Assembly: GCA_039105265.1 (NCBI GenBank)
Contig: JAPFFF010000010.1
Coordinates: 5,394,001 to 5,458,000 of the forward strand
Direction: 5' to 3'
Length of the DNA: 64,000 bases
DNA from: Tritrichomonas musculus
Lineage: Eukaryota > Parabasalia > Tritrichomonadida > Tritrichomonadidae
Below the pieces are notes generated by a model that did not search any database, had not been told where the DNA came from, and worked only from the letters and a program-made list of their open reading frames with translations. The translations under genes and the position numbers were made by a program. Below are positions 1-64,000 of the stretch, in pieces; positions within the stretch are counted from its first letter, which is position 1, and each line of letters opens with the position of its first letter.

Positions 1-2
1 TT

Positions 3-677
3 TATATTATTGCCTCAGAAATGTCCTACATCCATTCAAGAAATATATTTTATGGCGATTTTTCTGCAGAATCAATAGGCATTTATTTTGATAGCACAAA
101 GAAAATGTTGGTTCCATCCATTATTCTATATTATGCATATAAAAAGAGTTCAAGTAAAGATAAAATAGAGGCACAATATGATTATTCAATAAAAGCAATT
201 GAAAAATATCTTAGAAAAGATTTGAAAGCATTTAAAAAAATGATTTTGGAATTAAATGGAGAAGATGATGAAGTTTATCAAAACATTAAAGAATCTCTAT
301 CTTTCAATGAAATCGTTTACATGATATATAATTTAATAATGCGCGATAGAAATCCTAAAGAAAAGAAATATATTTCTGACAAGATAAAAATAGATTACAC
401 ATCATTCCAAATAACATATCAGTCATTGCAGAAAATATACGAGATTTTCAATTTAGAGTATTACATATATAATGATTTTTATTTTAAGTTTGACAAGATA
501 TTAGATGAAATTATTTGTTTTTTGAACGAAAAAATAGATAACAGTTCATTATTAAAAGGAGAGGCAATTGGAAATGTTGACAAGTGTTTTGTTCAAAATG
601 AATTCTCAGACAATATAAGAAATAAATTCGAAGAAATAGAATTTTTAAAAGGTTTATATAAATGTAAAATGCAATAA
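3..677 (+). CDS. C-terminal part of a degenerate protein kinase, cut by the window edge
   Basis: The frame is open to the left edge, so the true start lies outside the window. The first residues read IIASEMSYIHSRNIFYGDFS, which matches the helix before the catalytic loop of a protein kinase (typically ...MSYLHSRNIIHRDLK). The catalytic HRD is replaced by YGD and no DFG or APE motif follows. The remaining ~200 residues are a lysine/isoleucine-rich helical stretch that I do not recognise. The ATG at 21 lies inside the kinase-like helix and is unlikely to be the real start. This is probably the tail of a TKL-type pseudokinase; it could also be a decaying gene. The frame is open, but the kinase similarity rests on about 30 residues. 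Confidence 0.6.
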   Translation, partial: YIIASEMSYIHSRNIFYGDFSAESIGIYFDSTKKMLVPSIILYYAYKKSSSKDKIEAQYDYSIKAIEKYLRKDLKAFKKMILELNGEDDEVYQNIKESLSFNEIVYMIYNLIMRDRNPKEKKYISDKIKIDYTSFQITYQSLQKIYEIFNLEYYIYNDFYFKFDKILDEIICFLNEKIDNSSLLKGEAIGNVDKCFVQNEFSDNIRNKFEEIEFLKGLYKCKMQ

Positions 678-1126
678 TTTTTTTTTTTTTTTTCTTATTT
701 TGATGGAAGATTTTGCATAAAAGAATATAACAAAAACCATAAATCATCTAACCAAACATGCGAAATGAATTATTTTCATTTAAATAAGTCAAATTAAAAA
801 AAGAAATTGAATGCTTTCATTTGAATGAATAATTTCAATTAACAAAATTTAAAACAAAAAAAGATTGAAAAAAATTGATAGAAAAAATTTTTTTGTTTCA
901 ATAAATTCTTCTTCTTTCTAATTAAAGAGAAATTGAATTACAAAACCCAATTCTACCTTTACATTATTCATTTTCAGAAATAATTTTCAGACAAAAAAAT
1001 TTTTTTATTGCATTTTCTAATGCCTTTCATTTTTCACTTTTTCAATGAAATGCCCCATAATAATCACAAAATTTTTAATTTTAAATTTTTATGAAAAAAC
1101 AAATCATATTTTAGCTTTTATCCAAC
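678..1126. other. AT-rich spacer
   Basis: A 450-base AT-rich spacer with homopolymer runs (T15 after the stop of the preceding gene). I see no gene, repeat or structured RNA in it. Confidence 0.6.
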
Positions 1127-1375
1127 ATGGAGTCCGCAATAATGACAGAAAATGAATTGATTGAAACAAGAATCAACGAGAAGCTCTTCAACAAAGAAAT
1201 ATCAATGAAAATGCAAATTGACGTTTTCAAGTTTTACTAGCTTGTATATAGCTCTCCCAAAAAGGGCAGAGGCAAAGGAAACAAAAAGAGAGGTAGAGCA
1301 ATGAAACATGATCGAAGAGCCAAAGAAGAAAATTACAAGCAATACTTCATTTCTGCTAGAAATACCAAAAAATAA
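1127..1375 (+). pseudogene. Short basic ORF interrupted by one in-frame TAG
   Basis: From ATG at 1127 one frame runs 82 codons to TAA at 1373-1375 and is broken only by a TAG at 1238-1240. The part after the TAG is very basic (SPKKGRGKGNKKRGRAMKHD) and the base composition is less AT-rich than the flanks, so it looks like coding sequence and not spacer. A single CAG-to-TAG change at the stop would explain the break. I do not recognise the protein; the lysine/arginine-rich half resembles nucleic-acid-binding tails but that is weak. It lies 146 bases upstream of the dynein gene on the same strand, and could be a relic or a short protein ending at the TAG (37 codons). Confidence 0.4.
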
Positions 1376-1521
1376 AAGATCTGAATGAAATTTAAGATCT
1401 AATTATATATATTCGTGTTACGAAATAAAAAGTTTTATATAAAATTTTTGGGTATTCAATTTAAAATTTTGTAAATCATTCAAATTAGAAAAATTCGTTG
1501 TGAATTTATAAACATCAAAAT

Positions 1522-4500
1522 ATGAATTTTAGCAAATATAATATTGAGGAAGCAGATATCGTTATTCCAAAACGCTCAAAAACTCCAATCAAAAGGCCTC
1601 AAACAGCTGCAAATACTGGTCGTCAAACAAAAGGACTTTTTGCTACAAAAAATATTGATAGAGACGTTCAAGCATTTGACGTTGTTGATCCAGCTGGCGA
1701 TAGCGGTGATAAAATTCTTCATGCATGTAGTCCTCGCTTACTTGCAATTAAGACAAAAGCAACTCGATTAAAACAAGAACGTAAACCAACAATACCAACT
1801 CGAGGGCGTCCTAAGACAGCGCTAAACCCTAGTGCTGCTCAAATGATGCCATCATTACTCAGCAATCACAAACTCGCTCAACTTCGCGATCCAATACCTG
1901 AAAGTACAATTCAAGCGTATCAAAAAAATATTGATAACGAAAAACTCTCGATAGGATTCACGGAAGATCCTCTCGCATACTTTTCGAAACGCAAAGATGG
2001 TCGAGGTCATCGTTTTATATATTTAAATTACAGTGGAGATCGACGTAATCCGAATTTTAATCCTTATGATTTAACAAAAGTACCTTTTGCAGAGGTTAAT
2101 CCCGAATATTTTACGATGTCAGCCACAGGTGTTACCCATATTCATCCCAATGGTGCTACTGAAAATATTTCACTTGATCGATGGGCCAATGAATCATCAC
2201 ATTTTCTAACATTAAAAAAGCTCAAACTATTCAAATTTTATTTTATATGGAAACCCTTTCGTATTTGGAAGAATTTTGTTATGCGACAACGATATAATCA
2301 GATTACAGATAAAGTGATGAGATTTTCATTCATGAACAATTTTGTATTCTATCAAACTTCTATTGACTTTTTGAAAGATACGCCAGATTCGATTATCATT
2401 AAATATCTACTTGCCTTTCAATCACAGAAAAAGTTCACCATAGAAGAATTCCATCAAGCGGAAACCGATAACCGCCAAATTTTGAGTGAAGCATACAATG
2501 AGTATTTAGATTCAATTATCGCATCACTTGTTCAATTAGATATTGATATTCGTGATCCAGGGCGACTTGTTGTTCAAGATTCTGAATTTTCAGAGATAAA
2601 AAGACGAAATCCAAATTTGGGCCAGTTAAAGATACTTGAGAGGAAGAAGCATGCGGAAAGTATGAGAAGGAATGATATAGTGCAAAAGGAGGTCTATGCA
2701 TTTTGTGACTTTATAAGACTGACTGACATGCTGATCATTGAATCATTGTCAAAAAGTTGCACTGAATCATGGAAGATTGCTGAAGACAACGTTTCTTCTG
2801 ACATGGCTTCTATTTTCCAGATTGAAGTTGAGTTCAATCATGAAGGAAAAGTTGTTTTCCAGCCTTCTTTAGATGAACTTGTTCGAATAACAAAAGAATC
2901 ATTGCATGGTTCTTTAGACTATCTTGACCAACTGCCTCGATTAATCATGTCTTCCAAACTTCGAACAAGATTGAGAGAAAACATTCCAACATTGAATCAA
3001 CTCTTTGAGAATGGTCCAAGTTTTAATGAATTCATTAGTTGTAATGAAATCATTCCACAAGTTGAAGATCGAATCATTGAAGTAATAACAACTTCATATC
3101 ATGATGCTGAAGTCATTTCTCAAGTCTTTACTGACTTCTACTCAATTTATAAGACTGGAATGACTTGGGACCCTTCTTCTTATCTCCATGAACGAGGTGG
3201 AAAATCGGAATTGATTGAATTATTCACTGTTGAAGATGGTTGTCCTTTCTTATCTTTCGATCCATCTAAAGAATTGATTGTTATTTTTGATGAAGTTAGT
3301 AGTGACATTGCTAAATTTACTAAAGATCAAAACAAACTTACTCAATTTCGTGCTTGCACAGTTCGTGGTGCTTTATACATTGATTCACGAAAAATTCGTG
3401 CAACACTTGGCCCGATTCCAACACGATGTATTAATGATATTCAATCATTAATAAAAGATTTAACACAGAAGAAAACAGATAAAATTACTTCTATAATGAA
3501 AGCTTGTACAAGAAAGTTTAATCATGAACCAACAAATTTAGAATCTTATGTAAAATTTTGTGATTTTATTGATAAAACACAGAAACTTGTTCCTTTTATT
3601 AGTGCTGAAATTTGTTCTGTTGATGAAATGTATGATCTTCTTCAATTGTTCCCTAATAAGCAAGATCCACAACAAGAATCAACAAATGCTTTACATTCTA
3701 ATTTCACTTCTTTCAAAGCTGATATAAAAACAGCAGTTGGACTTAAAGAAGTTAATTCTGATAAATATTTATTTGTACTTCAACAAGAATTAAGAAAATA
3801 TGATAGAAAACTTCAGAAATATAAAGATATTGTAACTGCTTATCCTTCAACAATTCGTCAAACTGACATTGATAATTTACTTCCTGCAACTATTCGTGTT
3901 AAAACAAAGATAATTAAACTTGAACCTAAAATTAATGATTTATTAAAATGGGAAGAAATTTTAAATGTTAAATTAAATGATTTTAAAATATATAATATTG
4001 TGAAAGTTGACGCTGATTTAATGGAAAATGTGTTTAGATCTGTTTCTAAATGGAAAGAAATTAATAAAGAAATAACTTCTGTTCCTTTCTCATCAATTGA
4101 CATGCCGTTATTTAAAGAAGATTTAATGAAGCTTGAAAGCGATGTAAAATCATTAAAAGAGAAAAATACATCTGATCAAAATCCATTAATTGAAGAATTA
4201 ACTGCAAATTTGGATGGAATTGTTCCGTTTATCGTTCCATTAGAACAATTGTCATCAGGAAAGATGCAAATTCAACATTGGAATCGACTTTTTGAGGAGT
4301 GTGGGCAACCTTATGCTTATTATGCTCAAATTAAAATTGCAGAGTTATTAAACTTTGGAATTTTGAAAGATTTCGATAAAATTGCTCGTATTACTGGTAC
4401 TTCACATGGCGAGTCACAACTTGAGAATGAGTTTAATAACCTTTTGTCACATTGGAAAGATGTTTCGTTACCTTTGATGACAACAAGAATTCGTTCTGAA

Positions 4501-7500
4501 GATTCTTTGGTACTTGGATCATTGAATCAAACATTTGAAGAAATTGGTGACACTCAAATTGAGCTTTACAACATGCTTCAAAATCGTTATGTTCAAGGAA
4601 TTCGTGAACAAGTTTTAAAGCTTAGTAATGAACTTGAAAATATTGCTGAAATTTTGTCTGCTTGGGAAGTTTTTCAATCAAATTGGTTGATACTTTCACC
4701 TGTTTTTGCAACCGACGAAATCAAGTCTTTACTTCCTCAACAAACAAACAAGTTCATGATTGTTCGAAAACGTTGGATTTCACTAATAAAGCACACGTTA
4801 GAAAATCCAAAATTATTTAATGTTGTCACTTTTCCATCATTGTTTGAAATGCTGACAGAAAACAACAAAACACTGGAAATTTTGCTGTCATCACTTGTCA
4901 AATTCGTTGATATAAAAAGAGAGAACATGCCACGACTTTTCTTTTTAAGTAATGATGAAGTTCTTCAATTAATATCGACGAATGATTTTGCTGTCTTTAA
5001 TAAACATATTTCGAAGATATTTATGAATGTTCGCGGCTTTGATTCAAGAGCGAGTGAGACTGAATCGAATGAGAATGATTTGACAATTATCGGAGAAAAT
5101 GACAAAAGTACAGCTCAAGATTTCTCCAAATTAAAAGTTTATGGGATCATTAATGATGATGGTGACTCACTTTCATTTGATAATATTGTGAATTGTGAAG
5201 GACAAGTTGATGAATGGGTTCCGAATATTTTCAAAGAAATCAAATCTTCATTTCGATCCAATTTGGCAGCTTCTTTAGCGAAGTATCAATCAGGAAACAT
5301 GACCGATTGGGTAATGGCATATAGTTCATTCATATGCATTTTAACTCTTCAAATTACATTCAGTAGAGATACAGATGATAATTTTCATAATATTGAAAAT
5401 AATGCTCGTGTTTTCGCTAATTATGAAAATGTTATTCAACAACGAATTCGTGACATGTGTGCTGCAATGATGTCACCATTGGCACCGAATGAACTTTTGA
5501 AATTATCTTCTGTTGTTTCATTATTGAATTATCATCTTTATCAAACTCGTTTATTATCTGAAAAATATGCTTTTTATTCGCAAAAAATTAATTGGTCAAA
5601 TCATCTTCGTTTAATGTTTAATTTACAAAATTCTTCTCTTCATGTTTTATTTGGTGAAAATCAAGTTGAACATGGTTATGAATTTTTTGGTAGTGCACTT
5701 CAATACATTCATACACCATCATCTGAAAGATTAATTGTAAATACTTGTAATTCTTTATTTAATAATAATTTCCCTCTTCTTGTTGGCTCAAATGGAATTA
5801 GAAGGAAACAATTGTTAACTTATATTGCTGCCAATTTTGGTAATTTTATTTATTTTGCTTCTTCTTTCCCTGACTATTCATTCAATATTATTTCGAGATT
5901 ATTTACTGGTGCTGCACTTTCGGGTTGTTGGCTTTGTTTTGTTAATATTCAAAATCAAACACATTCTAATTTATCATTCATTTATGAAATGTTAAGGAAT
6001 TTTTCGTCTACTTTGAATTCGGGTGGAATTAGAATGAATATTAATTCGAAAATTATTGAGATTAAAAATACATGTCGATTTTTAATGACATCTGATTCAT
6101 GTTTTCTTGAAAATAATGATACTGAAATTCCACCACAACTTCGTTCTTTATTGAAACCAATTGCTTGTTCTGCGCCTGATTTAAGATTGATTGCTGAAAT
6201 CAAATTAATTTCATTTGGTTTTAAATCGACAAAACATTTCTCTGTTAAAATAACGTCACTTTTGTCAACAATTTCTGAATCTTATGAGTATTTACATTGC
6301 AAAGAACAAATGAAATTATTAACACATCTTCTTGAAAATGCCCGTGATTATCTTCGACAATTAATGCATTCAAAAGGAGTTTCATTTGTTAATTATTACG
6401 AATCAGCACGAACAGCGGAAGAATATGCAATAACTCGTTCTTTTTATGAAGAATTTATTCATAATGTTAAAGAAGAACATATTGAATCATTCTTTGAACT
6501 TCTTTATTCAACATTTCATGTTTTTGATACATTTGAAACATTTAAAAATAATCTTTTAAATTCGAATTTCTTTGCTGATGAAATTGCTTCTTCTTTAATT
6601 CGTGAAGAAGTTTCTAAATTTACTTCAAATGAATACTATATTAATCAAACAATTAACTTGTTTAAATTATTGATGAATTATTCGTGCATCATTATTTGTG
6701 GTGAATCTTATAGTGGCAAATCTTACATTGTTGAACTTTTATCTAAAGCTTTTGAAACTTTATCTAAAAATCCAGATGCACTTAATAAATTCAATTTAAT
6801 TGCATCAATTAAATTACTTGATTTGTATATGAATATCGATACAACAAGTGGAATATTTGGCACTTCAATTGATGATGTGAATGTCGGTTGTATTCAATTA
6901 AGTGGTCATTTAAATTCATATCTGACAAATTTGTGTAAATATAAAAGAACTCATCATTGCTTGTTGAGATTTAATGGTCCTGTTACAACAACCTTTTCAA
7001 CTTATCTTCTTGAGATTTTGTCTGGCGGAGGAAAAGATAAAGGAAGACTTAGCTCGCTTGACACTTTTTCATTTGATCAACAATTCCACATTTTAATTGA
7101 GACAGATTCATTGAATTGTATATCACCGTCACTTTTTTCTATTTGTGGACTTTTGTACATGTCAAACCACATGAAACCAATTGAAAACATTTTCGAAGAT
7201 CGAAAAATTTCACTTAAAAAAGAATCCTTTATTGATTCATCATATCAATATCTTCAAGAAACATTCACTGAGATAATTCCAAAAGTCTTGGATTACATAA
7301 TAAGCATAACCAATAAATTTATATCTCATGTTTTAAGAGGTAAAGAATATTTAACAGTAAGTTTACCTCGAAAATGCTTTGAATATGCACTTTCAATCAT
7401 TAAAGCGACAAGTATTGATCAAAACAACAAAATTCTTTTGAAATCAGTTTTAATTGTCTCTTTTTACACTGTTTATTCAAGTGTTCTTAACAACAAAGAA

Positions 7501-10500
7501 AAAGTTGAATTTGAAAAATGGCTGAGAGTCACTTTTTCAATAAATGTTCCTAATGATTGGACTGGATTCAACGTTCCTAATCATTTCTGGGACATTTATC
7601 CACGTCCTTCATTACAATCAGTTCGATTGTTTAAAGGAGCTTTCGTTCCAGTTGATTTTTCGCTTCTAAATGAAAAGAAGCCATTGTTAAAGAAGACTGA
7701 TAGGGTAGTTTCAACAAAGTTCATATCGGACTTATCAATTCCTATACCTCAATATCTACCACTTCTTTATCAATCGATGGTTCTTTCGAGAAACATGCAG
7801 CACATCTTTTTACACGGTCCGAAAAAGAGTGGAAAAAGTCATTTTCTCAACTTTTTCTTTTCACAAAATTCTGAATTTATTCCTGTTTACGTGCCAAATG
7901 GACCACATTCAACCAACTCGACAATGTCGACATTTATCTCGACACATTGCTCAGTTATAAAGAAGAAGTATTTCATGCTTCCAGAGACCAAAATATTTGC
8001 TCTTGTCTTCGAGAATGTTGATCCATCGAATTTGACTGTTGTTGAATTCATAAGAATGATTGTTTCAAGTCGAACAATTGCAAATGTTTCCCCAAATGAT
8101 TCAAATTTCTTAGAAGTAATTGATTTAAGAAATTACTTTGTTATCGTCACTGGTGAGAAAATTGAAGAGTTTCCGGCTCGTTTTCTTTCAATGTTTACTC
8201 CAATCCATTTAATTGAGCCTGCTACATCGACAAAGAAACACATTTTCATGAACATTTCATCTTTCTTTGGACTTGAAGAAAAATTTGCTGATAAATGTTT
8301 TTCGTTAATTGAACAAACAGCTCCAACTAACTTTAATATTTATCAACCACTTCAATCATTATGTTTTCTAGATGAAAAAGAAAACAAAGATGAAAATTCA
8401 ACAAAAGTTCTTCTTTCTATTTTATTGAATGAATTGAATTTCGGTTATTTCAACAATAGAAAAAGAACGAATGAAGAAATTGAGAAATTTAACAACTTGT
8501 TTAAATCTTTGTTTCATTCTGAAGTCGATTCATTTTGGAAACTTAGAAAATTAAACATTTTGATGACAAATGACATGAAATCATTCAAGATTCAATCAGA
8601 AGAACTCGATTATGAAGACATGAAGATTGATTTGGAAGAAAAGTTGTCATTTTACAATACAAAAAGTAAAGCTAAACTTCATCTTTCTATTTCCAATGCT
8701 TTGATTGATCATGTCTTGTTATTACAAAGAGCAGTTTGTTATCCTGGTGGAAGTTGCTTTTTAATTTCAAAGCCTGGTTTGAATCGAAAAAGTTTAACAA
8801 AATTTGTTTGTTCGATAAAAGACATGAAATTTATAGATTTGAGTTTGAATGTTGATTTTGATTCGACTGTTCGTGATTCTTTATTTGATATTATATCTTC
8901 CTCACAACAATTTGTTTTATTCTTTAGAGCAACGAATGAGAATATTTGTCAATTGAAACTTTTGATTGATTTCATTGTGAATCATAATTTTTCATACTTT
9001 TTCAATGAAGAAGATTTAATTAATTGTTATTTAAAGTTGAATCATGTTCAAGAACAGAGTCAAGAACAAAACCTGTCTTCTTTATACCAATTAATTGATT
9101 TGTTTTCTAATAAGATTCATGTTGTTATATCAATTAATGAAGAAGACGAAGAAACAATGAAATTTGTGCATGTTTTTGAAAATTCATCAATTTATTGTAT
9201 CAAATTTGAAGTAAATGAAATCGATCAATTCTCTGATATTGCAACAGGAATGCTTTCTGATTTGGATACAATTATTGATGTACCTGAAAAGCTTCCTTAT
9301 TTATTGTCTCGAATTCATTTGTATATAAAAGAAGAATTCGATGACTTGCCTTTGAATTACTTCTATGATTTAATTTACGAATTTACAAATAAATTAAAAT
9401 TGAGTAAAGAAGACATCATTCATAAGCATAAACAAACAGACATCGCTTTACATTTCTTTGAAGATATGAGTAAAAAGATGATTTGGCTTGATAAAGAAAT
9501 AACTGAATTAAAGCCGAAGATTGATTCACTTCAATCATCGACGAAAGAAATGGAAACGAAATTTTCTGAAAACAAAGAAAAAATTTCAAATCGTTCGAAT
9601 GAACTTCAAGAAGAAGAGATGCTTAAAACAGCAGAAATCAAGAAAATGCAAGACGATTTAGCACAAAACAAAAAGGAATTAATTGAAACTGAACAAAATG
9701 TTGAATCTAATTTACTTAAGGTTAAATCATTACAAGAAAGAGACATTAAAATAATTCAATTATCTGCTGAATCACCAACACCTAAATACAAAGCATTTTT
9801 TGAGCTTCTTTGCATTTTCGTTGAGAATCCGCCAACATATGAACCATTCGGACTTGCAATGGCCACTGATAACAGCATTGTTTCATCATTAACAAATCGC
9901 ATTGCATACAAAATCATTCCGAATGAAGTTTTGGCTGCTGCAAAGCAAAACATTCAAGCAAATAATTTCACACATAGTGAAATGGAAGCAATTGCACCTG
10001 CTCTTGGCATTCTTTATGATTGGATCCATTCAATCTATCATTATGCAAATGTCAAACAAAAGATAAAAGCATTACAAAAAGATTTGGATGATAAACAAAC
10101 CGAATATCATAAATATATGGATGAAACAAAGAATGATCGAGAGTCAATTGCTAAGCTTTCTGCTGAACTTGAAGCGGAAATGGCAAAAATAAGTCAATCT
10201 GAATCAGAAAGAGTTTCACTTGAGAAAGAATTTGATGAAAAGCAATTTAAATTACGAAATGTTTGTGCATTAATGAAAAACACTACAAAAATCATTGATA
10301 AATGGAAACGTGATTCTACACAATTCAACGATGACATGAAATTAATGATTGGCAACACCGTTGTCTATGCTTCTTACTTGGTTTATGGAGGAATGCTGAA
10401 TCCTTCACAAAAAACAAGTCTGATGACATTTCTATCAAACGAAATGGAAAATAATTTGATATCTTCAACAAGTGACAGTTTCATGTATTATGTAGCTTCT

Positions 10501-13500
10501 CAACTTGAAATTCATGATAATATTGAGATTCGTTCTGCACATTCGTTTGTTTCAACCAAATCAAGTTCGAACTTTTATCAACCATCGAAAGAAAGAAAAA
10601 CGAGTTTGATCAATGATAAAAAGAAGAAGAAAAATCAACAAGTTTCACATGAAACAATGCGTGATTTTCATCATATGAGAACTGTTCGAAGAACACCATT
10701 ACTTATTGATCCCGATCGAATAGTTTATCCCTTCTTTTGCAGTCATTGTGTTCAAGAAAGATTAATGAAAATATCTTTCATTGCTTCTTCTTTTAAAGAA
10801 AAATTATTTAAAGCAATTGAGTTTGGTTTTACAATTGTTGTAACCGACGTTGATTGGTTGAATCCATTTCTTGAAAATGTACTTTCAACGCTTCTTTTCT
10901 CAACAACGAATAGTTATGAATCAGTTGCAATTACAATTGAAGGCAAAACTTTAATGAAGCATCGTGATTTTAGATTGGTCATGTTTACTTCTAAAAGGTC
11001 AATTAAAGAAATTCCTCTTGATTTACTTTGTCGTGTGACAATTATTGATTCAAGTTGTTCTTCTTTAACTTCATTAAATGATGCGATTTCAACTGCTTTT
11101 GTCAACTTTTTCGATCCTGAAATGGTACCAAGAATGGCTTCTGTTAGTTCATCAGAGACGCATTATCGAGTTGAAATGCAACGATATGAACAACAAATGT
11201 TCAATTTAATTAGTGAGATCAAGAAACAACTTGAAAAAGCACCTCAAAAAGAAGATGATGATGAAGAAGAGAATGAAAAATACGACTTTTTGAAAGATGA
11301 AGAATTGCTTGGTGAACTTTTACAATCAAAAGAATTATTCTTCACGATCATGAATGTTTCTGTTGATTTCAACACCATTAAAAACGAGCACAAAATGACA
11401 GTTGAACCTTTCTTAAAGCATATTGAATTTTGTAATACAATTTGGGAAGCTGCAAGTCGTTATTTGCCATTGATTTCACCAAATTACGTTTTAACATTTG
11501 ATCGTTTCTTGTCACTTGTTAAAACAGGAATTTCTTCATCCGGAGTGAAGCCAGGATTGATTCAAGATGAAGGTCATGTTCAGCTTCATAATTCATTATT
11601 AAATGTGCTAATGAAAGGCCTTCTCCAGTCATTGACGTTTGATGAATCAATCTTTCTCATGTTCATCTCTTCTTACTTGAAAGGCAAAAAAGAAGGAAAA
11701 TATCATGACGAAGACTTGGAAGCGATTGTTGAGCATTTTCATGAAGAGTTTCATTCAAGAATTGATACTCATCTTGATGATGTAAAGAGCAACACTAACA
11801 ACAACGAAATTAAAGAAGATGATTTCGAGTTATTAAAGTTTGCTAACGTTGCTGATTTCTATAATCACGTGTCATCATTCATTATGAGTCAATTTTCGAA
11901 TGATTTTGCAAACTTTTTGCCTTTCTTTCAAATTGAATCTTTCTTTTCAGGCTCTGCAATGACTCCTGTTTTGATTCAAATGAAAGATTACGTTGATTCA
12001 ACTTCTCTCTTACTTGAACATTTCGTTCAGACGAGAAACCGATTTGATTCCTTTGAATTGTACCCACTTTTTGATAACGAAGAAGCCCTTAAAAAAGTCC
12101 TTTCTAACGTTATTAACGCTGTTTCTAAAGGAAAGTGGATTGCACTACAATACACGAAAGCTTCAAAAAACGTTGCACAATGTATAGCAAACATTTATTA
12201 CCACATTTTGGCCAACTCTGAAAAAGTTTCAACTAATTTCAGACTGGTCGTTTTGGCCCACACTACTCAATTTTTACCAGTCGACTTTTTGATAGCATCC
12301 GTCCGAATAAGCATTGAAAATAATTATCCATCCATTCGTCACCAGATGCTCCAGGTTTACCAGCACCACTCGACAAGCATCAGGAGTTCAACAAATCCAA
12401 AATTGATGAAAAAAGTGGCATACGTTATTGTCCTTTTGTATGCAATTCTGAACTTCTCATCGTTTGTCAAACCGCTCGGCTTGTACGAACACAACATCAT
12501 CAACGAAATGAGCGTGAAAGAGGCAATCGATTACATCCGCCAAACAATCGATTCACACGTGATGGTCGACCTTCCTTTCCGCAACATTCGCGAGACAATC
12601 CAGGACTTTTTCTACGCTTCTAAAGTCATCGATACATTCGATAGAAGAAAGGCAAGATCGCTCATTTTCTCGCTGATAACGCCTGAAATGATAGAAGAGA
12701 ATTTCACCTTCTTGGACCCTTCGTCTGACGAAGTCGACCGTTGGACGATCCCACCGGACATGCCGATAACAAACTACATGCACATCATTGAAAAAATTCC
12801 GGTCTTCACGTCATGTGATGTGATCCTGATGAGCAGGGGAACGTCGCAGCCGATTCTCAATTGGAACCTCTCTCGATGGATAGCGAGACCGTTTATTTGC
12901 CTTCACAAAAAGTTGAAGGTGAAGTCAGATAAAAGTGGAGGTGCCACTTTCGAGTCCTTGACAAAAATGATGCTGAATTCAATGCCTAAGAAAATTTATT
13001 TGACTGGTAAAATGGTCACTTCACCTATCTTTCAATTTTTTATGAATGAAATAACGGTCTTTAATGATGCTATTGATTCAATCTGGGACTCATTTTATAG
13101 AAATGAAAATAATTCAGTTTTTGAGAGCCTAACCGCTCTAACCGTTCCCGAAGAGTGGAGAGAAAAAGTCGGTTATTCAGGCACAATGAATTTGCAACGG
13201 TTTTTGGGCATTTTGAACCAAAAAGAAAAATTCTATAGGACATGTTATGCGAAAAACGGTTTATCGAGTAAAGAAGTTGACTGCAAACTGATAACGAACG
13301 TTAAAGGCCTTCTTCTTTCATTCCTCCATCAGATGTCATTTGAAAAGAACCTTCCTGTAGATTCAATGGTTTACGAATTCACTTTTTCAGAGGTACCCTC
13401 ACCACAATTAATGACACTGACCCTGACGAACGTTTATTTGGTATCCGGCTTCTATGACGTTCTCACAAAGAGACTCATTCGAATTGGAAGTGGCGCCCCG

Positions 13501-13767
13501 CCGTTCACAAAGATGCCTCCTCTTGCCTGCACAGTTGTGAAGAGGGCATCAAAGGTCGTCCGCGCTTTCCAGTGCCCGCTCTTCTTGTCGGTGCCGCTGA
13601 GAGACAGCAGAGACGAGTTCATGCTGAAGAGGCAGAAGGAGAGAATCGACGGAGAGGTCAATAATTTGGTCTATTACGTGCCAATACAGTCTGACCTAAC
13701 TGACAAGCAGTGCGTGATTGAGGGAACTTGCCTAGTTTGCCACATGCCTGACGTTTTTGAACCATGA
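1522..13767 (+). CDS. Dynein heavy chain, axonemal type, with degenerate AAA1 site
   Basis: A 4081-residue flagellar dynein heavy chain. The N-terminal ~1300 residues carry tail and linker signatures, including an early FNPYDL...VTHIHP...W...E block seen in axonemal heavy chains. The AAA ring follows. AAA1 should read GPAGTGKT and CFDEFNR but here reads GSNGIRRKQ (1422-1430) and CFVNIQN (1472-1478), losing the Walker A lysine and both Walker B acids. AAA2 (GESYSGKS, 1727-1734) and AAA3 (GPKKSGKS, 2099-2106) keep intact P-loops; AAA4 is degenerate (SKPGLNRKS, 2416-2424). The stalk coiled coils lie near 2640-2740 and 2850-2930 with a microtubule-binding domain between. AAA5 (PLLIDPDR), AAA6 and a full C-terminal domain are present. 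The frame is unbroken, so it is not a simple pseudogene. ATG at 1522 is the first in the frame. Family known; loss of motor ATPase activity inferred. Confidence 0.93.
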   Translation: MNFSKYNIEEADIVIPKRSKTPIKRPQTAANTGRQTKGLFATKNIDRDVQAFDVVDPAGDSGDKILHACSPRLLAIKTKATRLKQERKPTIPTRGRPKTALNPSAAQMMPSLLSNHKLAQLRDPIPESTIQAYQKNIDNEKLSIGFTEDPLAYFSKRKDGRGHRFIYLNYSGDRRNPNFNPYDLTKVPFAEVNPEYFTMSATGVTHIHPNGATENISLDRWANESSHFLTLKKLKLFKFYFIWKPFRIWKNFVMRQRYNQITDKVMRFSFMNNFVFYQTSIDFLKDTPDSIIIKYLLAFQSQKKFTIEEFHQAETDNRQILSEAYNEYLDSIIASLVQLDIDIRDPGRLVVQDSEFSEIKRRNPNLGQLKILERKKHAESMRRNDIVQKEVYAFCDFIRLTDMLIIESLSKSCTESWKIAEDNVSSDMASIFQIEVEFNHEGKVVFQPSLDELVRITKESLHGSLDYLDQLPRLIMSSKLRTRLRENIPTLNQLFENGPSFNEFISCNEIIPQVEDRIIEVITTSYHDAEVISQVFTDFYSIYKTGMTWDPSSYLHERGGKSELIELFTVEDGCPFLSFDPSKELIVIFDEVSSDIAKFTKDQNKLTQFRACTVRGALYIDSRKIRATLGPIPTRCINDIQSLIKDLTQKKTDKITSIMKACTRKFNHEPTNLESYVKFCDFIDKTQKLVPFISAEICSVDEMYDLLQLFPNKQDPQQESTNALHSNFTSFKADIKTAVGLKEVNSDKYLFVLQQELRKYDRKLQKYKDIVTAYPSTIRQTDIDNLLPATIRVKTKIIKLEPKINDLLKWEEILNVKLNDFKIYNIVKVDADLMENVFRSVSKWKEINKEITSVPFSSIDMPLFKEDLMKLESDVKSLKEKNTSDQNPLIEELTANLDGIVPFIVPLEQLSSGKMQIQHWNRLFEECGQPYAYYAQIKIAELLNFGILKDFDKIARITGTSHGESQLENEFNNLLSHWKDVSLPLMTTRIRSEDSLVLGSLNQTFEEIGDTQIELYNMLQNRYVQGIREQVLKLSNELENIAEILSAWEVFQSNWLILSPVFATDEIKSLLPQQTNKFMIVRKRWISLIKHTLENPKLFNVVTFPSLFEMLTENNKTLEILLSSLVKFVDIKRENMPRLFFLSNDEVLQLISTNDFAVFNKHISKIFMNVRGFDSRASETESNENDLTIIGENDKSTAQDFSKLKVYGIINDDGDSLSFDNIVNCEGQVDEWVPNIFKEIKSSFRSNLAASLAKYQSGNMTDWVMAYSSFICILTLQITFSRDTDDNFHNIENNARVFANYENVIQQRIRDMCAAMMSPLAPNELLKLSSVVSLLNYHLYQTRLLSEKYAFYSQKINWSNHLRLMFNLQNSSLHVLFGENQVEHGYEFFGSALQYIHTPSSERLIVNTCNSLFNNNFPLLVGSNGIRRKQLLTYIAANFGNFIYFASSFPDYSFNIISRLFTGAALSGCWLCFVNIQNQTHSNLSFIYEMLRNFSSTLNSGGIRMNINSKIIEIKNTCRFLMTSDSCFLENNDTEIPPQLRSLLKPIACSAPDLRLIAEIKLISFGFKSTKHFSVKITSLLSTISESYEYLHCKEQMKLLTHLLENARDYLRQLMHSKGVSFVNYYESARTAEEYAITRSFYEEFIHNVKEEHIESFFELLYSTFHVFDTFETFKNNLLNSNFFADEIASSLIREEVSKFTSNEYYINQTINLFKLLMNYSCIIICGESYSGKSYIVELLSKAFETLSKNPDALNKFNLIASIKLLDLYMNIDTTSGIFGTSIDDVNVGCIQLSGHLNSYLTNLCKYKRTHHCLLRFNGPVTTTFSTYLLEILSGGGKDKGRLSSLDTFSFDQQFHILIETDSLNCISPSLFSICGLLYMSNHMKPIENIFEDRKISLKKESFIDSSYQYLQETFTEIIPKVLDYIISITNKFISHVLRGKEYLTVSLPRKCFEYALSIIKATSIDQNNKILLKSVLIVSFYTVYSSVLNNKEKVEFEKWLRVTFSINVPNDWTGFNVPNHFWDIYPRPSLQSVRLFKGAFVPVDFSLLNEKKPLLKKTDRVVSTKFISDLSIPIPQYLPLLYQSMVLSRNMQHIFLHGPKKSGKSHFLNFFFSQNSEFIPVYVPNGPHSTNSTMSTFISTHCSVIKKKYFMLPETKIFALVFENVDPSNLTVVEFIRMIVSSRTIANVSPNDSNFLEVIDLRNYFVIVTGEKIEEFPARFLSMFTPIHLIEPATSTKKHIFMNISSFFGLEEKFADKCFSLIEQTAPTNFNIYQPLQSLCFLDEKENKDENSTKVLLSILLNELNFGYFNNRKRTNEEIEKFNNLFKSLFHSEVDSFWKLRKLNILMTNDMKSFKIQSEELDYEDMKIDLEEKLSFYNTKSKAKLHLSISNALIDHVLLLQRAVCYPGGSCFLISKPGLNRKSLTKFVCSIKDMKFIDLSLNVDFDSTVRDSLFDIISSSQQFVLFFRATNENICQLKLLIDFIVNHNFSYFFNEEDLINCYLKLNHVQEQSQEQNLSSLYQLIDLFSNKIHVVISINEEDEETMKFVHVFENSSIYCIKFEVNEIDQFSDIATGMLSDLDTIIDVPEKLPYLLSRIHLYIKEEFDDLPLNYFYDLIYEFTNKLKLSKEDIIHKHKQTDIALHFFEDMSKKMIWLDKEITELKPKIDSLQSSTKEMETKFSENKEKISNRSNELQEEEMLKTAEIKKMQDDLAQNKKELIETEQNVESNLLKVKSLQERDIKIIQLSAESPTPKYKAFFELLCIFVENPPTYEPFGLAMATDNSIVSSLTNRIAYKIIPNEVLAAAKQNIQANNFTHSEMEAIAPALGILYDWIHSIYHYANVKQKIKALQKDLDDKQTEYHKYMDETKNDRESIAKLSAELEAEMAKISQSESERVSLEKEFDEKQFKLRNVCALMKNTTKIIDKWKRDSTQFNDDMKLMIGNTVVYASYLVYGGMLNPSQKTSLMTFLSNEMENNLISSTSDSFMYYVASQLEIHDNIEIRSAHSFVSTKSSSNFYQPSKERKTSLINDKKKKKNQQVSHETMRDFHHMRTVRRTPLLIDPDRIVYPFFCSHCVQERLMKISFIASSFKEKLFKAIEFGFTIVVTDVDWLNPFLENVLSTLLFSTTNSYESVAITIEGKTLMKHRDFRLVMFTSKRSIKEIPLDLLCRVTIIDSSCSSLTSLNDAISTAFVNFFDPEMVPRMASVSSSETHYRVEMQRYEQQMFNLISEIKKQLEKAPQKEDDDEEENEKYDFLKDEELLGELLQSKELFFTIMNVSVDFNTIKNEHKMTVEPFLKHIEFCNTIWEAASRYLPLISPNYVLTFDRFLSLVKTGISSSGVKPGLIQDEGHVQLHNSLLNVLMKGLLQSLTFDESIFLMFISSYLKGKKEGKYHDEDLEAIVEHFHEEFHSRIDTHLDDVKSNTNNNEIKEDDFELLKFANVADFYNHVSSFIMSQFSNDFANFLPFFQIESFFSGSAMTPVLIQMKDYVDSTSLLLEHFVQTRNRFDSFELYPLFDNEEALKKVLSNVINAVSKGKWIALQYTKASKNVAQCIANIYYHILANSEKVSTNFRLVVLAHTTQFLPVDFLIASVRISIENNYPSIRHQMLQVYQHHSTSIRSSTNPKLMKKVAYVIVLLYAILNFSSFVKPLGLYEHNIINEMSVKEAIDYIRQTIDSHVMVDLPFRNIRETIQDFFYASKVIDTFDRRKARSLIFSLITPEMIEENFTFLDPSSDEVDRWTIPPDMPITNYMHIIEKIPVFTSCDVILMSRGTSQPILNWNLSRWIARPFICLHKKLKVKSDKSGGATFESLTKMMLNSMPKKIYLTGKMVTSPIFQFFMNEITVFNDAIDSIWDSFYRNENNSVFESLTALTVPEEWREKVGYSGTMNLQRFLGILNQKEKFYRTCYAKNGLSSKEVDCKLITNVKGLLLSFLHQMSFEKNLPVDSMVYEFTFSEVPSPQLMTLTLTNVYLVSGFYDVLTKRLIRIGSGAPPFTKMPPLACTVVKRASKVVRAFQCPLFLSVPLRDSRDEFMLKRQKERIDGEVNNLVYYVPIQSDLTDKQCVIEGTCLVCHMPDVFEP

Positions 13768-14366
13768 TTAAGATATTTTTTATTTATTTAATTTTTTGTT
13801 TTTATATTATTTTATATATTTCAAATAAAAATATATATTCATAGATATTGCATTTTAAATAGAAATATTCCAACCAATAATAATAATAATTATTATGTTT
13901 AAATAATTAAAAAAAAAGTTTACATGTCATATCTATAACTTTATATTTTACTGCAAAGATTTGTTCTTATGATTGCTTTTAATCATATCCTTTTTTTTAA
14001 GTTAAATGATGTGAGAATTATATAAAAATATAAGTAATAATATGATTTAATTTAATATTTAGTTAGTAAAACTATTTAATTTTTTTATTTCAACAAAAAA
14101 TCTTTATTTTATTATAGAATATCAAGAATAATAGCAAAAATATAATGATATTTATTTGAATACTTTATATAAGCATAAATTTATTTAAAATAAAAAACAT
14201 TTATATTCTATAATGTATTTAAAAAAATCAAAAGAAAAGTTAATAAAATACAATTATTATATTCAAATAAAATACTATTATAGAATTAATTAATAAATTT
14301 AAAATATATCTAAAATCTCATTTTGTATACAAACCAAACCATTCAATTTTTTGAATCATCAAGGAA
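13768..14366. other. AT-rich spacer
   Basis: A 600-base spacer, extremely AT-rich, between the dynein gene and the next gene. It probably holds the 3' and 5' untranslated ends. The last bases before the downstream ATG contain TCAATTTTTTGAATCATCAA, a TCA-containing stretch that could be an initiator element like the trichomonad TCAYTW motif, but this is not decisive. No gene seen. Confidence 0.5.
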
Positions 14367-17300
14367 ATGTTTGATAATCTTATAGAAAGCATTAATGCGC
14401 AACTTCCCCTTACTGATGAATCAAAAGAATTAATAAAAGCTGTCGCTAAAACGCCAAATCTAAGTTATCCTGGCATAGATCAAAAAACTCAATCTTCAAA
14501 TACCGATAAAAACAGATTACCGACTCAGGAATTAGATAAAGCTTCTCTTCTTCGTCTTATTCGAACATCTTTTCTATGTTCTCCAGATAATAAGAATTAT
14601 GCAGAATGCAAATTAATTAAAGACAGTATAATTCAACAAAACCACCTTCAAAAAATTTTATCCCAATTGTCTGATTTTCAATTCATAGTTGGTGTTGAAA
14701 CTCTTATTGCTCTTCAAGCACATAATTCAGAAGCTGTTTTATCAGATGAATCTTATCAAACCGAATTAGTCAAAACCGCAAATTCTGCTCCGAAGCACCT
14801 CCGACCATTGTATGGCTTTGCACTTTTGCAACTTTTGGGATTTCGACAATTATATAAAAATCCAACAAACCGCGTCAAGAAACTACCAAAAATTGCCCAA
14901 GAAGCCTTAACACGTAAAATTTACTCACCAATTTTATTTGCAAGCTTTTTAGATGCACAAGAATCAGAAAATACATTAAAAATACTTAAGCAATTTGATG
15001 TTTTTGCGATTATATTAAACAAATGGATTGAGCCCATGACCAAAATTCTCCTCGAAGAAGTGAAACGAATTTGCATTAAAGAATTATTTTATTTAATAAG
15101 TCGTTTCCTACGTCTTTATTATTCAAAATCAATATTATCGCAATCAATACAAACTTTTTCAAGCCGAATACTTCCATTAATGTCCCGAATTGTTTTACAT
15201 TATCCGAAATTATTCAATAAATTTTTAGATGACTGTAATATATTTGCTAACAAAAATCTAACAGAAAATCGATTTCCCTCAGTTTTACACTTTTTATCTT
15301 GCTCTTGTAATTCCAAGCAAAATGCACTTACTGTATTGAAAAAATTAACCAATAGTCAAAATCGATCTGAGCCACTAATGAAGCAATTCTTTGATTGTCT
15401 TAAAGAAGCACATGATGAACTTGTTGTTGAGAATGTTAGCAGTAGTTCCAAGTCCGCCCTGTTCCTTCTAAAAAGTTTATTTAAATATCTCTCAAATAAT
15501 TTGAAGGAAAAATTGGTCATGATGTTCAACGGCTCAGAAATCGACACTCCAGCTGAATCTTTATCGTCATTTCTCTGGGACTTTATGGACAATTCAGAAT
15601 TAGCTCCAAGTGCAGCTAAATGCCTCTTTCACCTTTCCTCTCTTTATCCGGACTCAGTCTCGCGCTATTTTGACAACCCTTCCACTTTCATCAGCATAGA
15701 AGGCATGATGGAGAAGAATGCCAAGATAGCCAAGTCCTTTGTCAAGATAGCACGCAACATGGTATCATTTACGTTTTGCAGAAGCAATGACAAAAGCAAA
15801 GAGATACCAAAATTTGCGAAATTTTTAGTTTCTGACTATTTCACAAGTTCCATATTCAAAAAGTTCGAAAGACGATCAAAGCGATGGTCAACATTGACCT
15901 CTATCTTAGAACTAGCTCTTGATATAGTTTATTGCGATCTTGACTTTTGCGAGGAGCTTCCGAACAATGAAAATTTTGTCCGTGGATTGATTTCTATCGT
16001 TCATCAAACTGCCAGCATTTTAAGTGAGCCGCCGACGGTTATAATTGAATCAGATTCAGTCCGAATTGACAGTGACAATTTACGGTACATTATTCAATTC
16101 GACAGCATAGCGATGACGTTAATGATACGTCTAATTACGTGCAATTTGATGAATTTGAATTCAAAATTATCGTTCATGTGCACCTCCTTTTTTTCTGACA
16201 ATTTCAGTGACGCGTCTTCATTATTCACAACTTTTGTATCGTTCCTTCAGTTGACTCATCCATTGTCTCCTCAACTTCGCGTTCATGCCGTTAAGATGCT
16301 CGATCTGATGTGCGAGATAGCGTCACGAATACCCGGCACAAACGTTGATTCATTCTATCCACACGAAAGTCAGCGTGTTTTGAAAGGATTGATTTCAACG
16401 AATCTTTTCAAATCGAACTGCATTGACCAAGTAATCACACAAATTGACTTCATTGCACATACACTATCATCTCAGCTTCCTTTTGCTTATTCATTTGTTC
16501 ATCATCTTGGCTCTTCTTTCGTGTTTGCTGCAACTTCTTATCTTGAAGACATTGCCAAAAAGTTCCCCGATTGGCTTCTCTCTTTATCGCGTCTTCTTTC
16601 AATGATGTTTCAAAAGCTGAGCCTTGGCTCTGAAGTCATTATGCAGATAACAAGCAAGCAAGCATTTTGGTCATCTTTATGGAACATCATTAAACTAGAT
16701 CTCCCTTCAAATGACAACAATCAAGACACATGCAATTTGATTGCTGCAAAATCTGAGCTTTTGAATGTTGCCATTTTGAATAACCAGCCAATTCAGAAGG
16801 AAGTGATCGACATTCTTTTCAATCAAATACAAACAATTCTTCCGAAAAAGTTCGAGCCAATCTTCATTGATTTTAAGATCGATATGAAGAGGTTCATAAT
16901 GGTCGAATTGCATCGTATTTATGGCAAAGATTTTTACCTCGATACTGAATTATTGAGACGATATTTGGTCGACAAAGAAAATATTGTTGCCAAGGCCAAA
17001 AGTTTGAATGAGTCATGGTCAATTATTCATGCATGCACGCAGCTTTTATCAACCATTGTTAACTTGTTAAGAACAACTTCAAACGAGTCATTGATACCTC
17101 CAGTCAAAGACTCCTTAAAACTGCTCATTAACGTCCTCCGAAATGACATCTATTACGACAGCAGTACTGAAGTATTCTTCAACTTTGTTGACGTTTGTTT
17201 ATCGAACATTGATTCGCCCATAAACAACATCAGTTCTAATTTATTGCGAGGAATAACTTATTACTTAAATAAACGTCCTCTTGAGTCCACTTTTTCAATC

Positions 17301-18440
17301 ATTGCCAGATTCTTGGCGCCTTCAGAAATAGAAGAATCAGAAGAACTCATCCAAATGCTCGACCCTTGCATTAAGTTTTCTCTCGAGAATTACGCGACAT
17401 GTTCTTCGAGTGCTTTGAAATGCGCCTCTGAAATTGCATTGAAATTGTCTGACAATGACAACTGGATAGTTAAATCGCCAATAAGTGTCAATTGCTTTTT
17501 CACGTTATTGCCGACACCTCTTGGCTGTTCTGTAGTAGATTTCATGACGTTAGTTTTAATGAACAATGCAAATGCATCAACATTAGAATCGAGCGGTTTC
17601 TTTGAAAAATTTATGACAATTGGAATTTGTGAGTCAGACTCAAAATCGCCAATTTGGCCTCATATATTTGAAATGATGAGTGCTATTCCAAACGTGTCAC
17701 AAGTTCCTTATTGGTTTGTTACAACACACATTAGTAAAATAGCTTACTTTTTCAATCCTTTAACAACGACAATTTCGTCTTCAGAATTGTTGTTAAAATC
17801 AGACAACTTGATGCTTTATAAGACACAATTGTCAATAATGAAATTGCTAGCTAAAATTGCTCCTAATTTGTTGAATTTCGCGAATGCTGAAGATCCAGTT
17901 CAATATCGAATGCTTCTTGAAATTGTCTCTGAAAAATTGAGGAAAAGTTTGCTCTTCTTGAAAGAGTCTTCTCAATTGAACGTGAGTAAAGGCGGCAATA
18001 ATTTATATGACGTTGATTCTTATAATGAAAAAACATGTAATTTGCTTATTTTACATTATTGTCTCCTCTTCTTTAACTGCCTCTTCGAATTCCCTAAAGG
18101 CGATCCTCCGATAATCTTGATTAGTTCCGCCTCGTCAAATCCAATTCTCGACTTGATGGATAAAGTGGCAGACACTTTGAAAGAGATACTTGCGAATGAT
18201 GCTGGCATTTTCAACGACGTTTGTATCGAGGCTTTCGAATATGCTTTAAGAATTTATACAGCTAAAATGTTCGTCTCGGCTACATTGGAAAATGGAAGAA
18301 AGCAAATCATGGAGACAAAAAATTCACTTTTAAGATCAATCGAATCAGTTAGAAAATCTATCAAGGATTTCAATATTAAGGCTCAAGAATCTTTCGAATT
18401 GTTGGATGCAGTTAACGATTTCATTACAAATACTATATAA
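14367..18440 (+). CDS. Large helical-repeat (HEAT/armadillo-like) protein, unrecognised
   Basis: A 1357-residue protein with no motif I recognise. The whole length is leucine/serine-rich amphipathic helices with repeated short helical pairs (for example around 150-350, 640-900 and 1150-1330), no signal peptide, no clear membrane segment and no low-complexity linkers, which suggests an alpha-solenoid scaffold. The size and helix-only composition would fit large nucleoporins of the Nup188/Nup205 class, a proteasome or importin-type scaffold, or a trafficking protein; I cannot choose between them. ATG at 14367 is the first in frame and is preceded by an AT-rich spacer. Codon use matches the neighbouring genes. 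It lies 600 bases downstream of the dynein gene on the same strand with no sign of a functional link. Confidence 0.85.
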   Translation: MFDNLIESINAQLPLTDESKELIKAVAKTPNLSYPGIDQKTQSSNTDKNRLPTQELDKASLLRLIRTSFLCSPDNKNYAECKLIKDSIIQQNHLQKILSQLSDFQFIVGVETLIALQAHNSEAVLSDESYQTELVKTANSAPKHLRPLYGFALLQLLGFRQLYKNPTNRVKKLPKIAQEALTRKIYSPILFASFLDAQESENTLKILKQFDVFAIILNKWIEPMTKILLEEVKRICIKELFYLISRFLRLYYSKSILSQSIQTFSSRILPLMSRIVLHYPKLFNKFLDDCNIFANKNLTENRFPSVLHFLSCSCNSKQNALTVLKKLTNSQNRSEPLMKQFFDCLKEAHDELVVENVSSSSKSALFLLKSLFKYLSNNLKEKLVMMFNGSEIDTPAESLSSFLWDFMDNSELAPSAAKCLFHLSSLYPDSVSRYFDNPSTFISIEGMMEKNAKIAKSFVKIARNMVSFTFCRSNDKSKEIPKFAKFLVSDYFTSSIFKKFERRSKRWSTLTSILELALDIVYCDLDFCEELPNNENFVRGLISIVHQTASILSEPPTVIIESDSVRIDSDNLRYIIQFDSIAMTLMIRLITCNLMNLNSKLSFMCTSFFSDNFSDASSLFTTFVSFLQLTHPLSPQLRVHAVKMLDLMCEIASRIPGTNVDSFYPHESQRVLKGLISTNLFKSNCIDQVITQIDFIAHTLSSQLPFAYSFVHHLGSSFVFAATSYLEDIAKKFPDWLLSLSRLLSMMFQKLSLGSEVIMQITSKQAFWSSLWNIIKLDLPSNDNNQDTCNLIAAKSELLNVAILNNQPIQKEVIDILFNQIQTILPKKFEPIFIDFKIDMKRFIMVELHRIYGKDFYLDTELLRRYLVDKENIVAKAKSLNESWSIIHACTQLLSTIVNLLRTTSNESLIPPVKDSLKLLINVLRNDIYYDSSTEVFFNFVDVCLSNIDSPINNISSNLLRGITYYLNKRPLESTFSIIARFLAPSEIEESEELIQMLDPCIKFSLENYATCSSSALKCASEIALKLSDNDNWIVKSPISVNCFFTLLPTPLGCSVVDFMTLVLMNNANASTLESSGFFEKFMTIGICESDSKSPIWPHIFEMMSAIPNVSQVPYWFVTTHISKIAYFFNPLTTTISSSELLLKSDNLMLYKTQLSIMKLLAKIAPNLLNFANAEDPVQYRMLLEIVSEKLRKSLLFLKESSQLNVSKGGNNLYDVDSYNEKTCNLLILHYCLLFFNCLFEFPKGDPPIILISSASSNPILDLMDKVADTLKEILANDAGIFNDVCIEAFEYALRIYTAKMFVSATLENGRKQIMETKNSLLRSIESVRKSIKDFNIKAQESFELLDAVNDFITNTI

Positions 18441-18988
18441 TATTTTATTATTATTATTTATATTTATTATTTATTTTTGTCTTTTTTATTTTATTTTTTT
18501 TATTTGATAAATTACTTTTATTTAAAATATAATATTAATTTCTAATTTTTTTTATTGCGTTTCTTCTTCTTTTTTCTTTTTTTTTATTATTAAGACATCT
18601 ATTGATGGATTTTTATTTTAATGAAGATTTTAATTAAATAATGCTTTTTAAATAAATTTAAATATAATTTATATATGTATTTGCTGTTAATATTCTTCAT
18701 TATATATATATTATGTTGAGATAAAAATGGATAAATATACAAAAAAATTTTGAATGATCATTGCATCATTTATCCGATATTTGAAAGAAGGAGACCAGAT
18801 ATATTCATAAAACATGATTTAAAATTAATTTTAAATTTTTCTTGATTTCTATGATTTCAAAAATAAATATAATATAAGAATTATAAAATAAATAAAATAT
18901 TATTTTGAAATACTTATTAAAATTTATTTTTTTATAATTTTATTATTAAGAAATTTGATGATAAAGCTTTTTTAATCAATAACAGATC
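18441..18988. other. AT-rich spacer
   Basis: A 550-base spacer, almost entirely A/T with T-rich runs near 18480-18590. No gene or convincing structure seen. Confidence 0.6.
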
Positions 18989-20293
18989 ATGTCGGAAGTT
19001 GTTTTCCCTCTAAACCCAGATCAATATGATTTACTTTATCAAATTGGACAAGGACCATTTACAAAAGTATTTCTTGCTCGTTGTCACACAAATGGCAGAC
19101 TTATTGCAGCAAAATTAATGAATATCGATTCTTGTGAATTTAATTATGCGCTAATGAAAAAAGAAATGGTTTTTTGGCAACAATATGACAATGATCATCC
19201 AAACGTTGCAAAATTTTATGGATCATTTCTACACGAATCAACTATGTGGATTTTACAGGAATATATAGATGGAGGATCAATTTATGATATAATTCATTTT
19301 GGTTATATTCATGGTTTTAAAGGAGAACCGTTGATAGCAACTATAATTAGAGAAGTTTTACAATTTTTAGCATACTTTCACAAGAAAGAGCAAATTCATC
19401 GTCATCTTCAATCATCAAGCGTCCTTATTACATCAAAAGGCGAAGTAAAGGTAACTGATTACGGATATTCAGCAGGATTATTTGATATCGGTGATAAAAA
19501 AAACACTAGATTTATTATTCTTGGCACTGCTTGTTATACACCACCTGAATTAATAACAGATGCAGGATATAAAGAATCTCTTGATATATGGAGTCTTGGT
19601 ATCATAGCAATTGAACTAGCACATGGAATGGCACCTCATTCAGAATTAACACCAATGGAACAAATAATTGCAATAATAGGAGAAAGTCCTCCTGGTTTGC
19701 AAGACAGATATTCAGCTCAATTTCGTGATTTTGTATCGTTATGCTTACAAAAAAATCCAGCAAATAGACCAAGTGCTCTCGAGTTACTAAAGCATCCATT
19801 TATTCGAAAAGGCTTAGAATGCTCGTATATCGAAAAAGTTTTAATGAGCTCACTTCCGCCATTAGATAAAAGATTTGGTGCAATGATGGCGAACTTAGAA
19901 GCATCAAAAGTTCCATTTGCAGGACATGAAAATCCTGTTTATTTCAAGTTTGAAATCAATGATATCGAAGAGAATGGTTCACAAAATCCAGAAAATTTGG
20001 TAAAAACACAAGTTGGAAAGCTTTTCTTGACAATCAAAGAACCAAAGGTGATTCCAATTGAAGAATGCTTAAACAAATCAGAAAAAGTTCTATCTGCTCC
20101 ACCTTCACCTTCAAATGCTGACAAAATTAGACAAGAAGCGAAACAAATGTCATTGGATGACATTGTTAGTAAAGTCACAGAAATGGAAATGCAGTTAGAA
20201 ACAATAGCTATAGATAATTTCCAATTAAATCAACAAATTGGTCATTATTCAAAAGTGATTAAGGATATGAAAGAGGAGAATAAAAAGGCGTAA
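18989..20293 (+). CDS. STE20-like pseudokinase with HRH in place of HRD
   Basis: A 434-residue protein with one kinase fold at about 13-270 and a C-terminal tail ending in a coiled coil (about 385-434). The fold resembles STE20/OSR1/STRAD kinases: glycine loop IGQGPFTKV (19-27), retained VAIK-type lysine K42 in IAAK, GTACYTPPEL in place of GTxxxMAPE, and the DIWSLGIIAIELAHG helix. The catalytic aspartate is gone: HRD is HRH at 137-139, the following HLQSSSVLI lacks the loop lysine and the metal-binding asparagine, and DFG is DYG at 157-159. By family knowledge such a protein should bind partners or nucleotide but not transfer phosphate, like STRAD, which activates LKB1 allosterically. That role here is inference. 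ATG at 18989 is the first in frame. Confidence 0.88.
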   Translation: MSEVVFPLNPDQYDLLYQIGQGPFTKVFLARCHTNGRLIAAKLMNIDSCEFNYALMKKEMVFWQQYDNDHPNVAKFYGSFLHESTMWILQEYIDGGSIYDIIHFGYIHGFKGEPLIATIIREVLQFLAYFHKKEQIHRHLQSSSVLITSKGEVKVTDYGYSAGLFDIGDKKNTRFIILGTACYTPPELITDAGYKESLDIWSLGIIAIELAHGMAPHSELTPMEQIIAIIGESPPGLQDRYSAQFRDFVSLCLQKNPANRPSALELLKHPFIRKGLECSYIEKVLMSSLPPLDKRFGAMMANLEASKVPFAGHENPVYFKFEINDIEENGSQNPENLVKTQVGKLFLTIKEPKVIPIEECLNKSEKVLSAPPSPSNADKIRQEAKQMSLDDIVSKVTEMEMQLETIAIDNFQLNQQIGHYSKVIKDMKEENKKA

Positions 20294-20720
20294 AATTGTT
20301 GTTGATTTAATTTTATTTCCCGATCTTTTTATTTGTTTGTTTAAAAAATAAATTATATGGACAATTTTTTTTTTTTTTAACGATCATATTTCACTATTAA
20401 TGGTGAAATAAATGGATTAATCATTAATTTAAATGAATATCAATTTGGCCTTTATTCTTACATCATCATAATTATTTATGTCTTTTGCCATTACCTAATG
20501 ATATTCTGAGAGTTAAAAAGTTTAAAGATTAGAATTACACTTTCGAATTTGATCTAATTATTTTGTAAAACTTATTTATGAGCAAATACTTAGGTGTATT
20601 CAAATATTTTATATATTTATCACATATATTTAAAAAAAAATATAAATAATCCAACTTTATTATAAATATTTTCTATCTTATATTAATAATTAAAAACATA
20701 TTATTTTTAACATATAATTA
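20294..20720. other. Spacer between convergent genes
   Basis: A 427-base AT-rich spacer between two genes that converge. It probably holds both 3' ends. No gene or strong hairpin seen. Confidence 0.6.
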
Positions 20721-22781
20721 TTATTTTCTTTTTGTCTTTGGTGGCTCAACTGTTGGAACTCTTTTCTTCTCTTGCTTTAATTTCAGCTTGGCAAGGAGAT
20801 CCAATATAGCATGCATTTCGCACAACAGGTCTTTAACGACTTTTCCTTCCACACTCAAGTAGGCTTTATTTTCCCCTTCATTTTTCTGTTGCTGCATCAA
20901 ACAGAGTGCAAAGAAGAGTTGAATGTAATTGAGAACTGAAAACTGATCAAGAATGCTTGCTATCTGCTTCCAAGCAACGGGAATACGCTCAGATTTCCTC
21001 TGTTGGTCTGCAAGATGCTGGAAAAAGTAGGGAATTGACATGCCTGCTCTTTCGGGATATGCGCAGCACATTACAAAATATGAGACAACATCCTCGTAAA
21101 TTTGGAAGCCTTTTGGAGCTGAAAACCAATCGCCAGATTTTGCATAGCCTATTTCAGGAACCTTCAAGTCGAAAATTAAAAGTTGAGGTAAGTTAGCAAG
21201 TTCACGACGCCAGGTAAGGACAGCAATTGAATCTGGCGATAATGGACGTGTATCAAACGCATAACCAACAAAAGGATCTATTTCAATTGATTCACTTTCA
21301 TTTGAAATTGAATTAGAATTCTCGTCATCAGTTTTAGACACATCTTCATCATCAATTTTTGATTCTTTACCATCTTCTTTTTTGGGCTCATTTTTTGAAT
21401 CATTTTCACTCTCATTTTTTGAATCATTTTCGTCGTCATTTTCTTCTTCAGTTTTTGATTCAATTTCATTATCAGTCTTTAACTCAGTCTCGTCTTCTCC
21501 TGTTTCAACTGCGTCTTTTTGCTTCTTTTTCAGCTTTTTGGCAGCTTTTTTAATCTCCTCTTCTGTAAAAGCGATCTTAATATCAAATAGGGAGCTCGTT
21601 GAGAAAGGCAGCGCTGTGAATGAACTTAGTAAAGTATCAATCGATTCATTAAACATTGCAGCATATTCAATATAATGAGAACAAATAACAGCTGCGGCCT
21701 TCACCACATATTTGAGTAAGGTAGAACATTGGCTGTTTTTCATTCTTACGGAAAAGTGATTCTTTATTAGAGATACAATTTGCTTAATATATTCATTATG
21801 GTTGAGTTCAATCTCAAGTTTAGAAAGTACGTATAGCGCATAATCTCTGTGAAACTGAGAGTCACTTTTAATAAAATTCATTAAAATTGGCAAAAGTTCA
21901 TCTTTTTGCGATGGATCATTCGAGCATATGTTATATAACATTTTAATGGCACTTTTGATGTTTGGTGGATGTTGAGAAGTCATTATAAGCTCGCTAAGGC
22001 CTCGGGTTATTCTTTTAACTGTATCTCTTTTATTTGTTTTAATTGAGAGGCACAAAAAGGCAAGTGAAGCTTCACTGCTGACTTCTGGATGTGCATTTTT
22101 GTCTTCTGCTAAATTTTTCATGATTTTGTATATTTGATCTGTTGTTTGATCTAATTTTTGGATGGCTTTACAAAGAGAAATTTTGATGTTATTTAAATTT
22201 CGGCTGGAATCCCCTGAATTCGAATTTGATGTTAATGCCGGGATATAGGACTCTATAACTTTTAATAAAATTTCTTGAAGTTGGGGATCTATTGCCATGT
22301 GACTTAATGCAAAAAGATATGAGCATTCAAAGTCTGAAGAAAGTTTTGATAAAGCAGGGATTCGGGCTTGAAAGTTTCTTGCTGTTGAATAAACTATTCT
22401 TTGATATTTTTGATCTTTTAACCATCCTACACGAGAGATAATTTTGCCGGTTTGACGAATTGCTGTTAATCTGGCTTCCTTCGGAAAAAGAATTGGCAAG
22501 TCAATGATATTAACCAGAATAGAAGAAATGTATTGAACAAATCCAAAGTGTTTAAGCCCAAATTGCTTTGAAGCATTTAGCTGTATATCATGCTTGATAA
22601 TGTAACTAGAACTTAAAATTCGTCCAATGGAATTTATTGAATGAATAAAAACGTTTTCTAGGCTTAAGAGATCTATATCTATATTTGTCGTTTCATGGTC
22701 ACTAATAATTGATGCAAAAACACTAAAGTATTTTTTACAAAAAGACTTAATATCTTTTTGCTTATTCTCATTACTATCCAT
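20721..22781 (-). CDS. HEAT-like helical protein with an acidic low-complexity insert, unrecognised
   Basis: A 686-residue protein. Residues about 1-410 are helical repeats of the HEAT/armadillo kind (for example the stretch with SALSHMAIDP-like helix pairs and DYALYVLSKLE). Then come a basic helix (KKAAKKLKKKQKD) and a 70-residue low-complexity segment made of N, D, E, S and K. A second helical part (about 540-680) ends in a basic tail (KQEKKRVPTVEPPKTKRK) that could be a nuclear localisation signal. I do not recognise the family. The ATG at 22781 is the first in frame. Divergent from the kinase gene starting at 23049, 267 bases away, so the two may share an upstream region. Confidence 0.82.
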   Translation of the reverse strand: MDSNENKQKDIKSFCKKYFSVFASIISDHETTNIDIDLLSLENVFIHSINSIGRILSSSYIIKHDIQLNASKQFGLKHFGFVQYISSILVNIIDLPILFPKEARLTAIRQTGKIISRVGWLKDQKYQRIVYSTARNFQARIPALSKLSSDFECSYLFALSHMAIDPQLQEILLKVIESYIPALTSNSNSGDSSRNLNNIKISLCKAIQKLDQTTDQIYKIMKNLAEDKNAHPEVSSEASLAFLCLSIKTNKRDTVKRITRGLSELIMTSQHPPNIKSAIKMLYNICSNDPSQKDELLPILMNFIKSDSQFHRDYALYVLSKLEIELNHNEYIKQIVSLIKNHFSVRMKNSQCSTLLKYVVKAAAVICSHYIEYAAMFNESIDTLLSSFTALPFSTSSLFDIKIAFTEEEIKKAAKKLKKKQKDAVETGEDETELKTDNEIESKTEEENDDENDSKNESENDSKNEPKKEDGKESKIDDEDVSKTDDENSNSISNESESIEIDPFVGYAFDTRPLSPDSIAVLTWRRELANLPQLLIFDLKVPEIGYAKSGDWFSAPKGFQIYEDVVSYFVMCCAYPERAGMSIPYFFQHLADQQRKSERIPVAWKQIASILDQFSVLNYIQLFFALCLMQQQKNEGENKAYLSVEGKVVKDLLCEMHAILDLLAKLKLKQEKKRVPTVEPPKTKRK

Positions 22782-23048
22782 GTTTTATTTTACTTTCAAT
22801 GGATATTTAGTCATTCCAATGATGTTTAATTTTTTTATTACATAGCATAATTTGAGCAATTTATTATATAAAAAATATTATTTTTATTTATTTATCTGCA
22901 TTTATTTTTTTTTTGCATTTATCTAAAAAAAATTGTGAACGACGAATTATCAATTCACAAAATTGTTTTTTAATTTTGTGAAGATTTCTAACAAAAAATA
23001 CAGTATGAGATGGACGATAGATCATTTTTTCTAAGCTTTTAAAAAAAA

Positions 23049-25589
23049 ATGACGAGTTTTACAGATGCGGTAACTGAGCTTAATCAAAACACTAACGAAC
23101 TTAAAACGCTTCTCTGTAGCGCTGCAGCCAATCAAAAAAAGTTAAAGTATGCATGCTCTCAATTCGAATCATTTAATTGTAAATTTCGAGAAACTCATTC
23201 AACAGAAGGAACCCTAGAAAGAAACGAAATGCTAGCTCTAAAGGGAATAATAGAACAAATTACTCGACTAAAAAGTATAGTTGCGCACAATTTTAGCCAG
23301 CAATGGGCTCAAAATACAATTAGTTCATCCGCATCGTCTTTAGCAAGTGAAATATGCATGATTATTAAAAAATCTCACGATGAAGCAGAAAAGCTTGACC
23401 CTGAAAACGCATCTATATTTGATCCATCAAATCCTTCATGGCTAAAATATCATATTTTAGATCTTCGAACAATAGCTACTTCGTTTAATAACTTTTTAAG
23501 CAAACGATCAACAGAAGATCAAGTATCAACGGCAATCAAAGCCAGATTAAAGAGTATCAATAAATTTATTGAAGAATACAAAAACGAAGATATTACACCC
23601 GAAGGATGCGTTTTTTCTGTAATACCAATCCACTACAAGAGTTGGAAAATTGAGCATAGCGATTTTGAGAAAAAAGAGCTCGTTGGTTCTGGTGCATCTG
23701 CTAGAGTTTACAAAGGCATTATGAAAGCCACAGGTAAAGAAGTGGCAATTAAGCAGCTCAAACCAAAGGAATTAAAAGGTGGAAAATTCAGATCATTTCA
23801 ACGTGAGATATCAATTTTGGCTATGGTAGATCATCCAACCATTTTGAAATTCTATGGAGCTACAGAAACATTTCCTTATTCGATTATTACAGAATGGATG
23901 GGCGGTGGAGACTTATATAAAGCTCTAAAAACTCATTCTTTAACAAATACACAATTAACAATTTGCGCTTTTGATATTGCTCGTGGAATGGCATATTTGC
24001 ATGAAAATATGATAGTTCATCGTGATCTTAAATCTCTTAACATCCTTCTCGATTCAAACGGATTTGCAAGGATTTGTGATCTCGGATTTGCTAGAGTTGT
24101 CGAAAAAACCACTCATGATTCAATCAAAACATTTGTTGGCACTTATTATTGGATGGCACCTGAATTACTAGAAGAGAATCCTTCATATACACCAAAAGTT
24201 GATGTTTATTCATATGGAATCATGCTTTGGGAAATGCTTACCCACAAGATACCTTATGATGGCCAAGACCCCACCACTGTTATAAAGAATGTCTTTATGA
24301 AGAACAGCCGACCAAAGATGCCTGCTGATGTTCTTCCCGGAATTCAAAAACTTATTGAAGATTGTTGGGAACGAGATCCTAAGCTCAGACCTTCTTTCAA
24401 AAATATCGTAAACACCTTTGCCACGGGCGAAGCATATTATGCTGATACAAATGTTGACGAAGTCCTTCAATATGCACGAAAAGTGCTTGCACAAGATGAT
24501 CCGGATTCTCTCACGACAAGAAACTTGCTTGATGAAGACGAAAAACAACCAGTTACACTTGCAAAATTCAATGAAACTTTCGAAAAAATCAGTATCCCAT
24601 CCTGGTACTTTGATCCATGTTGGACACTTTTCCAAAAATTCATTCCAGAAGATATATCAAATCCATCAATCGATCTCAATTCACTTTCTAAAGGTTTGAT
24701 GACTTTTATGAAAACAACAAAGTATATGGAAGCAGTAGAAATCCTTGTGAAATTCCCAGAAAATTCTATTCCACGCGAATATGTTAATGAATTAATCGAA
24801 TTAATGCCAACAGGTGAAGACAAACTTGATGAATTCATTTGTGTCATTGCATGTAAGAATTCAATGGCTGAAGAAGCTATATTGCGTGCTTTTCCACCAA
24901 TACCTTCTCGTGCAACCTTTAATTATTTATCTAATAACGCTGATAAAATCAAATTGAATTATATTGATGCAATATCTGGTCGTGCCATTGTATCTTTAAC
25001 TTCTAAAAATGATATTCAAACAGCTAATTGTGCTTTAGAATACTTTGTTTCAATAGCCTCACACCTAAACAAGCAAAAAGCATCAACATCTGACGAAGCA
25101 GAAAAAAAAAAGATTCAAGGCTACCTTAATAAAATTTTATCAGAATCAAATGTACAAGTAATTGTAAAATTCGCTATAAATATCTCTAAGAATGCATCAT
25201 CATCGCGCAAATCAGATTCAAATGATAAAACAGCTATTTCAAGCTCATTCACTTATTTCCAACAAATGGCAATTGATGATATTCCATTCACTAAAAAGAG
25301 TGGTATCTTCGATTTAGCCATATCATATCCAGCAAACGCAGAATTTCTGAAAACTGTATTAATCCCAATTTTAGAATCAAATGAGCAAACAGCAACAAAC
25401 TTTATTCAATGGATATCAGTTCCAGAAAACTTACAGAGCTTGTCGTTTGATACTTTTGTTTCTCTTATAAATGCGATGAAACCACACAAAACGCTATATA
25501 AAGATGTGAAAAATGTTATTGGATTGGCGAAGGGACAAATGAAGGGCAAATCCAAAGATTTGAAGAAACTTGAGCAAGAATTCAATTAA
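23049..25589 (+). CDS. TKL-family protein kinase with helical C-terminal half
   Basis: An 846-residue kinase of the tyrosine-kinase-like group. The N-terminal ~205 residues are helical (a four-helix-type region found in many trichomonad TKL kinases). The kinase domain runs from about 210 to 465: glycine loop GSGASARVYKG, lysine K235 in VAIK, catalytic HRD at 324-326 followed by LKSLN, metal motif DLG (344-346, a tolerated variant of DFG), WMAPEL and a conserved DCWERDPKLRPSF end. All catalytic residues are present, so it should be active. The remaining ~380 residues are helical repeats resembling an armadillo-type fold. The stretch TCATTTTTT about 27 bases before the ATG fits the trichomonad initiator TCAYTW, weak evidence for a very short 5' leader. 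Substrates cannot be told from the sequence. Confidence 0.93.
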   Translation: MTSFTDAVTELNQNTNELKTLLCSAAANQKKLKYACSQFESFNCKFRETHSTEGTLERNEMLALKGIIEQITRLKSIVAHNFSQQWAQNTISSSASSLASEICMIIKKSHDEAEKLDPENASIFDPSNPSWLKYHILDLRTIATSFNNFLSKRSTEDQVSTAIKARLKSINKFIEEYKNEDITPEGCVFSVIPIHYKSWKIEHSDFEKKELVGSGASARVYKGIMKATGKEVAIKQLKPKELKGGKFRSFQREISILAMVDHPTILKFYGATETFPYSIITEWMGGGDLYKALKTHSLTNTQLTICAFDIARGMAYLHENMIVHRDLKSLNILLDSNGFARICDLGFARVVEKTTHDSIKTFVGTYYWMAPELLEENPSYTPKVDVYSYGIMLWEMLTHKIPYDGQDPTTVIKNVFMKNSRPKMPADVLPGIQKLIEDCWERDPKLRPSFKNIVNTFATGEAYYADTNVDEVLQYARKVLAQDDPDSLTTRNLLDEDEKQPVTLAKFNETFEKISIPSWYFDPCWTLFQKFIPEDISNPSIDLNSLSKGLMTFMKTTKYMEAVEILVKFPENSIPREYVNELIELMPTGEDKLDEFICVIACKNSMAEEAILRAFPPIPSRATFNYLSNNADKIKLNYIDAISGRAIVSLTSKNDIQTANCALEYFVSIASHLNKQKASTSDEAEKKKIQGYLNKILSESNVQVIVKFAINISKNASSSRKSDSNDKTAISSSFTYFQQMAIDDIPFTKKSGIFDLAISYPANAEFLKTVLIPILESNEQTATNFIQWISVPENLQSLSFDTFVSLINAMKPHKTLYKDVKNVIGLAKGQMKGKSKDLKKLEQEFN

Positions 25590-26173
25590 ATGTTAGATTA
25601 ATTTATATATCTTTAGTTTTTAAAACGAAATTAAATAAAGTTTTTTATATTAAAGTGATTGTCTCTCTGTTTATTTTATTCTTGTTAATTCAGTATGATC
25701 TTCATTTTGTATCATATTCACAATTTAATTATCGTTTCATTTTTGATGAATTAATTCATTATCAACATGAATATCATTTATTTTATTTTTAATGATAAAT
25801 TCATATCACTTTTGATAAACTGAAGTCAGATTTATCTCAGTTTTTTGAATCCATTTATGAATATGATGCTATCCACAGTTCCATTATTGACAAATATTGA
25901 TTAAAGGCAATCATTTTGCTGCTTTTTTAATGAGAAAAGAAAATAATCATAAATTATAAACTATAAATATTTTATAATAATATAAAATATAAATATAATA
26001 AACAAATCTCTTATATTCCGAAAATAAAAGAAACTCTTGATTCAAACATCTTAATAAATTAATAAAAATAAATAAAAATTGCTTTTTTTTTTTTTTTTTT
26101 ATTAAATTAAGTAAGTAAGTAAGTTAGTTAGTAAGTAGGTAAGTAAGTGATTATTTAGATTGTTCTAAATAAT
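25590..26173. other. Spacer between convergent genes with simple repeats
   Basis: A 580-base spacer between convergent kinase genes. It holds a T run of about 18 near 26083-26100 and the tetranucleotide repeat listed separately. No gene seen. Confidence 0.6.
26107..26151. repeat. Tetranucleotide microsatellite (AAGT/TAGT)
   Basis: About eleven imperfect four-base units (AAGT with GTTA and GTAG variants) follow a long T run just beyond the 3' end of the RCC1-kinase gene on the minus strand. It is a plain simple-sequence repeat that may vary in length between strains. Confidence 0.85.
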
Positions 26174-28279
26174 TTAGTAGCCAGGAATTCGTTTTTTGTG
26201 TTCTTCAACGAAATGACTGATATTTCGAACTTCTGTTTCACTTAATTCAAAAAGTCCATATTTGTTCTTTTCAAGTTCTTCTAAGATTTCTGAAAAGCTT
26301 GGACGTTTCTTTGGGTCAGTTTCACTGCACTTGTTGATTAGTGATTTCGAAAATGGTGTGAATGATGATGGAATTGCTGCCTTCTTACCATTCCCAATCT
26401 GGATGATCGTTATCTTGGGCATCTCACCACCACTGATCATGAAGAACAAGATCACGCCGAATGCGTAAACATCGACCTTTTCATCGTACTGTTCTTCATT
26501 CAAGATTTCGGGCGCCATGAACTTTTGTGTGCCTGCTCCCATCGTCGTGCTTTGTTCTTCTGTAGTCATCAACTTCGAAATGCCGAAATCGCTGATCTTG
26601 ATGTTGCCATGTTTGTCAATCAGGATGTTCGAAGGCTTCAGGTCTCGATGAATAATTCCACAAAAGTGCACAAATTTCATGCCTTCACAAATTTCATAGA
26701 CATACTTCACAACGCATTCTTTGCTTATGCTTCCACTTTTGATCGAAGTGTTCAAGTCTCCTGGACAAAGTTCAAGGAGAATCGAGATCGGTGTCGTTTC
26801 GTCTCCAAGGTAAATTCCATACGTGCTGACAATGTTCGGATGACAAAGCATGTTCAGCTTCTCGTGTTCACCAAGATACTGCTTCTGCATCTTGTAGCTG
26901 TTCGATCCAACGTGCATCATTTTAAGTGCAAACTTTTCTTCTTTGCCAACTTCAACAACTTCACCGCTCCCGCCTGAACTGATCTTTCGGATGATTCGCA
27001 GACTGTGGAACGTTTCTGCGTCGATGATGTTGAATGGTTCTTTGGTGACACTTTTCGATTCTGGCTTTTCAAGTGACGCAATCTTCTGCTTCAGATTCGC
27101 AACTTCTTGCTGCAGTGATTTGATGAGTTCGTCTTTTGGATCGACGAGAGATGAATCTGGACATTCTTCTGAATGGGAAACAGTCATGTTCGGTGTGTTT
27201 GGTGGCGGTTGCGTGCCAACAAAAATGGCCGTTAAACCTCCACCTGCAATACAAAAAGTGGCACCTTCTTTGATATCTGTCTCAACTGGAAAATAAACGT
27301 TTTCGTTACTTGGACCGACGCTCGTTGCAAGTTGTCCACAAGAGTTACTTCCGCATGCAAGAACTTTCCCTTCTCTCGTTAGAAACAGAGAATGTGCTCC
27401 GCCTGCTGAAGCTGATTTGATTTTGTATTTGTTTAGTGATCTGATCTCAACAAATTTATCAGTCCAACTTTCGCCTTCTCCAATTCCAAGTTTGCCATTG
27501 TCATTTGATCCACAGCCGAAGACTTTCCCGTCTTTGCTGATGGCAAAGCAATGCCTATACTTGCCTGTGATAGATGCGATTTCAATATCAGAAAGTTCTC
27601 TAACTGGTGTCATTTCGAGTGGCTTCCCACAGTACGATTTCAATGATCCTTCAAAGACGCGACCACTCGAGCCAAGTGCAATCAAAAAGTCATTACAGCA
27701 GGCAACACTGACTGCTTTTTCTTTATTCGGAAGAATTGTCGCTGAAATCGGTTCCTCTGGGTTTTCAAAAGCTCTTTCTGTTATGACAAAGATGCAACCT
27801 TCTGTGTCGATCACTGCTGATACTTTGGAGCCACCATAAAGTGAAATCGGTTGGTGACCATTTATGTTCACAATTATTGGGTTACCATGTTTTTCATATG
27901 AATACAAAAGTTGTGAGTGTTTGAGGTCTCCATCTAATGAAATATGGTAAAAAGTGTAATCACTACCGCAAACAGCTGAGATAAATTGGTATTTTTCACC
28001 TTTTTCGTTCATATATGTGATTTCTTTTTTCGTTTTGAATACTTCTTGAGGAAGACTTCCTAAAATCAGATTTGTAATGTTATGTCCAATACAATATGCT
28101 CGTCGTTCTTTCGTTACCCAAACTGTTTGCCATGCATAAAAAGATAACGACAAAACTGACGAAATATCAACTTCAAAATTACAAAGAGGATAGACAACAA
28201 GATCATTACCGCATGCATCTTTATTATTAGAATTTTCACAAAGTTGTGAATATTTATTATATCCACATACTTTTATCAT
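26174..28279 (-). CDS. RCC1-repeat / TKL kinase fusion
   Basis: A 701-residue protein. The N-terminal ~350 residues carry RCC1-type propeller repeats; the clearest read HCFAISKDGKVFGCGSNDNG and HSLFLTREGKVLACGSNSCG. A short coiled coil (about 380-405) leads to a TKL kinase at about 425-680 with K453 in FALK, HRD at 544-546 followed by LKPSN, DFG at 564-566 and MAPEI. All catalytic residues are present. The family role of RCC1 propellers is protein or nucleosome/GTPase binding; here it most likely targets or regulates the kinase, by inference. A paralogue with the same layout lies at 39587-41811 but has a frameshift. ATG at 28279 starts the first propeller blade (MIKVCGYNKYSQLC), which supports this start. 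Confidence 0.92.
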   Translation of the reverse strand: MIKVCGYNKYSQLCENSNNKDACGNDLVVYPLCNFEVDISSVLSLSFYAWQTVWVTKERRAYCIGHNITNLILGSLPQEVFKTKKEITYMNEKGEKYQFISAVCGSDYTFYHISLDGDLKHSQLLYSYEKHGNPIIVNINGHQPISLYGGSKVSAVIDTEGCIFVITERAFENPEEPISATILPNKEKAVSVACCNDFLIALGSSGRVFEGSLKSYCGKPLEMTPVRELSDIEIASITGKYRHCFAISKDGKVFGCGSNDNGKLGIGEGESWTDKFVEIRSLNKYKIKSASAGGAHSLFLTREGKVLACGSNSCGQLATSVGPSNENVYFPVETDIKEGATFCIAGGGLTAIFVGTQPPPNTPNMTVSHSEECPDSSLVDPKDELIKSLQQEVANLKQKIASLEKPESKSVTKEPFNIIDAETFHSLRIIRKISSGGSGEVVEVGKEEKFALKMMHVGSNSYKMQKQYLGEHEKLNMLCHPNIVSTYGIYLGDETTPISILLELCPGDLNTSIKSGSISKECVVKYVYEICEGMKFVHFCGIIHRDLKPSNILIDKHGNIKISDFGISKLMTTEEQSTTMGAGTQKFMAPEILNEEQYDEKVDVYAFGVILFFMISGGEMPKITIIQIGNGKKAAIPSSFTPFSKSLINKCSETDPKKRPSFSEILEELEKNKYGLFELSETEVRNISHFVEEHKKRIPGY

Positions 28280-28752
28280 TTTATAAATTTTTTCTCAAAA
28301 AGTTGATTTGAAAATTTTTGAATTTGAAATTTATAAAAACTATCATATAATGTTAAAATTTATAAATATTATTATTTATGAATAATAATATTGATCATAA
28401 ATTGATTTTATATTGAAATATTAAACATAATATAAAAACAAATTATATTCTTTATTATAGCTTGATATTCAACATGTTTTTTGATTTATATTTTCTTTAT
28501 ATTTCATAAATTAGATATTTATTAAGATTCATGATTGAAATCATCGATTTGATAAAACATTAAAATCAAATTTATATAAGTTTCATTTCAATAATAAATG
28601 ATCATTTATCATCTTTTAGAAAGTATCATCGTTGACATAGATATTATCAACATTAATTTCATTGATATAATAATTATCAAAAAAAGAATAATAAAAATAT
28701 ATTTTATATAATAAAAAACATGTATCGTCATTGATGAAAAGATAAAGAGGAT
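28280..28752. other. AT-rich spacer
   Basis: A 470-base spacer between two minus-strand genes. It contains several ATGAT/ATCAT-type words and short imperfect inverted repeats but no ORF or repeat I can define. Confidence 0.5.
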
Positions 28753-31626
28753 TCATTTTCGTTTTATACTTCGTTGAAGATTAACAATTTCTCTATCCAA
28801 ATCATCAAATTGAGGAAGTAAAATAGGAACTGGTGACATTCTAAATTGATTATAAGAATGATCTGAATAAGAATGAGATATAAGAACACTTGCATCATCC
28901 TGTGTTCGTGTTTGATTTTGATTTTGTGTTTGTTGTGAAAATTCAAATGATGAATTTTGTTGTGAATTTTGTGAAGCAGAGATTAATGAATGTTCATTTC
29001 GAACAATGTCAATCAAACGATAAATTTCATTTTTAACTTGATTCATTTGTAAAGGTTCCGAAAGAGCACCTGCAAGCATCAATGCAAATTTTGACATCAC
29101 GGCATCTGATGATGATAACTCTTTATTGTTATTATTATTATTATTATTACTGTTAATTAAAAGATGTGAATCATTCTTTGAATTTGGGAAAATTGTTTGA
29201 TTTGATTTATCTGATTTTATTAATAAATTTGAATCAATATCAATATTTGATTCATCTACAATTGTATTCGTATTTGTATTAGTGTTGTTGTTGTTGTTCA
29301 TGTTTTCTTTCGATTCAATTTGTGATGATATTCGTTCTTTCTTTTTATTTAATAGTTTGATTTCTTTCTTTAATCGTTTGATATTTTCAATTTTGTTTTC
29401 ATATTTATTCACAATTTCGTTCGAAATTTCATTAAGTGATTCTTTCTCTTTATTCAATCGTTTTATTTCTTTCTTTAATATTTCATTCTCTTCTTTGAGT
29501 TCTTTATTCTCAATACCAAGAATCGAAATCGTTTCATTTACATCTGATTCGCTAGGAGCTCTTCGTTTGATTCGTTCAATTTTATCTTTTAATTCTTGTT
29601 TTCCTTGTTCAAGATTTTCAATTTTATTTTGAAGTGTCTTTATTTCTTTGTTGGTTTCGATTTTGAGAATACTGAACTTTTCTTTGAATGAAGATAAATT
29701 TCGAATTAAATATTCATTCTCTGAATTCAATTTTTTGTTTTCATCAGAGATTTCTTGTTGTTTCTTTAATCTTGATTCTTGTTCTTTCTCTAACTGATTA
29801 TTAAGTTTTTCAATATCTCTACTTGATCGGATTTTCATTTCATTCAACTGACTATTTAATTGCGTATTTTTATTTGTTTCAATTGATAATTTGTCTTTCA
29901 TTTCATTCAATTGGCTATTTAATTGTGTGTTTTTATTTGTTTCAATTGATAATTTGTCTTTCATTTCATTCAATTGGCTATTTAATTGTGTGTTTTTATT
30001 TGTTTCAATTGATAATTTGTCTTTCATTTCATTCAATTGGCTATTTAATTGTGTGTTTTTATTTGTTTCAATTGATAATTTGTTTTTCATTTCATTCATT
30101 TCATTATTTAACTCTGTGTTTTTATTTGTTTCAATTGATAATTTACTTTTCATTTCTTTAAGTTCAATGTTTATGTCGGTGTTGCTGTCTGTGATTTGAT
30201 TTTTTAGTTCTTTCAATTTCGAATTGATTTCCTGATTTTTGTTCGTTTCTGATGAAAGCTTGCTTTTTAATTCATTACATTCTTCTTTTAAAATTTTGAT
30301 TCTCGTTTTCAATTCATCATTATCTTCAATCGCTTGTCTGCTTAAAAGTTTCAGTTTCTTATTCTTATTCTTCATTAATAAAAATTTGTTTAAATTTTCT
30401 TCTGTTTCTGTTTCTGCTTCTGAATGACTTACTTGTTTTTTGTTTTGATTTTGATTTTCTATTTGTAAAGAAAGAGAAGAAAGGTCACTTTGAAGTTTTT
30501 TATTTTCTTCTTTCAATGATTTATATGACAATTTGTTCGATGAAATAATCGATTTTAATTGTTCAATTTCTGTCGTTAAGCCGTTGTTTTCATCTTTATA
30601 TTTTTGTTTGAGTGTTTCAAGTTCTTTTGTAACTTTTTCAATTTCATGTTCTTTGTTGTTATTAATTTCTTTCTTTTCTTTTTCTAATAGCTTGTTTTTA
30701 TTCTTCAATTCTTTGATTTCATGTTCTTTTTCTTCTTTTCGTGTTTGTATTTCTTGATTGATTGATTCTTGCTTTCGTAGTTCTTGTTTAAGTTTCTTGT
30801 TCTTATCAAATAATTCGTCTGTTTTCTGTGAATAATCTTTGCATAACTGTCTCATTTTTGTCATTTCTGTTTCAATTTTCTTTATTTTGATATTCGTTTC
30901 TTCTTTTTCTTTCAATTGTCGTTTCATTGATTCAATTCGGTTCGTCATTTCTTCAATCTGTGATTTCTTTTGATCATCAATGTTTTCTTCTCTTCGATCT
31001 TTCGTCGTTTTCATTAACTCATTAATTAAACGGTCGTTCAAAAGCGATGAGTATTCAAAAAGTGTGCATATTTCTTGAAAATGATTTCGCAGTTCTAAAA
31101 CATTAGTTGAATTCTCAACCTCGCTTTGAATTATTCGTAATTCTTTCAATTTTTCCGTTAAAAATTCTGGTCGAATTTTCGAGAGAAAACTTTCATGGAA
31201 TTCTCTATCAGAAAATGTATTCAAAAATGTTTTTAATCGTTTCGCTTCTGATTCAAAAAATGCACGAGGAATTTCATTCGTCGATGATTCTTTGTTTTCA
31301 ACAAATAAATTGATGTATTCTGAATTAATCGAAAATGATTCAAGAACTGATACAAAATGTTGAAGATGAGCGAGTAATCGAGAAATTTCTTCGGATTGAT
31401 TATTTGTGCTTGTATTTGGTATTTGGTTCGTTTTTAAGCCAGATGATCCTATGTTAATTGTTCCATTGTTAATTGTTGATAATATTTGATATAATAATTT
31501 CGATGTTTTTGCAAGTTTTCCTTCGGTATTTTGATCTGATAAAATATCAGTATATAATTGAACTTGTATCGGATCTCCAAGATCAACAATTTTTTCAAGT
31601 TCACTAAATAATTGGTCTTTTTCCAT
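28753..31626 (-). CDS. Long coiled-coil protein with 21-residue internal repeats
   Basis: A 957-residue protein. Residues ~1-200 form a globular helical region; ~205-800 is almost continuous coiled coil rich in E, K, N, L and Q. Inside it, at about 490-600, a 21-residue unit (MKDKLSIETNKNTQLNSQLN plus E) repeats five times almost unchanged with one diverged copy. Three heptads make 21 residues, so the repeat keeps the coiled-coil register. Asparagine/threonine runs follow, then a short helical segment and a glutamine-rich tail. No signal peptide or membrane segment. The design fits a cytoskeletal or tethering rod (golgin-, centriole- or flagellar-root-like), but no family can be named. ATG at 31626 is the first in frame. 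Confidence 0.88.
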   Translation of the reverse strand: MEKDQLFSELEKIVDLGDPIQVQLYTDILSDQNTEGKLAKTSKLLYQILSTINNGTINIGSSGLKTNQIPNTSTNNQSEEISRLLAHLQHFVSVLESFSINSEYINLFVENKESSTNEIPRAFFESEAKRLKTFLNTFSDREFHESFLSKIRPEFLTEKLKELRIIQSEVENSTNVLELRNHFQEICTLFEYSSLLNDRLINELMKTTKDRREENIDDQKKSQIEEMTNRIESMKRQLKEKEETNIKIKKIETEMTKMRQLCKDYSQKTDELFDKNKKLKQELRKQESINQEIQTRKEEKEHEIKELKNKNKLLEKEKKEINNNKEHEIEKVTKELETLKQKYKDENNGLTTEIEQLKSIISSNKLSYKSLKEENKKLQSDLSSLSLQIENQNQNKKQVSHSEAETETEENLNKFLLMKNKNKKLKLLSRQAIEDNDELKTRIKILKEECNELKSKLSSETNKNQEINSKLKELKNQITDSNTDINIELKEMKSKLSIETNKNTELNNEMNEMKNKLSIETNKNTQLNSQLNEMKDKLSIETNKNTQLNSQLNEMKDKLSIETNKNTQLNSQLNEMKDKLSIETNKNTQLNSQLNEMKIRSSRDIEKLNNQLEKEQESRLKKQQEISDENKKLNSENEYLIRNLSSFKEKFSILKIETNKEIKTLQNKIENLEQGKQELKDKIERIKRRAPSESDVNETISILGIENKELKEENEILKKEIKRLNKEKESLNEISNEIVNKYENKIENIKRLKKEIKLLNKKKERISSQIESKENMNNNNNTNTNTNTIVDESNIDIDSNLLIKSDKSNQTIFPNSKNDSHLLINSNNNNNNNNKELSSSDAVMSKFALMLAGALSEPLQMNQVKNEIYRLIDIVRNEHSLISASQNSQQNSSFEFSQQTQNQNQTRTQDDASVLISHSYSDHSYNQFRMSPVPILLPQFDDLDREIVNLQRSIKRK
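29832..30155 (-). repeat. 63-bp tandem repeats inside the coiled-coil gene
   Basis: Five units of 63 bases, three of them nearly identical at DNA level, coding for the 21-residue coiled-coil unit. Identity at silent positions points to recent expansion. The repeats also create long opposite-strand reading frames, which are artefacts. Confidence 0.92.
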
Positions 31627-32732
31627 TTTAAATTCGTTTATTAAACGATTAAATTGAAATCAAATTTTCAATAAATAGAAAATAAAAAAATTGTTAAAAA
31701 GATCCTATCCTGTTTAACTTTATATTTCTCTTAAAGATTATTAATAATTATATATTTAAATTAATGGAATAATATTTATATAATAGTTAATTTTATTATT
31801 TTTTTATAAAATGTATTGATCAAATCTTTATTTCAGGGATTTTTAAATTTTTTTCTTTCAAATACATTAGATTAAATAATATTGAATCAATTCCGTCATT
31901 TGGGCTGTATACAATGAAAAAAAAATAATTTCTTACAGCTTCTTATAAAGAATGCTTATTATAACCAATCGAATACCACAACTATTAAGCAAAATTATTT
32001 TTGAAATATTTATGAATCATAAATTATGATAGTAAAATTATTTTCTTTTTAAAGTAGATCAACCAAGGAATTAATCTCGAAGATCGAGATTCTATGCTCA
32101 AAGCTTTTAATATCAGAAAGAATCTAGAGAAAGAAGCCTACATTTCTTAAAAGGTCAATAAATAGAAGAACAAAACATGCATGATTATTTTGAAAAAGTT
32201 GGCTCAAACCGTTGTGATCATTTTTCGTTATTTTGCCTGCTGAAATAGATGAAAGTCAGTGAATTCTTTTAGGTGAGAGTGAACTTTTCTGCATGTTTGA
32301 TCTCCTGGATATTGTGAAGCCTTTTGGCATCTTCATGTGAAGCTATGATCATCATCGATGCATCCTGCTGGAGTTTTGCACAGAGAACCTCGAACCATCC
32401 TCTGCCGCATGAATGCATTGAACGATCAAAATCAGCCAATTTGGAATTTCAAATCTAATTAGGCATGGTGCTGGTACGTAAAAATTAAAAAATTAAGAGA
32501 TTACTGACTAAAATGAAGAAGAAGATGAAAAAGTTTGTGTTCGCTCTTTTGGTGAGAATGTGTCCTCTGTAATGAAAAGCAGATAAATACCGAAGATCAA
32601 GATGTGGGAAATCTTCGGCATATTTAAAACTGCTGTGCCTTCATTCACTGACTATGTGAAGTGATTGATCAGTAACTGCTTGAAATTAAATGCAAATCAA
32701 AATTTTGATTCTTAGATCTAATTATCATAGTT
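31627..32732. other. Long spacer, partly decayed coding-like sequence
   Basis: About 1.1 kb without a usable ORF. Positions ~32160-32650 are visibly richer in G+C than typical spacers here, which suggests decayed coding sequence, but stops occur in every frame and I recognise no protein in it. It lies just upstream of a Sel1-repeat relic and may be the rest of the same dead gene. Confidence 0.45.
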
Positions 32733-33060
32733 GATATCAACAAAGCAATTCATTATTTAATGCTTGCTTCCAATCATAATTTTCACCAAGCCCAATTCAT
32801 TCTTGGATGATAATAACCAGCAAAATAGTGAAAAAGTAAAACATTATTTATCACTTTTGCTAATCATTATTTTCCTCTTGCTCAAAGAATGATTGGATTA
32901 AATTATTATAATAGAAAATATGTTGAAATGAACCCAGATAATCCTACTCGTTAATTTTCACTCTCAGCAAAGAACGGTGATAATATATCACATTTTATGT
33001 TAGGTGTAATTTACTCACAAGGTATTTATATTGTTCGCCAAAGTTATAAACTAATTATTA
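32733..33060 (+). pseudogene. Relic of a Sel1-like repeat protein
   Basis: Translated pieces match the Sel1-like (TPR-type) repeat pattern of trichomonad proteins: INKAIHYLMLASNHNFHQAQ at 32736-32795, then ANHYFPLAQRMIGLNYYNRK at 32862-32921, then FSLSAKNGDNISHFMLGVIY at about 32955-33014. Several stops interrupt (32808-32816 and a TAA at 32952). There is no start codon or intact frame, so it is a dead fragment. In trichomonads Sel1 repeats often follow a TKL kinase domain; no kinase domain is visible upstream here. Confidence 0.7.
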
Positions 33061-33789
33061 ATATTTAATTATGTATCTTTTTCAATTATTAATATTTAAT
33101 TAAATATTAATATTAATATTAGTCATACATAATTAAATACATAATTAAATATTAATATTTATAGTTTATTTATTAAATTAAAATCATATAGATGATTTAA
33201 ATGTTAAGATAAATAAAAAACAAAGAATAAAATATTGAATAGTTTACACATTATATTTTACCTTATTTTTAATCTTTAGTTTAAAAATATCAGCAAAATG
33301 GAAATTAAAGAATATTTCGATCAAAAGAAAGAATTCTATCAGCTGTTTCAAGAATACATTGACTGCGAAGGCGATTCCAATGACAAATATGCCAATCTTT
33401 TAGCATTTTTTCAAAAACAAAAAATCGGAGAAGATAGTAATGAACTAGTCCAATTACTCCGTTTACTAATATCATTCTCGAATAATCATCACCGCGGGCC
33501 ACTTTTTTTCTCTAAAATAGAGAAAATTATACAGCATTATGAAATTCAAATCAAACAAACCTTATCAAAATCACAACTTTTTCAACTCTTCAAAAAGAAC
33601 AAAATTCTTCTACTTTTTTTAATTGAAAATAAAATAATGGATGTTGATAAGGATATTTTCAAAAAAATGATACACGAAACCATGAAAAAAGACAAAAAAT
33701 TCTGTCACTTTTTCTATCCAGAAATCAAAAGTTTCATTGAAGAAGAAATTGAAGAGGAAGAAGAAGAATTTGAAAAGAAAAAAAAGGAA

Positions 33790-33804
33790 GAAAATTTTGA
33801 AAAG
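33790..33804. repeat. Target-site duplication, left copy
   Basis: GAAAATTTTGAAAAG, identical to 34189-34203 on the other side of the foldback element. It codes for ENFEK in the host frame. Confidence 0.9.
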
Positions 33805-34188
33805 TATAATAAGAGAAAATGTGCTTATAAACCCACAAAAAGTTTAACTTTTTCTTTATTTATAAAGTCGTATAAACAAAATTGAAACAAAAAAAAATAT
33901 TTTCATATGTATAAAAATATTAATTTTTAATCTTTTTATATTTTTACATAATTTTTACCGAGACTACATACCGCCTAGCGGGCGTCGAGCGAGGCGAAGC
34001 CGAGTCGAGACCCCGCGGATGGCGGTAAGTATCGGTAAAAATTATGTACCATAAAAAGATTAAAATATAATTATTTTTTTAACTATTGAAAATATTTTTT
34101 TTTGTTTCAAATTTTGTTTATGTGGACTTTTATATAAAGAAAAAGTTAAACTTTTTGTGGGTTTATAAGCACATTTTCTCTTACAATA
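33805..34188. mobile_element. 384-bp foldback (MITE-like) element with GC-rich core
   Basis: Two arms of about 150 bases are imperfect inverted copies of each other; the outer ~38 bases match with three differences (left end TATAATAAGAGAAAATGTGC, right end the same reversed with TATTGTAAGAG). The arms are very AT-rich but the centre (about 33957-34036) is GC-rich with many CG dinucleotides and the GGCGAAGCC hairpin. No ORF, so it is non-autonomous. It is flanked by a perfect 15-base direct repeat and interrupts the ankyrin/BspA gene. A 15-base duplication is longer than the 9-11 of Mutator-type elements, so I do not assign a superfamily. Confidence 0.9.
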
Positions 34189-34203
34189 GAAAATTTTGAA
34201 AAG
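34189..34203. repeat. Target-site duplication, right copy
   Basis: GAAAATTTTGAAAAG, the second copy of the 15-base duplication. The host reading frame resumes directly after it. Confidence 0.9.
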
Positions 34204-35016
34204 AAAGCAGGAATTAAAAAGGAAGAAGAATTTGAAGAAGAGGAAGAAGAATTTGAAGAAGAAGAGGAAGAATTTAATGATGAAAAAGAAATTATCAAAA
34301 ATATCAAAAAAGAACTTTTGAAAGAAAATTCAGATATATTCACAAATTTTGATTCAAACCGACATCAAGGAGAAAATGGTTCATACATTTGTTCATTAAT
34401 TCGCCAAGATTCAGTTGCAGAATTCGTCAAATATATCAACCAAGCAAACATTGATTTGTCAAGTGAAATCAAATATTCAGTTTTTGAGACAAACCGATTT
34501 TTGATAAAAAAGATGCCAACATTAATTCAATATGCAGCATTTTTTGGCTCAATTAGAATTTTCAATTATTTATTATTAAATAAGGCTAAATTGAATCCCT
34601 CTTTATGGCTTTATACAATTCATAGTTGCAATAATGAACTTTTTGTTCTTCTTGAAGAAAATCATTTAGAATTAACAGATGACTTGTATGAACAAATGTT
34701 TAAAGAATCAATTAAATGCCATCATAATGATCTAAGTGTTTATTTGCAAGAAAAAATCAACGATAAAAATGAAGATAATAAAGACGAATTTTATGATTTA
34801 TTGCCATTCAATAACAGTGATGAAATAAATTATGATAAAAATTTTGTTGAATACGCTTTTCATTACTGTAATTATGAATTTTTAAAAGATGATTTTAATC
34901 AAAACAACCTTCTTTTATATGCATGCAAATATAATTACTTAAATCTTGTTAAAATTCTTTTAAAAATGGAAAGTGTTTATGTTACCTTTTTTTATGAAAT
35001 TTATAAAAAAAAAACG

Positions 35017-35133
35017 TTTTTAATCAAGTTCATTTTTTTTTTTTTAAATGAAATTTCGTGTCTATTTCATAATGGAATTTTTATTTTATTAGTTTAATTA
35101 TGAAATCACATAAAAATATAATTTTATATTTCA
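35017..35133. other. AT-rich in-frame interruption of the ankyrin region
   Basis: A stretch of about 117 bases between the codons for YKKKT and PIRAAA. It contains three in-frame stops (35095, 35101, 35116), long T runs and no coding look. Its removal would restore a consensus ankyrin unit without changing the frame. It lacks the trichomonad intron signals (GTAYGT start, ACTAACACACAG end), so it is more likely an insertion than an intron. Exact borders are uncertain by a few bases. Confidence 0.55.
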
Positions 35134-36897
35134 CCAATAAGAGCTGCAGCCGATAATAACAATATTGAAATAGTTCAACTTTTATCAGAACAGCCAACAA
35201 TCAAAATTAGGAAAAATTGTTTCCAAAATTGCATAAAACTTACTGAATTTGCAATTCCATCCGTATTAACATCTATTGAAGAAGGAACCTTTCTTAATTG
35301 CTCATCATTAGAGCATGTCTCAATACCATCTTCAGTTACAAAGATTGGAGCAAAAGCATTCAAAGGATGCAAGTCATTAAAGCAAATAGAAATTCCTTCA
35401 TCTGTGACAATAATTGAGTCGGGAGCTTTTGAAGATTGTTCATCATTAGAACAAATAGCAATACCTTCATCTGTTAATAAAATTGAATGTGGCTTATTAA
35501 GAAGATGTAAAGCATTGAAAAATATTACACTTCCTACTTCTTTGACAAATATTAAATCAGGAGCTTTTGAAGATTGTTCATCAATCGAAGAAATAGAAAT
35601 ACCATCAACTGTAGAAGGAATTGATTCATGTGTTTTTAAAGGATGTTCTTCATTGAAACACATAAGTATTCCTCCTTCAATAGAAATAATTGGTGAAAGT
35701 GTTTTTGAAGGATGTAAATCGTTGAAAGAGATCACAATTCCTTCAAATGTAAAAATTATGGAAGACTCCGTTTTTGAAAATTGCACGTTACTTGAAAATA
35801 TAACAATTTCTTCACAATTAACATCATTTGGAGAAAGATCTTTCATGAATTGCTCATCTTTAAAAGAAATTCAAATTCCTTCTTCAGTTAAGGAAATTGA
35901 AAAGCATACTTTTTGTGATTGTTCATCATTAACGAAGATTATAATTCCATCATTAGTTAGGTCAATCGGTTCAGCTGCATTTCAAGGATGTTCAGCGTTA
36001 AAAGAAGTTATATTATCAAATTCATTGGAAGACATTGGTAGTTTTGCATTCAATGAATGTAGATCGTTATCAGAAATAACATTTCCTCCAACAGTACATA
36101 CAATTCAAGAAAGAGCTTTTCAAAGCTGCACTTCATTAAAAGAAATTATAATTCCTTATTCTGTTGATAAAATTGAAAGGTACGCCTTTTCATTTTGTAA
36201 ATCACTTACTAAAATAACAATTCCCAATAAAGAATTTATCAAATATGAAGAGAGAGTTTTCTTTGGTGTTGAATCTATTGAATTAATAGGGAATATTACA
36301 TGCATTCCAAAAAGATTATTTGAAAATTGCACAACAGTAAAGAAGATCTCACTTCCATCAATGATCACTAAAATTCCTAATAATGCATTTAATAATTGTA
36401 GTTCACTTAAAGAAATAAAAATTCCTCCTTCAGTACAAAAGATTGATTATTCTGCATTTGATGATTGTTCTTCATTAGTTGAAATCGAAATTCCTCCATC
36501 AGTAAAAGAGATTGGTTTTAATTGTTTCAATAAATGTTCATCATTGGTGAAAATATCAATCCTTTCTTCAATTGATGAAATTCCAATGTATTTTGCAACT
36601 CAATGCTCATCTCTTAAAGAAATAAATATTCCATCTTCTGTAAGGAGAATTAAGATGTTTGCATTTGCTGAATGTTCTTCTTTGACTCATATTGAAATTC
36701 CTTCTTCTGTTATAGAAATTGATAATAATGCTTTTGCTGGATGTTCATCATTGCAGCAATTAAAAATTCCTTCATCTGTTAAAGAAATTGGAAATGATAT
36801 TCTTGATGGTTGCGTGTCTCTTACAGAAATTTCAATTCCTTCAAAGTTTAAAGATAAAATTAAACTAGATTCAAAAGTTAAAGTCATACTAACTTAA

Positions 36898-37378
36898 TAA
36901 AAAGTTAAATTTATTTAAAATTGTTTTATAATTTTAAAAGCTTTTCCCAAATATTTATCTCATATGAGATAACATTTATTGCATTATTTCTTGCAGGAAA
37001 CAGAGGGATGGAAGGATTTCTTCAATTACTTGATATCACAAATGAGGAAATTCTAGAGCAAGATCTTCCTTCTACTTCCATTACCAATACGACCCATTCC
37101 AAAGATTTTGCAGAGAGATCCGACCTTTTCTTGTCTATCAAAAATAGATAAATCAATCCTATTGACATCAGGACAAATAATTGGAACTTTGAAGATCAAA
37201 TTTCACTTTTTTTAGGATCTCTAAATAATTCTTTATATTAAAATAATCGTACATACTATAGTATTCAACATATTCGTTAAATGCTTTTTTCCAAAATGTA
37301 TAATACATGATAAGATCTTATTAAAAAATATTTTTTATTGTTTTTACTTTTTTATTTATGGCAATCATATGTTCTGTT
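36898..37378. other. Spacer with a possible short coding remnant
   Basis: An AT-rich spacer. A 76-codon frame at 36921-37151 has a soluble-looking second half (GMEGFLQLLDITNEEILEQD) with less AT-rich codons. I do not recognise it, and the first half looks like spacer. It may be a fragment of a dead gene. Confidence 0.35.
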
Positions 37379-37609
37379 TCATCCTTTGATGACACCAATT
37401 GGAAGCAAGCGAGCAACTTTTTTAGATGCACCAACTGTTTGACATGCTTCTACGACTTTTTCGACATCTTTATATGCTTCTGGTGCTTCTTCTATCATTG
37501 TTCCTTTTGTTGCAGCTTTGAATTCAATACCTTTTGTTTCAAGTTCACTTTTGATTGTTTCTTCTTTCAAGTTTCGTAATGCTTTTTGTCGAGAAGATTC
37601 GTATTCCAA
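37379..37609 (-). pseudogene. rtcB: C-terminal fragment of RtcB RNA ligase
   Basis: Only the last ~76 codons of a tRNA-splicing ligase RtcB gene are present. The match is to the highly conserved end of the family: EEAPEAYKDVEKVVEACQ followed by KKVARLLPIGVIKG and the stop, preceded by a SSRQKAL stretch corresponding to the MSR-type segment before it. The full protein is ~480-500 residues and its catalytic cysteine and metal-binding histidines lie further upstream, so this piece cannot be an enzyme. In-frame TGA occurs just upstream, and no RtcB sequence follows on that side. RtcB joins tRNA exon halves and repairs RNA ends; an intact copy should exist elsewhere in the genome. Confidence 0.82.
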
Positions 37610-38045
37610 ATGATCCTTTCATATAGAAATAAGTAAAATAATTTATATTAAACACAACATTTAAAAAATTCATAATATAGAATTGATAATTTCAGAAGTG
37701 AAAACATTTTCATGATTTTAAATGAGATAATATAATAAATTGTATATTAAATGTCATAATAGCAAGATATATCTCAAAATATAGATTTATTGATTTTTTT
37801 GAAAGAACTTATTCAAATTTTTCTATAACGATTATTTTTGAATTGATCTCATCTGTTTTCAGATTTTATTATTTGTAATTATCTCAAAAAACTTCAGATC
37901 TTATTATATATGTATGAGTTATTATATTTTTAATATATAATATTATAAATAAATATTATATTATTATTGTGCTAATATGTTTAAATATCAAGAAATTTGG
38001 GTTTTTTTAGATTAAATTTTAAAATAAAAGAGTTCATCACATCAA
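37610..38045. other. AT-rich spacer, 5' region of the transporter gene
   Basis: A 430-base AT-rich spacer with no gene. The last bases before the ATG at 38046 read GAGTTCATCACATCAA, which contains TCA words that may mark transcription start, but this is weak. Confidence 0.5.
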
Positions 38046-39464
38046 ATGATTGAGGACGAAATTTATGATGAATGGGTTCCCCTTAATAAGAGAAAAAGTC
38101 TTTCTTTGATTCGCATTCTAGGTATAGCTTCAGGGAATTTAGTTCCAGGTCTTTTATGGAACGTGATTTTTACACTTCTAGAACCTTTTGTTAAAGAACT
38201 TGGTATTAGTTCTACAGTTAAAACCATTTTACTACTTTATGGGTCTTTTATCGGTTTTATACTAGGGCCTGTATTAGGTGTTGCATCAGACAGATTAATG
38301 TTTAAATTTGGAAGACGACGTATTTTTGTAATAATTGGAGGTATTGTTGTTGTTATTGCACTTTTACTTATGATGTATTGCGTTGAAATTGGTAAAAAAT
38401 TATCACCACGAAATCCATATCCATATCAGCAAGCCACATTTATAATCGCAATTTGTCTAGCATTTACAGCTGGAAATGTTATTCAATCGCCTGCTCGAGT
38501 ACTTTGTTCAGATGTTACTCCAATTTCACAACAAAATCTTATGTCCAATATATGTCAAGTTTATAGTGGAGTTGCCTCAATTTTCTCAAATCTTTTAGGA
38601 GGACTAGAAGTATACAAATATACAAGTTTAGAACAGAAGCAATTTCTTCTAGTTGTCTCCTTATCGATCGCATTTGCAGCAATGCTAATATCTACCATTT
38701 CAGCTCGCGAAGAACCTTTACGAAACAAGCCACCCAAAGTTAATCCATTCAAACAAATCTGGGAAGCATTTAAAAAGATACCAAAACCTTTTTCTCGCGT
38801 TATTCCGGCCTTTTTCTTTGCTAATATCGCTACTTACCAGTATCAAGTTGCCTTTTCAGACTTCATGGGCTCGGAAATCATGAAAGGAAACGCAAGAGAA
38901 GGTTGTACAGCAGAAGAAAAAGCTCTTTACGATAAAGGAGTTTCATGGTCAATGATGTGTAATGTCATGAATAATGCAATCCAACTTTTTTACGGTTTTG
39001 TCAATAGTAAAGTTTGTGAATTAATTGGAATGAAGTGGGTAATGGTTATCGGTAACGGTTTGATGTCTATCGGCCTGCTGTTGTTCTTTTTTGTATCTAA
39101 CCGTTTTGCTTATTTGGCCTTCACCGGTTTAATTGGCCTTGGAACCGTGATTTATATGGCAATCCCTTACGCAGTGGTCTCTATCGTCATTCCAACAGAG
39201 GAACTTGGAAATAATCTGGGAATCTTAAATTGCTTCTGCGTGCTCGGCCAACAAGTCTCTAATTTCGCAATTGGTAAAGGCTTGTCTTCCGTTTATGGAA
39301 ATTCGCCAAGAAAAAATATCGGATATTCGTCAATATTCAGTTTGTTGGCTACTATTGCGTCTCTTTTCGTATTACAGCCAAGTTTGGCAGATGTTGGAAA
39401 TTACGATAAAATTCAAGATGAATCTAGTGATGCAGATGGAATTGTTATGGAATTTTGTCATTAA
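38046..39464 (+). CDS. Major facilitator superfamily sugar transporter (GPH/SLC45-like)
   Basis: A 472-residue polytopic membrane protein with about 12 hydrophobic segments. The loop after helix 2 reads GPVLGVASDRLMFKFGRRR, the MFS signature in the form common to sucrose/proton symporters and SLC45 proteins (GPxxGxxSDR...GRRR). A cytoplasmic central loop (EEPLRNKPPKVNPFKQIWEA) separates the two six-helix halves. The N-terminus is acidic and soluble with no cleavable signal. By family, it should move a sugar or related solute across the plasma or lysosomal membrane; the substrate cannot be told. The ATG at 38046 is the first in frame and precedes helix 1 by a normal distance. No link to neighbours, although a fucosidase lies 4 kb downstream on the other strand. 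Confidence 0.9.
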   Translation: MIEDEIYDEWVPLNKRKSLSLIRILGIASGNLVPGLLWNVIFTLLEPFVKELGISSTVKTILLLYGSFIGFILGPVLGVASDRLMFKFGRRRIFVIIGGIVVVIALLLMMYCVEIGKKLSPRNPYPYQQATFIIAICLAFTAGNVIQSPARVLCSDVTPISQQNLMSNICQVYSGVASIFSNLLGGLEVYKYTSLEQKQFLLVVSLSIAFAAMLISTISAREEPLRNKPPKVNPFKQIWEAFKKIPKPFSRVIPAFFFANIATYQYQVAFSDFMGSEIMKGNAREGCTAEEKALYDKGVSWSMMCNVMNNAIQLFYGFVNSKVCELIGMKWVMVIGNGLMSIGLLLFFFVSNRFAYLAFTGLIGLGTVIYMAIPYAVVSIVIPTEELGNNLGILNCFCVLGQQVSNFAIGKGLSSVYGNSPRKNIGYSSIFSLLATIASLFVLQPSLADVGNYDKIQDESSDADGIVMEFCH

Positions 39465-39586
39465 TAAAGTTTATATTTGTAATAAATATTTATATTTTAT
39501 TTATGATATTTAAAGATATTAATGTATAAAATTTTTGAATTAATGAAAACTTTTTGTTAACAAAAAGTTCTGTAAAAATTTTTAAA

Positions 39587-41811
39587 ATGTTCGGAAGTGG
39601 ATTAAATGATTCATCACGTTTTTCTATATTTTCAAATGAAAGGTGTATCTATCGGCTCCAAAAAACTCATCTCAATGTTGGTCTACTTAATTCTTATTCT
39701 ACTTATTATGATCAGTCTACCTGGATTTTGAAAAATGGTCAAGCTTATGCTGTTGGTGATAACAGGGATGGCAAAATATGTCATAACCTTTCCAAAAAAG
39801 TATTGGATAAAGAAACTGAAATTATTATTAAAGATAAAAATGGCGACCCTTTTAAATTTCTTTCTGCAGTATGTGGTTACAAATATACTCTATATCTTGT
39901 TATGAGTGAAGCCAGTACTAGCAGCAGTCAACTTCTTTACATTAAAAAAATCCACTTTTTCTGAGTATAAATAGCCATGGATCAATTTTTCTTTATGGTG
40001 GACGTGATACAGCTGTTGCCATTGATTCGGAAGGTGGCATTTTTATCATCCCTCAATCTATTTCTGATTCACCAGCAGTCAAAATTGAACCAATTTTTAT
40101 GCCGGACAATGAGAAGCCTGTCAAAGCCGCTTTTTGTGAGGAAAAAATTCTATTTCTCAGTTTAAATGGGCGTGTATTTGAGTGTTCATTGCCAAGCAAA
40201 GGTAAACAAGCGTTAATTGAAGTGCCAGAACTCAAGGGAATGACAATTGTTGACATTTCAGGCATTTGGGGGCACTGTCTCGCAGTCTGTGATGATGGCC
40301 GAGTTTTTGGATATGGAACAAATTATAACTTGAGGCTTGGCTTTGATAAAGGAAAAAGTAAGATTGACTCATTCACTGTTATAAAATCATTAGCGCCAAA
40401 CAAAATTGTTGCCTCATATGCTGGCGGTTTTCATTCTTTGTTCAAGACATCTGAAGGTAAAATTCTCGCTTGTGGAAGCAATAAATATGGCGAGCTCATG
40501 CTTAACAATGAAGGTGATGATGTTTATCCACCTGTCGAAATATCTATTAAAGAAAAAGTATCTTTCTGTGTTGCATGTAACTGCGGCTCTGTCGCCTTTC
40601 TTGAAGGGTTTGTTCCGCCAAACATGCCAAACATGCGGATTTCTGATGTCAATAAATCATCTTCAAGTTCAAAAAGTTCCACAATTGCAAGTCCAAAAGT
40701 TGAATCATCTTCAAGTTCAAAAAGTTCCACAATTGCAAGTCCAAAAGTTAAGTCAAGTTCAGAAATAGATGAATTGAAAAAGTTGATTGTTTCCAAAAAT
40801 GAAGAAAACACAAAGCTGAAAGAAGAGCTGACAAGATTGAAGAAAGAAAATGAAGAACTTCGAAAAAATCACGCAAAAGAAATCGATGATGCCAGAAAAG
40901 AAATTGACAAGCTTCGTTCGGCCCGCCAAGAAGATAAGAAAGCCATTGATGACCTTGAAAAAGCAATGAAAAAGACAGGGAAAAGCAAGCTTGAAGTATT
41001 CGACGTTTCTACTCTTGACAAATATGAAAGAGTAAAGAAACTTGGGCGAGGCTCGTCATCTGTTGTCTACGAAGTTGTGAAGAAAGTGAGCTATGCACTC
41101 AAAATCCTTGAATTTGAAAATGACGATGACGATGAAAACAAAGAAGTGAAAATTGACTTTGAAAAATTGAAACGGTTTGGTCTGGAGCATGAAGTTCTGA
41201 ATCAACTTGACCATCCAAACATCATCAAGACTTATGGCATCTGTTTTGGTGACTCCTCGCATGAGCCTGCGATTCTTCTCCAATATTGTCCATCCAGTCT
41301 TAAGAAGCGGATTAAAAAGCTGTCAAATTCAGAGAAGAAGCAGGTCATAATGGAGCTCTGCTCAGCAATGAAGGAAGTTCACTCCGCCGGAATCATTCAC
41401 AGAGACTTGAAGCCAGAAAACATCCTTCTCGACGATGATAATCACGTCATCGTAAGCGACTTTGGTCTTTGCACGCTCATCGAAAAAGAAAGCGAATCTC
41501 AAAGTAGAACTCAAATGGCTGGCTCATTGAAATTCATGGCACCTGAACTTTTACAAGGCAAAACCGATTACAATGAAAAAGTCGACATTTACGCTTTTGG
41601 AGTCGTCTTGTATTTGGTCTTGAATAAAGGTGAATATCCTAATATTAGCGTTATTGACGTTGGAAATGGAAAACAGGCCGATATTCCAAAAAGTTTCACA
41701 AAGTACTCAACGGATCTTATCAAAAAGTGCTGGAATTTCAATGCTTCTGAACGTCCATCATTCAATGAAATATTTGATTCATTACAAACCAACTTAAACA
41801 ATCTTATTTAA
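39587..41811 (+). pseudogene. Second RCC1-repeat / TKL kinase gene, one-base frameshift
   Basis: A paralogue of the RCC1-kinase at 26174-28279 with the same layout. The first part (ATG 39587 to ~39943) encodes the opening propeller blades; the rest (to 41811) encodes further blades, a serine-rich tandem repeat (SSSSKSSTIASPKVE type, 48 bases, twice), a coiled coil and a TKL kinase with ALK lysine, HRDLKPEN, DFG and MAPEL all present. The halves are in different frames. The shift maps to the A7 run at 39944-39950: with eight A's the frame would read on through KKNPLFLSINSHGSIFLYGG, which aligns with the paralogue. This is either a true one-base loss or a homopolymer sequencing error. The track's TTG start at 39554 is not used; ATG 39587 aligns with the paralogue start. 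Confidence 0.88.
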
Positions 41812-42219
41812 AAAAAATGATTATAAAAGGAAGCATTCAATAAAAAAAAACATATTCTAAATTTTTATTTGTTGTCAATTATTACAATTAATATTCTCTC
41901 AAAAAAAAATAAATTTGCATTAAATAATAGGTCGTATATAAAAATATGATGGTATTCAAAAGATATAGTCTTCCTTTATATTTTTGGAAAAATATCTTTT
42001 TTTTTTTTTTTCCTTCAGAATCATTGAAAATTTTTTATAAATTCAACTTTTATACAAAAGTGTTAATTAAGCAATAAAGGGAATTAATTTCAAATTATTT
42101 TTTGGTTAAAAATTAGTTATTATTTCATAATTTATTGGATTATTTTAAAATAATAGAAAATTGGTGTATAACCGTCCGGATAATTTCGATTTCCAATTTT
42201 TTTCAGAAATAATACGACT
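41812..42219. other. AT-rich spacer
   Basis: A 400-base AT-rich spacer with a T13 run near 41999-42011. No gene seen. Confidence 0.55.
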
Positions 42220-43138
42220 TAAAACTTTTTGAATAATAACAACAACTTAATAAAGCTAAATACAAACAAAGCATTGGCAAGAGCATCAATTTCTTATTTA
42301 AGCCAAAATCTAGAAGAAGCATCGCAATATGACCATTTTTTTGAAATTGGTTATGAAAAATATGGCAAACAGATAGTCTAGTCATCAAATATATCATCTG
42401 CTATGAAAGAAAAATTAATTCAAATGGGGATGCAAAGGACCAAAAACTGCAAGATTATCTCCTATTTCAAGAGCAATTGAGAGAGAATCGCCACCATTAT
42501 TTCAGCAACCACAGAGGAATAATCTATATCAAATAATCTCTGCAAATTCTCCGCCAAATTCCAAAACAACGGTATCAGCTCCACCTAAACAGCAAATGCC
42601 TAATTGTAAAGTTCAAATTCCCGAAGATTGCGATTTGTATGATTTAATTCGACAATTAATGAACGAAATTTTCATCATGAAAAAAGATTTTTCAACAAAA
42701 ATATCTGAAATGTCTCACCAAATTAATAATCAGCAAAAAGAAATCGAAAGTTTAAAAAATTAACTGTCAACATTAACTCTCAACGAACAGAGAATTAAAA
42801 AAAATGAAAATGATCTTCTCCAACTAAAACAAGCAAATGAGCCAAGGAGAAATGATCCTTACAGAAATGAATAAGAAAAAAATAAATCAGAAATAGACCA
42901 AATAAAAAGAAGGCTAAATCAAAATGATCAGTCGCTTTTAAATATCAATTTTTCAATGAGGCAAAAAGAGGAATTGATATCTAGAATCAGAAATGATTTT
43001 AATGAAAAATTTTCTGCCTTTTGCCATTTCAGTGAGCAAATTGGTGGGTTTGAGTTTTCTTTTTTTTTTCATCTAATAAAAAATAATTTTATTTTTAAGC
43101 AATTTTTATATCTAAACCTTTTGTTTTTACACAAATAA
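42220..43138 (+). pseudogene. Decayed coiled-coil protein gene
   Basis: A former coding region with few breaks. Frame 1 (about 42235-42427) reads SISYLSQNLEEASQYDHFF and on through a TAG at 42379. It then shifts into another frame that runs from about 42428 to 43138, rich in P, Q and S (SPPLFQQPQRNNLYQ), then IPEDCDLYDLIRQLMNEIF, then a coiled coil broken by TAA at 42761 and 42872. The coiled coil continues in the same frame after both stops. All three stops could come from a Gln codon by one C-to-T change. I do not recognise the family. The last ~25 codons (FFFHLIKNNF...) look like spacer, so the original end is probably near 43055. Confidence 0.65.
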
Positions 43139-43192
43139 ATAAAAAAGCATTGTTTAAAATTATATTAAATGGTTACTAAAAGAAATTTTTTT

Positions 43193-45871
43193 TCAATCAT
43201 CTGGACCGCACACTGGGCATGCTTTTTCTATTTGTATTAAATAAACATTTCCTTCCGTAACGTTAAAAACAATTTTACTATTTTTTAACAATTCGAAATC
43301 AACTTTTTTATTACTATTTTTTTCAAAAACAGTTGCTTCTTCTGCTCCTTTGGATCTCACTTCAAGTTTACAAGAAAATTTAGGTTCAATGAAAATTTCG
43401 TAAGCTCTTCCATATTCCCAATTGCAAGAGACAACGATATTTCCTTTAGCAACGAGACCCTTGAAGCTGCCTTTCAATCCCCAGCACCTTGGCAAAGCTG
43501 GCAATACGTGGATATGATTGTATTTTGATTGAAGTAGCATTTCAGCAATTCCGCTAGTTGCAGCAAAATTTCCATCAATTTGAAAAGGAGGATGTGTGTC
43601 CCACAAATTCGAATAGATTCCATTTTTGAGGAGATCACGAATGAGTTTGAATGCTCTGTTACCATCACCTGCACGTGCCCAGGCATTAATCCTTTGTCCC
43701 ATTCCCCAGCCTGTCGATTCATCGCCTCGATCGTTCATTGAAATTTTGGCAGCTTCCAACCATTCAGGTGTTTCACTGTTGATCAAATCGAAAGGGAAAA
43801 GTCCGAGAAGATGTGACATGTGTCTGTGACCTTTCTCTCCGATAGATCCAAGTGATGTCTCTTCATACCATTCTTTAATTTGACCAGAAAGGCCAATTTC
43901 TATTGGTTTAAATGACGTTAATAATTTCTCCCACTTTTTCCATTGGTCTTTGTCAACATTCAATATTTTGGCCGCTATTAAAGTGTTCGTAAAATGTTGC
44001 CAGAGGATTGTTTGCTCATATGTGTTGCCACTTGTTGGTGGCCCATGTTCAGGTGAAAATGTAGGTGATGTGATAATTCTATTGTTCTTTTCATCCTTGA
44101 TGAAAAGATGCTCAAAATAATTCGCTTCTTCTTTAAGCATTGGATAAATGCGCGTTCGAAGAAGTTCGACATTATTTGTGTACAGAAAAAGTTCGAAAAC
44201 ATTGTGAAGAATCCATAAAATGGCGGTTGGTGACCAACCCCAATAAAAATTGTATCCAGGCGCAGTATAGCCAAAAGGATTCAATCTTGTATGTGCCATG
44301 AAACCGTTCTTCTCTTCACCATGACTATAAATGCCAGTGTAAATGCCGGCGGTTAACCGTCCTGGAATTTGAATGGACTCAATGAAATCGAGTAAAGGTG
44401 TCCCGCATTCAACCGCCATATTTGTGTTGAAAGTCGGGAAATAATTCATTTGAAGATTGATGTTGATGTGATAATCACTCATCCATGGTACATTGACGGT
44501 TTGATCGTTCCAAATACCTTGAAGATTTGACGGTAACGACCCTTCACGTGACGATGCAATGGTCAAATATCGACCATATTGAAAAAGAAGAACTTCAAGG
44601 TAACGAAATTGAGGCAATAAATGGTTGTCCATGTCAGTGTAATTCATTCCATATTTATTGAAGTCATTCTTATAATATTCGGCATATTTATTCAGTAATT
44701 CATTTGTCGGTAATTTTGACGGTTGCTGGCCAATATTGATTTCAACACGATTGAATATTTTCTGATAGTCTTTCAAATGATCTTCTTTCACTTTTTCATA
44801 GCCTTTATTAACCGCTTTCTCAATGATTTGCTCAACTTTCTTGTTCAAGTCTTCTTTGGTTTCACCAGAACGATATCGCGGATAGATGTTTTTATAGTCA
44901 GTCTTGGCAGAGACAAAGAAAACCACTTCATTTGTGTCCTCAATCAAAATTGAATCAGATTTGTATTGAATGAAACCGTTTTTAGCAACAACGGCCATTT
45001 TCCCAATGAATTTCATTTGATTGTCATTCAGTTCACCTTCAATAGTGATCTGATTCTTCTCAATCGTCGTTTTGGCTTCATTGGACGATAGGAAACGACC
45101 GTTTATTTTCATTTTTCTTGACTGTGAATCAGTCGAAAATTTAATGCAGATTACATTGTCTGGATACGAAGCGAAATACTCACGTGTGATTGTCGAAATT
45201 TCTTCCTTGTCATCCGCATACTTATACTCAACATATGACATGGCAGTATTCAAATCAAGATATCGGATGTAGTCAAAAACTCGACTCTTTTTCTCCCTCA
45301 AAAATTCAAATTGAAGTTCGCCGAATGCCAAATATGACCCAAAAGCTTCCAAATCGTCATCGCCGAGTAATTTTTCACATTGTTCGCGTGCTTCTTCATT
45401 TTTACCTTCTTTAAAAAGTTTCTGAATTTCTTGAATAAATAAACCGTCACGTCCAACGGTTTTTAAATTTCCTCCTTTATATTTTGGCCTTTTTTGGCTC
45501 GGGCCACCACTCCAAAGCGTTTTCTCATTGATTGAAACACGCTCTGTTGTAATTTCTCCATAGATATTGGCGCCAAGAAAGCCATTCCCAATTGGGAGAG
45601 TATTTTGTTGCCAGATTAAATTATCTTTGGTGAGATCAAATTGAAAAGGGGAGTTACTAATGTCTTTCAGTGGTATTTTAGAAGATTGTTTATTATACCA
45701 AAGTCGTAATGTGTGGTTTTCTTGAACCTTTGATATTAGATTTAATTCAATCTTCTTATGAACATTGGGCTTTTTCAAAAATAATTTTCCACATAAGAAA
45801 AATGATAAAATTGCTAATAAGGATAAAAATAAGAGCCAAAAGTTCATAAAAAAGTGAATTTGCTTTGTCAT
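43193..45871 (-). CDS. GH95 alpha-L-fucosidase (1,2-alpha-fucosidase type), membrane-anchored
   Basis: An 892-residue glycoside hydrolase family 95 enzyme, which removes terminal alpha-1,2-linked fucose by inversion. The N-terminal domain carries the family signature LPIGNGFLGANIYGEITTER followed by LWSGGP. Residues matching the catalytic set of Bifidobacterium AfcA are all visible: N470 and N472 in ININLQMNYFP, E608 in SPEHGPP and D766 in IDGNFAAT. A hydrophobic segment at about 9-30 (FWLLFLSLLAILSFFLCGKLF) looks like an uncleaved signal anchor, so the catalytic domain probably faces outside or the lumen (type II). The C-terminus is a beta domain ending in CPVCGPDD. ATG at 45871 gives the anchor; a TTG six codons upstream is not used. 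The family is mostly bacterial, so lateral acquisition is likely, though codon use now matches the host. A role in trimming fucosylated mucus glycans is inference. Confidence 0.93.
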   Translation of the reverse strand: MTKQIHFFMNFWLLFLSLLAILSFFLCGKLFLKKPNVHKKIELNLISKVQENHTLRLWYNKQSSKIPLKDISNSPFQFDLTKDNLIWQQNTLPIGNGFLGANIYGEITTERVSINEKTLWSGGPSQKRPKYKGGNLKTVGRDGLFIQEIQKLFKEGKNEEAREQCEKLLGDDDLEAFGSYLAFGELQFEFLREKKSRVFDYIRYLDLNTAMSYVEYKYADDKEEISTITREYFASYPDNVICIKFSTDSQSRKMKINGRFLSSNEAKTTIEKNQITIEGELNDNQMKFIGKMAVVAKNGFIQYKSDSILIEDTNEVVFFVSAKTDYKNIYPRYRSGETKEDLNKKVEQIIEKAVNKGYEKVKEDHLKDYQKIFNRVEINIGQQPSKLPTNELLNKYAEYYKNDFNKYGMNYTDMDNHLLPQFRYLEVLLFQYGRYLTIASSREGSLPSNLQGIWNDQTVNVPWMSDYHININLQMNYFPTFNTNMAVECGTPLLDFIESIQIPGRLTAGIYTGIYSHGEEKNGFMAHTRLNPFGYTAPGYNFYWGWSPTAILWILHNVFELFLYTNNVELLRTRIYPMLKEEANYFEHLFIKDEKNNRIITSPTFSPEHGPPTSGNTYEQTILWQHFTNTLIAAKILNVDKDQWKKWEKLLTSFKPIEIGLSGQIKEWYEETSLGSIGEKGHRHMSHLLGLFPFDLINSETPEWLEAAKISMNDRGDESTGWGMGQRINAWARAGDGNRAFKLIRDLLKNGIYSNLWDTHPPFQIDGNFAATSGIAEMLLQSKYNHIHVLPALPRCWGLKGSFKGLVAKGNIVVSCNWEYGRAYEIFIEPKFSCKLEVRSKGAEEATVFEKNSNKKVDFELLKNSKIVFNVTEGNVYLIQIEKACPVCGPDD

Positions 45872-47488
45872 TTGAAATAAACCATTCAAAAAAATTCAGA
45901 TAATTGAATTCAAAATAGAAAAGAATTATTCATTTATAAGGAAAATTTCCTTATGCAATATTTCGTTGTCAAAGAACCTAAGTGAGGTTTCTAAGCTTTT
46001 CAATATTTTTTACATTGAAATCTATTTGGTTTTTTTTCTGAGAAAATAATATCTCACATTTAATATAGAATTATCTCATAAAAAACATTATTAAATTAAA
46101 AATGGTGGTGACTAATTTGTTAATTAACGTTAAATAATTTCAAATAAGTAATTTTCTTTTATTTTTAGATAATCAATCAATATTTGAAGTATCAATATTA
46201 TTGCGAAAATGACACGCAAATATTAATATACAAGCTACATTAAATGATAATTTGCCTTTTTCACAATATTAGATCAAATATATGAAATATATATGATAAT
46301 TTGCATTTCTCAATTTTATACCATTTTTTATTTCATATGGACTTATACATTTTATATTATAATTTTTATAAAAACATTTTAATTCTATTTATGATTTATT
46401 TAAGTTTTTTTTTCCTCCAAATTTGTCACTTTTTGTGTAAAAAACATTTTTTGGGAAACTTTTTCAGTATTTGTCACTTTTTGGGCACTTTTTGTGCATT
46501 TCAAAATTTACCAATAAATTTATTTCATTTTAAAAAATAAATAAATGTATATTATATCTTGGGATATATTTTAATTTATTTATTAATTCTTATACTCATT
46601 AAAATCTTAAAAAAAAGCTTTTATTAATCAAGATATATTTTTAGAAAATTTTGCAACCCAAAAATCCCACAAATACCGTATATTTAAAAACCTCATACTA
46701 CTCTCAATATAACTTCATACTAAATCCATTCAATTATTGAAATTTATTATAGTTTAATACAAATATTTCAATTGTAAAGAATTTTTGAGAAACTACTGTG
46801 AAGTATATTCAGAGCATAGTTAGGTATGAAAAATGCAGGATGACTTAAAATATCATTATATAATATAAAATATAAGGAAATAAATATATTCCCTAAATAT
46901 AAAGATTAAATTGACGTTCAATATAAAAAAAAATATATTTTAATTTTTTGAAAAAGAAAAAAAAAATTGATAAGTTTATTTCAAATAAAATTATCAATCA
47001 ATGATTAAAATTGAATTAATATTCTTTGAAAAAAATTGAAGTCTAAGAAAATTGATAATGATTTTCTGAGTTGTTTGATAGTTGTAAAATATTTTTAATT
47101 GAAAAAAATTGTGAGAAAAAAAGAGTTTTCTGAGGAGTATAAAAAATAAAGTACTCAAAAAATGAAATTAGCAATAAAAAGAAATCCAACGTCACGATTC
47201 CAGATTTTTTTATTTATTTCATAATACGATTTCAAAATAAAACTAGTTGATCAGCCTTTTTTTCCAACTTGTGCCTATTGATCAAAAGAATGTTCCTTAT
47301 CATATCTTCATTCTTGGAAATATTTAAAAGCAAGCAAACACGAAATAGCTTAATAAGGTAAAGTATTCAATTTTAAATCATTCAAAAAGTGAATGAAAAA
47401 AATCTTGATTGTATAATATTTCGTGTTTAAATATTAAGCTCTGTATATTCATTGAAAATTTTTAATTTTAATTTTCAATCTTTATTAT
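45872..47488. other. Long AT-rich spacer
   Basis: About 1.6 kb with no gene. Around 46400-46510 the words TTTGTCACTTTTTG and GCACTTTTTGTG recur, which looks like a small imperfect repeat. The last part before 47489 is the upstream region of the helix-turn-helix fragment. Confidence 0.5.
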
Positions 47489-47764
47489 ATGAATCAATTT
47501 AATTGGACAGATGAAGAAAAAACTACTTTTTCCAGAGAACAAATCCAGATATGTGAAATGAAAAGGCAAGGACTGAAACAAGAATATATTGAAAATACTT
47601 TTGGTCTCACACCTCAATCTATTTCAACTGCCATTTGTGCAACTCTCTCAGGAAATCGTTGGCTTCCTCATAGCGAATCAGGAGGAAATATACCTTACAT
47701 TGGAGATGTTGACACTATTATATTTAAGAAACAAATAGACGAATATGGTTTGAACCTCAAATAG
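47489..47764 (+). CDS. Short helix-turn-helix protein, probably a transposase fragment
   Basis: A 91-codon ORF from ATG at 47489. It reads as a helix-turn-helix (REQIQICEMKRQGLKQEYIE, then NTFGLTPQSISTAI) followed by a GNRWLPHSESGGNIPYI stretch. I recall the same order (helix-turn-helix, then G-x-x-W...GGxxPY, then an acidic helix) at the start of trichomonad transposase-like proteins. No DDE catalytic region follows: after the TAG another ~60 codons stay open in a different frame up to ~47963 (it contains KIHPSSFNNLKRKE) and then stop. It is probably the 5' remnant of a transposon gene; a free-standing DNA-binding protein is less likely. Confidence 0.45.
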   Translation: MNQFNWTDEEKTTFSREQIQICEMKRQGLKQEYIENTFGLTPQSISTAICATLSGNRWLPHSESGGNIPYIGDVDTIIFKKQIDEYGLNLK

Positions 47765-47964
47765 ACGAAAATAGATTAAAAATTTATGAGAAAAATTACA
47801 AAATTCATTATAATAATGTAAATCAGATTCCAAAAATCCATCCAAGTTCTTTTAATAATTTAAAAAGAAAAGAAATATCTAAAGGAAATGTTCTTTCAAA
47901 TTTTCCAAGTCTAATGAGTCCTATTAGATTCACAAGAAATGCCTTTTTAAAATGTACAATTTGA

Positions 47965-50285
47965 TTGATTAAAAATTTTTAATAAGAAATTGGTTTATAT
48001 TAAAAAATTATGAAAAAATCGTTTTAATTTTGGATTTTATTCAAATTTTGGTAATTTCAATACCTCTTTCATAAAAAAAAAAAAAAAAACAATAATATCA
48101 TTGAAAATACCAAAAGAAGAGAAGCAGTCGAAAAGCAAATAAAAGTAAATCATAATAGTTTTCGTTAAGCTACATTACGAGAAACTTAATTTTTATAGCA
48201 AATAGATCTGATAATATTGCAAGTTACCTAAATCGAAAATATATTGTTACTAGATCATCAAAAAATTAATAATAATATTTTTTAGATAAAGATAATGTAT
48301 TATTTCTTTTAAATTTTTGGAGATATGCTTAATTTTCTTTGTTATAAAGATCATTCAATTTCATTCAAATCTGGTATGAAGTTATTTGAGAGCAATATTA
48401 TTGGTTTTTCAAGGTACGGTAGCCAAAATAAAGCTCTTAAAGTTCACTTAAACCGTAACGAAGTCCACTCAATTTTCTATGCCAATTAAAATTTTTAAAA
48501 TTTACTCAATTTTTTGTTTTATAAAATTTTCAACGAAAAAATTATAAATATCTTTGAATCATTTAGTTATCATCATTATTATTAACAAGTATTTAAATCA
48601 AGACAAATAAATTAATAATATATTATATAATATATTATATAATAAAATTAGTATAACTCATTAAAAAGGTTTAAAAAAAGGTACCCAAACTCTATTTTTT
48701 CGGACAATACCTTTTATATATTATTAGATTATTTTATAAAAACTCATATTTATATAGATTTATAAATATTAAAAATTTATCTAATAATTTCCAGTATAAA
48801 AAGAAATTTAATTCTGTCTAATTTTGATTAGTTTACAAATTTTTAAAAATTGAAAAAGTTTTGAAATGATTGTTTTATAAATTTGAATAAAAAATCTTTT
48901 TGATTAACATTTTGTAAATAAATATATACACATAAATGTTTACATATATATATTTATTGTTATTAATAGTTTTTTTGATTATTTTTTGAGAATCTAAAAA
49001 AATTATCATTTTAATTCTTGCATTTTATAATTTCATTGTTATTATATATATTAATATACATTTTAAAATTATTAAATATCTTATATTGTGAAATGTAATT
49101 TATAAAAATAAGATAAATATATTTTATTATTTGAATGTATTCTGAATTTATAAAATTAATATTGTGTTGATATCTTAAGAAATTAATTAATATTATATTA
49201 AACAATATAATATAAATGATTTAATAATATGGAATATTTTGTAAAACATAATGAATATCTAAAATTCCTATTTAGATTAAATATATCGAGTATTTTTCAA
49301 CAAATTAAAAAAAACTTTCGTAACTGAATTTTAATGATTTTTCATTATTTCATATCCTAACAAATATCAAATATATCATTAGATATCTCATATTATATAT
49401 TATATTTCAATATATAAAATGAATTATATATTTAATTTAATATAAATAAAATGTAGTTTAAAAATATTATTATTTAAATATTTTCATAAATTGAAAGAAA
49501 AACTATAATAAAATTTTCACTTCTCAATTATAATTTTTGTTTAATTTTCCATATTTTTCTCAAAAAAATTGGATTATAAATAAATATATTATTATTTTAA
49601 ATCTTTAGGTAATTTTGATCGTGATTTCAATGCATTCAAAATTGAATTCTCTTAGATTGACGACTTCACCTTTTTTAAAAAAATTAAATTCGCTTAGATT
49701 GACGACTTCACCTCTTCAGAAAAAAAAATTAACCTTTTTTTCTCCTTAAACCGTCAAAAAAATTAAAATTTTAACTTTATCTCAATAAATCCTAGATAGA
49801 TCTTCCAATTAACGAGATATATCATGTAAAATAAAATATATAAAACGATAAAATCATTACAGGAAAATGTATCGAAGGGATTAGAAATTATTTGGAAATT
49901 ATTGAAATATCGATTTTTGATTTTTCGTATCTCCACATATTCTTAATTAAATAAATATATTTTTATTTTATAAACAAACAAATATAATAATATAGAAAAA
50001 TATAAGTTCAAAAATAAAAAAATAATATTTTAATCACCACTTTACTAGGGTTTTTAAATTTTTCAAAAAGTAAAGATTAAAAATTCTAATTTCTTATGTA
50101 ATGAACCAAACAGGTTGTAAATAGTATCAAACAATTATACATATGATAAGGAATTAAAATATGCTATTAAAATTTTAGTAAGTCTTAAAATCACCAACTT
50201 TTTGCTTTCAACAAATTGAAAGAAAAGAGTTTGTATACCTTTGTTTAAAAAAAAATAACGTATATTCTAATTTAGCCCATTTTAG
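47965..50285. other. Long AT-rich spacer
   Basis: About 2.3 kb without a gene, among the most AT-rich DNA of the window. Poly-A run near 48075-48089. A 21-base word (CTTAGATTGACGACTTCACC plus T) occurs twice 43 bases apart near 49652 and 49695. No element borders could be defined. Confidence 0.5.
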
Positions 50286-50289
50286 CATA

Positions 50290-50354
50290 CTTCATTACCA
50301 CCTCTAAAGAAAATGTCCAATGTAAGGCCGCCTTCATTACCACCTCTAAAGAAA
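50290..50354 (+). repeat. Short direct repeat spanning the start codon of the kinase gene
   Basis: The word TTCATTACCACCTCTAAAGA occurs at 50291-50310 and again at 50332-50351, 41 bases apart. Both copies lie in the same reading frame (SLPPLKK), and the ATG at 50313 sits just after the first. A stop (TAG at 50283) closes the frame upstream. Confidence 0.85.
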
Positions 50355-53300
50355 AATATCGCTCCTAGAATTAAAAAGCCAAGTGATAGATACTTGATAA
50401 ACGTTGATGATTACCAAATTATCAATAAAATGAATCAAGGTGGATTTGGAATTATTTATTTAGTTCGAAATATTAAAACCAAAGAAGAATTTGTAGCCAA
50501 AATCAATAAAAATCAAACCGATCTCAAGAATGAAATCCTAATTTCCCGAGAACTTCGCATTTTAATTCAAATACAGCACCCCACAATAATTCAATTTCGA
50601 GGATTTTCTTATACAGATTTTGAAAACCAAAAAAATATTACTATTTTCATGGATTACATGAAAAATGGCTCCCTGGCCGATTTAATAGCAAATGAAGCAA
50701 ATGGATTATGTAAATCAGATTACGACAATACCAAGCGACAAATAATATTAATTGGAATAGCGCGAGGTATGATGATACTTCACAGCCGTCATGTTATTCA
50801 CCGCGATCTCAAACCAGAAAATGTTTTGATAGGTATTGATTATCATCCGCGAATTACAGATTTTGGTCTCTCAAAATTTTATGATCCACATAATTCGATG
50901 AGTCAATCGATGTCCGATTCAGGTACAGCTCAATATATGGCACCAGAAGTTATTTTAAGCAACCACTTTAACACGAAGGCAGACGTTTACGCTTTCGGAA
51001 TTTTAATGTACGAATTAGTGACGAGCGAGCGAGCATACAGTGACCTTCTGAAAGGGCGCAATAAGATAACAGCGTTCAATTTGAAGACTAAAGTTTGTGA
51101 AGGTCTTCGTCCAACGATCAAAGAAAGAAGCATGAAAAAAGGCCAAAAACTTATGATTGAAAAGTGCTGGTCAAAAGATCCAAAGGAAAGGCCAACATTC
51201 AAAGAAATCTACAAGCTTTTGAGTATGTCAACTGTTGACTACATCACTGAATTTGAAGACAGCAATGAACCAAAAATCATCCCTTTCATTGACGATGACG
51301 ATGATGAAGATGAATACTGTGAATTTATCGGAACAAGAAAGTTCTGCTTTGATGACGTCGATATTGAAGAGATTCTCGAATACATTGACAGCATAAATGG
51401 TGAGCCAAGGTCACTTGATAAAAGTAATGAACAGGGACTCCCCAGCCTTGACATGAAGAAAATTGAAGCCAAAATGTCTCAGATGGAGTCTGAGCTGGCT
51501 GCATCAAAAAGTGAAGCATCTAGATTGAGAGAAGAGGCAGACAAGATGAAGTCTCAGATGATGCAAATGAGCAAAAAGATCAACGACCAGTCCGCATTAA
51601 TCAATTCCCTTGAAACAAAATTGTCTGAAAATAAAGGGGCTGTCAATTCGAGTTTGTATATCTCAGCGGAAATGAATTTGTCGTCGCCAGGAATCCTTGA
51701 ACAACTGAAGATGAAAGAGAAAACTTCATTTGACCGCCTGTTTGTTGCATCTCAATCATCAAGAGACATTTACAACTTGATTGATCCAAACACAAAAGAT
51801 TGTTTTTGTACAAATAATTGTGGAGACTTCTTCATTGAATTTGAGCTTGAAGAAACGATTCCAATCAACGGAATTCAAATATTTTCAGGTTGGGAAGCTT
51901 TCCCAAAGTCATTTGACATCATAATTGAAGGTCGAACTGTGAAATCGATCAAAGAAGCGATTGATCTGAATGGCAAATGCAAAGACATGACGATCGAATT
52001 TGAAAGCAATCGATGTAGACGAATTCGATTCCAACAGACAGGACCAAACTGGGATAAAAACAACAACTTTTTATTTATCAAACGAATTGAATTACTATCA
52101 CCAGAAACTAAATACTCAGGAGGAGTCTTCAAGACACTTTTTTATAAGAATGAAAACAAAGATCCACACAAAATTGGAGTTCACATCACATCAACAGCTT
52201 TTGACTTTAACAATTTCTATTCAATAAAATCAACAAAAAATATTTGTACAGCAAATAAAGAAAATCAATGGTTTCAAATTGAATTGACACGATCAGTAGC
52301 GATTCTCAATGGATTCAGACTCAAAAAATCTGTTCCAGAAAGACTGAAAAGCTACAAAATCATCTGCACGGATGACGCCAGCAAACCGACTTCATCATGG
52401 ACGACATTGACAGTCATCAACGAAAAAACGAAAGGAGACCACCAAGACCTTGACATCTATGAATTCGACCATCCGAGTCCACCTGTCCGATTTATTCGAC
52501 TCATTCAAACAGACAAAAACTGGAATGATAATCTTTTTTTAAAATTTATTCATTTCGATCTTTTTGGTCGTCTGTCACTTGATGACACTATCAACGAAAA
52601 CATCAAAAATATTTCAGATCTCAAATCAAAGATTGGACGATTCTTTTCTGTTGACACTAACATTGACACTCCAGGAATCCTTGAACAACTGAAGATGAAA
52701 GAGAAAACTCCATTTGACCGCTTGTTTATTGTATCTCAATCATCAAGAGACATTTACAACTTGATTGATCCAAACACAAAAGATTATTTTTATACAAATA
52801 ATTGTGGAGACTTCTTCATTGAATTTGAACTTGAAGAAACGATTCCAATCAACGGAATTCAAATATTTTCAGGTTGGGAAGATTTCCCAAAGTCATTTGA
52901 CATCATAATTGAAGGTCGAACTGTGAAATCGATCAAAGAAGCGATTGATCTGAATGGCAAATACAAAGACATGACGATCAAATTTGAAAGCAATCGATGT
53001 AGACGAATTCGATTCCAACAGACAGGACCAAACTGGGATGAAAACAACAACTTTTTACTTATCGAACGAATTGAATTACTATCACCAGAAACTAAATACT
53101 CAGGAGGAGTCTTCAAGACACTTTTTTATAAGAATGAAAACAAAGATCCACACAAAATTGGAGTTCACATCACATCAACAACTTTTGACTTTAACAATTT
53201 CTATTCAATAAAATCAACAAAAAATATTTGTACAGCAAATAAAGAAAATCAATGGTTTCAAATTGAATTGACACGATCAGTAGCGATTCTCAATGGATTC

Positions 53301-54548
53301 AGACTCAAAAAATCTGTTCCAGAAAGACTGAAAAGCTACAAAATCATCTGCACGGATGACGCCAGCAAACCGACTTCATCATGGACGACATTGACAGTCA
53401 TCAACGAAAAAACGAAAGGAGACCACCAAGACCTTGACATCTATGAATTCGACCATCCGAGTCCACCTGTCCGATTTATTCGACTCATTCAAACAGACAA
53501 AAACTGGAATGATAATCTTTTTTTAAAATTTATTCATTTCGATCTTTTTGGTCGTCTGTCACTTGATGACACGATCAACGAAAACATCAAAAATATTTCA
53601 GATCTCAAATCAAAGATTGGACGATTCTTTTCAGTTGACACTAACATTGACACTCCAGGAATCATTGAACAACTGAAGATGAAAGAGAAAACTCCATTTG
53701 ACCGCTTGTTTATTGTATCTCAATCATCAAGAGACATTTACAACTTGATTGATCCAAACACAAAAGATTATTTTTATACAAATAATTGTGGAGACTTCTT
53801 CATTGAATTTGAGCTTGAAGAAACGATTCCAATCAACGGAATTCAAATATTTTCAGGTTTGGAAGATTTCCCAAAGTCATTTGACATCATAATTGAAGGT
53901 CGAACTGTGAAATCGATCAAAGAAGCGATTGATCTGAATGGCAAATACAAAGACATGACGATCAAATTTGAAAGCAATCGATGTAGACGAATTCGATTCC
54001 AACAGACAGGACCAAACTGGGATGAAAACAACAACTTTTTACTTATCGAACGAATTGAATTACTATCACCAGAAACTAAATACTCAGGAGGAGTCTTCAA
54101 GACACTTTTTTATAAGAATGAAAACAAAGATCCACACAAAATTGGAGTTCACATCACATCAACAGCTTTTGACTTTAACAATTTCTATTCAATAAAATCA
54201 ACAAAAAGTATTTGTACAGCAAATAAAGAAAATCAATGGTTTCAAATTGAATTGACACGATCAGTAGCGATTCTCAATGGATTCAGACTCAAAAAATCTG
54301 TTCCAGAAAGACTGAAAAGCTACAAAATCATCTGCACGGATGACGCCAGCAAACCGACTTCATCATGGACGACATTGACAGTCATCAACGAAAAAACGAA
54401 AGGAGACCACCAAGACCTTGACATCTATGAATTCGACCATCCGAGTCCACCTGTCCGATTTATTCGACTCATTCAAACAGGCAAAAACTGGAATGATAAT
54501 CTTTTTTTAATTTTTTATCATTTCGATCTTTTTGGCAGCTGCTTCTGA
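50313..54548 (+). CDS. TKL kinase with coiled coil and six discoidin-like (F5/8 type C) domains
   Basis: A 1411-residue protein. After a proline/lysine-rich start the kinase domain spans about 32-305: MNQGGFGIIYLV glycine loop, K63 in VAKI, HRD at 163-165 with LKPEN, DFG at 183-185, YMAPEV and DPKERPTF; all catalytic residues are present. An acidic stretch and a coiled coil (about 385-440) follow. From residue 459 a 328-residue unit repeats three times. Each unit holds two beta-rich galactose-binding-like domains of the F5/8-C/discoidin type, seen in FFIEFELEETIPINGIQIFS...RRIRFQQTGPNW and WFQIELTRSVAILNGFRLKK...VRFIRLIQTDKNW. No signal peptide or membrane segment is present, so the sensor domains should be cytosolic. 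The ATG follows a TAG in frame. Confidence 0.92.
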   Translation: MSNVRPPSLPPLKKNIAPRIKKPSDRYLINVDDYQIINKMNQGGFGIIYLVRNIKTKEEFVAKINKNQTDLKNEILISRELRILIQIQHPTIIQFRGFSYTDFENQKNITIFMDYMKNGSLADLIANEANGLCKSDYDNTKRQIILIGIARGMMILHSRHVIHRDLKPENVLIGIDYHPRITDFGLSKFYDPHNSMSQSMSDSGTAQYMAPEVILSNHFNTKADVYAFGILMYELVTSERAYSDLLKGRNKITAFNLKTKVCEGLRPTIKERSMKKGQKLMIEKCWSKDPKERPTFKEIYKLLSMSTVDYITEFEDSNEPKIIPFIDDDDDEDEYCEFIGTRKFCFDDVDIEEILEYIDSINGEPRSLDKSNEQGLPSLDMKKIEAKMSQMESELAASKSEASRLREEADKMKSQMMQMSKKINDQSALINSLETKLSENKGAVNSSLYISAEMNLSSPGILEQLKMKEKTSFDRLFVASQSSRDIYNLIDPNTKDCFCTNNCGDFFIEFELEETIPINGIQIFSGWEAFPKSFDIIIEGRTVKSIKEAIDLNGKCKDMTIEFESNRCRRIRFQQTGPNWDKNNNFLFIKRIELLSPETKYSGGVFKTLFYKNENKDPHKIGVHITSTAFDFNNFYSIKSTKNICTANKENQWFQIELTRSVAILNGFRLKKSVPERLKSYKIICTDDASKPTSSWTTLTVINEKTKGDHQDLDIYEFDHPSPPVRFIRLIQTDKNWNDNLFLKFIHFDLFGRLSLDDTINENIKNISDLKSKIGRFFSVDTNIDTPGILEQLKMKEKTPFDRLFIVSQSSRDIYNLIDPNTKDYFYTNNCGDFFIEFELEETIPINGIQIFSGWEDFPKSFDIIIEGRTVKSIKEAIDLNGKYKDMTIKFESNRCRRIRFQQTGPNWDENNNFLLIERIELLSPETKYSGGVFKTLFYKNENKDPHKIGVHITSTTFDFNNFYSIKSTKNICTANKENQWFQIELTRSVAILNGFRLKKSVPERLKSYKIICTDDASKPTSSWTTLTVINEKTKGDHQDLDIYEFDHPSPPVRFIRLIQTDKNWNDNLFLKFIHFDLFGRLSLDDTINENIKNISDLKSKIGRFFSVDTNIDTPGIIEQLKMKEKTPFDRLFIVSQSSRDIYNLIDPNTKDYFYTNNCGDFFIEFELEETIPINGIQIFSGLEDFPKSFDIIIEGRTVKSIKEAIDLNGKYKDMTIKFESNRCRRIRFQQTGPNWDENNNFLLIERIELLSPETKYSGGVFKTLFYKNENKDPHKIGVHITSTAFDFNNFYSIKSTKSICTANKENQWFQIELTRSVAILNGFRLKKSVPERLKSYKIICTDDASKPTSSWTTLTVINEKTKGDHQDLDIYEFDHPSPPVRFIRLIQTGKNWNDNLFLIFYHFDLFGSCF
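51687..52670 (+). repeat. 984-bp tandem repeat, unit 1
   Basis: First copy, codons from 459. It is the most diverged copy, yet differs from unit 2 at only a small number of positions. Confidence 0.93.
52671..53654 (+). repeat. 984-bp tandem repeat, unit 2
   Basis: Second copy, exactly 984 bases after the first, codons from 787. Long stretches are identical to unit 3. Confidence 0.93.
53655..54548 (+). repeat. 984-bp tandem repeat, unit 3 (shorter, ends the gene)
   Basis: Third copy, codons from 1115. It ends within the last ~90 bases of the unit, where the sequence changes (FYHFDLFGSCF) and the stop follows, so the linker between units is missing. Confidence 0.93.
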
Positions 54549-54636
54549 AACTTTCTCATTTACTTTCTTTCACGTCAATCTTTTCAAAGAACTTTAAAAG
54601 ACAGCACTACATCCAAGTGCTTTGTGTTTATTATTC

Positions 54637-54891
54637 CTAATAAATAAAATCTCTTCTATTCATAAAAAAAAAATATCCTGTTTCACCTTCTTCGACAACA
54701 GCAAAGATAGATATTACAACTTTTAAAACTAATCTGTTCCGCATTTTCCAGATCAATCCAAATATTTTCCAGATATAAGTGGGGTTTAGAATATTCAGAA
54801 AATTGATTGTTAGTTTATTATTTGTTAATAAAAGTTCGACGATTTCAAAGTTTTCTTTTTCAACTGCCAAATATAATGCAATTTCATAGAA
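54637..54891 (-). pseudogene. Ankyrin-repeat gene fragment
   Basis: On the minus strand the frame reads YEIALYLAVEKENFEIVELL and LTNNKLTINFLNILN, the standard ankyrin unit of trichomonad DUF3447/ankyrin proteins. It then runs into unrelated sequence (IWKIFGLIWKMRNRL). Only about one and a half repeats remain, with no neighbouring domain, so it is a relic. Confidence 0.65.
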
Positions 54892-56336
54892 TAATTATTT
54901 CTTAAATATGATTGAAATATATAATTTTTGATTCTTTCGATGATATGTTTTTGAAATATATTGAAGGAGGCTATTTTGAATTTAAATTCTGTTTATATCA
55001 ATGTCTGTGCTCTTTAAAAGGATTCCAACAAGTGAATAGTATTCATAATAGCAGAAGTCATAAAATGATTTTATGTATTCTTTTTTAAAATTATGAAAAA
55101 TTAAAGTATTTCAAGTATTGAATGATGGTTTCATGTGTTTTTTCAATTGTAAAGAAAAAATTCACAAATCAATTGATTTATAGAAGCATTTTTAGGCATG
55201 AGTTCATATTTGTTCATTATTATTATCTTCAATAAAATGGATTAGTCTTGTATTTTGCTGTGAATTGCATCGAACCACAATGATGGTGTTAATCCTACCT
55301 TTTTAAAATTTTAACTGAAACAAAGAAAAACGCATATTTGATTAACTTGGATTTTTTAAATAGATTGGAATTTGTTTCATATTAATATGAACAATGAAAT
55401 CGTGGAAACAAGCTTATTTCAAACTGACATATTTAAATTTTTATTATATTTTAAAACAATAAATAGTTGCATACTGAGGAAAAGTCAAGTGATTATATTC
55501 ATAAAACAGTCACTTTTTAGACTTCATGTTTTTTTTCTGAAAGCATTCAATATTTGAGTTATCTCTATGAAAAAATTGTTAAAGATTTCTCAAATATAGG
55601 TTGATTTCCCTCAATTTTTGAAGTGGATGATTAAACTTGTGAGATAGATCAGAATTCAATGTTCATTGTCTTATTTTTGATTAAAAAGGTCAAATTATTC
55701 AAAAAGCATTGAAATATTGAATTCAATTTGGAGAAGTTTTTATTCGACAACGAACAGATAAAAACTTTAATAAAATTTCATATATACACATCATCATTTG
55801 ATAATTAATTTTCTTTCTCTGAATTTCCTAAAAAAAAAAAAGTTTTTAAATTTTCAGCCTACTCTCAAATTAATTTATTTTTCGATTATTTAAAAAGTAC
55901 GCCCAAAATTGAATAAAATATAATTATCTTTATTAAGAAGAAATTTTTTTTATATATTATCATATATATTACTTAAATAGATTTTTTAATATTTATATTT
56001 AAAATATAATAAAGTATATCCCTTTTTAAAACAAAATGGTAGGGGGTTCCTTTAGTAGGTTGGTTTTTTCTTTAGACTTTTTTTGACTTTCTGAAAATAT
56101 TACATGATAAACTAAATTTATTCAATTACTAACAAAAACTCGTCTATACTTTTAAAAAAAGCTTTCAAAAGTATCATAAAAAAAAAATGCCACACAAATT
56201 TATTCTTTTTGTTTTCAATGAATTCAATGAAATGAATTCTACAAAAAAAAAAAAAAAAAAAAAAAAATGCAAATAATAAATAAATGCAATATAAACTTCA
56301 AAAAAGAAAATTTTTTATTAAATTCTTATTAAAAAC
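54892..56336. other. Long AT-rich spacer
   Basis: About 1.45 kb with no gene. It holds a poly-A run of about 23 near 56245-56268, just beyond the 3' end of the tandem kinase gene. A 61-codon frame at 55372-55557 looks random. Confidence 0.55.
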
Positions 56337-59300
56337 TCAAAAATTAAGCAAAGCACTAGCAAACAGTCCAGAACCAGAAGAAGTTGTTTTCAAATCAATT
56401 CTTTCTCTATTTTCGCTTTTCAATCTATAAAACTCGTTAATTTCCTTTTCGTCGGCTCCATTGAAAGCGATACGTTCATTTATCATTCTTTCTAAAATTT
56501 GTTCGAAAGATGGTCTTTTTTTATGATTGAAAATTTTACAGTCGATGATCAACTTTTTCAAATCTTCAGAAATATTCTTTTTGAAAGGCAACGGGTCATC
56601 GTCAATTATTGCGTCGATTATGGACTTTTTCATTCTCCACGAGAAAGGGAAATTTTCGTAATGGAGCTCGAACAGTATCATACCGAATGAGAACACGTCT
56701 GCCTTTAAACCGTAATTTTTTCCGAGGATAACTTCAGGTGCCATATAATTAAAGGTACCGACTTTTTCTGTCATCAACAAAGACAAGTTATTTCGTGCAT
56801 AACCGAAATCAGAAATTTTAGGATTGAAATCATTATCGAGCATTATGTTATCTGTTTTCAGATCACGATGAATAACGCGTTTTGAATGAAGATAATTCAT
56901 TCCTTCAGCGATTTGGAAAGCGATTTTTGTCTTTTGAAAAGGATTCAAACGTCTATTCAAATTTGCATGAAGCAAACTTCCTTTCTCATAAAATTTAGTA
57001 ATGATCCATAATTGCTCGCCTGGATCGTTATTGAAGCCTATGAAATCAACGAGATAAGTGTGATGTAATTGACTTAAAAAACAGATTTCTCTCCGTAAAT
57101 AAGAATGCGTGCTTTCGTTCTCTAAATAGTCTTTATTGAATATTTTAATGGCGACGTCAATTCCTGATGATTTTTGTTTCCCTTGAAAAACATTGGCACT
57201 CATTCCACTGCCAATAAATTTTCCCTTAATGAATTCATTTTTATCAACTTTGTAATCTTTGTAATTCAAAAGTAATTTGGTCACTTTATCTTCTATAACT
57301 TTTTCAGTTGAAATTTCAAATTCTTTTTCTTTTGAAAATTGAATGATCTCATTGATTCTTTTCTGAGCATTTTCATGCAGTTCAACATATTCAATTATCG
57401 CGTTATAGACTAGATGATAGTCTTTCACTAGATCAGATTTCGCATATTCATATTTGGTCACATTGAAGCCTAATTCGGTCATTGCGATGTAAACTTTTTC
57501 CATTAAAAAATACATTTTGGTTGAGATTTCGGTGGCAGGACTAAACAAGGCAATATTTGCCCATTTTTTAGAATTTGTCAACTTCACCACTGCAAACAAA
57601 TTTTCAAGAGACTCTCTCAAATATTTCAATTGAGCTTTAACTTTTTCATTTGAATTTTCTTGTGTCGCAATTGAAGAGGTTTCAAGTAGAAAATGATAGC
57701 CGAAAAGTAATGAACGAATTCGAATGCATTCACAAAGATAAAAGTCAGATTTTTGAATGATCTCACAGAGCTTTTTAAGAAGAATTATGCAATCTTGAAG
57801 ATCGTTGTTCTTGATCTTCTTTGACGAATAGAATTCATTAACAATGCTTGTTCCTTCATCGCCGATGAATGCAATTTTATCTTCCAGCATTTTGTCAATT
57901 ACAGCTGAAAAAGACGGTCTTTTGCGTGGATCTTGCGACCAACAAGATTCAATGAGATTGCGCAAATCATCCGAAATCTCAGGCGGAAATGGTGGACGTT
58001 CTCCTTTACTTAATTTGTTCTCAACTTCTTCACGAGAGTAGCCAGAAAAAGGAGCCTTTCCAACGAGCATTTCATACAAAATCCCGCCAAATGAAAACAC
58101 GTCAACAGTTTCATCGTAGTCTTCATCTACAGTCAATTCGGGTGCTACAAAATATGAAGATGAAACTGGCTTGGCGGTTAGAAAAGTGTTCTCTTCAGGT
58201 AGAAAGCGTGAATTGGCAAAATTTGTGATTCTAGGAATGAATGATTTGTCGACCAAAATGCTCGAAGCACTCAAGTCTCTGTGAATGATGTGTATTGAGT
58301 GAAGATAGGCCATTGCTGAGGCAACATTAAATGCTATGATAGTACGATAGCCAGGCTTTAATTCAATGAGATTTTCATCGTCATTTTCGTCCGTTACTTT
58401 TTGTTTACTTTTCTGTTTGGCTCTTCTCAAAATTTCACTCAATTTTTCGCCTTTCCGACGGGTGATTATAACCGATGGTAACGGTTTTTCAACGGCACCG
58501 ATAAATGTTTCTAAATAGGGATGATGAACAGCTGTCAAAACGTCTTTTAACCGTTTAAATTTGTCTTCTGAATTTTTGGCTGAATCTAATACTGTAATCG
58601 TAATTGCTTCTTTCGTGGAAATTAACTGGCCAGTGTAAATTTTGTAGATTTTGGTGGAAACTATCGGCCATTCGTCTTGGATGTAGTCCGTCTTTTTGAG
58701 TTTGTATTGTTGAATATTATCAAAATTATTAAATTCGTCTTCTTCTTCTTCTTGATAGTCGGGAATGGTTAAATTTGTATTTGGATCTGTACTTTCCTCT
58801 GATTTGTGTTTTTTGGCCTTTTTATGATGATGATGTTTGGATTTCTTAGTTTGTGAATCTTGATCAAGAGGCCTATCAATTCGAATGAGATATTTCGATA
58901 TTTCTCTCAGTTTTTTCTTTACATCTTGTTCTTCTAGCCGTTTTGGATCTGCGAATATTCCATATAAGCTTTTGAGGTCGTTGGCAACTTCATCTTGTAA
59001 AACTTCATAGTTTTTGTTTAAAGTTATATTAAGTTTTTTTAAGTGTTCAGTGATTGAGTCCATGATTGTTTGAAGATCTGCAAAAGGTTTTGTAATTGGT
59101 TCAGAAAGACATGTTTTTGACCAATTTAATGGTGAAAATCCATCAATTACTTTGTGAAGTTCACATAATAGCTTGTGTACATCATCAATTTCTGGCTTTT
59201 TGAATTGGTTATCTGGTAATGATCTAATTTTTTCTTTAATTTCTGAAAGTGCTTGCAAAACAAGGGCGCATTGGTCATTGTATACGCAAGCAATATCGCA

Positions 59301-59345
59301 TTTTTGATTAATATGCTTAATATCTTCTATTATGTTTTCTGTCAT
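56337..59345 (-). CDS. Tandem pseudokinase-kinase TKL protein (JAK-like layout)
   Basis: A 1002-residue protein counted from ATG at 59345; a longer frame to 59417 begins with AT-rich spacer-like codons, and the sequence from MTENIIEDIKHIN looks like the true start. Residues 1-170 are helical, then a basic/histidine patch (KHHHHKKAKKHK). Domain 1 (about 230-500) keeps the kinase fold (YLHSIHIIHRDL at 355-357, VAPEL, DVFSFGGILYEML, DPRKRPSF) but is dead: the VAIK lysine is a threonine (ITITVL), DFG is NFA at 375-377, the glycine loop is lost and the loop asparagine is serine. Domain 2 (about 705-960) is complete: GSGMSANVFQG, K734 in VAIK, HRD 826-828 with LKTDN, DFG 846-848, YMAPEV. The order pseudokinase then kinase is that of JAKs. 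An autoregulatory role for domain 1 is inference. Confidence 0.92.
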   Translation of the reverse strand: MTENIIEDIKHINQKCDIACVYNDQCALVLQALSEIKEKIRSLPDNQFKKPEIDDVHKLLCELHKVIDGFSPLNWSKTCLSEPITKPFADLQTIMDSITEHLKKLNITLNKNYEVLQDEVANDLKSLYGIFADPKRLEEQDVKKKLREISKYLIRIDRPLDQDSQTKKSKHHHHKKAKKHKSEESTDPNTNLTIPDYQEEEEDEFNNFDNIQQYKLKKTDYIQDEWPIVSTKIYKIYTGQLISTKEAITITVLDSAKNSEDKFKRLKDVLTAVHHPYLETFIGAVEKPLPSVIITRRKGEKLSEILRRAKQKSKQKVTDENDDENLIELKPGYRTIIAFNVASAMAYLHSIHIIHRDLSASSILVDKSFIPRITNFANSRFLPEENTFLTAKPVSSSYFVAPELTVDEDYDETVDVFSFGGILYEMLVGKAPFSGYSREEVENKLSKGERPPFPPEISDDLRNLIESCWSQDPRKRPSFSAVIDKMLEDKIAFIGDEGTSIVNEFYSSKKIKNNDLQDCIILLKKLCEIIQKSDFYLCECIRIRSLLFGYHFLLETSSIATQENSNEKVKAQLKYLRESLENLFAVVKLTNSKKWANIALFSPATEISTKMYFLMEKVYIAMTELGFNVTKYEYAKSDLVKDYHLVYNAIIEYVELHENAQKRINEIIQFSKEKEFEISTEKVIEDKVTKLLLNYKDYKVDKNEFIKGKFIGSGMSANVFQGKQKSSGIDVAIKIFNKDYLENESTHSYLRREICFLSQLHHTYLVDFIGFNNDPGEQLWIITKFYEKGSLLHANLNRRLNPFQKTKIAFQIAEGMNYLHSKRVIHRDLKTDNIMLDNDFNPKISDFGYARNNLSLLMTEKVGTFNYMAPEVILGKNYGLKADVFSFGMILFELHYENFPFSWRMKKSIIDAIIDDDPLPFKKNISEDLKKLIIDCKIFNHKKRPSFEQILERMINERIAFNGADEKEINEFYRLKSENRERIDLKTTSSGSGLFASALLNF

Positions 59346-59537
59346 TATAATGTTTTCAAAAATATTTTCTCTTAATTTATAAAATATTATTATCTTATTT
59401 ATTTTTAATATATACACTATTTAATTGATAGATATATATTAATATTTAAATATAAAATATATTTTCATTTTAATATTAAATATTTTTAAATAGTTATTTA
59501 AATAAAAATATATTATTTAAAATAAATATTTTCAATT

Positions 59538-59905
59538 GAGTGTTATCAAATGACCATTCAAAAAATTGAATACTGTGAACGGAGAAAAGTGTCATCGTAA
59601 ACTATTCAAGTACTCGATTTTCGCCGTTTAGGTTTGAATGGAAACCGTTTATTAATATTTCGCGGAGATACTACCAATTGCTTCTACATCAAAGTAGTTT
59701 AAACAAGATAATACGTTGTAATAAAAGCTCAAATGAATATTTTAACTAAATGAAACACTAATTCGATTTAAATCAGATGATGGAACTTCATTCAGTTCAA
59801 AGCAGAGAAGAAATCGTTATATCCATAAAGAATCCGGTGATTGCGCGATGGCACTTTTCTCTGATCACAGTATTCAATTTTTTGAATGGTCATTTGATAA
59901 CACTC
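59538..59905. mobile_element. 368-bp terminal-inverted-repeat element (Mutator-like MITE)
   Basis: The ends are inverted copies: 41 bases match perfectly (starting GAGTGTTATCAAATGACC) and about 19 more with four differences. Both sides carry the same 10-base direct repeat ATTTTCAATT (59528-59537 and 59906-59915). A 9-11-base duplication is typical of Mutator-like elements, which occur in trichomonads. No transposase ORF fits inside, so it is non-autonomous. Confidence 0.88.
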
Positions 59906-59933
59906 ATTTTCAATTCATGCAATAAAAATTCTG

Positions 59934-60399
59934 TTAAGGGGGACGTTTCTGAGATCTCATAGAATATAAAAATTAGCCTTACAAATTTATAAAAATGATC
60001 GTTTTTCATTCAATTTTAAAATCGAAATAACGTCATGGTTTATGATGTTAATAAATCAATATCATAGCAAATGTAAATTAAAACGATTTGTTAAAAAAAG
60101 TATGGGAACCAAATTGTGAATTAAATATTTAAAATGAAAAAATTATCCTATTTCACCAAGATTATCATCAATTTGATAATTTAAAACAATTAAAGGTTTT
60201 ATTAAAAAAATTCATTTCCATACTTTTTTGTAAATTTAGCCTTTTATTAATTGACAAAGTATCAATACAAACGATTGCAAATTGAATGAGTTATTTTCAC
60301 TTTTCGATTCCTTCATATTTAACTATGTGTACGTTTAATAACTACTAATTTGATGGTCAAATTTTAAATTCTATGAGATCTCAGAAACGTCCCCCTTAA
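59934..60399. mobile_element. 466-bp inverted-repeat element with TA/TTAA ends
   Basis: A perfect 32-base inverted repeat (59934-59965 and 60368-60399) starts TTAAGGGGGACGTTTCTGAG and bounds an AT-rich interior that itself has nested inverted words (GTATGGAA and its complement). If the ends are read as TA plus AGGGGGACG the element fits Tc1/mariner/pogo-type insertion at TA; if TTAA is the target it would fit piggyBac-type. No ORF inside. It starts 29 bases after the preceding element. Confidence 0.8.
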
Positions 60400-60727
60400 A
60401 GTTAAAACTATTTCTTTTAAAAAATTCATGTTTTTTTCATATGATTTTGAAAATTAAATAAATGAAATTTGCGGTTGCCTATATTGCAGTTACGAAGAAT
60501 AGATATGCATTTTTATATTTTATTTTATTAACGTACTTTCAATAGATCCAAAACATTTCAATAAATCCAGAGCATAAGGTCAAATTATTTGAAACAAAAA
60601 AATAAACCTTTTTAATTTCACCTTTTTTATTTGAATTTTTATCTTTTGCTCTGAGTTTAATTCTGAAGATTTTCCTTTTTATTGTTTTATTCAATTTTCA
60701 CTTAAAATCAATAGAACATTATTTCAC
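60400..60727. other. Spacer upstream of the transposase
   Basis: An AT-rich stretch of 330 bases between the inverted-repeat element and the transposase ATG. I found no end sequence that recurs downstream of the transposase. Confidence 0.45.
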
Positions 60728-62298
60728 ATGGAATTCCTTGATGAAAGTTACTTTACTGAAGATCAAAGTTGGATCATCCATTTAAGAGCAATTGAAAAAA
60801 TGACCTATAGACAAATGCAGGCTGCATGGCAAATAGCTCATGCAAATGAAGAAGATGAATATTTGTCTAGTGGAGCTATCAAAACCTGTTTCAGAAGGTC
60901 ATCGCTTGCTCTGAAATGGAAAAAAGGGAAGCAATATGGGAAAGACTTTTATTTATCAAAGCCGGATATTGAAATTCTTAAAAAATATATTTCTGATCGT
61001 TGCGATAATGATGATCCGAGCGATGCTAAAGACTTATTGGAAGAAGCTTTGCTGATAAGAAAGCAAAGGCAAATCAAAGCAATAAACTTTTTAAGGAAAA
61101 TTGATTGCTGCAATATTGCAGACGAGCTTGAAAACAATGAAATAGACCAACCTGTACGATCTTGGATTAATGCAAATTTATCAGACCTTGATTCAAAAAT
61201 TAGAGCTGCAAGAATTGTAGATGATGATAGATACTTTTCTTGCTGCCCTGAAATAATTGAACCATTTTTTAATCTTTTGGAAAGGTGTCTTGATGGTGTT
61301 CAACCACCTCTTGTTTTTGGGGCTGATGAATTAAGGTTTGACCCAACTATTAAGAAAAAGTTTATCGTTCCTGATTCAATTTCTGAATTTTTAGTTCCAG
61401 ATGCTGTTACACAAGTCCCACACATTACTGTTATGTTTACTCATAATATTATTGGAGAACATATTCCTCCATTTGTTATATTACCAAAATTAGAAAATTG
61501 TCCAAATGAGATAAAAAATAAGGTGAATTTTGGTCAAATTTGGTGTTGCTCAGCTTAAAGCGGTTGGCAAAACCACAATTCATTTTTATTATGGTCAATC
61601 AATTTTATCAATTGGTTATCTACATATCGACTCACATTAGACCCATCAATAAGAGATTCAAAAGCTGTTTTATTAGTCGATGGACACACGTCCAGAGAAA
61701 ATCCCAAAGCCATATTTATTCTAAATATGAATAATATAGAAGTTTTGGTTTTGCCAGCACACACCACTCATTTATTGCAAATGTTTGATGTTGTGCTGGC
61801 AAAACCATTCAAAAAGCGTTTTAGTGAAAAATTTAATAAGGTATTTTCAAAATTAGATATAAATAAATATTACTCAATCACTTCAGCAATAAGAGAAACA
61901 GCAATCGATTGCTTAATTGACTTATGGAGTGAAGTTTGTACTTCACCAAATTGTAAGACAGCAGCAGAAGTTACAGGCACATATCCACCAAATAGGGATA
62001 ATGTATTTCAAGCGTGTTCGTTCATTCTCTGACAGATGAAGAAAAACTAGCTCAGCAAAAAAAAAGGAAAATAAATCGATTTAACATTAACGGAAAAAGA
62101 TTAAACGATCAATCAGTATTTGATGAAATAAACCAAACAATTTACCAAAAAGAATCTTTTCGTTATTTAAGCGTTGTATCCTCTTTTGAATACTGTGACT
62201 TTTGTAAAGAAATGTCAGAGTATCAATTTGATGATACGGTATTATTTTCCAAATTTCATTATTTTTCAACTCAAGATGGTAGTCCAGTATTTTTTTAA
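60728..62298 (+). pseudogene. Pogo-like DDE transposase, one stop and one frameshift
   Basis: The frame from ATG at 60728 runs to about 62012 and is broken by one in-frame TAA at 61556-61558 (reads CCSA-stop-SGWQ); a one-base loss near 62011-62016 then moves the end into another frame, which finishes at 62298. The N-terminal ~100 residues contain a helix-turn-helix (MTYRQMQAAWQIA). The DDE core follows the pogo/Tigger pattern: FGADELRFDP (first acid), VLLVDGHTSRENPKA (second) and VLPAHTTHLLQMFDVVLAKP (third). So a full transposase was present and is now inactive. The C-terminus is basic. The inverted-repeat element ending 328 bases upstream has TA-type ends but no matching end was found downstream, so the two may be unrelated. 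Confidence 0.88.
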
Positions 62299-63513
62299 AC
62301 AATTATTTATTTTGATATTTTTTTTTTTCCCCATCTTATATATTTTTAATTAATTTCGAAAATTTTTTCCCAAAAGAACAATGAAAATTAAATTGTTTTA
62401 AGTATTTTTAAGTTTTTATTTATCTCCTGGCATGCCAGGAGAGAAGTGATATGATTTTTAAAAAAAATTAAAAAAATCTTTTTCCCCCCCCCAACACCCT
62501 TTCAAAAAGTTCGTATCCACAACACCCTTTGAATATTTAAAAGATATTTGAACAATTGAATAATAATAAGAATCAGAATCTCAGAAAAAGTGGAATGCTA
62601 AAAATAATTGACCTTGCTCCGGATCTATTGAAGCGCTCTGTCTCAAATGAAAGCACGTTATAATATCGCTCTTTTAGCGAGTAATTCTTGATTTTCAAAT
62701 TATTTTCCATATTTTAATCACTTCCGATCAAGCATTTTTATCAAGATATGACCATTTCACAATGCATAAAATATTATCCATGTCCTAATTTTATTGTAAG
62801 ATCATACAATTGGTTAATAATTTCAATTCACATCACTAAAAAAACAATCAAGTTCTAGAAAGCAGATAATTTAATTTGTACATTAATATTAATACTAAAA
62901 ACGCTCAGATCTTTTTCCTACGCCTTTTGGTTTTTTTAGAATTTTCAGAATGATAAACAATTTTACAAACTTTTGCTAAAACTAAAATTTTTAGCCCAAA
63001 TATTTCAATTTGTTAATATAAAATGTTTTTTATCCAAACTCCATTTTCCATAAGAAACATCAAAGGTCGAGATCCGAACATCATATTTTGAATGAAAAAA
63101 AATTCAACCTTTGTTAAATACGATAGATTTTTTTTCTTTTTTTCCGAGATTTTCTCTCAAACGCTTTGAAAAAGTTTTTACACAAAATTTTTTCGGAGAT
63201 TTTATTTCAGAAATTTTAATGGAGTAAAATGGCATAAATATAAATAATGTAAAAAAGAAATATTTATTATAATAAAGTATAGTTTTTTCAAAGCCTTTTT
63301 AGCTTTTTTTGGGAATGATGCAAAATCAAACAGCTGGGTAATAAAAATTCTGTGACTTATTACTTATGTTGAAATAAATGTGTTACAATAGCTTCAATTC
63401 TTTTTAATTTTCTTTATAAAGGAGCAGAATCGTTGCATAAAGCATGTTTTGATGGCTTATTTGAATTTGAAAAACGTTCACTATATAAATATTAAATGGC
63501 AAAGAATATCAAA
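62299..63513. other. AT-rich spacer after the transposase
   Basis: About 1.2 kb without a gene. It holds a C9 run at 62484-62492, the word AACACCCTTT twice (near 62493 and 62520) and the palindrome listed separately. Positions ~62610-62680 are less AT-rich but not open in any frame. Confidence 0.5.
62423..62442. other. 20-bp perfect palindrome
   Basis: TCTCCTGGCATGCCAGGAGA is a perfect palindrome and unusually GC-rich for this region. It lies about 125 bases after the transposase end. It could be a protein-binding site or a hairpin end; nothing else supports either. Confidence 0.8.
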
Positions 63514-63571
63514 TGTGGGATAGCTGCCAATCTTTCAGTCCCCTATATCAGTTTGTGGGATAGCTGCCAAT
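63514..63571. repeat. Direct repeat of an 18-base word
   Basis: TGTGGGATAGCTGCCAAT occurs at 63514-63531 and 63554-63571, 40 bases apart. Confidence 0.9.
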
Positions 63572-63660
63572 ATGTAAACGATTAAAAAATATTCAAAAAA
63601 TTGAGAAGAAAATCTCGTGAAAAAATCCACCAGACGATTTAATTCGAGTTCAACCAGAAT

Positions 63661-63826
63661 ATCGTCTGGTTTAACTAGATATTCTGGTGGAACTCTACCT
63701 GTCGGTTGAACTCGATATTCTGGTGGAACTCGATCTTCTGGTTTAACTAGATATTCTGGTTGAACTCGATCTTCTGGTTGAACTCTACCTGTCGGTTGAC
63801 GAACTACATCTTCTAGTTGAACTAAA
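63661..63826 (-). repeat. 18-bp minisatellite, open on the minus strand as a hexapeptide repeat
   Basis: About nine 18-base units of the type ATATTCTGGTTGAACTCG with variants. On the minus strand they read as hexapeptides such as RVQPEY, RVPPEY, LVKPED and RVQPTG without a stop, and the one length change is 3 bases. The open frame runs from about 63831 to 63535 with no ATG. It looks like a piece of a repetitive coding sequence; a plain minisatellite cannot be excluded. Confidence 0.7.
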
Positions 63827-63831
63827 TTCTT

Positions 63832-64000
63832 CTAAATGAATTTATAATAATTTATGACGATCAACTTTATGATCGTTTTTCATTCAAAAAAAAAAGTGAG
63901 CATTTTGAATAGTAAATTTTTCCAACCAAAGGAAATTCTCCCAAACTTTTTCAAAAAGAATTGAATTTTGGATTTTTTAAAAATGCATTTTTCATGTTAA
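63832..64000. other. AT-rich end of the window
   Basis: No gene. The word ATGATCGTTTTTCATTCAA (63874 on) also occurs at about 59996 inside the 466-bp inverted-repeat element, so a related repeat may begin here. Confidence 0.4.

What the first reader, a model, noticed from the sequence alone, without database searches (positions are those of the whole stretch)
5785..5955. Dynein heavy chain with a destroyed AAA1 ATPase site in an intact 4081-codon frame
AAA1 is the site whose ATP hydrolysis drives every known dynein motor. Here Walker A reads GSNGIRRKQ (residues 1422-1430, lysine and threonine lost) and Walker B reads CFVNIQN (1472-1478, aspartate and glutamate lost), while AAA2 and AAA3 keep good P-loops. 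The rest of the protein, including stalk, microtubule-binding domain and C-terminal domain, is complete and the frame has no break over 12 kb, so selection keeps it. This suggests a non-motor dynein, perhaps a structural arm or brake of the flagellum or undulating membrane.
Basis: partly seen in the sequence, partly recalled or inferred. Interest (0 to 1): 0.85.

Follow-up and report, generated by a model that had tools for sequence, protein, structure and literature searches.

The report
Dynein family with dead motor site
A trichomonad gene encodes a full-length dynein, normally a molecular motor, whose power-generating site is destroyed, and the dozens of related genes found share the loss, so these parasites seem to keep a set of dyneins as structural parts, not motors.

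Summary
In detail: window 1522-13767 (+) is one open frame of 4081 codons for a dynein heavy chain whose AAA1 Walker A is GSNGIRRKQ and Walker B CFVNIQN. Orthologues with a normal AAA1, the proposed refutation, were sought and not found. Two searches gave 66 related clusters, the window's own record included (named: Tritrichomonas foetus 11, T. musculus 2, Trichomonas vaginalis 4; 49 unnamed). None of 66 keeps the Walker B Asp-Glu pair; 9 keep a complete Walker A, 0 sensor II, 2 sensor I. They form one clade, which falls in the inner-arm-like part of the tree. The AAA2 linker-bending motif patterns are absent too (0 of 66), and the microtubule-binding domain has moved, on average, from net positive to net negative. 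The AAA2 P-loop is kept in 62 of 66, and the tail is the best-conserved part, the reverse of the reference dyneins. Best reading: an expanded family of pseudo-motor dyneins kept as structural elements. Non-motor status is well supported from sequence; location and mechanical role are inferred; dN/dS could not be computed.

The parts
1522..13767 (+). pseudo-motor dynein heavy chain, 4081 codons, no break
   Evidence: Pfam DHC_N2, AAA_6, AAA_8, AAA_lid_11 above cut-off
1822..3981 (+). tail, residues 101-820; best-conserved part of the family at residues 101-300
3982..5661 (+). linker (DHC_N2), residues 821-1380
5662..6621 (+). AAA1 module, residues 1381-1700; AAA+ fold predicted, catalytic motifs lost
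5785..5811 (+). AAA1 Walker A position, GSNGIRRKQ (canonical GPAGTGKTE)
5935..5955 (+). AAA1 Walker B position, CFVNIQN (canonical CFDEFNR)
6079..6102 (+). AAA1 sensor I position, FLMTSDSC (references FITMNPGYAGR); lost
6244..6381 (+). AAA1 sensor II region; HYDxGxR motif absent
6700..6726 (+). AAA2 Walker A GESYSGKSY, intact
6850..6921 (+). AAA2 H2-insert position; linker-bending motif lost
7018..7071 (+). AAA2 PS-I insert position; DDNK..ER motif lost
7816..7842 (+). AAA3 Walker A GPKKSGKSH, intact
8767..8793 (+). AAA4 P-loop position SKPGLNRKS, degenerate
9766..10050 (+). microtubule-binding domain, residues 2749-2843; dynein stalk/MTBD fold predicted
9979..10032 (+). last helix of the MTBD (called H6 here), EMEAIAPALGILYDWIHS; charge altered against the reference dyneins

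Best explanation
The gene belongs to an expanded clade of inner-arm-like dynein heavy chains, all its named members from trichomonads, that has stopped being a motor. Shown from sequence: AAA1 has lost the groups that bind Mg-ATP and hydrolyse it, AAA2 has lost the motifs reported to bend the linker, and the microtubule-binding domain has on average lost its net positive charge. The AAA1 and stalk/MTBD folds (as predicted), the AAA2 P-loop, the linker and above all the tail are kept. Inferred: the tail docks the protein on the doublet microtubule like an inner arm, one ATP held at AAA2 rigidifies the ring, and the head and stalk act as a fixed strut, spacer or docking surface that adds stiffness or positioning to the axoneme but no power stroke.
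For: AAA1: Walker B Asp-Glu pair 0 of 66 (Asp in 1, Glu in 7), complete Walker A 9 of 66, sensor II 0 of 66, sensor I 2 of 66, GYAGR-type motif 0 of 66; my 14 reference dyneins have each of these in 14 of 14. Wider control by pattern: intact AAA1 in 147 of 156 non-family hits and 0 of 66 family clusters, and 57 of 65 in a third search. AAA2: H2 pattern [TS]..W.DG 0 of 66 against 13 of 14; PS-I DDNK 0 of 66 against 10 of 14 (looser forms: W.DG 1 of 66 against 12 of 14, L..ER 1 of 66 against 11 of 14). Gleave et al. (PMC4047620, passages) say these inserts bend the linker. AAA2 P-loop 62 of 66, in ordinary dyneins a structural ATP site by the same passages. MTBD net charge mean -3.6 (range -9 to 5) against +3.1 (0 to 7). 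Constraint inverted: mean pairwise identity in tail 101-300 is 0.46 in the family and 0.17 in references, in AAA1 0.28 and 0.64 (63 of 66 family rows, 14 references); tail exceeds AAA1 in 12 of 14 close family pairs and 0 of 4 reference pairs. One clade, support 100, in the inner-arm-like part of a second tree. Folds: AAA1 model pLDDT 83.2, matching dynein entries; stalk/MTBD model pLDDT 94.6, its six matches at E 0.001 or better all dyneins.
Against: No experiment and no expression data. Some members are only partly decayed: nine keep GxxxxGK[ST] and seven keep the Walker B Glu (P0163 GPFGVGKTE / FSEIDQ has both), so ATP binding there is possible. AAA3 keeps a P-loop in 47 of 66 and AAA4 GxxxxG[KR] in 48 of 66. 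Axonemal location is inferred from tree and tail only. At least 11 T. foetus paralogues exceed the usual number of inner-arm kinds (recalled), so some may sit elsewhere. The family stem is very long (2.0 changes per column) and both trees are quick ones; one search warns of long branches meeting, so the exact sister is unsure. References span many subfamilies, so absolute identities of the two sets are not comparable, only their patterns.
Confidence: 0.62

Rival explanations
1. A non-hydrolysing regulatory head or brake: it binds microtubules or nucleotide passively through AAA2-AAA4 and resists sliding or senses strain or ATP.
For: AAA3 P-loop kept in 47 of 66 and AAA4 GxxxxG[KR] in 48 of 66; stalk and MTBD fold predicted to be kept.
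Against: MTBD net charge is negative on average, and so is its last helix, so ordinary microtubule gripping is unlikely (inference); the window's own AAA4 site is degenerate.
Confidence: 0.15
2. A structural dynein of the cell-body cytoskeleton (axostyle, pelta, costa or undulating membrane) and not of the axoneme.
For: At least 11 named T. foetus clusters, more than inner-arm kinds explain (recalled); trichomonads have unusual microtubule organelles (recalled).
Against: Placement in the inner-arm-like part of the tree and an N-terminal tail segment alignable with DNAH6 and a Chlamydomonas doublet chain.
Confidence: 0.13
3. A silent partner: the dead heavy chain pairs with an active heavy chain and positions or tunes it.
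For: Tail strongly conserved, the part that would mediate assembly.
Against: The family falls among types that are single-headed elsewhere (single-headedness recalled); no partner was identified.
Confidence: 0.06
4. A slow or unconventional motor driven from another site such as AAA3.
For: AAA3 P-loop with an acidic residue near the Walker B position in the window protein (ALVFENVDP).
Against: AAA1 motifs, AAA2 linker-bending motifs and MTBD charge are lost together; PMC4047620 (passages) says AAA3 hydrolysis residues are kept in cytoplasmic but not in axonemal dyneins.
Confidence: 0.03
5. A decaying relic or an assembly error.
For: None beyond the lost motifs.
Against: Second record with the same AAA1, 21 substitutions and no break; 63 of 66 clusters over 3800 aa; 5.5% of single-base changes would create a stop, so neutral drift to 60% identity with P0003 should have left on the order of a hundred stops (my estimate).
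Confidence: 0.01

Closest known systems
Axonemal inner-arm dynein heavy chains (DNAH6 type and kin)
   Same: Domain order, length, tail segment, linker, AAA1 and stalk/MTBD fold; DNAH6 chains are among the best PDB sequence matches and the family falls in this part of the tree
   Different: AAA1 catalytic set and AAA2 linker-bending motif patterns lost in the whole clade found, MTBD charge altered; conservation highest in the tail, not in AAA1
DNHD1 ('ghost gene' dynein-related protein of animals)
   Same: Long dynein heavy chain relative with a degraded AAA1 Walker B (LFDDTDR in P0176, LLDNADR in P0196)
   Different: Those two DNHD1-like records keep an intact AAA1 Walker A; DNHD1 is described as one orphan gene that may be becoming a pseudogene (PMC8754002, passages), not as an expanded family
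Second dynein group P0175 (T. foetus) with P0224-P0227 (unnamed), found here
   Same: Walker B changed (QE, QE, QE, SD, VD) and sensor I TMNPGYAGR lost in 5 of 5
   Different: Walker A kept in 5 of 5, DDNK in 1 of 5, W.DG in 2 of 5, the MTBD-helix lysine in 4 of 5; a separate clade

Membership tests
Dynein heavy chain superfamily | Tail, linker (DHC_N2), AAA ring, stalk with MTBD, C-terminal region in one chain | tested here: met
   Pfam DHC_N2, AAA_6, AAA_8, AAA_lid_11 above cut-off; Dynein_heavy (D6) below cut-off; no Pfam match for stalk or C-terminal domain in the window protein. AAA1 and stalk/MTBD models match dynein entries; colinear alignment to the C terminus with family members
Axonemal inner-arm dyneins | Phylogenetic placement with inner-arm chains, apart from outer-arm and cytoplasmic chains | tested here: met
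   Node of 29 rows, SH-aLRT 100, holds the family with named DNAH6, DNAH7 and DNAH14 chains and excludes DNAH17 and cytoplasmic chains (quick tree, 14 of 66 family rows; several references unnamed; DNAH1, 3, 12 not included; arm types of the names recalled)
Axonemal inner-arm dyneins | Location in the axoneme at inner-arm sites | not testable with these tools
   No localisation or proteomics tied to these proteins was found
Dynein motors | AAA1 site able to bind and hydrolyse ATP (Walker A, Walker B, sensors) | tested here: not met
   Window protein lacks all four; Walker B pair 0 of 66 in the family
Dynein motors | AAA2 H2 and PS-I motifs that bend the linker | tested here: not met
   0 of 66 for both patterns against 13 of 14 and 10 of 14 references; looser forms 1 of 66 each
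DNHD1 | Placement with DNHD1 in a tree | not tested
   DNHD1-like records scored 73 and 53 bits, family members 305 or more, but they were not put in a tree

The most novel reading that the evidence does not exclude
In trichomonads most or all single-headed inner arms are non-motor: an ancient duplicated set (this family plus the partly decayed P0175 group) has turned the inner-arm row into a static scaffold, and beating is driven by outer-arm and two-headed dyneins alone.
Probability: 0.2. Interest if true: 0.9.

Novelty: new variant of a known kind. Interest (0 to 1): 0.76.

Why it matters
AAA1 is described as the one AAA site conserved between all dyneins (PMC4047620, passage). A clade of 66 protein clusters found here, 11 of them named T. 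foetus, that lacks the AAA1 Walker B pair and the linker-bending motifs while conserving the tail suggests that a dynein can be kept for its body and not its motor. It offers a natural test of which parts of inner arms are structural, and may help explain the axoneme and undulating membrane of trichomonads.

Tried and rejected
Assembly error or pseudogene: rejected. Chance or alignment artefact: rejected, since the motif losses recur across 66 clusters and were read in two separate alignments. Orthologues with normal AAA1: none among 66. The one 'DE' that the pattern found in the Walker B stretch (1 of 66) is P0170 NIDECK, off the Walker B position.

The set of 66 is a lower bound: one search listed 120 of 577 hits, all 113, and one search scored only the 1858 candidates sharing most words. 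That the 49 unnamed clusters are trichomonad is inferred from kinship.

dN/dS: not possible. Expression: PMC11490683 and PMC10434240 (passages) list T. vaginalis dynein heavy chains A2EGW8 and A2E755, which I could not tie to this family. PMC12041511 (passages) reports low-resolution inner dynein density in T. vaginalis doublets and has no occurrence of 'heavy chain'. PMC6629372 gave no passage for the terms tried on MTBD contacts, so contact residues are not claimed. PMC7617938, PMC12338079 and PMC12637542 showed nothing on dead AAA1 in the passages for the terms tried; PMC7215579 (passages) describes AAA1 as the principal hydrolysis site. No paper on AAA1-dead trichomonad dyneins was seen in the listings of ten searches; that library lacks most subscription papers.

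Rows dropped and chosen: P0139, P0170 and P0173 (short) were left out. The 14 references and the close pairs were picked by me, and some pairs share a row; P0175 was aligned with the references but counted apart. Control misses (9 of 156): P0175, P0176, P0178, P0188, P0196, P0209, P0219, P0221, P0223. P0178 (Walker A stretch missing, FDEFNR present) and P0188 (FDEFNG) look like gene-model or pattern misses; P0219 reads FDDFH; P0221 and P0223 were not looked at further. In one search (8 of 65 missed) P0239, P0240 and P0243 carry FDEFN and are pattern misses; the others are P0224-P0227 and P0247. P0209 (Phytophthora) and P0247 (Polistes) do look AAA1-degenerate. The Mann-Whitney p values ignore relatedness, and P0139 has no last-helix segment there. 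Foldseek does not show which AAA module of the targets was matched.

Full report
Observation. The window carries one open frame of 4081 codons at 1522-13767 (+). Its translation matches Pfam DHC_N2 (E 5e-74), AAA_6 (the AAA1 model, 7e-28), AAA_8 and AAA_lid_11 above cut-off, the D6 model below cut-off, and no stalk or C-terminal model at E 0.001. Its best PDB sequence matches are DNAH6 chains and a Chlamydomonas doublet chain, mostly over residues 600-1900; later parts match weakly. Walker A of AAA1 reads GSNGIRRKQ at 5785-5811 and Walker B CFVNIQN at 5935-5955. AAA2 (GESYSGKSY) and AAA3 (GPKKSGKSH) are intact; AAA4 (SKPGLNRKS) is not. An ENA record, P0002, has the same length and differs at 21 of 4081 residues, none between 689 and 1680, so AAA1 is unlikely to be a local error.

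Relatives. A search with residues 820-1900 gave the P0002 record and 13 strong relatives, four of them named T. foetus, then a gap to animal DNAH6/14 at about 22% identity (120 of 577 hits listed). A search with a T. foetus paralogue (P0015, residues 100-1100) extended the set to 66 clusters including P0002: T. vaginalis (P0136, P0145, P0152, P0171), Tritrichomonas musculus (P0128, P0147), 11 of T. foetus in all, and 49 without a name. The lowest scores 305 bits and the next hit 166. Lengths run from 2894 to 4465 aa, and 63 of 66 exceed 3800. On tail plus linker the 66 form one side of a branch (local support 100) and the four T. vaginalis clusters fall in four different subclades that also hold T. 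foetus, so several duplications predate the split of Trichomonas and Tritrichomonas (FastTree, with a long-branch warning). With 14 of the 66, the five rows of a second group and 17 references, the clade lies with DNAH6, DNAH7 and DNAH14 chains, apart from DNAH17 and cytoplasmic chains, on a long stem (quick tree).

AAA1 loss is shared but graded. Walker B Asp-Glu: 0 of 66; Asp in 1, Glu in 7. Complete GxxxxGK[ST]: 9 of 66; GK: 43 of 66. Sensor I TMNP-type: 2 of 66; GYAGR-type: 0 of 66; sensor II HYDxGxR: 0 of 66. My 14 references have each of these in 14 of 14. A pattern control found an intact AAA1 in 147 of 156 other hits and 0 of 66 family clusters, and in 57 of 65 of a third search; most of the misses there are explained in the tried-and-rejected field. 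The nearest relatives, P0003 and P0004, keep the lysine, so the window's lysine loss is recent while the Walker B loss is clade-wide.

More of the power-stroke machinery is dismantled. Gleave et al. [quoted passage not shown] Here the H2 pattern [TS]..W.DG is in 0 of 66 (references 13 of 14) and DDNK in 0 of 66 (references 10 of 14); looser forms are in 1 of 66 each (P0131 and P0127) against 12 and 11 of 14. The AAA2 P-loop is kept in 62 of 66 and in 13 of 14 references. The microtubule-binding domain has mean net charge -3.6 (sd 2.8, range -9 to 5) against +3.1 (sd 1.8, range 0 to 7) in references, and its last helix -1.7 against +1.6 (relatedness not corrected, references chosen by me).

Constraint is inverted. 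By domain, family and reference mean pairwise identities are: tail 101-300, 0.46 and 0.17; tail 301-820, 0.34 and 0.15; linker, 0.35 and 0.33; AAA1, 0.28 and 0.64; AAA2, 0.26 and 0.40; MTBD, 0.25 and 0.32 (63 of 66 rows). The references span several subfamilies, so the pattern within each set is what counts. In close pairs tail identity exceeds AAA1 identity in 12 of 14 family pairs and 0 of 4 reference pairs, but AAA1 stays at 0.56-0.93 in the family pairs, so it seems held as a structural domain and not drifting freely. A frame in which 5.5% of single-base changes make a stop and which is 60% identical to P0003 without a break implies purifying selection; dN/dS itself was not computed.

Fold. 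AlphaFold2 on residues 1380-1700 with ten relatives gave an AAA+-like fold (mean pLDDT 83.2, pTM 0.62). The 50 Foldseek matches listed (of 349 at E 0.001 or better) are dynein entries or chains of over 2,700 residues in doublet-microtubule entries, best E 1.9e-14; which AAA module was matched is not shown. Residues 2690-2900 gave a stalk tip and MTBD (pLDDT 94.6, pTM 0.80), and the six matches at E 0.001 or better are dynein stalk, MTBD or heavy chains. The body of the motor is kept, as far as predicted; its working residues are not.

A second group. P0175 (T. foetus) and the unnamed P0224-P0227 are inner-arm-like chains with Walker A kept in 5 of 5 but Walker B changed (QE, QE, QE, SD, VD) and TMNPGYAGR lost in 5 of 5. 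No canonical single-headed chain of a named trichomonad was seen in the listings, but those searches were not exhaustive and the whole-genome tool did not complete. Hence the bold reading is stated with low probability only.

Mechanism. Shown by sequence: no catalytic AAA1, no linker-bending motifs, altered MTBD charge, kept AAA2 P-loop, kept folds (predicted), conserved tail. Inferred: tail docking at inner-arm-type sites, a ring locked by structural ATP, and a role as strut or docking surface. Location, partners and expression are open. Compared with what is known, DNHD1 of animals is the nearest described dynein relative of doubtful function that I met (PMC8754002, passages), but the two DNHD1-like records seen here keep Walker A and DNHD1 is described as one gene. 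No paper describing AAA1-dead trichomonad dyneins appeared in the listings of ten searches of the open library. I rate it a new variant of a known kind.

Noticed in passing
P0209 (Phytophthora oleae, 4902 aa) and P0247 (Polistes canadensis DNAH7-like, 3567 aa): Single records outside trichomonads whose AAA1 Walker A and B also look degenerate; could be pseudogenes, gene-model errors or convergent losses.
   Followed up: partly
P0175 (T. foetus), P0224-P0227 (unnamed): Second inner-arm-like dynein group with Walker A kept, Walker B changed and sensor I lost.
   Followed up: partly
window 50313-54548 (+): 1411-aa protein with an N-terminal kinase domain and C-terminal galactose-binding (F5/8 type C) matches, an odd combination.
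   Followed up: no
window 18989-20293, 23049-25589, 26174-28279, 40099-41811, 50313-54548, 56337-59417: Six protein-kinase genes among the ORFs scanned with Pfam, two of them with RCC1 repeats.
   Followed up: no
window 43193-45889 (-): Glycosyl hydrolase family 95-like gene, a family I recall mainly from bacteria and plants; possible lateral transfer.
   Followed up: no
window 35404-36897 (+): BspA-type leucine-rich repeat protein, a family I recall as expanded in trichomonads.
   Followed up: no
window 14367-18440 (+): 1357-aa protein just downstream of the dynein with no Pfam match.
   Followed up: no
window 46001-50000: Very AT-rich stretch (GC 0.17-0.22) without an ORF of 200 aa or more.
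   Followed up: no
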